Positions 1 through 64,000 of a stretch of 64,000 bases of DNA are shown here, in pieces. Numbering within the stretch: position 1 is the stretch's first letter; every line of letters begins with the position of its first letter. Both the position numbers and the translations under genes were made by a program. The DNA is taken from contig JAWNGF010000005.1 in the NCBI GenBank assembly GCA_037039685.1, positions 496,001 to 560,000 of the forward strand. The letters are read 5' to 3'. Origin of the DNA: Ceratobasidium sp. AG-K (Eukaryota; Basidiomycota; Agaricomycetes; Cantharellales; Ceratobasidiaceae). The notes below the pieces were generated by a model, which saw nothing but the letters and a program-made list of their open reading frames with translations, ran no database searches and was not told the DNA's origin.

Positions 1-883
1 GAAGAGGATGCTCAAGGATGTAATTGAACGCTGTCTATGGAAACTGTTGGTTCCGCATACGGCCTCATGAAAGCCAACATACCTGTGCATCAAGCTTTAA
101 TCCTTTCTCAGATGGCTGCCCTTCGCTCAGCCCATAACTGTTTATTTATTAGGGGGTTGAGGGCAAGGATTTATGATACTAAATAAGGTTGTTTACATAC
201 CCGCGGTATGAGAGCATCAGAACATTGCATCGCATCTTGTAGTAGAATACTTTGGCTAGGGGAACACGGTGGCCGACATTCCCCGCGTTGGCGTGGAGAA
301 ACAGAACCGTGGGCCGCGATCGAGCGTACTATAGCCGGCGGAAGTGGCCAGCTGAAATATGAGAGTCACGATACTTTTACGAGTTAGGACACTAACATCT
401 GCGTCATCACCCTCGGTATCCACCTCTGGCTCTCCTAACGACCCATCGGCGCTCAACAGAATCCGCCGCTGGACGAGGAGATAAGCACGTATTTTTACAT
501 TATCGGGAGTGATAAATGTAAGGTCTTTATAAGGCATCCCATAGTCTGCAGGAGTTGCAACATCTGCCAAAGAAAAGTGTCATTCTAGTATATTCAAACA
601 TTAGCTTTCTGGCTTACTTGTGCGTGAACCCTCAGGCACATTTGATGGGTAAATCAAGGAGTTTTGACCATAATATAGCAACCCAGCTCCTGTTTCGGGA
701 GTTGAAGGCGGGGTAAGGAGTGTTGAGTCTATTGTTTAAGCTATAGCCATCGTACCTAATGTTGCCGCACCTACTGCTACAGACGCCGAGGTCTGCGGTG
801 TTCCTCAGGCCTTTTAGAGATATATCAGCCTCTGAAATGCGAATAAAACTTGCCTTGGCAAAGAACTTTATACTGTCAAACAT
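1..883 (-). CDS. Bem46/ABHD13-like alpha/beta hydrolase, N-terminal part, runs off the left edge
   Basis: Seven exons can be followed on the minus strand: 854-883, 756-792, 618-728, 397-563, 201-328, 83-137 and 1-34 (continuing outside). The spliced frame gives a short N-terminal hydrophobic segment, then the family signature LIYPSNVPEGSRTN, the TPDNVKIRAYL strand, the oxyanion-region motif FLHANAGNVGHR, and SYRGYGLSEGQPSEKG, all typical of Bem46 proteins (membrane-anchored serine hydrolases, in yeasts linked to polarity). The nucleophile elbow and the His/Asp lie beyond the window. The first intron needs a GC donor (AAG|GCAAGT), so the start is less certain than the rest. A charged insert (SADGSLGEPEVDTEG) precedes the HANAGN motif. 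The enzymatic substrate is unknown for this family. Confidence 0.85.
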
Positions 884-1287
884 GGCGACCGGCCGCGTCG
901 AGTCTACTGCAGGGGTGTAGGTAGAAGCAGAACCCTGGTAATGGTGCGGAGGTGGCCGTCTCTTGGATTGGTAATCAGCAACCTATCACGTGACTAGTTG
1001 CTCGTCCGTATGATGTGGCTGGCTGATACGCCCTCAGCTTAAGTGGAAGTCCGAGCTGGCAAGAGAAGAAGTTTGGAGGCATGGGTATTAGTATGAATAT
1101 CATGAAATTAAATCAACCTGCACGTGAATGGGAGGAGGAAGTTTCTCTTCAATGGGAATTCATTTGAGCTGTAATATGAAGCAGACAGGGTGTATACAAC
1201 ACATTAACCCTACATAGGACGCGAACTGCAAGAAAACGAGCGCCCCCCAAAATAGGGTTTTTCTTTTCTTCGTTAAACAAACTAAAT
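884..1287. other. intergenic, promoter side of the hydrolase and 3' end of the transcription factor
   Basis: No coding signal or repeat was seen. This stretch must hold the hydrolase promoter (reading leftwards) and the terminator of the transcription factor gene. Confidence 0.5.
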
Positions 1288-4197
1288 TTATTGGGGGTAG
1301 TGGCTCCCATCTTCTCCCATCTCGTAGCCTTCGTTAGGAACTAGATCGAAAGGTAGCGGTAGTACATATGGATTCATTAGGAACTCAGCTCCTGAAGGCA
1401 TGCCCATGAGGGGTTCCTGGTAGAGTTGATGTAGTTCCGAATAAGGGAGCTGATAAGGTTGCGTAGAATTTTCGTATACAAACTCCATGCCGTGTCCTTG
1501 ATTTTCCATGTCTCTAAACCGTTGCGAAAGAGTGCCATTGGGATCGAAAGCATTAGGCACATGACTTGTGTCAATATTGATGCTAGGGAGGTGCTTTTGA
1601 AGGGCTGTTGGTGACGGTGGCTCGAACTGATTCGGTCCGGTTGACCGTTGAATGTGGGCACTATGAGATGTATGCGTGAGCTTAACCTGAGGCGCGGGCT
1701 ATCTATAGTCTACCTACCCGCCTTGAGCTGATTCGGGTGTTTGTTCTTGTAGCAAACGTCGCAGATGGGCTGCGCTAACTGTGGCGCATTCCCATGTTTG
1801 TGCCACGGTTTCTAGAGCGTGAATACATTTACGAGTCGCTTCATGACTATCGTTACGTGCTTTGGTTGCAGACTGTGCTAGTGTTGCAGCTTGAGTTAAA
1901 AGAGTGGCGCCAGCCATAAAAATAGTCTATAAATTCGATTAGAAAGATAAAATTTGTGGTAGTTTTTTATAGCTAGCTTACCTGAAGCAGATTCAGGGGG
2001 AAATAGCGGAGACTATACCCTTTCTCAAACAGTGTAACAAGCTGCACGATCTTATTAGCTGCTCGATCGCACATCTTTACCGATAAATCAGCGAATGAGA
2101 CTGGAGGCGTCCCATCTAGAATAGCAGCCGATGGCTTTGGCGAACGTGCGTAGAATGGCCGATGCAACAACAAAAGGAGCCACCAGTAGGCAATATTAAG
2201 TGCAATGATATGTGGCAAGGGGGGCGCATTAGATCGCCGCATTGTTACCACGAGTTGTTCTGGAAGGTTGTCGTACCAACCATCCAGAAGTAAACTATGC
2301 ATGTAAGGCGTGATTGAAATAGGTACCAACTGAATCTGCTCACTGAATTCGCGATACGCTATCCTTCTCTGCCACCTGCCAATTCTGGCGTCCCTGAGCG
2401 TATCTGCTCCTCGCAAGTTAGATATGAGCAAGAAGGAAGACTAAGTTTCACAAGCGTACTAACACGGTATCCATAATTCGAATGGCGATCAACATCAGCT
2501 TGCTGGTTTCGAAAAATACAAGGGTGGTGTTGTTTGGTTGAGATGATTCAGGTTCGTTTGACGGTGCAATACGGGGGCCCCAAACCCTCCCATCCAATGT
2601 ACGATTGATTGGTGGCAGGGTGACATTTATATGGGGTGGGGGCGTGTCATAGTCACGTCCGTAGTCCAGCGACTAGAGGTACATGATTGATATTTTTCGT
2701 CACGCGGCGACATGACAAACACACCATGACTTTATCTAAGATTGGCTAGCATTAGATGAGTGCATGCTAAAAGCATAGAGCATACCTTTGCAAAAGACTG
2801 TCCAGAACAGGGAGTCCCGGAGAATCAGCTCTTCTTGCGTGATTCTTCCACTTGCAACCCACGGTCGTCCATCGATACACAACCCAACTACAGACTGGTA
2901 GGTTAGCATGAAATGGCGAATCGATGAAAGTGCTGGCAATCATACGAGCTCGAGCCATTCGGGAACCCATGCCTGCGTGGTCGCGTCATGATGGGCAACG
3001 TTGCGTAGTGCGATCAAATTAAGGCCTACCGAAGTACAAATAAGCCAACCCTCGTTCTCCGATGCTCGCGTGGTACTCGGACATGAATATCAACGCATGA
3101 ACTATTGCGAGCGATGGACGGTCACACTCATATTCTAGGTATTGCTTTGCATGAAGGGAGAATTGCCGACGCGTTCTTTTGTCGCTGACCCTGGGGTTGT
3201 CAGATAATGCCGTGGCCAGAGACAGAAGCGCAGAGTGAAGGAAAGGGCTATAGCTAAGTCCAGGTTTGGGTCGAATTGGGTCCATTTCCTCGTGTGGTGG
3301 AGTGAGTTCGGCCAGCATATCGCGTAGAAAGTGTTCAGACTGGAATGCATGCAGCCAGATTGTGTGGAAGCTGAAGCACCTGTGGAGCAGTGTATCATGC
3401 TCTAGGCGAGTAAAACCAACATCAGAGCTGATCGAGGGAAGGTAGCGGTCCCATTGACACTGTTCAGAGAGCTGTACTGAACGCGGCTGCTTCTCTAATG
3501 GGATAGCCGGATCTTTGAGAAATATGTACTGGTATGTCATCTCGAAGGGGGACACTGCTACCTTATCCAAGTTTGGTCTATCATTTGGAAATGTTGACCA
3601 CATTGAAGTTGGCCCACTTGCACTAATGCTCCCGTCTTGCATCTAAGCATGCCCAAGGCGTAAGTGACGGCTGATTTAGAGTCTGCGACTGAACTTACAG
3701 TTAAGCAAGACTTTCCTGGATAAATATCTTCGACATCGGTTACGGATATCGTATTATCATCAGCCTCTTTAGCAGCCGACAAACTTCCGCCAAGAAGTTG
3801 GGTACTCATTGGCTCAGCGCTGGATCTCATCACAGTCCCCCTCAGCTCTCCATTTTCAATCTCGAGTTCGCGGATACGCGTTCGGAGACCTTCTACCAGT
3901 TGTTTAGTAGCAGGCCGACGAGCGTCTTCTTCATCACTCCAGGAACACTAGTTGAATCCAGTCTATTAGCATTTGCAGCTGAGGTGCCAACCAAGTTTAC
4001 CTCGTGCCCCTGATCGAGGAAGTTCAGGTTATTAATCGCGGACAAATGATGCTGTTAGCACTCATACGCACGTAGAACAAACACGTCCCACAGGTTGGTT
4101 GTACTCCATCACATTTGCATCGACGGCGGCGACAACTATTGCAGGCTTTGGAAGTATAGGGCGCGCGTTTCTTGGCTGATGTGCCAGCGGACGCCAT
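1288..4197 (-). CDS. Zn2Cys6 fungal transcription factor (nirA/xlnR-like regulator with fungal-specific TF domain)
   Basis: Ten exons read on the minus strand: 4072-4197, 4001-4009, 3699-3947, 3030-3642, 2946-2972, 2786-2887, about 2464-2672, 1982-2393, 1718-1926 and 1288-1660. The first three encode the binuclear zinc cluster CNSCRRRRCKCDGVQPTCGTC followed by six residues and CSW. A linker (RPATKQLVEGLRTRIRELE) likely forms the dimerisation coiled coil. The central part is the fungal-specific TF domain (motifs GMGSRMARALGLCIDGRPW, ITQEELILRDSLFWTVF, YWWLLLLLHRPFY). The C-terminus is Gln/Pro/Tyr-rich, as in activation tails. It would bind CGG-type sites in the nucleus; target genes cannot be told. 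The junction between about 2672 and 2786, where a conserved Trp/Tyr/Gly/Arg patch is expected, could not be resolved cleanly and may hide a small exon or a lesion. Confidence 0.85.
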
Positions 4198-7100
4198 GGT
4201 TATAGCCTTGGAGAGAGCGCGATATGCTATCGATGGTGGTGCGGAGCTTTATCTACCGTTAGGGAATCGCAGGTTAATCTACGCTGATTCCTCCGGTCCG
4301 TGCGCGCTCCCGCTCCGCTATCCAGGACTCAGCACGGAAAAGCAACAAAAATCAAGTAATGAGACCAATTAAGCGTCAGTCTCACATGTTGAATAATTTC
4401 CCCCGGGAAATGGGTAAGGATTCCGGCTGGCACGAACTTCAAGCGGCGACGCAAGATCGCATATGCATGCAGATTGATCCACGAAAGAAGTCGTGGCTAG
4501 TCAATTTCCTTATCAATCTTCGGGATTCAATTGGAGCTCTCCAAGGACAGTTAGCACGATTTACCGTCCCATTGGTGAACTCTGTGTCCTGAAGATGACG
4601 TGAGAATACCGCCACACAGATCGTGCCGTGCCCTTAAGGCTGCACAGGATCCCAGCTTTCATGGCATACGAGAACTATACAGTAAGGTGACGATTCAACA
4701 AGATTTGAGTGAAGAGCTCGGCAAACATGCACAAAACATAAATTCCTGTTGTCGTCGCTGTCAGCTCCTCGCCAGTACAGGAAGTATCATATTCAAATAT
4801 ACAGAATGGGTGTCCTTGCCTCCAGTGTGCGCTCCGGTTCGGATGCACATGCATATTGTCATATGACGACATGCCGCTAGGCACCGGCAGAACTGGGAAC
4901 CCCAAGCGCAGTCGAAGGGGGGTACGCCGCGTCACCGAGAGGCGAGCAGACTCGTTCCCGGGGGCAGGCGCTCGCGTCTCGAGTGTGGCATACCCACGGC
5001 GAGGAAGATGAAACCCATGAGCGTAGATCACCCCTAGCCGTCGCCTGGAGTATGGCGGTGTGGTGCGAGGAGGAGCCTGTCGTTGGACTAAAGACGAGTC
5101 ATTAATTGTCTCAAACGCACTGGCCGTGCAAACGACTTAGCCTCAAACGTTAGAGCTTTAACTTGAAAATGAAAAAAAATGAAATGAAATGAATTAAAAT
5201 AACGGTTAAATGAGGTATACAACGTGAATACAGCTATGTAGCTAAGCGCGGAGATACATAGATAAATCAAACCAGCCACGTACAGATTTTACGGGCGTAC
5301 GCGTGTAACAAGAAAGCCCGATCACCTATCGACGTACGGGCATAGGCAGGAAGGCCCAGAGTGAGCGCATGACGCCAACACGAGAGTCGGCGTCGAAGCA
5401 AAACAGACTGGATAGACCACGTAACGTCATACGGGGCTGTGTGAGGAAGCCAAGAAGCGACCAACGTGACGCAAGCACGGGCGGGGGTAGGTAGGGTAGT
5501 TGAAGCGCTGTAGCACAAGTACCGTAGAGGCATGAGCGCCAGACCAAACCAACAGCGTAGTGGAATACGGTCTGGGTAGTGAACCCAAGGCGTCCAATGT
5601 GACGCAGACACAGGCGCAGACATGCATTACCACTAAACCGCGTGACGCTACGGGTACGAGGTGTGGGTACCTGACAAAACAGACTGCAGAGCACGAGTCT
5701 GGACGTCTGGCCAACGAGCCATGTACTTCCGCATCGGGTATTACATACGTTGTGGAAAGTCGAGGGTAAAGGAGAGGGGCGTAGATGTCGTTTGGGGTGA
5801 CCGAGGTTGGTACGAGTCGACCTGTCAGTGCAAAATCCTCTCCCTTCTTCGATGGATGGGATGGGATGTCTAGCGTACTTAAGCTGTACTTAGGTAGAAC
5901 AAAATTTATATCGCTTAGCTTAATATAGCGTGTGTGTAGTTAGGGACCGAAAGGGCAGATTCGGAAAACTGCGCATGAGAACCGTGGGTGCAAGATGGAA
6001 ACGGTACGAACGGAACACCATGTGACAAGTTAAGCGCGCAGCATTTCTGTGGTAATTATACTCGGTTGAGCCACGGTTATTCTGTGTGTTCGTATTCCAG
6101 ATGTGTGTGTATTTGAATTACGCGTGCCGCTTAACTATCGCTGCCGCGTCCTTCAGGTCTAGTAGAGGTCCACCCTAGTACCAAGACCGCATTGCCATCG
6201 AGGCTTGAAAAGACCGGACGGGTGAGTTGTGCTAAACATGATTAATCATAAGTCAGCAGCTAGAAAATGCTCGCTCTGCATCGAGAGAAGAGCCTGTTAC
6301 GGTGTATTGGTGATCAAACGCGCTCTGAGAATGGAGATAACACACGCCTTGTAGTGGCAAGTAATCAAGCGTTATTCATGAAGTCGAGATGCTCAAGCGC
6401 AGGCGAGACTCATTGCGGGAGCAATTCCACACTGCAAATTTGAACATGACATCAGAACATTTGTGAAGCTCAGTTCATGAATGAACTAGCTTGTATGAGG
6501 CAAGGTGACCGGGCTGAGTCGAAGGCATGTCGACGATGCTCAGTTTATTAGGGATACAAGCGCTCGACATATCCGCGCCAGGGTGACGTATAATTGCCAA
6601 ACCATGATGCATGGTACACTGTCATCACAGGTGGTCTTCTCCACGGAGGCAACTCCGTGGCTCGACACAGCGATTACATAATCACCGCCGGTTCATTCCC
6701 GCTCGGAAAACCACGGTGTAACCGGTACCCGCCATCCATTTTGCGCCAAACCACGTGACCGTGACTACTGTAACGAACTGTTGTTAACGTCGATTCTGTC
6801 CCATCCACTCCTGATTCACCCCCAAAGGACTGTTTATTTCGACTTCATTCTGAGCTTGCCTACAGATCCACCCTGTTTAATTTGACAGAAAGTACAAGCG
6901 TGTAGATATCTCCATCCTTTGGTGCGCATAAAGGCCAGTAATTTATGCAAGTGACGTTGGCATCAGTTCGGTACAGTAATAGCGCGCACCGACCGCGTTC
7001 ACCGCGGTCCCTGCGGCGAGGAATTTGTTTCGTACTCACACAGGTTGCAGCATGAAACTTCACTAATTCCTTCCACCCGTTTGAGATCAACACACCGATG

Positions 7101-10100
7101 ATATCAACTGCATACATGCGCCACTGGTCTGAGCCACAGTTGTCAGCTGTATGAAATCAAATTGCTTGTACTCCGGAGTGACATTAATATAGTAGAGGTC
7201 AAGTACAAGAGACACATTACAGGCCCATGCAGCATACAGGAGGTTTATGGTCGTCGTTATGCTAAGCAGGAGCTCCAAAGGGAGCCATGACCACAGGTTT
7301 GCATCGGTTCGACCCTATTCAAGGCGTACCCTGATTCGAAGTGACCAAAGCATGGGTGTTGTAACAGGAACTGGCCTGTGAGTATAGTGTCGTAAAGGCA
7401 GTTCAGCCCTAGATTTCTTGGGGAAACCCTTAGTTATGAGGAACTCGGAAAAGAATCAATAGTTGTTTCGCGCAGTCGTTTTCAGCGACGTCCTTGCTCG
7501 GATGATGTGACTGGGCCGAGGTTCGGCCGTTTACTAACTCGTCACGTTGGTTGGCTTTAAACAAATAATTAAATGCGATGAAACCCACCGTTGACCTCAA
7601 CTAGCCAGGAGTTCTGTCCCCGGTGGGGGACTATCTTGCTGCTCCACTGAATCTGAGGAGGACAGGACTGTTGCTGGTACCTGCATATATATCCTCAACA
7701 CTGTAGCCAACGGTTGCTGGCAGACAATAGCTCACCAGCGATCATAGATTGACTTGTGAGGGGTCATAGTTAGGTTTTTATGCTTGAGGGAGTAGCACGG
7801 ACAATTGGTGAAGCTGCTGACTTCCTACTAGAATGCACCTTGTTTTATTCACCATTATGGCTGTATGCACAAAATCGGAATGTAGTCGATCGAGTTAGAT
7901 ACCAGGGCCCGTTTGCCTCCCGTTGCCACCGGGGCGACAAGACGGTCGACCCGTTGAGCGCTCCGTATTCTATCGAGGTGTAGGGTCGGACTGTGAACTT
8001 CTTGAGGCTGCGTAGCAAGCTGTCCGATAAGTAAGCAACCCGGCGGGGCGAGCAACGTCAACCTCGTAAAATTTTGTCCTTTGACGAACACATGTAGTGG
8101 CAAAAAAAAAATACAACAGAAAACCATTTCGAAACTTCAATATTGAAAACCCGCACGCGCAATGTACAGCCCCCGATCAATGCTGACGGGATAGGGCTAT
8201 GGCTGTGCCTCTCACAATGAAGAGGCTATCAGCTGTTGAGGAAGAACCTCGGGTTCAACAATAGACTGCAAATAACGAGTATAGGCAACAACCACTAAGC
8301 GAGCTACCTACCACGCCCGGAGCGATGAAAGTTGCGGTTATACCGCCACCCATGCTATTGTCACGAGGTACCAGGTAGAAACGTTGGCGACACCTGTATA
8401 TCACAGATATACTACAACAGAGCCAAGAATATCAGGTACATCAAGATATATCTGTCTTACGTTAGGACTGAATGAAATATTATGGTATCCCCATCATAGA
8501 ACCGTGGGAGTAACCGGAGTGAACATGGCGGGCCATACCACTCATTGTCTAGTTCAGAGCTCATGTTCACTGGGAAAAACAGCGCGCTTGTTTCGAGTGG
8601 AAGTACAAGGAATCACATCAAATTACGATAAGATTCTAGAAATCCTTTCTGCCACTAGTAGGATGCCTCAGTTCGTCAATGTTGCTAAGTCCCAGTTTCC
8701 TCAACCAGAATCAATCCGGGGGGAGGGGGAGTTGCAAATAAGGAGGAATAAAAGTAATTTTAGTATAACATAACTCTGGAAAAGGGTCAAAATATTTCGC
8801 CATGGTGTCGAAGCCAGCCGCAGCTTGGGTTTGGTTGGGGTTTGGACCTCGGCGCTTGTGCTGTTTGATTTGCCTTGGGTGTTTAAAACGGGAGCTAATT
8901 AACTTCGCAATTTTGCGCTTGGTCCACGATGATGCTGTATCGTGTTATTCAATCCTTGGTTCGAACTCTCTTGATCTAGTGCAATCGACATGTTCGGGAC
9001 TTTCTCGATCCATGCTTGGCATTTAGGTCACCGGCCCTGCGCGGGCCAGATCAGGTCAGCGATCCCTAGCATGTTCACCTGTGGTTCGTGCAAGCGGTCA
9101 AGCTGAGAGTTGGGCTCACTCTCTGTATCCGGTCTAGCTGGACACTTGGCGGCTTGAGGCATATATCTTTTCGAACCCAGATTCCCCCAGTACATAACGC
9201 ACGCTCAGGAATTATTTTCACGCCGTAAATTACATGAGTTTCGCATCCTGATATTCGTACAGATTGCCCCTGTCTCTATGTACTGTAGGGAAAAGACTAT
9301 CTACCCGCATTCTCCGATTGGCGCGTATACCCCTCCTTGAGCACGAGGCACCAGACACGCAGACTTGTTCTAGGCAAAGATTTCATATCTCTGTGCTCCT
9401 ATGTTTACCACTCCCCGTACCCTTGTGCCTACCTGAATGACGTACTATGGATCCAATCTATCGGAATCAATGCTGGTTTGCGGTAGTGCAAGTAGACCGG
9501 CTCACCGAGCTCACCGATCATGCAAGCTGAAATGCCATTCTAGTCCAACCGTTTCAAAAGGAAACTTGAAGCAAGGTAGCCCAATACTTTTGAATACACA
9601 ATGCTTTGGCTTTTATTTATCTACAGTGACAAAACCATACATATCACATCAAACGGCTGCCGCCCTCTCCCGGCGGCTTATGGCTCACTTCCTTGACGAA
9701 GATACAAATCAAGAGATCTCAGCGCCTTGCCACGCGGGAAAAAGTGCACTAGGACCGAACCTCCGGATACCTAATCAAGTCAACGGTATACCTATCAAAA
9801 ACGAACAAACAAAATACGAACAGCGGCGGATATGGGTTTTGATCGCCGGACCCAAACACGGTAGTTCACCGTCGGGCTCAATTGCTGTTTCCGGGCCCCA
9901 TATCATCATACCCAGCTCATATCATGCTTTTCTAATCACGAGGTGGCGCACACAGAATCATGAGACGTAGATCAGGCATGTGCGCCGCACATTACTCGTC
10001 AATGACCTAGACCCGCATTTCCGGCCCGATTTACGAAACCTGCAAATGAGCGAATTGGCCACGGGCATCTTGGCTACCTTCCGACGACCGGCAATATACC

Positions 10101-12381
10101 CCAGGTCGAAGAACTGCGCGTGAATCTCAGTCCCCAGAGCACCTGATCACTCCTGATCGCTACCCTTTCAGGATATGCGTGACATAGTACATCGGAGCTC
10201 TTTCGAGAGTGCGCTCATCGCTCGGGCGCTTCACGCGGATTATCAGGATGGACAACACAAATCATAAATTTCGCGCCAGTATGCTAGACTTGCGCCGGTT
10301 GCAGTATTCTTTAGCCTCAATATGTCCATTAATTTCTGCTAAATCCTGAACTACCCGGCGGTCCCAAGCTCATCATTATACATACTCCAACTGCTAAGAG
10401 TGTTTTTGAGTCATCTAGCGGCCACCTAGTGGCTGCTCCTCGTGATGTGGTTGATTCGGGCGAACCCGGACAGCTGTACGTGGCTGGGAACACGAATTAC
10501 TATACATAACTTCAAGGAACGCGCATACATGATGTTTATTCATACTGAGGTGTTTCATCTATCTAGCGAGGACCCAGCGAATTATTCGGCAGGCTTTATA
10601 AATATAACACGATGTGCACTATCTCATTGGTCGTGTCACACGACTGAACCGGGATGGCATTTTAGTTCTCATGCGCGAGGTTCCTGTAATTTCAATAAGA
10701 AACCGGATGCCGAATTGTGGGGATGATTTGTTGGACTGTATCAGTGTCCCACAAAGGTCTGTTCGTTAGGCGTTTGGTACGTTCACGCGTGAGGAGGCTG
10801 CTGGGTTAGAGCTGTGCTCAAGTTAACCTCGCAACAAGTATTGATGCATATACCACTGAAAGTGAAATCATACATATAATTCCATGTGCGCCTTCATGTT
10901 CGTTCTTCTATATAGTATGCAGTAGTGGCTCATATATGAAGACTACTTGTCAAAACTGTCAAGCGCCGGATACCATGGCTGATATTACGTTTTACACTTT
11001 TAAATGCGGATTTCACAGCGCACCCCCGGGTGTCGGTACATTACCTACCCAAAGACTTGGGATAAAGGAACCTTCAGGCACCCTTTGTATTCAGTCCCTT
11101 TAACTGGACCAGGTCATTAGCAAACTTGCATTTGGGCATGAGCTCATAACACGCACGCCCAATCGCATTAATGCCCTCTACATAGGTACTATATGTGCGT
11201 TTCTAATTAGCCCTTGGCACACCCTACGCTCACCAGAAAAGAATCGGCTCTCCCCTTTCGCTTGCGAGTGCTTCCCCCGCCAATTACGAACCGAATGTCG
11301 AGATTCCCCCGAGCTGATCGCATGTTTTGGTATCGAACGGACCACGGGGTAGGTTCGAGCTGACCATCGGTGTTCGCACGCTTGTTACGTTGGGCCAGTG
11401 TGATATAGCCATTCAGCTTGGTGGCATACTAAAAGTCAATCAGATGCGTCATTTTTGACTGATCCTGAACTTCCTCGGTTAGCTTGTCCCGAAGTGATCA
11501 GCTCGTTCGACGTCAATTGTCGCTGGCGAGCATCATACGTGGCGATATTATACATATTCCGAGGGAGAGAAAGCATCGGGCGATGCCGTCCCACGTGATA
11601 TGCGTATAGAGTCCAGGATCGGTACCGCGTGCAACGGGGCCGGAACGGGTACGTCTCGGGGTCTTCGGATTACAAGAATGGATGTAGTGTCTAAATGAGC
11701 CAAAGGCGCGGACGTCATCGCGGGACCTGCACCATAGGAAGATGATTCGAGACAAGCTAGTGGACGTTCCTGGGAGAAAATGGCACATTGTGTGGACGCT
11801 GCATGTTACTCGCCACGTGATCCCTGTGATATAGGGGCGACGCAAGTGTCAGGCGAGGTTATGAATAGAAAATACGACTGCGCTCTTGACGGGAGCAGCC
11901 CCTTCGGCTGATCGGCTGGTATTTGGATGTATAGGGCGGGGATTATACAGCAAGGTACGACACGATCCATGACTGGTTAGCGCCTTAATCGAGAGGGATG
12001 GCCGGACTTGAGGTGAGACGAGTGCTCGAGAGATCTGAAAAGAGCGCGGATTAGAGTGTTTGAATAGTTAGTTGCCGCAAAGAGTAGGGGAATTATCGAG
12101 GAATAAGAGGTAGAGGGCGCCCAAGGTTTGGCCGCCTAGCCCGGATTGTAGACTGTGCTCCGAGCTCGACTGCGCTGTGGTGGGGGGACCCTTGATGGAA
12201 CCCTTGTGGACCCTTACTCCACTAGACTGGTGGGGCCGGTGAATAATATGGAGGGCGAGGATTGCTGGCACGCGGCGACAGGCAGCGCTCGATCGTGAGC
12301 AAGACGCGATCCCGACGCAGAGCATACTCCTGCGCAGACTCAAAAGCACGAGAAATAAGTATCCTGTGGTGTACTACCCCC
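4198..12381. other. about 8 kb with no recognisable gene
   Basis: CpG is frequent here and base composition resembles the flanking gene space, unlike the repeat island on the right. Only short, composition-driven ORFs are present (for example a 177-codon plus-strand frame at 9437-9970 with no family resemblance). A weak exon-like patch occurs on the minus strand near 6900-7280. A diverged pair of short direct repeats lies at about 5450-5480 and 5581-5612, and an A/T-rich simple stretch at about 5165-5205. No RNA gene or mobile element could be supported. Confidence 0.5.
6900..7278 (-). other. possible coding exons of an unrecognised, partly hydrophobic protein
   Basis: Two minus-strand frames, about 7087-7278 (hydrophobic, LLYAAWACNVSLVLDLYYI) and about 7035-7117 (MYAVDIIGVLISNGWKELV), look more protein-like than their surroundings. 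They could be joined by short introns, continuing after a GTGTGA donor into a further open stretch. No family is recognised, and chance open frames are a real alternative. Confidence 0.2.
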
Positions 12382-13683
12382 ATGTTCGATTACCAAGAGG
12401 CACAAGGACAACGCCGCCCTCCCATGTCGCGATCTTATACAACGGGTGCTGCCAACTATGCTCTGTCATATCCCGACGGGCCCTCACACTCGCGGAGCAA
12501 CAGCCTTGACGTGAGCGCAGGTCCGTGGCCTACACAATGGGAGCAATCCCAGGGCCCTTCCGGTTCCAACTCGAACGCATCCTGGCTCGGTGAGTACATA
12601 ATCCAATTCCCCCCGGCATTACCATTGACCCTTACCACGATGCACACAGTCTCCCCCTCCAACGTATTCACCCATCCTCGTTCAGCCCCTTCGTTCGATC
12701 CTCTATCACTGAATATCTCATCCCCACTTACCCCTGGTTCGGTTGCTCCTGCAGCCAGTCCATCACAAGAGCTAGAACAACTACGACAGCGAGCTCGTGA
12801 GCTCGAGATTATCAACCAATTTGCGACGGCCCGTGTAGAGGAGTTGGAAAAGGAGCGTTCAACCTTGCGTCAGCGCGGCACCGATGGTGCACCAGTCCCC
12901 AACGCCGAGTATCTGGCCGAGTGGGATGCTCGTACAGAGGCAAGGAAAAGGCAGTACTGCTCCCCTAATCGTGCTGGCAACGCCTGTGAGTATCCCGATC
13001 TTCCCGGATCCGCTCCACCGCCCCACTATCGCCCCTATCTGCTCCACCCTGGCCCCTGTTACTCATTTTTTTTTCGCTTTCTAGTGTGTGCATGGCACGA
13101 CTCTCGTCGAGAACGGCGTGCTTATCCTGCGCGCATGGCACCCCCCAACCGTGAGTTTAACCTTGATTACTGTCAAGCTCAACGTTGTCGCTGATCTGAG
13201 CGAAATTTGTCCTGCTTCCCCTGCCTTCATGCAATTTCTTCGGATCTTACTATCCGGGAACACGCTTCGTTGCACATCAATCGGCGAACGAAATGCATTC
13301 TAGACCTGAATTGCGGCTGCACGTTCACCGAGGCTCTCTTTGAACAAGCACTTGCGTCTCACGGCGTTGGCTCATACTATCCTGGTGAATCTGTCCGGTA
13401 AGTGATATTCCGTTCTCGTCACCTTGCCTCCTTCCACATGTGGTTCGGTTGGATTTGCATTCCTGTCCGCTGTCTCGATGCATAGACTTCTGGCACCGTT
13501 CTGCTAGAACCTTATTTCAGCCCAGTTTAGGAAACTGACCTAATGTTTAGAATGGACCCCGCCCTGCGTACACCTCTTCTCAAACTTCTTGAATGGCGAT
13601 ACGGGTATCGAGATGGAGATTTCGACAGAGATCCCGTAACTGGACAGTGGATCAGCCAGCCAAGGGAGGAGAAAAAGGATTAG
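12382..13683 (+). CDS. conserved Agaricomycete protein of unknown function with coiled coil and Cys-rich C-terminal domain
   Basis: Five exons: 12382-12589, 12650-12985, 13085-13150, 13304-13397 and 13551-13683, with clean GT...AG introns and phase-matched joints. The N-terminal half is Ser/Pro/Gln-rich and low complexity. A predicted coiled coil (ELEQLRQRARELEIINQF and onward) follows. The C-terminal third is a conserved block with RAGNALCAWHDSRRERRAYP, then LNCGCTFTEALFEQALASHG, GESVRMDPALRTPLLKLLEW and RYGYRDGDF. I recall this block from many mushroom-forming fungi as an unnamed family; no function is known to me. The Cys and His residues could bind metal, which is speculation. An upstream in-frame ATG at 12262 exists, but the 12382 start gives a more natural N-terminus. 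Confidence 0.8.
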
Positions 13684-14788
13684 GGGTCACTTGGCGAGAC
13701 CATGACGTCCGAATGAATGGAGAGCGAAGCAGATCGGCCGTCATTTCGGAAAGTGTACGGAACGGAGGCTGAAAGTTGGGGGGTGGAGCCAGCTCGGCTC
13801 TGGCCGATCCACAATGGCTTGTCAGATGATATACGACGAGAGGAAATGCTGATTTCCTGATGCTGGGGCAGGCCTGTTATCTATATCTTGTTTTTTCTAG
13901 CCGCATTATTTTTCTGGTATATATTAGCAACAAGGACTGGGATGTTGGTTATATTGTACGCATGTATCGCGAGTGTATTTCCGGCCACGCGTCCTAGTTT
14001 GTTCATCGTGTTGCCATAGTCTATTGTTGTCCTGAATTGCTGTTGTCCCCAAGTGTATGTATGAGTGGAATGAATGCGCGTTGTACGTTGCAGGAGCGAT
14101 CAAGAAGATCAGATAAATTACTAGTGTCTCGAGCGCCTGGTGTGACGGTAGGCTAGTCAGCTCAAGGCAAGTTGGGAATCGAGTGCACAGGGTATTTCAA
14201 TAGACTCACGTGAGCTTGAATGCACCACATAGTTCAAAGACAATCGCCAAGTTTTGCACGTACCCAGTGTCAATTAGCCGCCCGGGTCGCCGAGAAACTT
14301 CCAATTTGAAGCTGGTCGATAGCGTTGGAACTCCCAGGATTGAAGCCGCAAAGCAATTCGTAGCACTTCGTCAAGTAGCAGGTGGTTGGCAAAGGACGAG
14401 AGGGGTGGTGTAGCGAACGGCCAGCCCACTGCTAATGGATTAATATACTCGGGACTGTTCCTACATTTTTCCTTCCGCGTCATGTACGTCATCCCAATAC
14501 AGAATAAATCCCGCCTAAGGCAATCCACTCATTTTCGTATCCGACTCGATGGCAAGCACCATCGACTCCCCTGAGCTTTTCAACTTCAGCTTATAAAAGA
14601 GCGTTACTTCACGCGATTTGATGTGGGAGAATTGAAACTTGGTTCTCTTCGACTCCATGCAAAGGCCGTTCAGCACGCAAATGAGAGGGAAAGAAATGGT
14701 TCATATCCGGAGATATTTACAACTGTGACCGCCTTTATACAATCCAAAGCGTAACCCCCTTTTACAAGGGATTCGCAGCATAGACTAT
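13684..14788. other. intergenic region between convergent genes
   Basis: It holds the 3' flanks of the unknown-function gene (+) and the cellulase (-). Several short ORFs on both strands show no family features. No repeat or RNA gene was seen. Confidence 0.5.
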
Positions 14789-16482
14789 TTACACACACTG
14801 GTAGTACCAGTCGTTGATCTTGCTGCAGGTGTAAGGGGAAACGCACGACTAGGGGAAGAATCTTGTGAGATATGGATGCATATATTGAGGAGGTAGAACT
14901 CACAGTCGCACCAGTCCAGCCGATACCACCGCACTGAGCATAGTGGGCAGCGCCGCCAGTCGAAGGCTGGGTCGGGGTAGACTAACGGTATCTAGTCAGG
15001 AAACAATCAAACATAACCGAGGGATGAGAACTCACGGAGGGAGTGGTGGTGGTGCCGGAGGGAGTGCCCGGGGTGGTGGTGGAGCCGCCAAAGGTCGAAC
15101 CGATGTCACCAAACTTGATGTTCGAGTAGGTGACGGACGCGTTGGGGCTTTGGGACTCAACGTCAGCGGGAACACCGGAAGTGGTAGCGCAGGCGCCGCG
15201 AGCAACACCAGGGGTGGAAGCACTGCCGCTGGTGGGGTAGTTGCTGTCGAGCCAGAGCATGTTGGCCGCATGGTCGTCCCAGATGGACAAGACGAGGACA
15301 TGGCCCTTGGTGAACGACTTGTCCATGGTGGCCAAGCCACCCTTGGCGGCAAAGACGTTCTGATCGCTGAAGGCGGTCTTTTGGGCGGCGCAGAATCCGT
15401 CGGTGATTGAGTCGTAGGCGTCCATGCCGGCCACATTGGTCTTGGAGTTCTGGATGACCTTGCCGTCCTGAACGTAGATGCGACGAATCTCCTTGAGCGC
15501 ACCAGTAGCGGTGTTGTCGGCGGTGATGAATTGAGTGACAACGGTCATCTTCTTGTTGGTGTCAACCTTCAAGCCCTTGCCGTAGTAAGACTTATCGCCC
15601 ATGCGGTAAGAGTTGAAGTCGCATCCGGGCTGGTCGCAATAATCGGCGCACTGGGTGCCGGAGCAGCGAGTTTGGCCGGTAACGGAGCAGGGATGGGGAG
15701 TGTAGGCGGTAGCCATGGAATTGGCCTCCCAGATATCCATCTCTGTGCAGCAAGTACCGTAGTTACCAGTACCAGAGTTAGGATCGTTGGGCGAGCTGTT
15801 CCAGCCGGCAACGTTAGCCTATGTCCAAATGTCAGTTTCAGGCTAAATGCTTTAGAATGACACATACCTCGCCGTTGATGAACTTGATGTCCCTGGGGCA
15901 CTGAGCATCGCAGTAACCAGTTCCATACTTGGCACCGGCCTTGTTGTTGGGGTACTTGGCCATACCACCATCGGCGTCCATTTCGGAGAAGTAGAGAGCG
16001 CCGTTGAGACCGCAGGGCAGGTTCGATACATCAACATCGAAAGTGAATTCTTGGTTCTTGAGCTTGAACAGCTCGTAGTTGGTATCGTCCGAGGCCATCA
16101 AGTACACGCGGGAGCCGACGTTGGTGTTCTCGCCCTTGGTGACAAACTTGAGGGTAAGAGCGTTGCCGGAGGTGGTGATACCGTAGGTGCCGCTATAGTC
16201 GGCGCCATCGACAGCGCAGTTCTTGGCGCAGGTAGCGGCGTCGGTGCAGATGGACGTGTCCCACTTTTGGCCAGTGTAGCAGTTGGTGTAGCCCGTGGTA
16301 GTATGGACCCAGCGCCAGTTGGCATCAAGCACGACCTTGCCGCTGGACTGCGTCACGCAGCCGCCGGACTTGGTGCACTTTTGCCAGGGGAGAGAGGGGT
16401 GGACCTCGGGTTTGAGGGTGCCAACCTGTTGGGCCTGGGCGACCGCGACGTAGAAGGAGAATAGAGCGATGAAAGGAAGCAT
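14789..16482 (-). CDS. GH7 cellobiohydrolase with C-terminal CBM1 (secreted exocellulase)
   Basis: Four exons: 15868-16482, 15036-15818, 14904-14981 and 14789-14848. The protein starts with a signal peptide ([17 protein letters not shown]), the mature end [20 protein letters not shown] being typical of Cel7 enzymes. The catalytic motif EMDIWEAN supplies the nucleophile Glu, the helper Asp and the acid/base Glu. Long loops ([20 protein letters not shown] and the [20 protein letters not shown] stretch) point to a processive cellobiohydrolase rather than an endoglucanase. A Thr/Ser/Pro linker ([17 protein letters not shown]) leads to a CBM1 with [19 protein letters not shown] and NDWYYQCV, where aromatic residues stack on cellulose. 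It would cleave cellobiose from cellulose chain ends outside the cell. All key residues are present. Total length is about 510 residues, usual for the class. Confidence 0.95.
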
Positions 16483-16541
16483 TGTAGACTAGAAAGATGC
16501 CAAGTGTTGAACCGATGCTTTCTGGGAGTAAACTTCATCGG

Positions 16542-16549
16542 TTTATATA
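16542..16549 (-). promoter_or_regulatory. TATA box of the GH7 gene
   Basis: TATATAAA on the minus strand lies about 60 bp upstream of the GH7 start codon, the usual distance in strongly expressed fungal cellulase genes. Confidence 0.6.
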
Positions 16550-16559
16550 GAACTTGTGC

Positions 16560-17232
16560 TCGGCGAAAGCGCGGTACCTGTGCGTACAGACAAACGAACC
16601 ACCGGGATAGATGCGCATGACTACGCATGACCAGCAAGTTGTTGCGATTGTGTGGGCAGCGACAGCTGCAGTTGCGATAACCGGCAATGCGCTTGGCAAT
16701 GCGCGCGGCGCCGAGGAGAGACCGAGTATAGCACACAAATCTCCGCTCGGCGGTCCAGAAAATAGAACACTTCGCAAGGACAAGACCGCTTGATTGGCTG
16801 GGCTACGAATTATTAGCGACGCCAAGTCTAGTCGACCTTCTCGTGTTCAACCGCGCACGAGCCATCATAAAGTCTCACAGTTTCTCCGAGTTTAGGGGGT
16901 CGTCACCTGGTCTCGAGAGGTGATTCTAGTGGCCAAACAGATGTGTCACAACACAGTCAAAATCCCCGAATGTGAATAGTTGTGACTCCGAATCATACAC
17001 TCGGCGGTCGTTGAGACGAAATTAGCTTCGAGCCCAAGAAGTCACGGGGTATTTGCGAATCACCTGCCCGGCCGAGATGCCCAAAAACGGACATTCAGCT
17101 GACTCAAGAAGACACGCCATGATGCAACTGTCTCGTTTGTCTAATTATTTCCTATTCTCTCGTGGGAGTTATTCTGAGAATACTCGCTAACTATACCGGC
17201 TCAAACGTTGTATGGTTAGCTGCCCTAGCCCA
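16560..17232. other. intergenic, cellulase promoter region
   Basis: Upstream flank of the GH7 gene and 3' flank of the carboxylesterase. No coding signal seen; regulator sites were not assigned. Confidence 0.45.
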
Positions 17233-19367
17233 CTAGACCCTAGTCTCATTCATACCCATCCAGAACCGGCAACGCTCCTGTTCGTATGCTGGAATAACCT
17301 CTACAAAACTTGGCGTATGATTTCCGTACCCATCCACGTCCTCACTCATAACTATCCGACGGTTTCCCACGTAGTTCGGCCATACCGGGGAGTAAGGGCG
17401 TTTGAACATGGAAGGGTTCCCTGAGCGAGTAAAGGAGGTCCAATATCCCATTATTTCTTTGGATACTGGTACCTGGGTGATATTGAAGGGAGTAAAGGTT
17501 GCTCCTCTGTAGAATAATATGAGTTAGCCTCGAAGGCACGTAGCTCTGCAGCTCTACTCACTGTGTACCACTGAAAAGATAATAAATGTCGGAAGTATGC
17601 ATAGCGCCTTGCCAAGGACTCGTTGCATAACGAACGGCATTAGGGACATTAAACCTAGCCCAACGGATAATTGAGAACTGGACAACTCATTGGGACTGGC
17701 CTTGGGAACCAACCTATATGCATATGTGTTCTTACGGCCCATAGCCAAGGTTGCATTAGCCCAATGTTTATCCCTTCAGAAAGTTAGCATAACATCCTTT
17801 TATCTTCTGATATACATACATGCATCCAAATATTGTATCCTGCATGATAGTCCATGCCCGATCGTAGTTATCGACAAACGGAGACCCCGATACATTTGCG
17901 GCAAGATAAAGCTTCAAAACCTGTTGCAGTGTCGAGTTTGTCTGGCAGCAAACTATCAGCAGTCCGCATACATACAACTATTTTCATAATCTCATACCAT
18001 ATGCCGGTACCGACTCAAGATAGCAGTGATGATATCAGCCTCAGTATTGACAGTTTTCGGGTTCCCAGCAAAGTTACGACCATCATTGGTCGTATGCCCC
18101 GCGATAAGGTCAATCCCACGGCGGAATTTTCCTTGGGCAATGAGACGGGACGGCAAGTCGGGAAGGAACCCCTTCGGACCGTCAATGGTGGGTACGAGAA
18201 AATTGGTTCGCACATTGTTAATGGATTTGATCAATGCTGAGAGGGGGACCGTGCGAAGGCAAGCCATGGCCTCGGCTCCCAAGGCCGGACAGCCTGCAGC
18301 ATAAGTCACGTTGTCTGCACAGGATTTGTCGGTCAGGAGTAGAGCAGCATGGGATAATTAAATGGGAACCAACTGAATACGCCCTCGATCTCAACGTCCA
18401 GTGGAAGTGGATACAGTCCAATTGATTGTGCTACAGCACGGCGGAAAGGACTGGCTGTTTACCTCCCCAGGCGGTAGCTTGAAGCACAACTGAAGCTCCT
18501 CCTATGTCGCACCATGTCCAGTTCTGCTCCTTGGGTATATACGAGATATCTCACCTACCGATTCACCAGCAATGGTGACATCGTTGGGATCCCCTCCAAA
18601 CGCACTTATATGACGCTTGATCCACAATAATGCCGCTCGCTGGTCTAAAAGTCCAGCGTTAGGGGTTCCATCAGACCTAACGGCTACACCGTCAAGGAAT
18701 CCAAATAGGTTCAGGCGGTAATTCTACCAACCGGCGTTAGTTCACACATATGATTAAAGACTCTATTTAAGACTTACCATGGAAACAGCTACAATATTCT
18801 GATCCTGGGCGACCCAATCGTACATTGGAAACTCGGGTGAGCTCCAATATCAAGGCATCCATTGAAGCTTCAAACATAATAATAACAAGACCATACCGCG
18901 GCAAAAAAAAACCTCCCCCATGAATATAGGCCACAACAGGAAGCTTAGCTCCAGCTTTGGCAGCGGGTGGCTTCCAAATATTCAAATTCAAACAGTCTGG
19001 GTTTAAGTCCCAATTAGTAGACGCTCACCGCTCAGGAGCATAGGTACTCACCTTCGACACCAACGCCTTCCTTGGCAGGTTGCTGGACACAGATGTGACC
19101 CCACGACTTTGCGTCAACAGCCGTTCTATTGGGATTCACTCGCTCGTCCAGATCCCTGGGAGCCCGGAACCGTAGATCTCCCAAAGGCTGCTGTACGTAT
19201 TGAATTCCTCCAAAGAATGTTACAGTCGAGTTGATCTGTCCAGCTGGAGAGGTTGAGTTGCCTGCCTATGCTGCGTAGCCAAGATCAACCACGGGCCCTA
19301 ACGGCGAAGTTAGAGCGGCTCTTGCGCACACAGAAGCTAGTATCAAGCACACAAAGGAACCACCCAT
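17233..19367 (-). pseudogene. type-B carboxylesterase/lipase with an in-frame stop in exon 1
   Basis: A secreted alpha/beta hydrolase of the carboxylesterase B family on the minus strand. After a signal peptide (MGGSFVCLILASVCARA) come GPVVDLGYAA, then an in-frame TAG at 19266-19268 where homologues have an aromatic residue, then AGNSTSPAG and PLGDLRFRAPRDLDERVNP. Later exons give CLNLNIWKP, VVAYIHGGGFF (oxyanion loop), FPMYDWVAQDQNIVAVSM, NYRLNLFGFLDG, DQRAALLWIKRHISAFGGDP, the nucleophile elbow GESVGG, CLRTVPLSALIKSINN, YATSPWQGAMHTSDIYYLF and the C-terminal MGYWTSFTRSGNPS. Apart from the stop, all joints checked can be spliced in frame through at least eight introns. The stop may be a nonsense mutation, a sequencing error or an unusual intron end, so the gene may be functional. 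It would hydrolyse ester bonds of lipids or plant esters; the substrate is unknown. Confidence 0.75.
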
Positions 19368-19875
19368 GCTTAGGGATGAGACATCAACAAGCGGTAGGAG
19401 TAGCATCGTGGCATTGACTAAATACTTCATGGGTAGAATAATCGGGGCTACGTCTAGTATAGGACACTTATGACCGGTTGATAGAGATGGAAGAGATGTG
19501 GGCCTTCAAGTTCCAGCTGCGAGATGCGTTTGGCCCTTGGTCAAGTGAGCTCGTTGTAGTCTTCCTGACGTTTCTTCATCCGGGTCGCGTCCATCCGCCA
19601 AGAAGCGCCGTGATGACCCTCAATAACGAGTACCGCATATGCGCTAATTCCTTGGCTAATGCCAATAGACACGTCCTTTTAGAGAATGAGAAGCAATTCG
19701 TGCGACGATTATCACTAACATAACGCAATGAGGGAAACAGACACGACCACGGGACACGCCCACGGACGGACGTGCTGCGTGTCAAGTGCAGCGACTAAAA
19801 ATTTGGGCGGTAGGGAAAATACATCATAAAAAGGCCCAAATACACACGGCCTTTTGAGATATGCAGGAGAGAAGC
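19368..19875. other. intergenic between carboxylesterase and uS11 genes
   Basis: Contains the carboxylesterase promoter and the uS11 3' flank. A second in-frame ATG for the esterase occurs at 19432. No other feature recognised. Confidence 0.45.
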
Positions 19876-20651
19876 CTAGAGACGACGACCGCGGCGACCA
19901 CCCTATTGGAGAGTAAATTAAGCTCCAATCTACAATAATGGAGCGATATATGCTAACCTTGCGACGGGTAGAGTCGGTGGGAACAGGGGTCACATCCTCA
20001 ATACGACCGATGCGCATACCCGAGCGAGCAAGGGCACGGAGAGCAGATTGGGCACCAGGTCCTGGAACACGGAGTTAACTCGGATATTTAGTATACCCAA
20101 CTCCAACTTACCAGGAGTTTTCGTTCCAGTTCCACCAGTAGCACGGAGCTTAATGTGCAGAGCAGTAATGCCGACCTCCTTGCAGCGAACAGCAACATCT
20201 TGGGCCGCCAACATGGCTGCGTACGGCGAGGACTCGTCACGATCAGCCTTGACCTTCATTCCACCTGGAGCACATATAAGGATTGATATAAGCCCAACCA
20301 GATTCCATTCAAACATACCAGTAACGCGAGTGACAGTTTCCTTGCCAGACAGATCAGTTATATGAACAAAAGTGTCGTTGAAGCTCGCGTAAATGTGGGC
20401 AACGCCGAAAACAAGCTCGCCCTCAGCGACCTGGGGACCGAGCGAGACAGCAGCCTCTTCCTTGGGCGCCTTTCCCTTCTTTGGTGGCTACACGCGCAAG
20501 AGTGTCAGTATTGTTTCTCCCACTAGCATCCAAATTTGGCGTTTCGTCCATCCAATTGATCCAGCCTCCACCCAGCCATACGATAGCAGCCATCCCATGA
20601 AGAGATCAAATCATGGATTGAACTGCCTCCCTCCGGGTTGATACTCACCAT
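19876..20651 (-). CDS. RPS14: 40S ribosomal protein uS11 (RPS14)
   Basis: Five exons: 20649-20651 (only the ATG), 20319-20487, 20112-20264, 19958-20061 and 19876-19902. The spliced product has [113 protein letters not shown] and the basic tail [13 protein letters not shown]. This is the universally conserved small-subunit protein uS11 that sits on the platform near the mRNA exit and contacts 18S rRNA. The length of about 150 residues is usual. The first intron right after the start codon is common in fungal ribosomal protein genes. No lesions were seen. Confidence 0.97.
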
Positions 20652-21337
20652 TTTGTCTGTCTTTGGGCGTGAGTGACGGGAAAGGTGGTCTTAAGGACGT
20701 CAACAAGCAGGCAGGCCGGGAGACAAATTTGCATCCGCATGTGCCAGACGATCATTATGTAATCTAACTTTTATATGGAAAGATAGATCACCCAAAGTTT
20801 GTTACCGCGCCAAAGGACCTACAGCCCCACATTGGGCAAAGTTATCCCGAGATCTGAAACATCGAGGAATACACCTGAGATGAACATGTCAATTATAATC
20901 CAGCACAGGTGCCTTTGTAACTCCTCATAACTAATTAGAGCGGTTCAGATGGGACAACCATCGTCGTGTCGCTTGCATTGTTGAACGAAACACAATTGAT
21001 CAACGGTTTAGAGCAGGTCTCGTGTCTCAATTAGAGAAAAAGATAAAATCTGCAGATGTATGCCGACATTCCAGACCGCCACCGCCACATCAAAAGATCA
21101 AAGGCTCGGGCTCTCGGCACTGTTAGTCATGGGACCAAGAAATTTCTTGGGGTCTCATACTGTAAGTCCGCTCTAACGACGCGCGATACGCAGGATATAA
21201 TTCCGCCAATAGAGCACAGGGATTTCAGCAAAGCGATTATACATACATACATTCCTTATAATTGAATACACGGACCAATCCTTCCTTGATATGAAATCAA
21301 CCATTCAATCCAACAAACTCAAACAACTCGCTTATCT
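20652..21337. other. intergenic, promoter of the uS11 gene
   Basis: Upstream flank of the ribosomal protein gene and 3' flank of the membrane protein gene. A/T-rich in places; no gene or repeat seen. Confidence 0.45.
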
Positions 21338-22261
21338 TCATTGGGTCACCTCCACACGTGTCACGCCAAAGCATATATCTGGAAGGAGATCCTCTCCATC
21401 TAGCTTGGCACGACTGAGACGGGACGAGGGGGACGGCATGGCAATAAACACGCTGAGCGCAAGAGAATCAGAGGGGGAGACCAGAGGAGCTTCGGGAAAA
21501 GTTGCGGCCGTAGGCGGATTAGACTGAGTGGGGTCAGTATTGGCCGTTTGCTGTTCTGGTTGACTTGGGGGCGTAGGTTGAGGGGAAGTTACGAAGTGGA
21601 ATGGCCTTAGGATTCTTCCTGTGTTCGTGTCGGCCATTGGCGCGGATTCTTCTGGGGTCCTTGAGACGAATTTAGATAAAGCGACAGGCTACATGGCATA
21701 TGTCAAGACCCAGCTATGTGAAGGCATGGGATTACTCGTACCGTTACTCTGCTCCAATCAATGCTCTCCTTCTGTTCCTTGGACCCGTCGACACGCACAA
21801 AACTCTTGGTCTCGGACTCTCCGAGGTGCGTCTCGTGCACAAGCGGCTTAATTTTCTGCCTCTTCTGTCTGCCGGACCGCCCGAAGTACAGGGCGCCCGA
21901 TGGGAGACTCCTGATCTCATTCACTATTGCAGGGTCAAGACGCCCCGAATCAAGCGCATGCTGCACTCGGATCGCAAACCGCCTGCCAAAGCGAGTTTAG
22001 AGGAGCAAGCTAGTCAAAGGAATGCGGCCAAGCTCACCGACGTCTCGAATAAGCTCTAATCACAAATACAAGCACGATTAAGCATATGAATCCCATGCCA
22101 CCCAAGAACGAGTATGTGTAGACGCCTCTGATAAAGGTGTCAACTATAGACTGATACGAGTGGCAAGGATAATATATCTACCTATTAGGAGGCTCCCACG
22201 TATTAGTTGGTGGGCCGCTCCCCCAACTCGGGGTTGGTGCGGGGGCGAATGTAGAGGACAT
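21338..22261 (-). CDS. single-pass membrane protein of unknown function
   Basis: Four exons with phase-matched joints: 22182-22261, 22038-22127, 21748-21982 and 21338-21688. The N-terminus is short and Pro/Ser-rich (MSSTFAPAPTPSWGSGPP), followed by one strong transmembrane helix (FLGGMGFICLIVLVFVIRAY) and a basic stop-transfer RRR. The cytoplasmic part has LDPAIVNEIRSLPSGALYFG and a Pro/Gln/Thr-rich linker (PQPTPPSQPEQQTANTDPTQ), and ends with a short hydrophobic block SLALSVFIAMPSPSSRLSR and LPDICFGVTRV. The order TM helix, disordered linker and IAMPSP-type motif resembles an unnamed Agaricomycete family that I recognise only by pattern. Function unknown. Confidence 0.7.
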
Positions 22262-22543
22262 GTTGTGGTCGGCTGCCGACGATCATCTGTTGCAAGCAGG
22301 TCGAGGCCAAGCGCTATGGATTTACATAACTCGCTGACGAAGCAAACCTCTACCGAAACCGGACCGAGTGGCTATCAAATACAGATATGATTGTGTGCAT
22401 GACCAAATGTAATGGCAATAACAATTGAAATACATTCGAGGAGATGCTGGATGGGATGATACAGGTGAAATCAGAGCAAAGAGCAAAGCAATAATACAAA
22501 TACAAAACAGCACCCCCAAGCCGAGAAATTGACTAAGCCAAAT

Positions 22544-23508
22544 CTATATCGTGCACTTTACAACACTCCAATCATGAACAGCTCGAGAAATTCGCTCCTG
22601 CAGGCTGCGACGGCACTCCATGCACTCGAACTGCCCACTGAGTTGATCAATCACGTCTCCCACGCCCGGGTGATTCTGGGCAATTACACAGGCGGAGGTA
22701 AGCATCCAGGCCCGGCTGATCGCCTTTTGGGATTCGGCGTTGCACTTGGGGTTCGCGCCCTCCGGATGAAGAGCAGGTTGGGGTAGAATAATTCGTTTGA
22801 GCGCGTCAGCTCTCCCGAGATGGAGGACTGGATCAATCCCAAGGTGGTTAGTTAACGTAGCCGCTACAATAGTCACACAGACTTACAGAATAGGCGCCGG
22901 AGATAAATAGGACCCATCTGCTGAGCGAGATCTTCCGTGATCTCGCTAAGTGAGGTTTTGAGCGTCAGACTACTGACCGCGACCGCAAGCGACTCGAACG
23001 AATACTGTGCCGCGACCGCGTACATAGGCAGAGGGTCGGCAGCTCCGGCTTTTAGCAGAAGCCCGAAGAGCTCAGAGTGAGGAAAAGCAATAACATCGAG
23101 GCTATAGCCTAGAGCGATTAGGGCAGGTATCACGGTGCGCAAGGTTGCTGGAGTGGGGTGATATGATTGCATTGGTAGGTGATATAGCGCGAGGAGAATG
23201 ATGTTTAATGCATCGGATGAAATGTCGGTGACCACCAGCTTGGGTGAGAGACTGAAAATCGCCTCGTTCATAGGCTGATTGATGTCTACCTCCATCTCCG
23301 TACATTCTTGGGCGTCATCCTTGGCGAGGAATTCGCCAAAAAAGTTGGCAGATAGCTCCAAGAGCGTCGACCTATGCACGTAGAAAAATACCTCGTCGGT
23401 GGACAGCAACAGGGTGTCTGTGTCTTGCATATCCCATAGGTCAAGGTTGAACCGAGTCGAGATGGACATGACCGCTTCACTCTGCGTAGACGAGGGGGAG
23501 CAGGACAT
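22544..23508 (-). CDS. BTB/POZ domain protein
   Basis: Two exons, 22887-23508 and 22544-22827, joined across a 59-nt intron in frame. Residues about 20-115 form a BTB/POZ fold: FNLDLWDMQDTDTLLLSTD, then VFFYVHRSTLLELSANFF (the surface-exposed helix) and LVVTDISSDALNIILLALYH. The rest is helical, and the last exon carries paired cysteines (FECMECRRSL) that could bind metal. BTB proteins of this type are greatly expanded in Agaricomycetes and usually act as dimerising adaptors, for example for cullin-3 ligases; a partner cannot be named. The start at 23508 is the first ATG before the conserved block. Confidence 0.8.
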
Positions 23509-24665
23509 GGCAACAAAACTTGAGGAGACTCAGAGGCAAGACGGCGCGTTTTTCGGTATGATGACCGCATTTATAGAGCAAACAGTATAGTGGAATTTTG
23601 ATTCATACGTACGGAACTGCGTTCCGGATAAGTTCGATTCAGCCCTCCGCCAGTGGAGATTCGCGATGCCCGGCAATGCGTGATGTTCTGGGCTGTACAA
23701 TTCCGGGACAAATCCGCCCTCAAAGCGCGCCTAGGAAGGTACGAAGATAAATAAGACCAAGTGGAACGTAGAGTAAAAGCAAGGCGATTGGTGCATGGAT
23801 TAGATATGACGTCTTATTGCCACTTCTACTGATCGCTTTGGAACCAGGAGCGCAACCGAATCGACCCCCGACTCAATCCCGTCTCCCATGCGTGGGTGAT
23901 GGTGTATATCTCAGAGAGGCACCAGTCGCGGCCATCAGATATGCCGTCATTGGTGCAGGTGACATGACGAACTACGTATTTTTCTTAGACCCTCAAGTGA
24001 ATCCAGACAGGTCGAGGTACTGCATGCGCAATAGCGCGGAAGCCAGTATGATGCTCAGGTACTGGCACAAGCCAATCAGGTAACAGAGCTTAGACCAATT
24101 TCAAAGTCTTTGTGAAAGATGGCGGCTAATCACGAGCCTGCTGCCAAAGAAAGATCATTCCTCGAGTTACGCCCAGACACATAGCCCATCCAAGAGTGGA
24201 ACTCCGAAGTAGTTCAGCAGTACAATCCCGCATGAGTTCCGTGATAGAGGTATGTATGTACGCCAGAAGGCGGTCATCGAAAGTTTGGACACCTGTTCAG
24301 CCACTGTGCTCCAGTCTTGCAATGGCAGAAATATGGTGGGGCCACAGGCTCGTACTTCTATAGCGTATCGTAACAAATGCACCTTGGACAACTCTGGCTG
24401 AGGACGTAAGAATCGCTTAAACTAATACGTCTTCTGGATTCGCTAACAGTATTAAACTGCATTATGGGCTTTAGCATGAAATAATAGCCGTAAGTGGTGC
24501 TGATAAACTTTTGTGCGCGCCCAATCAGTCTCAGGAGCAGAAATAATGTATAAAGTCTACAATCAATGGTAGGACACCCAGGTTACAGTTGGGCTTGGCA
24601 ACAAGACTCATTGTACACTCAGAACGCCCGAGGGAGTTTTACATCGTGAAACTGTAATAACGGTC
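23509..24665. other. gene-free flank of the telomere-like tract
   Basis: CpG content is still normal here and no gene could be supported. The BTB gene promoter must lie at the left end. The region ends directly at the TAACC repeat. Confidence 0.45.
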
Positions 24666-24780
24666 TAACCTAACCTAACCTAACCTAACCTAACCTAACC
24701 TAACCTAACCTAACCTAACCTAACCTAACCTAACCTAACCTAACCTAACCTAACCTAACCTAACCTAACCTAACCTAACC
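24666..24780 (+). repeat. interstitial telomere-like tract, (TAACC)23
   Basis: Twenty-three perfect copies of TAACC (TTAGG on the other strand) fill 115 bp without a single mismatch. The unit is 5 bp, not the 6-bp CCCTAA/TTAGGG usual in fungi. Its orientation (C-rich strand on the plus strand) is that of a left chromosome end whose chromosome extends to the right. Shorter runs of the same motif occur at about 28476-28486 and 32409-32427, both inside the repeat island. Confidence 0.95.
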
Positions 24781-25269
24781 TGAAACTAACTAAAACTTGA
24801 GCAGCACAAACACCTTTCTTGTTGGCTGTGTTTCCCTCACTATTCTCTGCCTTGCGCTTCCAGAACAAATGCTGGTTGCATGCCTTGGATGGACTCATCA
24901 AGATCTTTGATGGGTGTTCAAGGACTGCAATCTTGTTGATTGTAGCTGTGCAGTGCAAGAAGTTATGTGGGTGGTGCATCAGTCAATGTGAGAGGGTCTA
25001 CAAGCTGACCACTCTTGCACCAGGCAAAAGAGTCTCATAAAGCATGGGGGCAATTGGGGTCTTGTGATCTCCACACACAAATGCACCCAGCAGGTTGAAT
25101 TAGTGAGTACAAGCCACCTGAAAGAGAGCTGGTCAATTCACTGGAGATGGGAATGAGGAGAGAATTTGTGGGATGGGTTAAATGTTTTGTCAGGTGTCAA
25201 GATATTTTACATTGTATTCATCTAGCTGTATTACAGATTTTGTACAAGTAGCAATGATAGTTTCATGGT
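24781..25269. other. repeat-derived DNA right of the telomere-like tract
   Basis: CpG-poor. A minus-strand open frame (24770-24979, containing INKIAVLEHPSKILMSPS) may be a degraded transposon fragment; it runs into the TAACC tract. Not assigned to a family. Confidence 0.35.
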
Positions 25270-26330
25270 AATCCACAGTTACACTGGCCCCCAGTATAGT
25301 ACCTTCAGAGACACCAAACCAGAGAGTCTATTGTAGGGTCTAGTGAATAAACTCTTTGACCCCTCACAAATTTTGGCTTCATTATGAGGGGGGGGGAGGC
25401 CTTGGCAAGCAAGGTGATTTTCAAATATTTCAACTTTATGAACTACATGTGTGCATGGGCAAACCGCTTGGGCCAGAAGGACAAAGGCTGTAGGAGAGAT
25501 ATGAGGCAAAGAGACCACCTGGTGGATTGTACAGAGGAGGGGGAGCCAAACAAGTTGGTGAGGTGGAGGGGTGTAGAGGCATTACAGTTAGCAGCCACTG
25601 TCTAGCTCCATTGTGCAGTTGACATTCCCACAGAATATGTTGGACTGTTTGAAGTTCTGCATCACTGCAGGGGCAGGACGGTTTCTTCAATGGTACAAAT
25701 TGCTTGTTGCATTCCCCAATGTGGCAATGACCCAGAATGACTTGGATCACACATCAGTGGGGTTCCCAAGGGGTGTCTGTCTTGGAGTGCTGTGAGCACA
25801 TGCTGAGTGAGGGTTCTTTTGGTAGTGTGAGTTGGAGATGTGGGACTTGGCTGAGGAGTGCCAGTGGTCTTTCCACAGTCAGGTATCTTGTCTAGCAGCT
25901 TGGGCTCAAAGCCACAAAGTCAAACAATTGAAGATAGGGATAGGTTTGAGGTTTCCTACCTCCTTGGGTAGCTGGTTGGCTTGCTCATTGCCTGGGACCT
26001 TGGCATGAGCCTTAAGCCAACGAATGGTAATTAAGTTGTCAGGGCAAGTGTGAAAGAATTGTTGGATTGCCTTGCGGAAAATGAACAAGCAGTACTGAGC
26101 AGGATGAGGTGTGAAGATTTGGATCTGGGTAACTGCTGACTGATTTTCCACAAAATTCATGATGGGGCAAGTATCTGAGTTGGTGGCAAGGGAACAGCCT
26201 TGATACCAGAAATAGAGAGCGCATAGACCTCAGGGTCATATACTGCCACCCTCAGTCCTATACCAAAGAGTCCAACAGCAATATCTTGGCCCAGCTGTTG
26301 AATTGAGAAAGCTACCCCCACTTTTCAGCA
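25270..26330 (-). mobile_element. non-LTR retrotransposon remnant (RNase H and C-terminal Cys region)
   Basis: Minus-strand fragments resemble the 3' part of the jockey-like non-LTR elements common in basidiomycetes. They show an RNase H core (VENQSAVTQIQIF, then TIRWLKAHAKVPGNEQANQL, where the usual ADxLAKE has become ANQLPKE) followed by the C-terminal zinc-knuckle-like region (GHCHIGECNKQFVP, CPCSDAELQTVQHILWECQ). Frames shift between the pieces and the reverse transcriptase is missing, so the copy is 5'-truncated and dead. CpG has almost vanished from it. Confidence 0.7.
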
Positions 26331-27218
26331 GCCATCATCTTTGCAAAGGGATTGTGCCACTGGAATTTCCCCTGAGGGTCTTCTAGTTTCCAGCTTGGGG
26401 GTCATCAGACTGGAATCAAGCTGGTAATGGTATGAAATGAGGTTAACACAGCAAATACTCAAGAGAAAACCTGCCACACAGTTCATGTTTGCAGTATCCA
26501 GCATAGATAACAACATTGTTTGAGCAGTACAGTGGAAGGCAGGTGAGATGAGTATTAGAAACCCTTGGAATGATTACATAAAACATACCTTGAGTATGAA
26601 ACTAGCTGCTAACAATCTTGGTCTCAAAGGGTATAGGTTTGAACAGATGGTTGTATCTCAAGAAAATTGGCCCAAGTGGTTTTGGCTCAGGATTACCCCA
26701 CCAACCACTCTAACACTGCACCAGTTTGATATGTACCAGTGGTGCTGTTTTATGTGATTTTTCTTTGGCTCCAGTCACAGGTTTTACCAGCCAGAAAACA
26801 GCTGGGTGCCTGGTTTGTTGGAATCCTGATATGTGCAGTTTCTGGAATCCAGAATGATCTCATGCAGGATACATGTCCTATGTATGCTTGCAGGTATCAT
26901 AAATGCCATTGCTCAAAATGTTGCTTGTTGTTCCTAGGATATCTCAAAGTTACAGACTGACCTCTACAAGCACACAAGAAGCATGACAGGGAGAGAGAGC
27001 TTGCCCAGTCAAATGATCACCAATGGTTTGTCTATAGAACATGTACAGTGTTGCAATATTGGGATGCAATTCCACGTAAGGCATGTCCAGAGTGGACCAG
27101 CTTGTGTAAGGATTTTTAGTGTATAGTCCTTGACTGGAGATGTTTTTTTTGCCATGATTTGTACATAGGAGGAGGTATGGTGTACCTCTGGTTTCAGATT
27201 TGCTTATTTAGGTAATCA
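26331..27218. other. unclassified CpG-poor repeat island DNA
   Basis: Only short ORFs without family features. No terminal repeats recognised. Confidence 0.35.
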
Positions 27219-28200
27219 TGTGATAAGGGGGAGACTGGTTGGGAACTGGTCTCAGGGTCCATAGTGAGATCCAACATATGTCTGATTCAAGTATCACAGG
27301 GTCATTTGAGCAGGGGTGTGCTACTGGGTGTGGTAGGGCATAATCTGAGGCTTGCCAGCAGGAAATAGACTGATTGAATGACATGAGCTAGACCAGTTGG
27401 TAACTGGTCTCAGGGTCCTCAGGGTCCACAGTGAGCTCCGACATATATGTCTAATTCAAGCATTCCTGGGTCATTGAAGCTGGGGTTTGCTACTGGGGAT
27501 GTTTTGAAGCATGATCTCAGGATTTGCAGCCAGAACTGAGATGGTTGCAGCACATGAGTTAGACCAGTTGGGAACTGGTCTCAGGGTCCACAGTGAGCAT
27601 AAACCAGTGTGTATTTTGCGCATTTATTGGTCATTTGAGTTGGGGTTTGTTACTGGGGGTGTTATAGGGTGTAATCCAAGGCAATCTGGCAGGATATGGA
27701 CTGATTGTCAAACATGAGCTTGACCAGTTGGCAACCGGTCTCAGGGTCCTCAGGGTCCACAGTGAGCTCCAACATATGTCTAATTCAAGCATTCCTGGGT
27801 CATTGAAGCTGGGGTTTGCTATTGGGGATGTTTTGAGGCATGATCTCAGGATTTGCAGCCAGAACTGAGATGGTTGCAGCACATGAGTTAGACCAGTTGG
27901 GAACTGGTCTCAGGGTCCACAGTGAGCATAAACCAGTGTGTATTTTGCGCATTTATTGGTCATTTGAGTTGGGGTTTGTTACTGGGGGTGTTATAGGGTG
28001 TAATCCAAGGCCATCTGGCAGGAAATAGACTGGTTGAAGAACATGAGCTGGACCAGTTGGCAACTGGTCACAGGGTCCTCAGGGTCCACAGTGAGCTCCT
28101 ACATATGTTTAACTCAAGCACCCCTGGGTCATTTGTGCTGGAGTTTGTTACTGGGGGTGTGTTTCAGCATCATTTGATGCTGTCCAGCTGGAGGTAGACT
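27219..28200 (+). repeat. satellite array, about 165-bp monomers with 329-bp higher-order period
   Basis: Six monomers can be aligned, anchored on a palindrome (consensus GACCAGTTGGCAACTGGTC) beginning at about 27231 (diverged), 27391, 27562, 27722, 27891 and 28051. Spacings alternate at 171, 160, 169 and 160 bp. Two monomer types alternate, so 27511-27717 and 27840-28028 are nearly identical at an offset of 329 bp. Each monomer continues with CTCAGGGTCC, a conserved TTTG(T/C)TACTGGGG stretch and a variable tail. The array carries no protein-coding function that I can see. Confidence 0.9.
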
Positions 28201-29619
28201 GATGTAATTTACTATTGTCAGAACACAGGAAACATGTCACAAGATGTATATGGCTGTACAGGTGTTTGAAAATTAAGATGGGTAATTTCATTATTTGCTA
28301 TCACCCTAGTGGACAGTGACCAAGGCACTTTTTTTAACTCAACCTGCATCTTCTTTTACACAAAGGACATGATGCTGGGATGTACAGGATGAAGTTTCAG
28401 CACCATAGCATCTGTTTCCAGTGTGCTGTGATCTTCACTTTGTTTTTGGAGTGGATGATTTTCACCTATAACCCCTAACCTAAACTAATAAAGAGTGGAT
28501 GATTTTCACCTATAACCGTTATTGTTTTATTGTTTTATTGTTTTATGTTTGAATGGTGGTTGCACTGTATTTTGTCTCACGCGTTAGCACTTATTGCACG
28601 TGTGGCCCCGGAGACCACAACCTTTTCATTAATGGCCCTCAGCAGACCAGGCGGGACTGTACTCTCGCTTTGGCTCTGCATGGGTCAGCCGCGGTACAAT
28701 TTGTCCAGAGGCGGCAAATGGCGCGCCAGCAATGCTGCGGCCCACTTGTCCAGCCCATGATTGCATGTGTCCCAGAGCTAGGTCTTGACCATGTGACGTG
28801 GGTTCCGCGGGATCATTAATGCAGTCTGGACTGCCACCACTTGCTTCCATTGCTTACAAGCCATGACTAAGCCAACCACTGATCCATACAAGATGCAAAC
28901 ACTCACACGTTGCCAGCAAGTCACAAGAGCACGTGTCCAGTGGTAAGCTTATGCCGCCTGTCGCCGCATCTCATGCTGTCCAACTCCTCCAGTCTGCTCA
29001 CCCACGCATTATCTCACTGTAACCCCAGCCCCTGCCTGATCTTGTCAGACGCCGTTTGACTCCGCTCACCCCCACCCAGTCTCCCCACTACTCAATTGCA
29101 CAATGTCCAACCTGTCCTTCATCTGGCTGTACTCCCCGCTTCCATTGTTCCATTTTTTCCTCTCATGTGAGTACTTTGACTTTCTCACGCCAATTGGTTT
29201 TGGTGCTTGCGCTGACTTGGCGGGCAGTCATGCCGCATGACTCTCTTTTTCATGGTTCCCTGCATCTTCCCCCTTGCCTCCTACCTTGGTTTCCCTCAGG
29301 GCTTGATCCCCAATTCCCCACCCCCACACGACCTGAACCCCCTGACCAGCAACTCGTCTGCCCTGTTGACGTTGTACACCACTGATACCTCTCTTGCAAG
29401 CTTGGTTTCCCGTGGCATCTGGATGTCTGACTCGGCCTCTGCAATCAGCACCCACTTGACACTTACGGAGCTACCCCCTATTGCAGCTGCCATTGTCCTC
29501 CCCGTTGCCATTGTATGCCTCTGCTCCCTCTGCTGCGAGCTCAGTTTCTCTTGGCGGCTGGACAACCAACTGGGTTCCTGCAAATGGCACAAACTCGGCG
29601 TTTACCAAGCTACCCCCGT
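28201..29619. other. unclassified repeat island DNA with a 25-bp direct repeat
   Basis: A 25-bp sequence starting GAGTGGATGATTTTCACC occurs at 28449-28473 and again at 28493-28517, enclosing a short TAACC-like run. A (TTATTGTTT)n microsatellite follows. From about 28560 CpG is locally higher. No gene assigned. Confidence 0.45.
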
Positions 29620-30068
29620 CCTCACTGCTGCTGTCCTCTGCCAATGGGGGGTCTGTATCAACTTCCAACTCGCTCTCCCTTGGTCAGTCTATAGCCAACC
29701 CTGTCCACTCATCCTCTCTTGAGTTGGTCACAGCATTGACCTTGCTCCAGAGTTTGTCCTCCCTTGGCACTTGGCTCTCAGACCATCCCAGGTCTTCTCA
29801 TGTCTCATTCCCAGGCCCAAGCTCAGCCTCCGACTCCCCATCCCCTTCTGCTTTGCCCCGCTCATGGATTTCAAGCTCAGTCATTGGCAAGGACTTTGCC
29901 CACATGCAGGCAATCTGGCCTGATCTCTCAGCTGCACTCTCTGATGAAGGTCAACGCCACACCTACACCATTGCTGACCTTTTCACTTGCCGCGGGTTAA
30001 TCTGCATCTTTCACTTGACACCAAGTGGAACACACTGCTGGCTGATCACATGGAGCACATGCTTGTGA
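29481..30068 (+). CDS. unrecognised repeat-derived ORF (unit 1 of the tandem duplication)
   Basis: A 195-codon open frame, Ser/Leu-rich at first, ending in a better-structured block: SWISSSVIGKDFAHMQAIWP, then DLSAALSDEGQRHTYTIADL. Unit 2 keeps the same block (WILSSVIGKDFAHAWEIWPN) at about 30915-31142 in its own open frame, with LNAKWNDLLVDHVEHVNVIQ. Conservation of the frame in both copies suggests it was once coding, probably part of a transposon gene or a repeated host gene. No family is recognised. Confidence 0.35.
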   Translation: MQLPLSSPLPLYASAPSAASSVSLGGWTTNWVPANGTNSAFTKLPPSSLLLSSANGGSVSTSNSLSLGQSIANPVHSSSLELVTALTLLQSLSSLGTWLSDHPRSSHVSFPGPSSASDSPSPSALPRSWISSSVIGKDFAHMQAIWPDLSAALSDEGQRHTYTIADLFTCRGLICIFHLTPSGTHCWLITWSTCL

Positions 30069-31730
30069 TTCAATTGTAAGTTACTTCTATTCACGCAATA
30101 CTTGGTGACTAACTATTGAGCAGTTTGTTTGAGTGATCAATGGCCTTGCAACCTGTATGTATGCCTGTCAATATGTATAAAAATTGTACATTGGTTACAT
30201 TAGTTACATTTTGAACAATTTGATTCCGTTTCAGACTTTCAAAGTAGCTACGCACCTTCATTAGCCCTGTCAAAGTGAGCACAATTGTTTGTGTGCACAG
30301 CAGGCTCGCAATATTCACCGCAAGATTGGTCAAACCAAGTACAAAGGCTCAGCAAACTTCACTCTTGGCTGTCAACTACCATCTGGCCAAGCCCAGACTC
30401 CTGCCTCACAGGCTACAACTGCATGCACATGGGCACACCCATATGACAATTCAGGCCCTGCACAGTTGTATGTGGTTTGAGGCCATGAATGCCTGCGCTC
30501 ACCCTTATTCCATTGGCTGCTGCATCCCTGTTGAGTCATATGCCGTATGGGTCTCCAAATTGATCCAGCATTCTAGACCAGCTGACATCATGTGATGCAC
30601 CTCACCTTATGATGTCCAAGGATTGATGGTCTCTGTCCAACAATCCTAGCGCATCCTACGTGAGCCTATAACCTTAACCTGTCCTTGCTCTGGCTGTCTT
30701 CAGCCAGCAATGCATCTCTATTGACTGCTGACTCGGTCTCCCTCAGTGAGTCTGTAGCCAACCCTGTCTGCTAGTCCTTGCTTGAGTTGGTTGCTGGATT
30801 GACCTCATCCTGAAGTTCACCCTCCCTCAGCGCTTGGATCTTGGACCGCTCTAGGTCTATCTGTCACTTGTTCTTGGGCTTGAACTTGGACTTGGAACCT
30901 CCTTCCCCACCGCTTTGCCTTGCTCGTGGATTTTGAGCTCAGTCATTGGCAAAGACTTTGCCCATGCATGGGAGATCTGGCCCAATCTCTCTGCCACCCT
31001 CTCCAATGAAGGGCGCTGTCATGCCAATGCCATTGCTGACCTGTTCACTCACCACAAGTGTATTCCCCATCTGTCACTCAATGCCAAGTGGAATGACTTA
31101 CTTGTAGATCACGTTGAGCATGTGAATGTGATTCAATGGTAAGTGACTTGTATTTACATGATACTTGGTAGCTAATTATTGTGTAGTGTGTTTGAGTGAT
31201 CCAGGGCTCCATGGCCTTCATGTATGCATGTAGACATATGACACCTTTGTACTATAAAAACAATTGGATTACTTTGCAGACCCCCAAAGTAGCCACACCT
31301 CATTATTAGCCACGTTATTAGCCCCATTGAGGTGCACACAATTGTTTGTGTGTACTGCAGGCTTGCAATATCCACAGCAAAATCACTCAAACCTAGTATG
31401 CTTTGCTCTTGGCTGTTGTTAACCATCAGCTGGTCAAGCCTGGACTGCTGCCTTACTTGCTATGAGTCCAGGCACATTGGCATATACTGGTCTGAAGACT
31501 CAGGCTCTGCACAGTCATACATGGTTTGAGGCTATGCGTTCATGCGCTCACCCTTATTCCATTGGCTGCTGCATCCCTGTTGAGTCATACATTGTATGGG
31601 TTGCCACATTGGTCCACCACTCTAGACCAGCTGACATCACGTGATGCACCTCACCTTGGAATGTCCAAGGATTGATGGTCTCTGTCCAATGATCCTAGCT
31701 CATCCTATGTGAGCCTATAACGTTAACTTC
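29620..31730 (+). repeat. tandem duplication of a unit of about 1.05 kb
   Basis: Unit 1 (about 29620-30680) and unit 2 (about 30681-31730) align over their length at an offset of 1040-1062 bp. Matching landmarks are CATTGGCAA(G/A)GACTTTGCCC at 29882 and 30944, and TTATTCCATTGGCTGCTGCA at about 30511 and 31551. Both units carry a related plus-strand peptide block with the motif SSVIGKDFAH, and both end with GTGAGCCTATAAC. They have diverged clearly, so the duplication is not recent. Confidence 0.8.
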
Positions 31731-31789
31731 AGGTTTACTGTCAGCTCTGTTGTGTTGTAAGCGTTAGTCATCTGGTATGACAAAGCATT

Positions 31790-32400
31790 AGCTAAAAATT
31801 ACTAAGTGATCACATGACTCTTAAGCGCCAGCGCTTAAGGACGTCTTAGTAAGGCTTGGCACAGGCAAAGGGTTGCAGACCCTTACTTGGCTGGCTCAAC
31901 TTCTCCAAGGCCCAGAACTCCTCGGCTTGGATCCTGCACTTGTTGGCAGTTGATCTCTGGGGTTGAGGCCTTAAGCATCCTGTTACAGACCAGGCTGGCG
32001 TTGCTGTGTTTATCTGCTGCCCCTTGGGCTGGATTTACGCAGGTGCCGGTTGTCAGGTGTCCTGTGAGGTGGAACAATTAGGCACACGTGGGCTTGCTTT
32101 GGCTGACATGTGTAGCTGCAGAGTAACGTGGCCGGCTTGGCAAGGGTTCTGTACTTTGTTCCTTGCCAAGTGGCGTGGTCTTGGCTGTTGACACATGTCA
32201 ACTTTGGCCACCGAGATCTACTTGTCACACTATCATTTGCTAATAGGTTATCTTGCTATTGCTTGGCGCTTGGCAGCCAAGTAGGGTCCTCTTGGCACCC
32301 TGGCAGATAAATACCAAGGGATGAGCACTGATGAGGTGTCATACCAAAAAGGCCTCATGCACATTGTGTGAGGGTTTTTTGCTTTTTCATCCCACTTCGC
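31790..32400. other. possible solo LTR or non-autonomous element with a terminal palindrome
   Basis: Begins near a perfect 20-bp palindrome, CTTAAGCGCCAGCGCTTAAG, at 31820-31839 and ends beside a TAACC-like run at 32409. It contains an A/T-rich TATA-like stretch (GATAAATACC at about 32306). There is no coding capacity. It has the size and layout of an LTR, but no partner copy lies in the window. Confidence 0.3.
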
Positions 32401-32428
32401 TCCATCCATTCCTAACCTAACCTAACTA

Positions 32429-32832
32429 AGAAGAATTGCCTATGTGATGCTACCCAACTCCCCAAGCAGCTGGTTGCCTGCAAGCAAGTGTCCAGCCAAG
32501 AGCAATGGGAAGGGGTGGTGAAAGGGATCTTCCCAACCAAAGAGGAACAAGCTGTCCTGAAGTCCAAGGGGTTGCAAGCATGGAAGCAATCACCTTTCTG
32601 GATAAGATGGGAACATTTATTTGCCATTCCAAGCCAGACAAAAGCTGACAGGTGGAAGATTGTTGAGTTTGCTAGAAGGAAGATGAGGGAAGAGGCACAG
32701 TGGTTGCCACTTGGGGCTGCTGATAGAATGTGGACAGATAAAGGACCCAGAGGCTTGACAGTCTTTGGGCAAGCCATGGCAGGCAAGCTTGGGATGGTTG
32801 TGGTGTGCAACCCCAAGTTCACAATGACATGA
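32429..32832 (+). pseudogene. unidentified open frame directly after a TAACC-like run
   Basis: An uninterrupted plus-strand frame of about 134 codons (first ATG at 32488). It is rich in Trp, Lys and Glu (SSQEQWEGVVKGIFPTKEEQ; ADRWKIVEFARRKMREEAQW), protein-like in composition and ends at a stop at 32830-32832. It begins only a few bases after the run ending at 32427, and no promoter or upstream exon is obvious. It is probably a 5'-truncated fragment of a larger gene, perhaps from a transposon. No family recognised. Confidence 0.4.
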
Positions 32833-32849
32833 AGAAGCCAGGGGGACAT

Positions 32850-35835
32850 TGATCATTTGCATTTTGGCCAAGTGTTTGCAGCTGTGTATTCTTTTCTGAG
32901 CTGGTTTTTGTCATTTTCCTGTAGTGTGTGGCCCATAATCAAGTATGATGATTGTATCTAGTATAAAAACAGTGGGCTGCTCTTTCAGCATTATTTTTGG
33001 AAGACCCTGCAGCAAACTGGTCTACAAAAGGATGAGTGTTTGGGCAAATCTGCTTGGGCATGCAAGGTTCATACAGTGTATGACCACTGTACTGTAAGTG
33101 GGGTGGCACATTCTAGGAGTTAAATGACTGGGGTGAAGAGGTGTGCCCAGGTGCATGTGTTGAGCCCAGCAGGCACAAATACAAGCTGCTGACCAAAGCC
33201 TACTACATGCAACCACAGGCAGAACTGACTCTGCATCCATCCTGGGTCATACAACATCTGACTCATGTGGGTGCAAGAGTAGCAGTTAGGGTATGTTGAC
33301 TGCCCACAACCACCCAAAGCACAGGCATGTCTCTGAGGCTTGAGAAGTCAAGTCCACCAAGATGAGGACCATTTGATAGCATTCTCTGACATTCTGGATA
33401 TGTGGTTGTTTTGGTGACTGGTAATTGTGGAATACAAATGTTCACTATGTATGTTGATAACAATGCATCAGGATGTCTTGTACTACTTCCTCAAGTAACT
33501 GGAATATCAGCAAAAACCTGTCAAGAAATACTGTGACAGGATGCAATAAAACACCCCTCCTAAATTTCAGTGAGTGAGTGAGCTACCAGGTGATATGCTG
33601 GGTTACACATATAAAGTTTGCATGTTAGGTTTACCTGGGTATTCCTGGCCAAGCTTAGCACATTATTTTTTAGATGTTTGGGCCATGTAAATCTCAATCA
33701 ATTTGGTTAGATGGTAGATAATAGCTGTGTTTTATGTTTAGTCCTTGTTGCCCTTATAGACATTTTCTGGTGGGTGGAAGGTGGTCTGGAACAAGCCATA
33801 GATACAATTGATGATGCAGCACTTGCCTGATGCCTTGGTTACAATTGTCTGCACCCAACCACCCACCTTTTTGATCACTGAAACCTTGAGGATAATAGAA
33901 TGTCCAAACTGTGTGAACAAGGCCATTGTGAAAAGAAACCCACCTATATTTCAGTGGGTCATGCAGATAAGCTGGGAAAGTAATGGGTGATACAGTCCAA
34001 GTGAAGACTTGAGGGTTATGTGTTCACTTTTTGGTGAATTTGTACTTATGTATTTACCTGTAGCATATGATACCCCCAGGGCAAGCTGACTAGCCAAGGT
34101 AAATGAATCTGTTGTGTCAGTTAATCCAAGTTGTCTCATATTTGACATGTACTAGCCCTGCTTGCAACATTCCAGTCATCATCTAAGGTGGTACAACACC
34201 ATAGTAACCTATTTGTTCTGTCAAAACAACCACCAGCATAATAAATAGTCTTGCAGAAGGGGGATAGATTTTGGGTCGGAGGTGAACAATAGTGAGAATT
34301 AGTCCTATTAAGGCTGAGTAATAAAGATACAAATCTCAGGGAGGTTTTGTACTGCATGTGCACAGCAAGTGGTACTCACAACATTAACTACACTACTACT
34401 TGTTGCAGTTGTTGTTTGACCTCATCCAAACTCATTTGGCAGGTGTTGTTACTTGGGTCAATAATACACCATTCTCCCAATTCCACAACACCATTGGTTG
34501 TTGCCTTTCCAATGATGCTCTCCATGTTTCTTGATGTCCAGGATAATCAAACATCCCATATGTTGGTACAAGACCATTGACACTCTAGCATCACCAATTG
34601 TTCCTTTAGCCTTGGTAATCTGTGGTAGTATGTGCAGTTGGGGCTTGAGGATGTTGAAATCCCACCTCTCTGGCAGCATCAGTGCAAGGGAATATTGAGG
34701 CAACTGGAAGCAGCCTCCAACACTACTTCAATGGGTGTATTTTGGTAGTTTTGTTCTTGTCCTTAGTATGACTATAGTGCTACAATGCTAGATTGACTTG
34801 ATGAGTGATATATTGACACTTACTCAAACAAACAATGCATCATGTAGACTGTCACATGACCTAGGATCACAGGCCAAGACACAACAGATACAGTCAAAGC
34901 CTTGGATGGGTAGATTTCCCCTACACTCACATCTCTCAGGAATCAACTTTAGCCACTTGTTGAAAGTTTGGTTGGGATTGCTGCCACTGGTGCAAAAGTA
35001 CTAAGCATGGGGTCAGCAGATGTTGGTCTGCAAGAGGAATTGTTTTCAGCAAGGGAAATGCATGATTCTTGTGGGATCTGGGACAACAATGGGCAACATT
35101 GACACACTATGCAGGTTGAGTACTCACACTTGGGATAAATGCACTCCATACAACTCATATTCACAGGGTTGTTGTCTTTGCCAAACAAAAGAGCTTTGTG
35201 AATAGGCTTAAACTTGCACAATACTGCCAATTGACGCAAGCTAGGGGGGCTGCTTCCATTGAAGGATCATCATTATGAGTTTCTGGGATAGTCGGGGGTT
35301 GTTTGGGATAGTATTGGTGGGGGGATCTGCACATGACATTGGATGGGAGAGCTGCTTGAGGTGTCCAGCTCAAGTTCTAGCAGAGACTACTTTGTACAGT
35401 GGGATTTTGGACAATTACAGCGAACTATGTTGCAGAATCACAATGTTGTTCCAGTGAACATAAGAGTTGATCAAGGGTTTCCACCAGGTGGAATGGGGTA
35501 GACTTTTTAAGACCAATAGCTTCCATATTAGTGTCCAATTATCCACATCCTGAGGTAGGTTTTCCTGTTGAGTGTTTATGTCAATGCCAGTGTTGACAGC
35601 AATGTCCCAGGGATTTTGAAGACTCCAGTCAACTATTAGATGGGTCTTGAAGATGTGGAGCAAACCACTCTGACCAGATCCCTCCAGCCGATGTCCAACA
35701 GCTTTCAGATTGGTGCCTGAGATGTGGAGAAAGAACCCTTGAAACTGCAAAGCTGCAATACTGATCTGTGATCTTCATGGCAGTCTCCAAGAGTGGAGTT
35801 CCAGTTAGGATTGCCAAACTATGTTCTCAACCAGC
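32850..35835. other. gene-free CpG desert
   Basis: About 3 kb with only short random ORFs. No CpG dinucleotide was seen from about 32,400 to 34,275. The sequence is likely an old transposon eroded by C-to-T change, with no terminal structure left that I could find. Confidence 0.55.
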
Positions 35836-35840
35836 CTGAA

Positions 35841-36357
35841 TGTCACAACCTATTCTGGGAAGGGTTGTTTGATGTTTGAGGCTTAATGAGTGGCACTTAG
35901 GCCTGAAATCACTGAGAGGCTCCAAAAGATGTTGGATCACCTCCTCAGGGCGAAGTAGAGTGGGTAAACGACAAGGTAAATTGTTCTTGGGATTCCAAGA
36001 CAATTTCCCTTGCATCTTTCATAGCAAGCAGAAGAAAGGAAGCACTATCTAGATGGGGAAAGCACAACTGTCCAAAAGGAGCATGAAAAGAACAACAGCA
36101 CAAGAAGAGCACAAAGCCCTTGGGGCTTGATGCGCAGTGCTCCGGAAAAGTCACAGACTGGAGATTACATGCTGATGATTTATGTGTACTAAGGCTAAGC
36201 CAAGAGAAGCAATAAAACAGGAGTAAACATCAAAACAAACTACGTGGCGGCCAACAAGCACACAACAGGGGGAAAACAACAAACACAACAACAAAGGCAG
36301 CCAACAAGCAATGAAGGTGCAGCACATAGACCATTGTCAAGAGCAGGGCTTGTGACA
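35841..36357 (-). mobile_element. solo LTR, family A, minus orientation, with target duplication CTGAA
   Basis: A reverse copy of the LTR that flanks the 41-46 kb element: it begins TGTCACAACC and ends GGGCTTGTGACA on the plus strand. The 5 bp before (35836-35840) and after (36358-36362) are both CTGAA, a perfect target site duplication. No internal region is attached, so this is a solo LTR left by recombination. Confidence 0.85.
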
Positions 36358-36362
36358 CTGAA

Positions 36363-37799
36363 CATATGCAGGAGCCTGACGCAGTCCTCTCAATGCACAG
36401 CAGTGTGTAGGGTGCTTCAGCACCTCTTCATCTGAGGTGGCTGGCAAGTCTATCTCTGGACGCCAAGGAATGGTCCTAGGACAAACGTCACCTTGAAGCA
36501 AAAGGTGCACTCATGAAACTACTTGGTAACTAGCTGCCAACACCAGTTAGATACCAGGGGGGCTTCATATTTACCATGTTCCAGAGCATTTAGGTATCCA
36601 CTGAAGGCCTGTGGGCAGACTGTCTGGAATAAATCCTTGACTGGATCACCTAACACCTCCTGCCAACATCCATGCTGATACGTGCAGGGTTGCATATCCT
36701 CTGGAGGCTCAGAGAGTGTCCTTTGGATACTGGGAGCTCTCCATTGCTGAGGTGCTTCTTGTTATGGGACTGGATTGGGTGACTTTCCAGCAGCAATCCA
36801 AGGCAGAAGAGAAACCCCACTCTATCTATGAAGGATAATTGAGAACTGAGGGACAAAGCCACTGGAGAGTTTGCATAACACTCAGTCTCAGCATGACTGA
36901 AGGATCTCAATGATCTTGGGCCAAACTTCAGGGACAGGAACAAGAACTTCCAGTGCTGTATTACAATGGGCAAACAGTGCAGAGATGGCCTGGCCAACAA
37001 AATATCCACAATTGGTAGAGCCAGAGGCTTGACAATAGCTAGGGATGTTCTGATAGACACCAGTGATATCCGCATTGATGTGGGAACACAGGAACTTTAT
37101 GATTGCACAAGCAGCCACAAGGCACTCTGCAAACAGCTGGCTTGAAGGTTGGGCAAGGGAATGCAAGGACTCAAGCTTGCAGTGATGATTCTCCTGGCCA
37201 GATTGCCATGCCACCTCCCATACCAGAGGTAGCAGTGCATATTATGTTGGTGATCAAAAACTGGTATAAGAACAGGATTGGGGGGTCAGTCTTAGCCCAA
37301 ACCATATCCCTTTGTCATATTAGTAGCTCAAAGGCATTTGGGCCTGAATGAGTTATCCATGTCTGCAAATCATTTGTGATGCCCTCCATTTGGACCATAG
37401 CTCTGATCCATGAAGCAGGAAACAGACAAACTTTTGGCGCTTCTGGTTTCACACTGGGCAGCCTGGAAGACTAGGTAAGCCATGACCTGATCCATCATGG
37501 TTACCAACATCAGTGGCTGGTGGTTTAAATCCCAGAGGCGGTTGCTCTCACTGCACTCCTTGCCATTCTGCGCCTCCCACCTCTCCAAACACAAGGCCAT
37601 AGGAGTAAGTATATCTTTGCTGTGGTGGGATGCTTTGACCTGGTTTTCTATACATAAGGGTGAATTAAATGTTATAAAAGGGAAGATCTCTCTTTTACTC
37701 CGTGATTTTTGACAATGACTCTCTGCCCCAAGGAGAGGATTGATTGAGACTGCAGGTTGATTGGTTGTCACTCGTCTGTTAATAAACACAGATAGCTAG
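36363..37799. other. older repeat DNA between two solo LTRs
   Basis: Minus-strand open frames at 36650-37075 and 36888-37214 (with HINADITGVYQNIPSYCQAS) overlap in different frames and show no known domain. The segment is probably part of an older element into which the flanking solo LTRs inserted. Confidence 0.35.
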
Positions 37800-37804
37800 C
37801 AGAT

Positions 37805-38314
37805 TGTCACGAGCCTTGCTCCTGCCAATGTTCTGTGTGCTGCACCTTCATTGCTTGTGTGCTGCCTTTGTTGTTGTGTTTGTTGTTTTCCCCCTGTTGT
37901 GTGCTTGTTGGCTGCCACATAGTTTGTTCTGATGCTTAGTCCTTTATTATTGCTTCTCCCAGCTTCTCCTTTGTACATGGGAATGATCGGCATGTAATCT
38001 CCGCTCTGTGATTTTTACAGAGCACTGCGCATTGATCCCCATTTGCTCCACACTCTTCTTCTTCTGATGTTCTTTTCTTGCTCCTTTTGGACTATTGTGC
38101 TTTCCCCATGTAGATAGTGCTTCCTTTCTTCTGCTTGCTATGAAAGATACAAGGGAAATTGTCTTGGAATCCCAAGAACAATTTACCTTGTCGTTTACCC
38201 ACTCTACTTCGCCCTGAGGAGGTGATCCAACATCTTTTGGAGCCTCTCAGTGATTCTCAGGCCTAAGAGCCGCTCATTAGTCTAAAACACTCCTTCTCTG
38301 AGCAGCTTGTGACA
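37805..38314 (+). mobile_element. solo LTR, family A, plus orientation, with target duplication CAGAT
   Basis: Runs from TGTCACGAGCCTTGCTCC to AGCAGCTTGTGACA (510 bp). The flanking 5 bp are CAGAT on both sides (37800-37804 and 38315-38319). It faces the opposite way to the copy at 35841-36357. It aligns along its length with the two LTRs of the 41-46 kb chromovirus. Confidence 0.88.
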
Positions 38315-38319
38315 CAGAT

Positions 38320-39014
38320 TCAGTATCCTAACCATTGAGAGGTTCCAAGGTGTTCCAGTAACCTTTTGTCTTCAGTGTCAATATACCCAATCTCTGACTC
38401 ATCAGAGATATCAATGATTTCATGCTCCCAGCTGGCCATGAGGTCAAGAACTATTTTATACTTTGAAATCCAACTGTGCGTACCATGAATTTTGCTCCTT
38501 TGCAGGTGCCATGTCCACTTTCTGCATGTTGCGACATAGGTAACCTTATTACAGCAGTGTGGAATATTGAGGATATCACATGCCTGGAAGGAAGGATTGA
38601 TTCTATTTGCCACCAGCTTGAATCATCTGACTGATGCTGGGTCAATGTCTGGGCTGGAGTGGCTTGGAAGAACACAGGGATTCTAAAGAAGGTTGACCAG
38701 CAGTCTCAGAGCAAGACATGAAATCTTACAGTGGTCCAGAGCTCCTTGACTCATTAGTGGGTTCAGACTCACAGTCCATTATGTTGAATGAGTGCATTGC
38801 ATGGTCAGTTTTCTATGCTCAGCTTACTTCCTGACCACCTTGACAAACATGGCTCTTGGAAATGATTTCTGCCTTTGGATTGCCCAACATCAGAAGTTTG
38901 TGGCCTCTTCTCTCCTTGGATATGAGAGGGAGAGGACATCTGTGGTGTGGAAGGTCCTGGACTTGAGACACTATGTGATGGACAAGACTCCCTGGCTGGC
39001 TCCACATGTGGTGT
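38320..39014. other. older repeat DNA between solo LTRs
   Basis: No ORF with family features. Likely the same eroded host element as the neighbouring intervals. Confidence 0.3.
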
Positions 39015-39019
39015 CTCTG

Positions 39020-39504
39020 GGTCACAACCTGTTCTGAGAAGGGTTGTTTCGGACTAATGAGTGGCTCTAAGGCCTAAAAATCACTGAGAAGCTTCAAAGA
39101 TGTTGGATAACCTCCTCAGGACGAAGTGGAGTGGGTAAACAACAAGCTAAACCATTCTTGGGACTCCAAGACGATTTCCCTTGCATCTTTTAAAGCAAGC
39201 AAAAAAGAAGAGCTATCCACATAGGGAAAGCATAACAGGCACAAAAGGAGCTAGAAGAGAACATGAAAAGAAGAAGTGCCTGTATCACATGAAGATCTAA
39301 ACGCAGCAACATGGGACAATTAACGCAGGCAACATGCCAATCAGCCATGTGTGCAAACAGCTAAGCAAGGGAAGCAACAACAAAGGAGCAGAAATCAAAA
39401 CAAAGTACATGGCAGAGGATGAGCGCAAGAGGGAGAGAGAGGGAAAGGCACACAGCACCGAGACACCCAACAGTAGACCATTGTCAGGCGCATAGCTCAT
39501 GACA
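39020..39504 (-). mobile_element. diverged solo LTR related to family A, minus orientation
   Basis: It starts GTCACAACCTGTTCTGAG and ends GCTCATGACA, matching the reverse of the family A LTR in the outer parts, with a different middle. The flanks CTCTG (39015-39019) and CTGTG (39505-39509) are a near-match target duplication. It is older than the other copies. Confidence 0.65.
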
Positions 39505-39509
39505 CTGTG

Positions 39510-41018
39510 GCTCAGGAAGACAAGCATGTGTCCCAAGAGCTTGGACCTGTTCCTCAGATGCAAGGGAGTCCCATGTCCCAATAACAGTTGTAAGCCAACG
39601 ATCTCATGTTGCTCTGGGTGGACAGAGAACAGGCTGCTTAAAAATGCAATCCACTCACATTTCATGGATTACCTGTGAGTGTCTGAATCCAATTTAAAAC
39701 GATGTAAGTACTCTCTACCCTTCAGTGGGAAGGTTACAACCTAGAGGGCATTTTTTTCACTGCCAGGACAACTTCCACCAAGGACCAAACCGATTTGTAT
39801 GTTCTACAGGTGATGGGGGATAAGGTGGTATTCAACCACTTCCTGGGGACCAGCACTGTATACTCCAGCTTTGGACATCACAGAAGAAGATGCATCACAT
39901 GCAAGTTATATCACACAGCCATTCAGCTGGGGATATCTTGTTGGCTGGGTGTTGCAATTAATGGATACATGACAGGGTTGCTCATGCAACCTTGTGGACT
40001 TGAAGCTAACAACCATATACCATTAAATACTGCTGTCCACCTGCAACTGATTTAGGTCTGATGTAGTCAAGGCAAACCCCAGCTGCCCCTGCTTGAAGCA
40101 GTGCCTCTCAAATCCTCTTCAATGCAGAAATCAAGCAGTTCTTGGGCTAAATCAGAGTCAATGCAAGCCAGCTTCAACCACACCCCAGCCAGAGACAACA
40201 GTCAGATGATTGGATCGCTGCGCTCTATGACTGCTTTGTGGAACCAGGAGTCAACCATGCAGCCTATCCCGTAAAGGTCACAATTGCTCCCCAATATCGG
40301 AGCATTCTTTGTCAAGAGCTTGAAGCTTTGCAGGCTGCTGGTAAGATTGCACAGCTTCCACCAGGGACTGCAGGCCAGGTATATCAGTAGCAGTATCATA
40401 TTGCAGCATGTGAAAGATTAGCAGATCAGAGCGAACGCTGGTGGTTTGCCGAAGTGTACAGTGCAGGTGGGCAGCCCATAGTGCACATTCATCAACTCTG
40501 ACTTTGCATGCCAGACTGAGAAGCTATGCACCCAGCAGAATTTATTCCTGTGATGCATATGAGCAATGAGGAAGAGATCCAGCTTGAAACCTCAGAATCA
40601 GAACGGTTCACAGTCATGAACTGTCTCTCCAAGCTATATCTTGACAAACACATCATGCAGGAGATCTACAAGGTGAACCAAGAGCACTTAGCCAGGGCAG
40701 TGGTCACAGATGCACCATCACAGGGACTCTCCAATCTTGTAAGAGTACCAAGGCTGGCAGATGCAGTTGCGCAGGTAGTCCAGCAACCTCATCTTTGTCC
40801 AAGCTTCAATCCTAGCACATGGGGGAACAAGCTGATCAAGGGAAGGTTTTACCAAGTATGTGCCTTGCCCACCAGACAAGTCTCATTCTCACTGTCTGCC
40901 AAATGATATCTCTATCACTTAACTCTCTGCTTGCTCATAGGATGAGATGATGGAGCTATGTCATACTGTTCAGGGTGCATACCATGATGTTCCACCAAAG
41001 CCCTTTCAGCTGTCAGTG
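39510..41018 (+). other. unclassified repeat DNA with a 126-codon ORF
   Basis: The open frame at 40526-40906 (EFIPVMHMSNEEEIQLETSE; LYLDKHIMQEIYKVNQEHLA) looks protein-like, and another open stretch lies at about 40205-40390 (WIAALYDCFVEPGVNHAAYP). Together they may be pieces of an old transposon or repeated-gene ORF. Neither is recognised. Confidence 0.35.
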
Positions 41019-41023
41019 CAACA

Positions 41024-41593
41024 TGTCACGAGCCTTGCTCCTGCCAATGTTCTGTGTGCTGCGCGTTCATCACTTGTTTGATGCCTTTGTTGTTGTGTTT
41101 GTTGTTTTCCCCCTGTTGTGTGCTTGTTAGCTGCCATGTAGTTTGTTCTGATGCTTAGTCCTTTATTATTGCTTCTCCCAGCTTCTCCTTTGTACATGGG
41201 GATGATCGGCATGTGCTCTCCGCTCTGTGATTTTTCCGGAGCGCTGCGCATTGATCCCCATGTGCTCCGCACTCTTCTTCTTCTGATGTTCCTTTCTTGC
41301 TCCTTTTGGACTATTGTGCTTTCCCCATGTAGATAGTTCTTTCTTCTTCTGCTTGCTATAAAATAGGCAAGGGAAATCGTCTTGGAATCCCAAGAACGAT
41401 TTACATTGCTTGCTATAAATAGGCAAAGGAAATCGTCTTGGGCACCCAAAATGAAACGCATTACATTGTCGTTTACCCACTCTACTTCGCCCTGAGGAGG
41501 TTATCCAACATCTTTTGGAGCCTCTCAGTGATTCTCAGGCCTAGGAGCCACTCATTAATCTAAAAACACCCCTTCTCTGAGCAGGTTGTGACA
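41024..41593 (+). repeat. 5' LTR of the 41-46 kb chromovirus
   Basis: Starts TGTCACGAGCC, ends GAGCAGGTTGTGACA. It is 570 bp, about 60 bp longer than its partner, because a segment starting GCTTGCTATA is duplicated inside it (41351 and 41408). The left flank CAACA has no matching target duplication after the 3' LTR. Confidence 0.9.
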
Positions 41594-44500
41594 AAATGGC
41601 AAAGAAGTCAGGGACCCCATCAGATTCAAATGCCACTTTAAACTCACTGCCCTCTCACATTCTTTTGTTCAAACCTTCTACTGCTTGCTGCTTGGAGACA
41701 GAGACATGATTCTAGGCATGCCCTGGTTACAAGAAGTTAACCCTGACATCAATTGGTCTACTCTTGAGCTTCTTCCACGCAAATCCATGGAGTCTAGACT
41801 GGCAGAAGTGTCCCCCCTTCACAAGATTGTTCCCCCAATATTTCATGACTTCCTAAGCATTTTGGCGATGAGTTCTTTGTCAAACTGCCACCTCATCGTC
41901 CCTATGACTGAGCTCAAGCTGGAGCCTGGAAAAGACGTCCCCTGGGGGCCCATTTATCCTATGACACCCAAGGAGACTGCTGTTCTCAAGCATTATATTG
42001 ACACTGAGCTTGCTGCTGGAAAGATTAGGCCAACCACTTCACCTGGAGGTGCTCCAGTGATGTTTGTTCCCAAGAGACTTGATGACCTGAGACTAGTGAA
42101 TGATTATCGTCGCCTTAACAACAACACCATCAAAGATCACTACCCCCTGCCACGCCAAGAAGACCTTGTGGAGGAACTCAAGCATGGTAAGATATTTTTA
42201 CCAAGCTGGATTTGCACTCTGGATACAACAATGTGCGAATCAAAGAAGGAGATGAGTGGAAAACTGCTTTCAGAACGAAATATGGCTTGTTTGAGCATTG
42301 GTTATGCCTTTTGGTCTCTGCAACGCTCCTGCTGTCTTCCAATGCTGTTCTGCAACCCTGCGAAATGCCACTTCTTTGTCACATCAGTCAACTATATTGG
42401 CCTTGAGATCACTCCTGAAGTCATCTCCATGGAAAAGGATGAAGTTCAAGCGGTCAAGGAATGGCCTGCTCCTCCCACTGTGAAACAAGTTCAAGCATTC
42501 CTGGGCTTTGCCAACTTTTATCGCTGCTTTGTGCCTGATTTCAGCTGTCTAGCCCACCCTCTGAATGATCTCAGCAAGGAAGAGGTAGCCTGGCAATGGA
42601 CAGAGGCTGAGCAGCACTCATTTGATGCCATCAAGGAAGCAATTTGCATGGAACCGACTCTTGCACATCCGGATGAGAAGCTGCCCTATTTCCTGGAGAC
42701 AGATGCTTCTGAAACTGCCCTGGGTGCTGTGTTGTCACAGAGACAGGCTGATGGTCGCTTGCATCCTATTGCCTTCATATCTGCAAGCTTCTCCCCTGCT
42801 GAGCTGAACTATGACACTCATGACAAGGAACTACTGGCTCTTATTCGGTGTTTTGAACACTGGTGCATTTTCCTGGAAGGAACTGAGCAACCAATCACTG
42901 TCTTCACTGATCACAAGAACTTGGAGTATTGCAAAACTGCTAGGACATTCAACTGTTGTCATGTGCGCTGGTATCTGCTGCTTGCTTCTTACAACTTTGT
43001 GATTGCTTACAGGCCAGGTAAACAGTCCCAGAAACCGGATGCCTTGTCCAGACACACAGATCAGATGGCAGAAGAGCCTCTTCCTCAACTGATGATCAAC
43101 AAGGATCAATTTTCTGGCTTCTCTGCTATGATCAGTGGTTCCTTCCTTGAGAAACTCAAAGAGGCGCTTCTTGATGACCCTAGCCTTGACACTGTGATGT
43201 CTGCTGCCTTAGAACCTGCTAAAATGCCACATTCCATTGCTCAGAAGTTCAAAGATTACACTCTAAGCAAAGGAGTTATGTTTTACCAAGGCAGAATTGT
43301 TGTTCCAGGTGAACCTGAGCTCAAACAGGAATTGCTGTCTCATTTCCATGACACTCCAGCTGCCGGTCACCAAGGACGCGTGAGAACTGTAGAGTTGATA
43401 TCTAGGCACTACTACTGGCCTGCTATGAAGTTTCAAGTCAATCGCTATGTGGATTCCTGCGAAATCTGACAAAGGAGCAAGGGCACAGAAAAGCATGCTC
43501 CCCTTCGGCCATTACCTATTCCTGCTGGCCCTTGGGAGGATATCTCCTATGATTTCATCGTTAAACTTCCCAAGAGCAAGGGCCTTGATAGCATCCTGGT
43601 TGTTGTTGATCGCTTCTCCAAAATGGCTCATTTCATCCCCTGCAAAGAAGCATCAACAGCAGAAGACATGGCAGATATCTTCCTCAAGAATGTTTGGCGT
43701 CTCCATGACACTCCTAAGCAAACAGTTTCAGACAGAGGCTCAACTTTCAACAGCAAATTCCTTAAGGCACTGTACAAGGCGCTGCAAATTGACCCCGCAT
43801 TTTCCACAGCTTATCATCCACAAACTGACGGCCAAACTGAGTGACTGAATCAATGGCTAGAGGCTTATTTGTGTGCTTTCATCAACCACAGGCAGACAGA
43901 CTGGGTGGATTTGCTACCTCTTGCTGAGTTGTGTCACAATAACTCCAAGAGTGAAGCCACTGGATTATCTCCCTTTGAGCTTGTGTATGGCCGCTCTCCT
44001 GCCATCTCACCGAGCCTGGAACCCACACGAACGCCAGTTGCTGATGACAGGGATGCAGAACTCAGGGCAGCGATAGAAGAGGTCCAGGCAACACTGAAAT
44101 GGACTCAGGAGCACCACGAAGTGGCAGATCACTGAGTTTCTATGCCAGAATTTGCAGTTGGAGATGAAGTTTGGTTGTTAGGCACACATATCAAGTCCCA
44201 ATGCCCCAACAAGAAGCTGGATCACAAGCAATATGGTCCCTTCCCTGTTCTGTAGTGCATAGGCTCCCACGCTTACCGCTTAGAGCTTCCTGAGATGATG
44301 AAGATCCATGATGCTTTCCATGTTGCTCTGCTCTCTAAAGTAAAGCAGGACACTGATTTCAAGTGCACCTTCCAACAAGCACCCCCTGTGATCACAGAAG
44401 ATGGGGAAGAGGTTTATGATGTGGACAAACTGATTGATTGGAAGCTGGAAGATGGAATCTGGAAGTACAAGGTCCGTTGGCAAGACTATGGACCACTGGA

Positions 44501-44640
44501 CAACACTTTTGAGCCTGCTTCTGATCTTGTGCACTTGGAGGACAAACTGCGAGACTTCTACGCTAATTTTCCTGATGCCCCACGGCCTGATGATCTGGTT
44601 CCACGCACCCTACCTCAGGTTAGAAGGGCGGCCGGCAAAC
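41594..44640 (+). pseudogene. Ty3/gypsy chromovirus pol (end of PR, RT, RNase H, IN, chromodomain), defective
   Basis: The internal region starts inside the protease end (ILGMPWLQEVNPDINW); gag and most of the protease are missing. RT motifs follow (GKIRPTTSPGGAPVMFVPKR, LRLVNDYRRLNNNTIKDHYP). Around 42190-42360 frames shift, and the segment with the catalytic YxDD box is deleted. The frame resumes at [20 protein letters not shown] and [19 protein letters not shown]. RNase H (YFLETDASETALGAVLSQRQ) and the integrase zinc finger follow. The integrase core (HFIPCKEASTAEDMADIFLK; TVSDRGSTFNSKFLKALYK; YHPQTDGQTE) is broken by stops after CEI, TDGQTE, EVADH and GPFPVL. A chromodomain (YDVDKLIDWKLEDGIWKYKV, RWQDYGPLDNTFEPASDL) closes pol. 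It cannot be active. Confidence 0.9.
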
Positions 44641-44733
44641 GCAAGTCCATCGCCTCCAAAACCCGCCTTCTTGCAGCTTTTGCCTCACTCAAGCACCCCG
44701 AGCTCTGCCAAAACTCCTCTGCTGCTGTCCATC

Positions 44734-45348
44734 ATGTCCATTCATCGCCCCCACAACAACACCCCTTTCAACAGCTGGGGCAGCTGGGATACCTACTTCC
44801 ACTATATGCCAGAAGGCTTCAAAAGCGAACTAGACTCAGGCATCCCCTACCTGTGCTTTGGGCTCATTCCTACTGCTACCAAGCGTGCCTGCCTGCGCAA
44901 GGGGCCCAATCTTCTCCACCATGTGTGCTATGGCTACATTTACTACCTCAGCAGCGACAATCCGACTTCCCTGTGTGGCGGTCCCTTCTATTGCTGGCAC
45001 CATTTTATTGCATGCGATTTCCGCAATTTCCACAAGGTCATTGCTTGGTATTGTTACAAAAACTGCCCACTGGGGGTTGAAGTCTCCCTATCCAAGTACA
45101 TAGACCACTTCTACATTGGAAGCGACAAGGAATTGCATGTTTCTTTTGATCGTCTCACGCTCAGAGACAATCAAGAGCCCAATCCACCTCTCCTCCAGTA
45201 CCCAGAGCCAGAATCACTTCCAGAGGAGCCTGTGGCTAGTTGTGGATGGTTTCCAGAACCTCCATTGGCTTCTGATTGGGGCAGCAATTTCCAAGTAGGC
45301 TGTGGCAAGCAACAATGGTCCAATGACTCCACCAATGGCCCATTTTAA
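44734..45348 (+). CDS. extra ORF in env position of the 41-46 kb chromovirus
   Basis: An intact 204-codon frame, in a different frame from pol, lies between the chromodomain and the polypurine tract. It starts MSIHRPHNNTPFNSWGSW and is rich in Tyr, Trp, Cys and His (LHHVCYGYIYYLSSDNP; FYCWHHFIACDFRNFHKVIA; YIDHFYIGSDKELHVSF), with an acidic/Pro tail (EPNPPLLQYPEPESLPEEP). There is no signal peptide or clear transmembrane helix, so it is not a typical envelope protein. It is the longest uninterrupted coding piece of an otherwise broken element. Function unknown. Confidence 0.6.
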   Translation: MSIHRPHNNTPFNSWGSWDTYFHYMPEGFKSELDSGIPYLCFGLIPTATKRACLRKGPNLLHHVCYGYIYYLSSDNPTSLCGGPFYCWHHFIACDFRNFHKVIAWYCYKNCPLGVEVSLSKYIDHFYIGSDKELHVSFDRLTLRDNQEPNPPLLQYPEPESLPEEPVASCGWFPEPPLASDWGSNFQVGCGKQQWSNDSTNGPF

Positions 45349-45358
45349 GGGGGGGGAA
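45347..45358 (+). promoter_or_regulatory. polypurine tract before the 3' LTR
   Basis: AAGGGGGGGGAA directly abuts the LTR start TGTCAC, as needed for plus-strand priming. It shows that the LTR at 45359 belongs to this element. Confidence 0.8.
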
Positions 45359-45869
45359 TGTCACAAGCCTTGCTCCTGCCAATGTTCTGTGTGCTGCGTG
45401 TTCATTGCTTGTTTGATGCCTTTGTTGTTGTGTTTGTTGTTTTCCACCTGTTGTGTGCTTGTCAGCTGCCATGTAGTTTGTTCTGATGCTTACTCCTTTA
45501 TTATTGCTTCTCCCGGCTTCTCCTATGTACATGGGGATGATCGGCATGTGATCTCCGCTCTGTGATTTTTCCGGAGCGCTGCGCATTGATCCCCATGTGC
45601 TCCGTGCTCTTCTTCTTCTGATGTTCCTTTCTTGCTCCTTTTGGACTATTGTGCTTTCCCCATGTAGATAGTTCTCCCTTTCTTCTGCTTGCTATAAAAG
45701 ATGCAGGGGAAATCATCTTGGAATCCCAAGAACAATTTACCTTGTTGTTTACCCACTCTACTTCGCCCTGAGGAGGTCATGCAACATCTTTTGGAGCCTC
45801 TCAGTGATTCTCAGGCCTAGGAGCCGCTCATTAGTCTAAAAACAACCCTTCTCTGAGCAGGTTGTGACA
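45359..45869 (+). repeat. 3' LTR of the 41-46 kb chromovirus
   Basis: 511 bp, TGTCACAAGCC to GAGCAGGTTGTGACA. It differs from the 5' LTR mostly by transitions, several at former CpG sites (CACGAG/CACAAG; GCGCG/GCGTG). Confidence 0.9.
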
Positions 45870-48170
45870 AAATCTCAATGTATTAAACAAGCTGCAGCAC
45901 TACAAGTTTCCCATCAAAATCCTTCTTCACCTCTGCACACTAACTGACTTCTACCTAATTTACTCCCACCATGTCTACCTTCATCACCAACACAATGGTT
46001 CCCATCCAGCAAGATGTCTTCACCAGTGCCACCTCCTTCAAGAGGAATCTCATCCTTACCAACCTCAAGGATGGGACCAACTACCACATTGACCAGGACC
46101 TGTCTGACCACCATATTAGTGGTGACACTTGCCTGCATCCCCACTCCTTCTGTGGCTTCTCACTTGTACACTGGCACAACTGGATTGCTTACAATATATC
46201 CATCATCCAAGACCACCTCAACTGGGTCAGTGCCTACCAGCATGCCCAACTCCAAATCAAAGGTCAAGTAATTGACCTCACCACCTGACAGCACCAGAGG
46301 AACAGCAGTGGAAACCTTCCTCTCAAAAATGAAGGCATACATCCACATCAATGAAACCTACTAAAACACAGACCTCAAGAAGACCACCACCTTCTTGATC
46401 AATAGGAAGGAAGGACAACCAGCAAATTGGGCACAAGCAGCTCCAAATGTGTATAATGATAGACATGCAAATCTGTGGCTAACTAACTGGGAAGAACTAC
46501 AAACAACTGTTATCAAACAATGGACGGACCCAGCTAAGCAACTAGAGGCTGAAACTAAACTACAGAAACTCTACTGAAAGAAGACAGTATTGGAATATGT
46601 CACAGACTTCCAACTACTCCAGCGAGATGTAGGATGGAACCAAGATGCTCTCATTGCCTGCTTTGGACATGGGCTCCAACAGGCCATCAAGCAAGAACTC
46701 ATAAGGGAAGAAATGTGCAACTACAATAGCCAACACCCAAGAACCTTGCATGAATGGATGCAACTAGCCCTGCAAGGCAAGAGACTGAACCCTCCTAAAT
46801 CCCAAGACAAAGGGAAAGGAAGGGAGCAATGCAAACAACAGGGGGCATCAAAATTGGAGCACTTAGTCCAAGTCCCAAATGAAGAGAAGGAACACAGGAA
46901 GAAAGAAAACCTGTCCATCAAATGCCAGAAACCCAAGCATATGCTGAAAGACTGCTTCTCAGGGTGGACCTACACAGACAAAGGGGAACAACCAATCAAA
47001 GGAAAAGCAGCTGAAGTAACCGCCACAATTGAGGAAGTTGCTTCAACCACCTCTGAGTTGGAAAACTAGATACATGTCCTAGCACTGTGTCTAGCAATAC
47101 CCAGAAAATACCACTATCAAATGTATACTACTGCAAAGCATCAATTGAATCACCTATGGTATACACAAAGAGAGTAGGGATCATGGATAAAACACCAACA
47201 CTTATTGACTCAAGATCTACAAGGAACTTCATGGACATCAAGTATGCCAGGAGAAATAATCTCCCACTTGTGGAACTTCAAACACCAAGAAGTGTGGAAA
47301 TGATCAATGGAAAAACAGAAGAGGAAACCATCCACTTCTGTACAAAAATCACCTTCAAACTAGAAGGAAGAACCTACACACAAAAACTCTATTGCATGCC
47401 AACAGGAACCTAACCAATGATCCTGGGAATGACTTCACTAAAGGAAGTCAACCCAGACATCACATGGGCTCCTTTCCAAACTAATTGGTGAAATACCACT
47501 ATACAGGGAAAAACAGCAAAACTGGATGGACAACCAGAAGAACTCAAAGACTATACAGATGTCTTTGATGAGGAACAATATGGTAGACTGCCTGAACACT
47601 GGGAATGGGATTGCACAATTGATCTCATAGAAGGAGCTGAACTGCCAAACCCCAGAAAAGCGTACCCACTTTCTTCAAGAGAAAGAGAAGCCTTGAAACA
47701 AACCATTGAGGAAGAATTGGCTTCAGGAAGGATCAGGCCAAGCAAATATCCAATTGCTGCTGGGACCTTTTTCATAGAGAAAGGCCTAAAATCTGGACAA
47801 ACCATACCCAATCTAAGGAGTGTAGTAGACTATACAGGTGTGAATGCCATTACAAAGGCCAATCAGTACCCAGTACTGCTCCTGGAGGAACCACTCAATG
47901 TCTTGAAGAAAACGGGAGAGGAAGCCGAGGAAGAACTCTTCATTTTGACCCTTGACTTGAAGGACAGCTTCTGGAACATCAGAATAAAGGAAGGAAACAA
48001 ATGGAAAGCCGCTTTCAGAACATCAGAAGGCCTTTTCAAATATCAAGTAATGCCCTTTGGACTCAAGAATGCACTGTCTACCTTCCAAAGATACATGGAC
48101 CATATCTTCAGGGATACAAAAGGAATATCAGTTGTAGTATACTGAGATGCCATCATGGTGACCTCATTGA
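45870..48170 (+). pseudogene. second Ty3/gypsy element, gag to RT, truncated
   Basis: Begins right after the family A LTR. Gag pieces (45971-46288, 46395-46577, 46590-47069) include NWAQAAPNVYNDRHANLW and a decayed zinc knuckle (KCQKPKHMLKDC, first Cys lost). Protease remnants at 47087-47413 read LIDSRSTRNFMD, where the active site DSG is now DSR. The RT N-terminal part ([57 protein letters not shown]) runs to VVVY, then a stop and DAIMV, so the catalytic YxDD is destroyed. The element stops at about 48,170, where Tc1 sequence takes over. It is closer to the 54-63 kb element than to its left neighbour. Confidence 0.85.
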
Positions 48171-49513
48171 TGATGTCAGTGGCACCCCCAGTTGTATATC
48201 TACCACCCTGCTCACCACCCAGGACTGCAGCACCCCTCCAGCTCTTGTCCTTCATGCCTAAGGCCATTTCCCCCTCCAAGCTTGTTTCTGTGCTTGCTAA
48301 GCTTGATGCTGGCCTCTGTCATGCTGAAATCTCTAGGACTACTGGAGTTAGTGAGGGACACATCTCTAAACTGCGCAATATACACTGTCCCAACCTTCCT
48401 TGCAAACCCCCAGGCCATCCTCTCAAAGTCACCCCTGCTACAACTCACCACCTGGTTTGCTCTGTCACCAATGGCAACTCTGCAACTGCTTCCTCTGTGG
48501 CTAGGACATACAGGACAGCTGAGGGGCACACTCTTAGCCGTGAAACTGTCTGCCAGACACTCAAGGATGCTGGTTTCAAGGCCAAGAAGAAGGTTACAAA
48601 GCCCAAACTCCCTAAACATATCTGCAATGCTTAACTATCCTTTGCTCATGCCCACTGCCACTGGACTGTCAAGGACTGGAAAGGGGTCATGTGGTCAGAT
48701 GAGACCAAAATCAACCGCCTAGGGTCAGATGGCCAACAATGGGTGTGGATTAGGCCTGGCCAGGAGCTTAGTGGTGCAGCTATCCAGCCCACAGCTCACT
48801 CAGGTGGAGGGTCTATTCAGATTTGGGGCTGTTTTTGTTGGGATGGGCCTGGCTATGCTACCAAGATTGAAGACACAGTTACCAAGGAGGTCTATGTGGA
48901 GATTTTGGAGGATGAGTTGATGCAGACTTTGGAGTATCATGGGAAGGAGGTGGAAGACATTATCTTCCAACAGGACAATGCTCCTGCTCACAAGTCCAAA
49001 TTGGCAACAAATTGGCTAGCTGACAATGGTTTTGAGGTCATGGAATGGCCTTCCAACTCCCCAGATCTCAATCCAATTGAAAACTTATGGGGCATCATCA
49101 AAAGGAGGCTGGGGGAGCATGAACATCCTCCAAGGGGGGTTTTGGAGCTGTGGGAAAGGTTTCAGGTGGAGTGGGAGAAGGTGGAGCCAGAGCTGTGTCA
49201 GAATCTGATCAGCAGCATGCCCAATAGGATGAGGGAGGTGATCAAGGCTAAGGGGGGGTCCATTAACTACGGATTTTGTCTGACTTTGTTATCCATGTAT
49301 GCCTTGCAAACAATTGATTGCAAAAACTTTTTTGGCAGATGTTGCATTTCTCCCCAACCACAGATCCAAACAAGGCCAAACATGACTCATTTGGTAGCCA
49401 AAAAGCACAGTGACCTTGCATATGGCAACTGGCTGACATAATCCAACACATCATCCCCCAGCTGGCCTGCACCACCTGCACATGGTTTTTGTGATTGATT
49501 TTTTGCAGCACTG
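48171..49513 (+). mobile_element. Tc1/mariner element, 5'-truncated
   Basis: The right terminal repeat is visible on the minus strand as CAGTGCTGCAAAAAATCA next to a TA at 49514-49515. It resembles the termini of the Tc1 copy at 58516-60059. No matching left terminal repeat was found near 48150-48250, and the left flank is gypsy RT while the right flank is unrelated, so the left end was lost in a rearrangement. Confidence 0.75.
48254..49264 (+). pseudogene. Tc1-family transposase (DD34E), one internal stop
   Basis: Starts MPKAISPSKLVSVLAKLDAG with an N-terminal helix-turn-helix region (HAEISRTTGVSEGHISKLRN). A stop (TAA, 48632-48634) interrupts it after KHICNA. The catalytic domain follows with WSDETKINRLG (first Asp), IFQQDNAPAHKS (second Asp) and SPDLNPIENLWG (Glu, 34 residues later), the DD34E signature of Tc1 elements, then SSMPNRMREVIKAKGGSIN. 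The normal stop after the KGGSI(K/R)Y end is lost and the frame runs on to about 49441. A cut-and-paste transposase inserting at TA; this copy is inactive. Confidence 0.9.
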
Positions 49514-49760
49514 TATATACTAACTATTGTGGCTATGCACAATAGAAAGTTGCAACAAAAGGAGAGAAAGCAAAAGTCAGAGAGAAGCAAGGACAGAACA
49601 AAGGGAGCAAGGTAAGTCCATGAAGACCAAATGGGCAAGTGAACTGGCTAGGCAGGCATGTCCTGCAGTTGTGGCTTTCATAAAAGATGCATACATGGGG
49701 AAGGCAAGCACAGAGCAACCAAAAAACAGGCAAAACAAAGAGAATTAGGTGAGGTTGTGA
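49505..49760 (+). repeat. dispersed repeat, copy 1 (paired with 52253-52460)
   Basis: The stretch containing GCAACAAAAGGAGAGAAAGC and later GGCAGGCATGTCC recurs with moderate divergence at 52253-52460. In this copy the Tc1 right end abuts it; the other copy has no Tc1. Confidence 0.7.
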
Positions 49761-51175
49761 CAGCCAGCAGAGGTGGCATTGGCATGAGAGCAGTGGCAGG
49801 CAGGAAGTCAGGGCAGGCAAAAACACATGTAACAAACTGTGCACAAATCTTTGACATGTCTTTGTACCTGTAGTTCTGAGCAGAGCAAGGAGGCTGTAAA
49901 TGGAGTGGTTAACAGGTCCAATAGGGCTGATTACCTGCTCACCATAGGGATTTTGGGGGTTATGACTGCAACTTGCAGTGCTCCTCCAACCTGGGAGCTG
50001 CCCATTGCACAATTTGAGTTACAAGTGACAAGCAAACAACTCCATGGATGGAGCATGGCCATCATGTTTGATGCAAATGCTGACATCAGATACTAAGACA
50101 ATATATGAGGGTGGATACTGTTGTGAACTTGCACAGGGCTCTGGGATGGTTGGCACCATGACAAAGCATGGAGTGACACACTAGCCTACTTAGTGTAAAC
50201 ACACTAGGCACAATATCACACATTCATAGCATGGGAGGAACTGCAGGAGGAACTACAGATATACAAGAGCTAATAAGACTAATGTAAGTGTATGTACATT
50301 GCTATAGGATAACACCTTGTTCAGTCATAGTCTTTCCCTTCTGTTTTCCCCTTGCTGTGGCCCTCACCTTGCTCCTTGTCAAGCAAACCAGGCCCCAGTA
50401 TTTTACAAGGCCTGCCTTGCATAGCTGTCCAGGGATGCCATTGCCTGAATGCTGTATGGTGCCAGACCGTGTTGTTGCTTAGTAACAATCAAGCACACAA
50501 AGAAAAATGCATGTTCAATGTTAACACTTGTGGCAGAGCACTAGTGCAGATTGGAGTTGTGTCAACAATCTGCTCAAAACACAATGGCCAGTTATACATA
50601 CCTTGTGTACTAAGAACACCCAGTGCCATTGGGGTAAGTCTGTCCCAGTCACTTCTAGCCATCTTCTGGGCATGCCACCATACCAGCATTGATGGGTAGT
50701 GGCCAACTGCTTGATCAATTGACAGCAGTTTTAGGTTACATGGGATGATGATTATGATGGGTTTAGTCAAAATATGTTGGTTGGTGTACTGTGGACAAAC
50801 TCATGGATGCTCAAAGAATCAGGACATCATGACTGTGAGTCTATCAAAAAGATCTGGTTGACTAATTTCTGTCAACAAAAGAGTCAGTTGGACAGATACA
50901 ACATAGTCAAACAACATACCCAGTGCATGAACTGCAATCTGGGGCTGCCTGCTTGTCACTAGCATTTCTGCTTTGGGGTCAGTAATGCTTTTTCCGGCAC
51001 AACAAAGTGATTTTGATGGTGTTGTCAATCCACTCCGACTCCCACCCACCACCTTTAGGTAATGTGCATACATAGAGCATCAGCAAGAAGGACCCAGCTA
51101 TATAGGATTTTCAAATCCTATAGATCTACTTGCCAGCCTCACTCTCTGTGAGCTGGTGTATAGCAACTTCCCTTG
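49761..51175. other. unclassified repeat island DNA
   Basis: Only short ORFs without domains; CpG-poor. No terminal repeats or RNA genes recognised. Confidence 0.35.
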
Positions 51176-51177
51176 TA

Positions 51178-51870
51178 CTCAGGGTCCCAGAAAGTATTGG
51201 AACAAGCTAAATGCACACATGCTACTGCACATGGTGTCCAGAGGGCTTAGGTTCTGTAATGAGAGTAGTAGACAAAGTAGGCCTGGTTATCTTCCAGGTA
51301 CTTGGAGAGGAAATAAGGTAGTTAAGCCCATGTAGGGGCAGAGGAAGCAAAATTGCATTTTTTCCAGGTCAACAACCACAAGGAGTTTCAGAAAGTGGTT
51401 ATAATAAACATCACGCCCATGTATGTTCTGAGAAACTTTGAATATTGTTGTGAAAGCTGAAGTGGCATGGTTGTCAAGATAAAGTGAATTTAAGATTGTC
51501 AATTCCCTAGTATCTACATATGAATCCCATGTGAAACGGCCAAAACACAGCACAATGTGTTTGCCATAGCTCACTAACCAAGTCATTTCAGTGATGACAT
51601 TAATAATCAAAGTTTCTCAGAATGTATATGTGCATGATATTTACTATTACAACTTTCTGAAACTCCTTGTGGTTGTTGACCTGGAAAAAATGCGATTTTG
51701 CTTCCTCTACCCCTACCTGGGCTTAACTACCTTATTTCCTCTCTAAGTACCTGTAAGATAACCAGGCCTGCTTTGTCTACAACTCTCATTATGAAAACTA
51801 AACCCTCTGGACAGCATGTGTGGCAGTGTATGCACATTTATCTTGTTCCAATACTTTCTGGGACCCTGAG
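51178..51870. mobile_element. foldback MITE of 693 bp with TA target duplication
   Basis: The two arms, about 51178-51440 and 51605-51870, are inverted copies over about 260 bp with few differences; the outer 29 bp, beginning CTCAGGGTCCCAGAAAGTAT, match exactly. TA flanks both ends (51176-51177 and 51871-51872). There is no coding capacity. The TA target and the AGAAAGTATTGGAAC terminus suggest mobilisation by a Tc1/mariner-type transposase. Confidence 0.9.
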
Positions 51871-52252
51871 TACATAGCACTCCATGGTGCTCCATAGCCT
51901 GCCATAGATTAGGTTTTAAAATCACCTAAAATGGGCAAGGAACACATTCAAGTGATGCAATGGGCTTATGCTATGCCCTGTGCACTGTGATCAAGGTCAG
52001 TCAAGCTCAAATAACCACAGAAAAACACTTCTCAAGCTGGCAAATGGTACCAAGGGAGAAAGTGCTAAGGCCCCCTCTGGTCACAACCCTAGCCAGACCT
52101 GATCACACTGAGGGTCAATCAGGGGATGAGAACAGTGGTTGGGACAACAACAAGGGTCAAGGGATGGAAGTTAGACCTTGACTAAGTAGTCACACAGGTG
52201 GATAGGAAAAACAACAAGAGCACAAGTATTGCCTCCACAAGACTTGTGTTGC

Positions 52253-52460
52253 TGGTATGTATACTATCTAATGTGGCAGTGTACAATAGAGAGTAGCAAC
52301 AAAAGGAGAGAAAGCAAGAGTCACCACAAAGCAGGAACAGAACAAAGGAAACAAAGTAAGTCCATGGAGACCAAGGAGAAGAGGAGGCAGGCCAGGCAGG
52401 CATGTCCCATGGTCATGGCTTACATAAAAGGCACATACATGGGCAAGGTGATCACAACAA
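52253..52460 (+). repeat. dispersed repeat, copy 2
   Basis: Homologous to 49505-49760 (shared GCAACAAAAGGAGAGAAAGC; GGCAGGCATGTCC). Its left flank lacks Tc1 sequence, so it may show what the first copy looked like before rearrangement. Confidence 0.7.
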
Positions 52461-52499
52461 GACCAAACCTGTTGCAACCCTCTATGCCCATTGACTGAT

Positions 52500-53008
52500 G
52501 ACCATGTCTGTTCACACCTTATGGGCCTTCAGCTGCCTTTAGAGGTTCTGTACCAAATGCTAAGTTGCTAGTGCAACCCCAGCAACTATATGACAATGGC
52601 CTGGGGCCCACTTTAAGTTCATATGATGGCCTAAAGAGCTAGTGACTTAGTTGCACTTGCAGGGAGAGATGACATGGAAAAGCAAGCTTGAGTAAGTCCA
52701 TGCTTGCAAGACAGTATATATAGTCAGAGGCATAAATGCCTCAAAGTTATAGGATACATATTGTGGCCAATCAGATGCCATGCTCAGTCAGCAAATTGCA
52801 AAGACCTTCTATATATAATTTCTAGAAGGTTGATCTTTCAAATGGAAGGATCCAGAAGACAGTGCAGCCATGTGGGCCATGGTGACACATCATCCATACA
52901 CCTCCCAAAATGAGGAAGTGGGCCACATCTATATACATTGGATGCTTAAGGCACAAAGATTCCAAGTCAGCAGGCAGAGTCCATGGGTGTCATGGACGGG
53001 TCACAACT
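52500..53008 (-). repeat. probable 3' LTR of the oldest gypsy element
   Basis: The right end, ATGGACGGGTCACAAC, is followed by TTTGCCCCCCCTTTAGG, which on the minus strand is a polypurine tract next to an LTR. The segment has TATA-like ATATATAG and the expected size. The far end was not located precisely, and the 5' partner lies outside the window. Confidence 0.45.
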
Positions 53009-53642
53009 TTGCCCCCCCTTTAGGTCAGGCATAGGGGACCACATGTGACTATGTCTGTGGGATCCATTCTTTGATTGCAACCCATCCTTCCTGTTCCACT
53101 ACAGTATGCATATCCTCATTCAGTTGCTTGTTCCAGGCATCCCAGATTGCTTGATCAAAGTCCTGCTTGCATTGTATCAACTGCTGGAGCACTCAACTAT
53201 ATTTGCACTGATGTTTGGTGAGTGCAGTTGGTTTGTGGTTGACCCATTCTTGTTGGTACATGTTGCACAAATGTTCAAGTCCCCAGGGGGATAGCACCCC
53301 TTGTTGGACAGCCTCATAGGCTTCCAGGACTTGGTCCTTGCATGGCATGCAGTCTCAGGCTGGTGCTGGGGGCTTGTTTTTGAGGTCCCACTTGGCCTCA
53401 GCAAGGAGCTGTGTGATCTGTGCCCATGCCCATGCCACTGCTTTGTTGAATTGGCGCTCCAGGAGGAGGGGGCCTGCAGGGATCTCTTCTGGGGGGGACA
53501 AGTCATTGCCTGTTGGGGAGGGGACAGCGAGCATGGGTGCAGGGGGGGTCCCAGAGAATGTCTGCATAGGAAGGTTGGCTGGAGGGAGCTCCCCAAAAAG
53601 GGGCTGGGCAGGGTTTGCAGCGGGGCAGGGTGTCCAGGTTGT

Positions 53643-54206
53643 TCAACTACTTTTGGCCTGCTCAACTGCAGGCCACTCATTGTATGCATCTGTAGTTGTC
53701 AGGGGCCATGAGTAGTTGTCCAAGATGAAGGGGTTTGGCATACCTGGTTTGGGTTTTGGGATATTAATATCCCAGCCAGACTCTGTGTCAAGCTCTGTCT
53801 GCATCCAGGCAACCCCATCCTCCCATTGTCCAGCCTTGACTTGGAGGCAGGGGTTGTCAACCCTCTTCCACCATCTGTCTGCCTGCCACTTGTACCCTGT
53901 CTCCATGTTCCAGGTGTCACTGCTTTTGAGGACCATGCTGTGGATAGTATGGGCAACAAAGCCCTGGCAGGTGTAGAGTTTGTGCTGCATGATTGCATCT
54001 TTGTTGAGGGGTTTGGCTTCTGGATTGCCAACCGATAGGAGCACCCCATAGTTGGGGTGCTGAATCAACTTGTGGTCTTCAACCCACCTGAGGGGTCCTT
54101 GTGCCTGGATGGGGATATACCCAAGTCCACAGCTGGTGTCAAGGACCTCAGCAAGTTCCTTGGCCTCTTGGAAGGTCCAGGGCACAGTCTTGTGGTTGTA
54201 GACCAT
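53643..54206 (-). CDS. extra 3' ORF of the oldest gypsy element
   Basis: 187 codons without a stop, in an element whose integrase is already broken. Aromatic-rich and hydrophilic, with a CQG motif (LYTCQGFVAHTIH), a GYKWQADRWW stretch and a Pro-rich PKPKPGMPNP run. The 3' ORF of the younger element shares the (Y/F)xCQGxxA motif and a GYK turn, which suggests a common origin. No known domain; function unknown. Confidence 0.5.
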   Translation of the reverse strand: MVYNHKTVPWTFQEAKELAEVLDTSCGLGYIPIQAQGPLRWVEDHKLIQHPNYGVLLSVGNPEAKPLNKDAIMQHKLYTCQGFVAHTIHSMVLKSSDTWNMETGYKWQADRWWKRVDNPCLQVKAGQWEDGVAWMQTELDTESGWDINIPKPKPGMPNPFILDNYSWPLTTTDAYNEWPAVEQAKSS

Positions 54207-54530
54207 GTATTTGCCAGGGCCAGCAAGTCAGAAGGCACAGTCAAAGGCCATAGTAGAGGCATTGGCCCAGCAGGTGGTGTGCATGGTGGCATTGGAGATG
54301 TGGGTGGCAGGCATTTTTTAGTTAAAGAAGTTTGTTGGGAGCAGTTTGCCTCTGTTGAAACAGTGATATATTCTTCCCTGGTCCATTTGGGGTTCTTTTC
54401 AAAGACATCTTAAAAAGTGATTTTGCCAGTTGTTCAATTGATATGGTTGTTATGCCAAAACCCAGCTATTGGTAGCCATTTGGCCCAGTTGTCTTGGTTG
54501 TAGTTGCAGCAGATTCTCAGGAAGCTGTCG

Positions 54531-54535
54531 TAAGC
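54531..54535. repeat. target site duplication GAAGC, left copy
   Basis: GAAGC immediately before the LTR start TGTCGTAAGC; the same 5 bp follow the other LTR at 63295-63299. Confidence 0.92.
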
Positions 54536-54982
54536 TTCTTCTTGGTGGCTATGAGACAAGCCGCAATGGAGAGTGGACGGCACTAAGACCTAAGCAACCT
54601 CTTGAACCGCAACACACTTAAGTGTCTGTAGGCACTTGAGGGTAGGGGTGGTTCAAAGTGTCACTCAAAAGGGATGTTTGACAAGACAAAACAAGCTGGG
54701 GTTGACCTGGCTTGTTAGTCCTCTATATATATTCAAGAAGAGGGCAAGTCATACAAGGCACAGCCACATGAGTCAAAGCAGTCTACCAATCAGGAGTGTC
54801 CGTATGAGTCATGCTGTATGAACAGACATGACTTGTGCAAAGCACAGCCGCATTACACAATGTAACAGGAAAACCACAAGGAGGTGGCAACACGGCGGGA
54901 AAAGAGAAAAAAAACATAACACACAGTCACAAGACAGGGCGGGACGCAGACGAGTCCGATGGAGTGAGCAAGGCTCACGACA
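54536..54982 (-). repeat. 3' LTR of the 8.8-kb gypsy element
   Basis: 447 bp, aligning along its whole length with 62838-63294 (about 95% by eye). Ends are TG...CA (TGTCGTAAGC / CACGACA). It contains a TATA-like CTATATATAT at about 54722. On the minus strand a polypurine tract AAGGGGGGAG lies just before it. Confidence 0.93.
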
Positions 54983-55027
54983 TTACTCCCCCCTTAAGGT
55001 CCATGAAGGGAACCTGAGGGGACTCGG

Positions 55028-55791
55028 CTACTGCACCCAGCAGTCTTTGTTGGCCTTTTCTACCAGGTTGTCCAGGTTGTCCTCCTTCTCCTCCGTCAGA
55101 TCTATGGGGTTGAACATGGTGTTACCTGGTTTGTTGCAGTGCCCCTCCCATTTCTCCCACGTCTTGTTGTTGGTCCAGTTGCCCTTGGACCAGTCCATCA
55201 CCCTCTCCTGCTCCTCCACATGGTCCTTTGACCATTGTCGCACGTCCGGCTCGACTTCCGTCCACTGCAACACATCTGTCTCCTTCTCCTGCCGCCAAAA
55301 CGGCTTCCACTCAAATCCCTCCCTCTGGTATCTTCCCGCTCCATCCTCCAATCCGCCAGGTCCACCTCAAAGTTCTTGTCCCAGGCGTCACACCAGCAAG
55401 GCCTCAAAGATGGAGTATGGCCTTTGTATCCGGGGACCCACTTGCTGCTATAGGCCCCTTCTTGGCCCCATTTGACCACTCCAAGCATGTGTGTTGACAG
55501 TAGCCCAACTTCTGACACCTGGAAGGCTGCACATCCTTGGCATACAAAGATGTCCTTTCATTGCAGCTGCATCCGTGTTGGCCACTTTTTTCCCACCCAT
55601 TGGAATTTGCCCAAGTCTGAGTGGAGAATGTTGTCGGAGGCGCGGAATGGCATGTGCCCGGGGCCTTGCTGGGATTGCTTGAAGACATAGAGGGCGGCTC
55701 CCGCGTCAAGGATATGCGCCGTGTGAAAGGCCGGTCCTTTGAGGATGCAGATGAGGTTGTTGGTGATGGTCGAGCGGGTGACAGCAGGCAT
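55028..55791 (-). pseudogene. extra 3' ORF of the 8.8-kb gypsy element
   Basis: Starts MPAVTRSTITNNLICILKGP between the chromodomain and the 3' LTR. It reads HTAHILDAGAALYVFKQSQQ, then a TGA where CGA is likely original, then KDIFVCQGCAAFQVSEVGLL, WVPGYKGHTPSLRPCWCDAW and NFEVDLADWRMERED. A frameshift at about 55330 leads to EWKPFWRQEKETDVLQWTEV and a charged Trp-rich tail (KGNWTNNKTWEKWEGHCN). No signal peptide or membrane helix. The FVCQG motif recalls YTCQG of the older element's 3' ORF. Function unknown. Confidence 0.6.
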
Positions 55792-55929
55792 TGTAAGGAG
55801 CAAAAGAGGTTAAGTGCATGTAGAGAGTAAAGCAAGTTTGAAAGTGAGCAAGTTTTGCAAGTTGAGTAGTTTTTGTGTTGGGCTCTCCCTCTAATACCTC
55901 CTGGTTTGTAGTTTGAGGGTGTTGGTGCT

Positions 55930-58500
55930 CCTGGGAAATCTTTTAGGAACTTCCTCATGATTCCTCCGAGGTGTCCAAAATCTTCTGCCTGTTGTTCTGT
56001 GCCTCCCTTAGCATTGTACCCCTTCCATCTGACCCTATAGAAAAGTCCTTCCTTTGGCATTTTCCAGTTCACAATTTTTTCCACTTTGTATTCTTCCTCT
56101 CCTTCTGTTTTCACCGGTGGGGGTTGGGGTTGGTTTCTTTGGAAATTATTGTCCTCATTGTAAGGGCTAAGCAGGTTGTTATGGAAAACAGCGTGTATCT
56201 TTATTGTCTTCGGAAGATCCAATTTGAAGGTGTGGCTAGAGACAACCTTTTTGACTTTGAACGGGCCATGTTTTTTGTTGTCAAGTTTCTTGTTGGATTG
56301 ATCCGTCTTTATGTTTTGCCCAAGTAGCCAAACCAGGTCTCCCTCCGTGTTTTTGGGTGGTTGGCTTTCCTCTGTTTTGTTTCTATGCCATTCCATGGCT
56401 GCTTTGGCTTTGTCCCACACCTTCTGCCAACTGTCTGCTTTGTTGTTTGCCTCTGGAGTGGTTGTTTCTTTTGTTGAAATATTCCAAAAGGGTTCCCTGC
56501 TGTAGACAATTTCAAAAGGAGTTTTCCCTGTGATGCTATGCCTTTGGTTATTGTAGCAGAATTCTGCAATGGGTAGAAGTCTGGCCCAATTATCCTGTTG
56601 GTGATTTACAAATGTTTGTAACCAGGCTTCTAGCCACTGGTTTATTTGTTCCGTTATTCTGTTGGTTTGGCAATGGTATGCTGTGCTGAAGTTTGGTGTG
56701 GTACTGATCTTCTCATATAGAGCTTTTAGGAATTTGCTGTTGAATGTTGTTCCCCTATCGGATACTGTACTCTGTGGAAAACCGTGAAGCTTCCATATGT
56801 TCTCCAGGAAGATCTCGGCCAATTGTTCCGCTGTTGTTGATTCTTTACAGGGTATGAAATGTGCCATGCAAGAGAATCAATCCACAACCACCAATATGCT
56901 GTCACTCCCATGTGACTTAGGGAGTTTGGTAATGAAGTCGTATGCAATTTCCTCCCATGGACCATTTGGGATTTCCGGCGGTTTCAATGGTACATGAGTT
57001 TTTGTTCCCTTTGCCCTCTGGCATTGTTTGCATGAGTCTATGTATTTGTTCACCATGGACTTTAATCATGGCCAGTAGTATCTTCTTGAGATAAGTTCCA
57101 GTGTGTGTGCGTGTCCTTGGTGACTGGTGACTGGTGAGTCATAGTGTATTCTCATGATTTTCAACCTTATGTCCTTGTCTTCCGGGACATAGATTCTCCC
57201 ATTGAACCAGAGGAGGTTTTCTTCAAAATTGTACTTCTTGATTCCTTGTTGCACTGATTTTGGTAGGTCCTCCTTCTTTTTGCATAGTTCTATGATTTGG
57301 CTAATGCTTTTGTCTTCCGTTTGTACTTCTCTGATGTCCGCAATGATATTGAACTTCATGTCTCCAGAGAACCCCTTGAATTGTTCCTCCTTGATCATTA
57401 CTTGTTCTGCTGTTGGAATGTTGCTATGGTCGCTCCTTCTGGATAGTAGATCTGGTTTAGTTGAAAGGATGCCTGGTTGGTACACAATTTCGAAGTTGTA
57501 GGATGCCAGAATCTGGTGCCAGCAAGCGTGGCGTCTGTTGAAGGTTGTTGCCTTCTTCCAATATTGCAGATTTCAGTGATTGGTGTAGATCGTGATCGGT
57601 TCCTTTGTTCCTTCCAGGTGCAAACGCCAGTGTTTGAGTGCTTCTATGATTGCCATGAGTTCCTTGTCATGCACATTGTAATTCAATTGTGCTTGATTGA
57701 AGGATTTTGATAGGAAAGCAGTTGGATGTAAGAATCTGTCTTCCTGTTTCTGCAAAAGGATGGTGCCCATGGCCACACTGCTTGCGTCGGTCTCCAAGAT
57801 GTAAGGTTTTTCTGGGTCAGGATGTCGCAATAAAGGTTCCTTGCAAATCTCTGTTTTTAAATTATCAAACACTTCTGGTTGTTCCATCTCCCATTTCCAT
57901 TTTTGGTCTTTTCTGGTCAGGATTGTCAAGGGCTTGGCCAATCCACTGAAGTTTGGAACAAATCACCTGTAGAAATTGGCAAATCCTAAGAATGCTTGCA
58001 CCTGCTTGACTGTTCTCAGCTCCTTCCATTCTTTAATTGCTTTGACCTTCTCTTCCTGCATCAATATTCCCTCTTTGCTGATGTTGATGCCTGTATATAC
58101 TAGTTTCTTCACAAAGAATTTGCACTTGGGAAGTTTTGCAAATAGGTTGTTGTCCAGGAGGATTTTGAGAACTTTTTGTACATCTTCAACGTGTTGGCTC
58201 CAATCTTTAGAGAAGATTAATATGTCATTGATGTACACAATGACACAGATATCAATAAGGTCATGGAAGATATGGTTCATGTATCGTTGAAATGTTGCTG
58301 GGGCGTTCTTCAGTCCAAAGGGCATGACAATGTACTCAAATAATCCTTCCTTGGTTCGGAATGCCGTTTTCCACTCATTGCCTTCCTTTATTCTGATGTT
58401 GTTGAATCCCATGCGTAAGTCTATCTTTGAGAAGATCTTTGCATCCTTGATTTTGTCCAGAAGATCCTCCATAAGTGGCATAGGAAATCAATTGTCTCTG
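55930..58500 (-). pseudogene. gypsy pol: RT, RNase H, integrase, chromodomain (after the Tc1 insertion point)
   Basis: RT reads [39 protein letters not shown], then [12 protein letters not shown], where the first Asp of the YxDD box is Asn. RNase H (YILETDASSVAMGTILLQKQ) and the integrase zinc finger (SPVTSHQGHAHTLELISRRY) follow, then the core (STVSDRGTTFNSKFLKALYE; INQWLEAWLQTFVNHQQDNW) and a GPFKVKKVVSSHTFKLDLP module. The chromodomain reads YKVEKIVNWKMPKEGLFYRV, RWKGYNAKGGTEQQAEDFGH. Stops occur after NITRDN, ANFYR, YTNH and RYYWP, mostly TGA at positions where CGA (Arg) is expected; a frameshift lies near 56870. Inactive. Confidence 0.9.
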
Positions 58501-58515
58501 GTGATTTTGTTCATA

Positions 58516-60059
58516 CAGTATGCAACAAAATTATGCAGACTTTCAGTGCTTGTAACGTATACGTGTCATATTGATGGAGCCAGCCATCCAATAAATATAT
58601 AAAATTAAGTAAAAGGTATAGAGGCATGAGAAATACAGGATAGAAAAAGAACGACATGATTTGGTAAGGAAATGGTTGAGTTATGAGCAAAACATATCAT
58701 GGGGGTTCTCTGTACAATTTAGTAACGGGAAAAATGGTGACCTCAATCAGTAGCGAATAGCACCTCCTTTCCATTTCAAAACCAGTGCCATCCTCTTTGG
58801 CATACTCTCAATCAATTTCTGACAATATTCAGGTGCAAACCCATTCCATTCGTCTTGAACTTGCTCCCAGAGCTCGAGGATCCCGTTGGGCAAGTTTTTG
58901 TAGGTTCCAAGACGCCTTTGCAGCTCTGCCCACAGATTTTCAATTGGGTTGAGGTCTGGTGAGTATGCTGGCCACTCCAGTACCTCCATTCCAGAATCTT
59001 CAAACCACTTGAGACAAATTTTAGCCTTGTGGGCACTTGCATTGTCTTGTTGGAAAATCACCGTCTCTGGCTCCAACCCTAAATGCTCAACACTGTTGCT
59101 GAGTTCTTCCTTCAAAATCCGCAGGTATAACTCCTTAGCAAGTGTTCCTTCTATCCTGCACCCAATCCTGGTTCCCTCATATCCTATACACCCCCAGAAC
59201 ATCAAAGACCCGCCGCCAAAATTTCCTGTCTCCACTGTCAGCCTCTCAAAAAGCTCCTTCCCTCCACAAACCCAGCCCCATTTGACGCCATTGGACCCCA
59301 GACAATTGATCTTTGTTTTGTCCAACCATAACACCTGTTTTCAATCTTCTATTGCCCAATTCTGGTGTGCCAGGGCAAAGGCAAGTCACTCCCTCCAAGC
59401 ACGTGCAGTGAGCTTTGGTTTCTTGACCTTCTTCACGGCCTTAAGACCAGCGCTTTTCAAGGCACGTCGAACTGTTTGAGGATGCATGGTGACCCCTGTA
59501 ATGTTTGACAGTAATTGCGTGGCTTGGGTAGCCAATACTGAATTTCCGTGGGTGACAAGACACACAGCATGGCGGACTGCGGTTGGGCAAAGTTTGCGGG
59601 GCCGCCCACTTGCAGGCTTTGGGAGGTCAGGACAATGCTCAGCACATACACTAGTCACTGTACCACGTGCAACGCGGCAATCAGAGACAATTTGAGTGAC
59701 GGAGTGTCCAGAATCGAGTCCACAGAGGATAGAATTGAGCTTATGCTCAGAGATTGCTTTGGGCATGATTGACGTGAGAAATGATTGATTTAATGTCTTG
59801 TAGGAACCATTACAATATTTATATACCCGGTAGGCTGGTCAGAAACACGTTACAAAATTGTACACACATACTGTGAGTTTTGTCTGATTTATTACTCTGC
59901 CATTTCTGCATGGAACTCTGCGCAACAAACTGGAGCCGTTATCTCACATGTTTTACTACCCATCTGAGTTTTTCATTCAATTATTAGGGGTTTTGGCTGG
60001 AGTGTACAACTGAGACATTACAAAGGTGCCCGGCGTTTGTACAAATTTGTTGCAAACTA
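58516..60059 (-). mobile_element. Tc1/mariner element inserted in gypsy RT, complete ends
   Basis: 1,544 bp, flanked by TA at 58514-58515 and 60060-60061. Terminal inverted repeats are similar: CAGTATGCAACAAAATTATG on the left and TAGTTTGCAACAAATTTG on the right (reverse strand). Removing the element with one TA rejoins the RT frame without loss (...GGT CCT ATG AAC AAA...). Confidence 0.92.
58747..59766 (-). pseudogene. Tc1-family transposase (DD34E) with two internal stops
   Basis: Begins MPKAISEHKLNSILCGLDSG, with a helix-turn-helix (VTQIVSDCRVARGTVTSV) and a second DNA-binding part (GVTMHPQTVRRALKSAGLKA). Stops (TGA) follow RAWRE and NWAIED. The catalytic domain has VLWLDKTKINCLGS, VIFQQDNASAHKAK and SPDLNPIENLWAEL, with 34 residues between the second Asp and Glu. 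It ends KWKGGAIRY and a proper stop at 58747. The WSDET motif is changed to WLDKT. Related to, but clearly diverged from, the transposase at 48254. Inactive as it stands. Confidence 0.92.
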
Positions 60060-60061
60060 TA

Positions 60062-60816
60062 GGACCAAAGTGTTGGACCAATCTGAGTTCCCTAGGTCCT
60101 TCTGGGTTCTTGGTGTCTTGCCCTTATTTGACAAAGAAAGTTGCTGCGGCTACTGGCGATTTGCTTGGACAGATCTTTCCGGCAGCTAATTCTTCATCAA
60201 GGTACTTCCTAAGGGCAATAGATTCCGCAAGAGATAAGGGGATGGGCCTAGCTGGTTTAGGAAGTTCTGCTCCTTCCACCAAGTCAATGGAACAGTTGTA
60301 GGGTCAATGGTCTGGAATACGTTTGAATTTTTCTTCACTGAAGACCCCTGCAAAGTCTTTGAATTCTTCTGGTATGTCTTCTATTTCGGCAATTCTTCCA
60401 ATAATAGACTCCAGTCGCCATGAGATAGTTTTCAAGTGCCAATCGATGATAGGGTTGGCTTCTTCCAGCCATCCTAGTCCCAAGATTATGTCTGTTTCTC
60501 CTGTTGGCATAGCAGAGAAACTTTGTTGGAATTCTTTCCCTTTGAGGTCAAATTTTAGGTCAGCCTTGAAGCGAATTTGGTGTGCAAGTTCTTTTCCTTG
60601 GATTCCAATAACCTTCCATGGAGTTGAGAGTTCTTTTAGTGCAATGTTGTTTCTTTGGGCCCATGTGATGTCAATGAAGTTTTTTGAGGCTCCTGAATTG
60701 ATCAGAGTGGCTACAGGTGCTGTGATTCCAGTAATGTTGGTGTAAACAATTGTTGATTCTCTGGTTGCTCTAAGGTACATTGTATCCATTACTGGTTCCT
60801 TGGTCTCTCCACACAC
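60062..60816 (-). pseudogene. gypsy pol: protease and RT start (before the Tc1 insertion point)
   Basis: An aspartic protease domain with TLINSGASKNFIDITWAQRN, in which the catalytic DSG is NSG, and DIILGLGWLEEANPIIDWH. The RT lead-in follows: IPEEFKDFAGVFSEEKF, a stop, then YNCSIDLVEGAELPKPARPI, LDEELAAGKICPSKSPVAAA, a second stop after TFFVK, and PRELRLVQHFGP up to the Tc1 junction. The Asp-to-Asn change is a G-to-A transition. Confidence 0.9.
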
Positions 60817-60902
60817 AGTTAGAGGGAGACCCTGTCTTTTCCCAATTCTGGTTCATCCTCAATTTTTCCTTCTTGTCCTTTTAGTCCTGGTTCTTCCTTC
60901 TT

Positions 60903-62815
60903 CTACTCCTTTTCTGGACATTTTGCTAGCATGTGTTTATCTGATCCACATTTCAAGCATCTTTTGGACAAGATCCTTGCTTTGTAAATGTTGTCAGGCA
61001 GTCTTTTCATGGAACTGGATGATGAAGCTATTGTTTTTCTTCCCATGGTATTCCTGATTGCCTGTAGCTTCTGATCAATGGAGTTTGCAATTGAGATCCA
61101 CCAGTCCAGAGATAACTCCCGCTCTGTTCCATCTTTGTTAATTAGGGTTAACTCAAATCGGGCTAGCTTGGTCTTGACTTCAGGCTTCAGCCCTTCCTTG
61201 AATTGATTAATCACAGCTTCTTGGCCCCAGTTTACGTTGACCAATAAATATTGGAATTCAGAAGCATAGTTTGCTACCAAATTGTTCTGCTTGCACTTCT
61301 GGATATTGGCTTTGGCCTTTGCTTTCTTGTTTGGCTTGCTGAATTGTTCCATGAAATGGGCTCTGAAGTTTCCCCATGAGGCTAGGTTTTTGTTATTCTC
61401 TCCCTGGTTTAGTGATCGTAGCAATACTTGTGCCCAATGAGTAGCCGCCTTGTTCTTGGTTTTGAAGTTGGCAAGTGCTTCACGGATCCATTCTTCATGA
61501 GAATTGTACTGATTGCCTAATCGGACAAAATAGCTTTCCATTTGTGTGATGAACATTTCGGCTCCTTCCCCCTTTTTTCCGTCAAAGGGTTCCGGTTGTG
61601 TGACTTTTGGGTGACGAGATTCCCTGCCAGTGTTAGATTTTCAGTGAGGCGTTGGAGCCTTTGTTCTAGTTCGTCAATTTGGGTTGATTCGGCCTCTGGA
61701 TGTGATGGGGAATTTGATTGTCTAGATGGATTCTCAGCATGTAATGATGCTTTGTCCATTTCTTCTCAAAGATTATTGATAGCTTCTTGTATTGTGGTGA
61801 TTCGCGTAGTGTTGGCGGTTCCTTCTTGTTGCAGGTTTTCCAAGCCTTGTGTCACAGCTTCATTCCATTTGAGCTTTCCTTGCCTAGTGGTATTGAGTTC
61901 TTTGTGGACATTGTTTACAAGTCCTTGTGTGTTTGTAACCTCATTTTGTAGTTGGGTTACATCTTGACCAACTAGGAAGGTGTTATGTTCACTGTTTCTT
62001 GCGGCATTGAGAATATCTGTGAGGGTTCCTTGAAGAGTGTTGATGGAGTTGTTGAAGATCTGCTGATTATTTGCCAAGACCTGGGTGGCCTGTTCTAACC
62101 TGTTGAGTCTTCTGTCAATCACTATTCCCATTCCCTCAATGACCCTTAAGAGTGTGTTGTGTCTTCCAAGGTGAAGATCATCAAGGTCATCAAGATTGCC
62201 AATCACGGTTCTACTGCTGGAGCTGGAACTTGAACTGAGATTTCCAGGTACGTCTTGGTCCTCCGTTGTTGGTTGCTGGGAATATCCTTGTGGTCCATAT
62301 GGCAGTGCAGGGTTTATGGGTGTCACGGCTTGGGAGCTTATTGGGATTGGACCGGCATTGGTGATAGTACCTCCAATCTGGGGAACTTGCGGAGCATGTG
62401 GAATGTGTGGCGTAGGTGGGGGTCTGATAGGGACAAGGGATATGCCCCCATGAGCTTCAGGCTGGGGGGAAAAGAACTGTCTTCTGAATGCCATGGGCCA
62501 TAGTGGACGTGAGGGTCCGGGACTTGCGTTAGAAATGGGAATTCAAATTGTGGTTGGTGTGGGGTCATCGGTGATATCTCCTGGTTCCCTATTAATAATT
62601 GTAGGTTCTTCTTGGATGACTGAAGCATTTTTGGTATTGAACGTTCTGGGCATAGAAGCTTGACTTTGTGCTCGAGACCTTGCTGGTCCTCCAGCCCGTG
62701 CTTGTGCGATATCTTGTTCATTGAGAGAACTTGTGGGTCTTGCAGCCCTACTTGGTCCTCTCCTTGTTGATAGTGGGGTTGAGAGGCGTGATCCTGCATC
62801 CTCCTGGATGGACAT
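60903..62815 (-). pseudogene. gypsy gag, split by two stops and a frameshift
   Basis: The ATG at 62815 lies about 22 bp after the 5' LTR. The first piece (62543-62815) is Arg/Ser-rich. After a stop come a Pro-rich part (ISLVPIRPPPTPHIPHAPQV), a long coiled-coil-like region (NRLEQATQVLANNQQIFNNS and on), another stop, and a second helical piece (IDELEQRLQRLTENLTLAG). After a frameshift the capsid-like core follows (EEWIREALANFKTKNKAATH; SWGNFRAHFMEQFSKPNKKA; YASEFQYLLVNVNWGQEAVI) and a zinc knuckle CLKCGSDKHMLAKC near the end. Gag would form the cytoplasmic particle; this copy cannot. Confidence 0.85.
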
Positions 62816-62837
62816 GATTGATAAGCTTGTTTTGTAA

Positions 62838-63294
62838 TGTCGTAAGCTTCTTCTTGGTGGCTATGAGACAAGCTGCAATGGAGAGTGGACGGCACTAAGA
62901 CCTAAGCGACCTCTTGAACCGCAACACACTTAAGTGTCTGTAGGCACTTGAGGGTAGGGGTGGTTCAAAGTGTCACTCAGAAGGGATGTTTGACGAGACA
63001 AAACAAGCTGGGGTTTACCCGGCTTGTTAGTCCTCTATATATATTCAAGAAGAGGGCAAGTCATACAAGGTGCAGCCACATGAGTCAAAGCAGTCAACCA
63101 ATCAGGAGTGTCTGTATGAGTCATGCTGTATGAACAGACATGACTTGTGCAAAGCACACCTGCGTTACACAATGTAACAGGAAAACCACACGGAGGTGGC
63201 AACGCTGTGGGAAAAGAGAAACAAAACATAACACACAGTCACAAGACAGGGCAAGACGCAGACAAGTCCAATGGAGTGAGCAAGGCCCACAACA
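62838..63294 (-). repeat. 5' LTR of the 8.8-kb gypsy element
   Basis: 457 bp, TGTCGTAAGC to CCCACAACA, partner of 54536-54982. The same TATA-like CTATATATAT lies at about 63036. Confidence 0.93.
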
Positions 63295-63299
63295 GAAGC
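63295..63299. repeat. target site duplication GAAGC, right copy
   Basis: GAAGC directly after the LTR end, matching 54531-54535. Confidence 0.92.
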
Positions 63300-64000
63300 C
63301 TTCTAGCCACTTGTTGGTGTTTTCCAGTAGCGCATCTGTTTCAGGGTGGTATGCTGTGCTGAAAGTAGGGTGTATTCCTAGACACCTGTATACTACTTCT
63401 AGGAACTGTGATTTGAAGGTTGTTCCTCTGTCTGATACTGTGGTTTTGGGGAATCCATGGATTTGCCATATATGTTGGACAAAGATCTCTGCTGGTTGTT
63501 CCAAGTTTGTTGCTTTTTTACAGGCAATGAAATGTGCCATTCTTGAGAAGTGATCAATTACTACCAGGATACTATCTTTGCCTTCCAACTTTGGTATCTT
63601 GACAATGAAGTCATATGCAATGTCTTCCCATGGCTATTCAGGATGAGGTAATGGTCTCAGGGGGACTGATTGTTTACATCCCTTCCCCTTTGGCATGTTG
63701 CACATGAGTCAACATATTGGTTGACTTGTGCTTTCATGCCTGGCCAGTAGTATTTTGTTGATGTAAATTCAAATGTTCAGGCTTGTCCTTGGTGTCCAGC
63801 TATTTGGCTGTTGAGATATAGCCTTAGGATATTTAGTCGTATGTCCTTATCTTCAGGGATGACAGTTTTCCTTTGGTACCAAAGAAGGTTTTTGTTGAAC
63901 TCATAGTCCCTGAATTGCTTTTTTATGGTTGGGGGTAGATCTTCCTTTCCCTTGACCATTGATACCTGGGTACTAAGGTTTTTGTCCTCTTCTTGTCCTT
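63300..64000 (-). pseudogene. oldest gypsy element, integrase N-terminal part, runs off the right edge
   Basis: Minus-strand integrase: a zinc-finger end (LNSQIAGHQGQA near 63777) after a spacer (KGKEDLPPTIKKQFRDYEF), then the catalytic core SILVVIDHFSRMAHFIACKK, FPKTTVSDRGTTFKSQFLEV and YHPETDALLENTNKWLEGF. This breaks exactly at the target duplication of the younger element and continues at 54530. TDALLENTNKW replaces the usual TDGQTERVNQW. Confidence 0.85.

What the first reader, a model, noticed from the sequence alone, without database searches (positions are those of the whole stretch)
44734..55791. Extra ORFs in env position in all three gypsy elements with a readable 3' end
Each element has an additional frame between integrase/chromodomain and the polypurine tract: 44734-45348 (+), 53643-54206 (-) and 55028-55791 (-). 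Two of these have stayed open for 187-204 codons although the pol genes beside them are full of stops. They lack signal peptides and membrane helices, so they are not standard env genes. The two minus-strand ones share a (Y/F)xCQGxxA motif and a GYK turn; the third is Cys/Tyr/Trp-rich with no clear similarity. Accessory ORFs are known in some plant and fungal Ty3 elements, but I cannot place these in any family.
Basis: partly seen in the sequence, partly recalled or inferred. Interest (0 to 1): 0.75.

Follow-up and report, generated by a model that had tools for sequence, protein, structure and literature searches.

The report
Third gene in fungal gypsy retrotransposons
Large families of gypsy retrotransposons in this fungal genome carry a real, selection-maintained third gene after the integrase; two of the three copies noticed belong to one new protein family with relatives in Ceratobasidium, it does not look like an envelope, and its function is unknown.

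Summary
The extra frames are real genes (ORF3), seen here as decayed copies. Own-genome searches scored 150 matches for the 53643 ORF (family A, 202 candidates), 150 for the 55028 ORF (B, 683 candidates) and 92, many of them fragments, for the 44734 ORF (C). ORF3 starts after the chromodomain and ends about 30 bases before, or at, the polypurine tract. Median dN/dS is 0.20 (A, 13 copies) and 0.08-0.13 (B, 9 copies); the overlapping pol frame shows no amino-acid constraint. Of 150 A-lineage integrase/chromodomain matches, 130 have ORF3 downstream. A and B share a core domain (HHalign 91-93%); a family-A profile hits 32 of 120 listed pol-like proteins, all Ceratobasidium sp. AG-Ba, none reversed. 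C is unlinked. The 'CQG' motif is a CpG-decayed 'CRGC' that AG-Ba lacks. No Pfam or NCBIfam match reached its cut-off; no membrane helix was seen; AlphaFold models failed. Best reading: an intracellular accessory protein made from a separate mRNA, perhaps working like CERV of C. elegans Cer1 (inferred). New variant of a known kind.

The parts
   Evidence: translation with stops shown; 58-63% identity to the better-matching other full-length genomic copies of the 194-residue piece; hit by a Ceratobasidium ORF3 at E=0.0016
53646..54227 (-). open 194-codon piece of family A ORF3 (P0001) holding the conserved core domain
55028..55791 (-). family B ORF3, decayed by one stop codon and one frameshift; 16 of 20 fetched B loci read 254 codons from the homologous start
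55404..56876 (-). integrase C-terminus, SH3_Tf2-1 and chromodomain of the B element, with the pol frame running on into ORF3
54526..54982 (-). 3' LTR of the B element (457 bp)
62838..63294 (-). 5' LTR of the B element; 24 of 457 positions differ from the 3' LTR
54983..55000 (-). polypurine-tract region of the B element, next to the 3' LTR
   Evidence: sequence read
54301..54525 (-). integrase remnant of the A element downstream of the B insertion; its other part lies at 63295 and beyond, with target duplication GCTTC
44734..45348 (+). family C ORF3: 204 codons plus stop, ending at the polypurine tract; unrelated to A and B at HHalign sensitivity
44259..45080 (+). C-element pol end (SH3_Tf2-1, chromodomain) with the pol frame running on through the first half of ORF C
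41592..43469 (+). 625-codon open pol frame of the C element
45356..45878 (+). 3' LTR region of the C element, ends approximate (its pair is at about 41021-41602; 26 of 510 aligned positions differ)

Best explanation
The ORFs are the third gene (ORF3) of chromodomain-bearing Ty3/gypsy elements, lying between the chromodomain and the polypurine tract. Families A and B encode one new protein family: an N-terminal core domain of about 80-100 residues followed by a Trp- and charge-rich C-terminal region; C is a separate gene in the same slot. Shown: copy number, position, purifying selection in A and B, homology A-B and A-AG-Ba, no membrane features. Inferred: the protein starts at its own ATG, probably from a spliced or subgenomic mRNA, because pol terminates hundreds of bases downstream of that ATG, so reinitiation after pol is unlikely. 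Inferred: it works inside the cell as a non-enzymatic binding protein for the element's own RNA or for host factors, for example RNA export or escape from silencing; the closest tested precedent is CERV of Cer1. Confidence by part: real selected gene (A, B) about 0.95; intracellular accessory protein rather than envelope about 0.85; RNA-export or expression role about 0.3. The score below is for the statement up to 'works inside the cell as an accessory protein'.
For: Matches: 150 scored for A, 150 for B, 92 (with fragments) for C. Selection, B: median dN/dS 0.08 in the pol overlap (36 pairs) and 0.13 beyond it (32 of 36 pairs gave a value), against 1.94 for the pol frame in the same overlap (9 copies). 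A: 0.20 (13 copies, 77 of 78 pairs), 0.19 for the 8 with CpG o/e above 0.6; in 5 elements with intact pol, pol 0.07, ORF3 0.17, pol frame inside ORF3 1.47. Position: 130 of 150 A-lineage matches. Homology: A-B 92.6% and 90.9%; A-AG-Ba 94.6%, E 7e-8, six comparisons with reversed profiles at most 0.6%; family-A HMM hits 32 of 120 listed pol-like proteins, best 7e-14, reversed 0; one AG-Ba ORF3 finds 95 places in this genome at E<=0.1 (20 at E<=0.001), 89 of the 95 overlapping A ORF3s. MPA or MAP starts recur in A, B and AG-Ba. Residues invariant across 8 A and AG-Ba sequences are only A, L, Y, I, P, W, K and V. CERV: PMC10309623, outline with abstract, passages and section 9.
Against: No structure: the AlphaFold2 models had mean pLDDT 44.5 and 37.3 on alignments of 3 and 2 sequences, so fold and role are untested. 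No RNA data; no common splice site or slippery heptamer was seen by eye in 8 A/B copies, so the expression route is open. B is not linked to AG-Ba by itself (HHalign 0.2%; HMM 0 of 120), and C is linked to neither. A 19-residue stretch in two of three B proteins reaches hydropathy 1.56, near usual membrane cut-offs. dS is near saturation in B (mean 1.05 in the overlap, not computable in some pairs beyond it), and L049 was not realigned after its deletion, which widens the range to 0.87. Copies are related and recombine, so pairs are not independent tests. For C the codon-position signal is weak: 1.2-1.6 times in the pol overlap, while pol-coding sequence upstream shows 1.2-1.4 times at the same positions.
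Confidence: 0.82

Rival explanations
1. Envelope-like gene: ORF3 is a diverged env whose product is membrane-bound and allows spread between cells or hyphae.
For: Env position, overlap with pol as env has in some retroviruses (recalled), and a moderately hydrophobic stretch in B.
Against: No signal-peptide-like N-terminus and no clear transmembrane helix in 11 proteins examined by hydropathy; no Pfam or NCBIfam env match.
Confidence: 0.05
2. C-terminal extension of pol: the region is made only as part of pol, by a -1 frameshift or an intron that fuses it to the integrase, acting for instance in target choice.
For: In the 8 A and B copies read, ORF3 lies in the -1 frame of pol. Gene models of Ceratobasidium sp. 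AG-Ba and one of Globodera pallida fuse chromodomain and ORF3. The pol frame stays open in ORF3 longer than in synonymous shuffles in 5 of 6 A copies (0-8 of 500 shuffles reach it; sixth 47 of 500).
Against: AG-Ba junctions differ between models, as expected of gene-finder introns. ORF3 has its own recurrent ATG start. In-frame stops about 25-33 codons before that ATG in L024, L027, L039, L040 and L043 leave little room for a shift, and no common slippery site was seen. In family C the frame relation is the other one.
Confidence: 0.13
3. Chance frame: the ORFs are open only because of base composition or overlap with pol.
For: Alternate frames of these sequences are often open.
Against: For A and B: dN/dS far below 1 in the ORF3 frame only, and for A homologues in another fungus.
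Confidence: 0.01
4. Zinc-knuckle or captured host enzyme: the CxGC motif binds metal, or the protein is a captured enzyme (dUTPase, RNase H, esterase, exonuclease), as in other retroelements.
For: Two cysteines in a CRGC motif in A and B; captured ORF3 enzymes are known in bdelloid elements (PMC5408684, abstract and outline seen).
Against: The cysteines are missing in the AG-Ba sequences aligned, no catalytic residue set is invariant there, and no Pfam or NCBIfam match reached its cut-off; best PDB match E 0.96.
Confidence: 0.05

Closest known systems
CERV of Cer1 (C. elegans Ty3/gypsy element; PMC10309623)
   Different: CERV was shown to come from a five-exon spliced mRNA and to be needed for genomic-RNA export; none of that is tested here, and sequence relationship to CERV was not tested.
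Tf2-like chromovirus elements of Ceratobasidium sp. AG-Ba (among proteins P0006-P0051)
   Same: Chromodomain pol followed by a homologous ORF3 core domain and, in 21 proteins, a MAP-type start.
   Different: Annotated as pol fusions; pol identity mostly 51-60% in the listed proteins; the CRGC motif is absent in those aligned.
[quoted passage not shown] section 5 read)
   Same: Extra ORF of unknown function in full-length fungal Ty3/gypsy elements.
   Different: The text read does not say which element, position or sequence, so identity could not be checked; the 25 genomes of its Table 1 include no Cantharellales (classification recalled).
ORF3 types of bdelloid rotifer LTR elements (PMC5408684, abstract and outline)
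   Same: Third ORFs shared among element lineages.
   Different: Those named in the abstract are env-like, GDSL esterase or DEDDy exonuclease; ORF3 here matches no Pfam family above cut-off.
Additional ORFs of plant LTR retrotransposons (Vicient and Casacuberta 2020, seen only as a reference)
   Same: ORF in env position, mostly of unknown function (as cited).
   Different: Plant elements; no sequence link tested.

Membership tests
Chromovirus (chromodomain Ty3/gypsy) | Integrase followed by SH3-like and chromodomain | tested here: met
   B element: SH3_Tf2-1 E 2.9e-14; chromodomain E 6.2e-5, 23.3 bits, below Pfam's cut-off of 25.1. C element: chromodomain E 1.8e-7, above the cut-off. The window A copy lacks this region where read; A relatives have it.
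Chromovirus (chromodomain Ty3/gypsy) | LTRs with TG...CA ends, target-site duplication, polypurine tract | tested here: met
   B element: 457-bp LTRs TG...CA, TSD GCTTC, polypurine tract.
Retroviral or errantiviral envelope | Signal peptide and transmembrane helix | tested here: not met
   Hydropathy of 11 proteins; no dedicated signal-peptide or TM predictor was run.
Retroviral or errantiviral envelope | Sequence match to a known env family | tested here: not met
   Pfam and NCBIfam; PHROGs and PADLOC were not searched.
Zinc-knuckle protein | Conserved metal ligands | tested here: not met
   Cysteines of CRGC not conserved in the two AG-Ba sequences aligned.
CERV-like RNA-export factor | Encoded by a spliced mRNA | not testable with these tools
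   No RNA data; AG-Ba introns are annotation only.
CERV-like RNA-export factor | Nuclear, needed for genomic-RNA export | not testable with these tools
   Needs experiment.
CERV-like RNA-export factor | Sequence or fold relationship to CERV | not tested
   No CERV sequence was fetched; models here are too poor to compare.
New ORF3 family (A, B, AG-Ba) | Shared core domain at the same place | tested here: met
   A-B and A-AG-Ba; B-AG-Ba direct comparison not significant.
New ORF3 family (A, B, AG-Ba) | Same for family C | tested here: not met
   HHalign at most 1.0%, reversed controls up to 0.6% (12 of 15 C sequences used).

The most novel reading that the evidence does not exclude
A previously undescribed protein family of fungal chromoviruses, made from an mRNA of its own in the way retroviral accessory genes are, acts on the element's RNA (export, translation or escape from silencing). 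In family A the pol frame is also kept free of stops for about 1 kb through ORF3 without amino-acid constraint, so that pol terminates close to the 3' end, perhaps shielding the genomic RNA from nonsense-mediated decay.
Probability: 0.25. Interest if true: 0.75.

Novelty: new variant of a known kind. Interest (0 to 1): 0.55.

Why it matters
Third genes in env position are often known only as orphan frames. Here one can be followed through well over a hundred copies in one genome and into a second fungus, is under clear purifying selection, and can be hidden from annotation because the pol frame runs over it. It gives a defined protein family, with open natural copies and a natural recombination point after the core domain, on which to test what accessory proteins do for retroelements without an envelope, in a host whose repeats bear the mark of CpG decay.

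Tried and rejected
Homology: the B ORF3 found 2 metagenome proteins, the A alignment 2 (one Globodera pallida UniRef entry, one metagenome protein); viral contigs and genome contigs gave none. Pfam and NCBIfam gave no match above cut-off; the lowest sub-cut-off value inside an ORF3 is CcdA, E 0.0044, 17.8 bits against a cut-off of 22.4, in the tail of P0006. PDB: best E 0.96. Rfam: nothing in the window at gathering level. Hairpin before the polypurine tract: a short stem differs in a compensating way between A subfamilies, but 183, 25 and 179 of 200 shuffles fold at least as well, so it is not claimed. Frameshift and splice signals: none common to 8 A/B copies and the window's C copy, read by eye. 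Shadow-frame openness: beyond shuffles in 5 of 6 A copies, but copies are related; in 3 B copies 25-66 of 500 shuffles do as well. Literature: no description of this gene in the listings of searches; the passages of Muszewska 2011 (PMC3248453) shown mention no third ORF. Host: not named by the tools; nearest named pol relatives are Ceratobasidium sp. AG-Ba, so an agaricomycete is inferred.
Full report
Observation. They are parts of decayed genes. The 53643 frame is the middle of a 422-codon reading (53049-54314, minus strand) with four internal stops. The 55028 frame holds one stop and one frameshift. The 44734 frame is open for 204 codons and ends at the polypurine tract. The pol beside it is not full of stops: it has a 625-codon open frame. 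The B element (54526-63294) is inserted into the integrase of the A element, with target duplication GCTTC and LTRs differing at 24 of 457 positions.

Genome-wide copies. The window lies in a 53.6-Mb genome of 17 contigs. Family A gave 150 scored matches of 202 candidates; family B 150 of 683 (query: the first 77 residues); family C 92 matches from 96 candidates, several of them pieces of one copy. The A and B counts are lower bounds. In A and B many matches lie in long stop-free frames; most C matches carry stops or are fragments. I fetched 20 A loci, 20 B loci, 14 C loci and 6 check loci, chosen by hand for diversity and openness, so they are not a random sample. In the A loci an open pol frame of up to 1548 codons runs on through ORF3. 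In 13 of them an open ORF3 of 350-394 codons was measured, ending about 30 bases before the G-rich tract; the window copy, of the other subfamily, reads 421 codons. In 16 of 20 B loci ORF3 reads 254 codons from the homologous start (one of these, L031, has lost the ATG), and pol stops about 385 bases inside it in most.

Association with the element. Of the 150 best matches to the A integrase-SH3-chromodomain region (150 scored of 1336 candidates), 130 have an ORF3 core match 90-680 bases downstream on the same strand (median 123; ORF3 list: 150 plus 6). I looked at 6 of the 20 misses: four encode most of ORF3 (L065; L067 and L069 in two frames; L070 the first 250 codons), L066 keeps the first 56 codons, and L068 is cut off soon after the chromodomain. 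The other 14 were not examined.

Selection. For nine B copies (eight with CpG o/e 0.61-0.77, and L016, not measured), median pairwise dN/dS is 0.08 in the part that overlaps pol and 0.13 in the rest; the pol frame in the same overlap gives 1.94. Four of 36 pairs in the rest gave no usable dS, and L049 was not realigned after a deletion, so the upper range there (0.87) is inflated; mean dS in the overlap is 1.05, near saturation. For 13 A copies the median is 0.20 (77 of 78 pairs; 0.19 in the eight with CpG o/e above 0.6). In the five elements with intact pol, pol gives 0.07, ORF3 0.17 (9 of 10 pairs each) and the pol frame inside ORF3 1.47 (8 of 10 pairs). Family C is too decayed for dN/dS; across 15 sequences transversions per site are 0.044, 0.051 and 0.080 at codon positions 1, 2 and 3. 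In the pol overlap this is 0.037, 0.053 and 0.061, and pol sequence upstream also shows its highest value at position 3 (0.136, 0.119, 0.169), so for C this is weak support.

CpG decay. CpG observed/expected, flanks included, is 0.35-0.77 in 21 B sequences and 0.01-0.41 in 15 C sequences. This can explain stops that arose from arginine codons, the change of CRGC to CQG, and the Cys/Tyr/Trp-rich look of family C. These are inferences from the substitution pattern.

Family relationships. Profile comparison of A and B gives 92.6% probability over 85 columns (90.9% with full-length A). The nearest named pol relatives are Tf2-like proteins of Ceratobasidium sp. AG-Ba, Cantharellales. Many of their annotated proteins carry a tail after the chromodomain that matches A: 94.6%, E 7e-8; six comparisons with reversed profiles gave at most 0.6%. 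A profile built from family A alone hits 32 of the 120 proteins listed, all named AG-Ba, best E 7e-14; none of the 120 reversed proteins is hit; profiles of B and C hit none. Conversely one AG-Ba tail, searched through this genome in six frames, gives 95 places at E up to 0.1, 20 of them at E up to 0.001. Of the 95, 89 overlap family-A ORF3s, including the window copy at E 0.0016; five of the other six lie just downstream of A-lineage chromodomains. B is joined to the family only through A. C (12 of 15 sequences used) is joined to neither. The search that found AG-Ba listed only the best 120 of 2819 proteins and scored a capped candidate list, so absence elsewhere is not shown.

What the protein is like. 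Across eight A and AG-Ba sequences the invariant residues are A, L, Y, I, P, W, K and V. There is no conserved Cys/His or acidic set in that alignment, which argues against a metal site or enzyme. The 11 proteins measured have pI 4.8-6.2 and 3.4-6.7% Trp and show no clear membrane helix; the highest 19-residue hydropathy mean is 1.56, in B. No Pfam or NCBIfam match reached its cut-off in ORF3; the best PDB match has E 0.96. AlphaFold2 gave mean pLDDT 44.5 and 37.3, so I make no structural claim.

How it is probably made. MPA or MAP starts recur in A, B and AG-Ba. In-frame stops lie about 25-33 codons before the ATG in L024, L027, L039, L040 and L043. Pol terminates hundreds of bases downstream of that ATG, so reinitiation after pol is unlikely; a spliced or subgenomic mRNA is the simplest route. 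This is inference. In five of six A copies the pol frame through ORF3 is open longer than in nearly all synonymous shuffles (0-8 of 500 reach it; 47 of 500 in the sixth); three B copies give 25-66 of 500. Because copies are related, this is suggestive only.

How it probably works. In family A ORF3 changes about 2.4 times faster than pol by dN/dS. This, with no membrane features and no enzyme signature, fits an intracellular binding protein. The tested precedent I found for an env-position, non-env ORF in a Ty3/gypsy element is CERV of Cer1, made from a spliced mRNA and needed for genomic-RNA export (PMC10309623; outline with abstract, passages and one results section read). I commit to an accessory protein acting inside the cell; RNA export or expression is the most likely single role, at about 0.3.

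Recombination. L012 and its near-copy L017 (97-100% to each other) resemble L015 up to about 450 bases into ORF3 (L012: 93-95% in that part) and L029 after it (86-93% within ORF3), a switch just after the core domain. This suggests exchange of the C-terminal module between elements.

Novelty. Accessory ORFs in env position are known in general, and additional ORFs of unknown function were drawn in fungal chromoviruses (PMC2864245, Figure 3 legend). I found no description of this family in the listings of the paper searches (open-licence library only; most listed papers not opened). I rate it a new variant of a known kind.

Noticed in passing
window 48146-49441 (+): Frames that look like a Tc1/mariner-type transposase interrupt a gypsy reverse transcriptase frame that ends at about 48145 (recognised by eye; no family search was run).
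   Followed up: no
G000 C5 about 30-152 kb and 549-672 kb: The part of the contig that holds this finding recurs about 519 kb away: ORF3 and pol matches come in pairs with offsets of 519.0-519.4 kb; in one pair the open frames differ (173 and 279 aa). A large segmental duplication or an assembly matter.
   Followed up: no
L012 and L017 against L015 and L029, about 450 bases into ORF3: Natural recombinants between ORF3 subfamilies with the switch just after the core domain.
   Followed up: partly
between ORF3 stop and polypurine tract in A copies: Possible small stem-loop: the stem differs between subfamilies in a compensating way around a loop that looks unchanged; folding support is weak.
   Followed up: partly
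P0004 (UniRef A0A183CTW7, Globodera pallida): A protein annotated from a potato cyst nematode joins a chromodomain to a family-A ORF3 core; fungal contamination of that assembly seems likelier than transfer, but this was not tested.
   Followed up: partly
window 27326-28106: Tandem repeats spaced about 160-171 bases (families D2 and D4).
   Followed up: no
family C places on contigs C1, C7, C8, C12, C13, C16: Many CpG-poor family C copies look crowded into a few regions, as heterochromatin or centromeres might be (by eye; no test).
   Followed up: no
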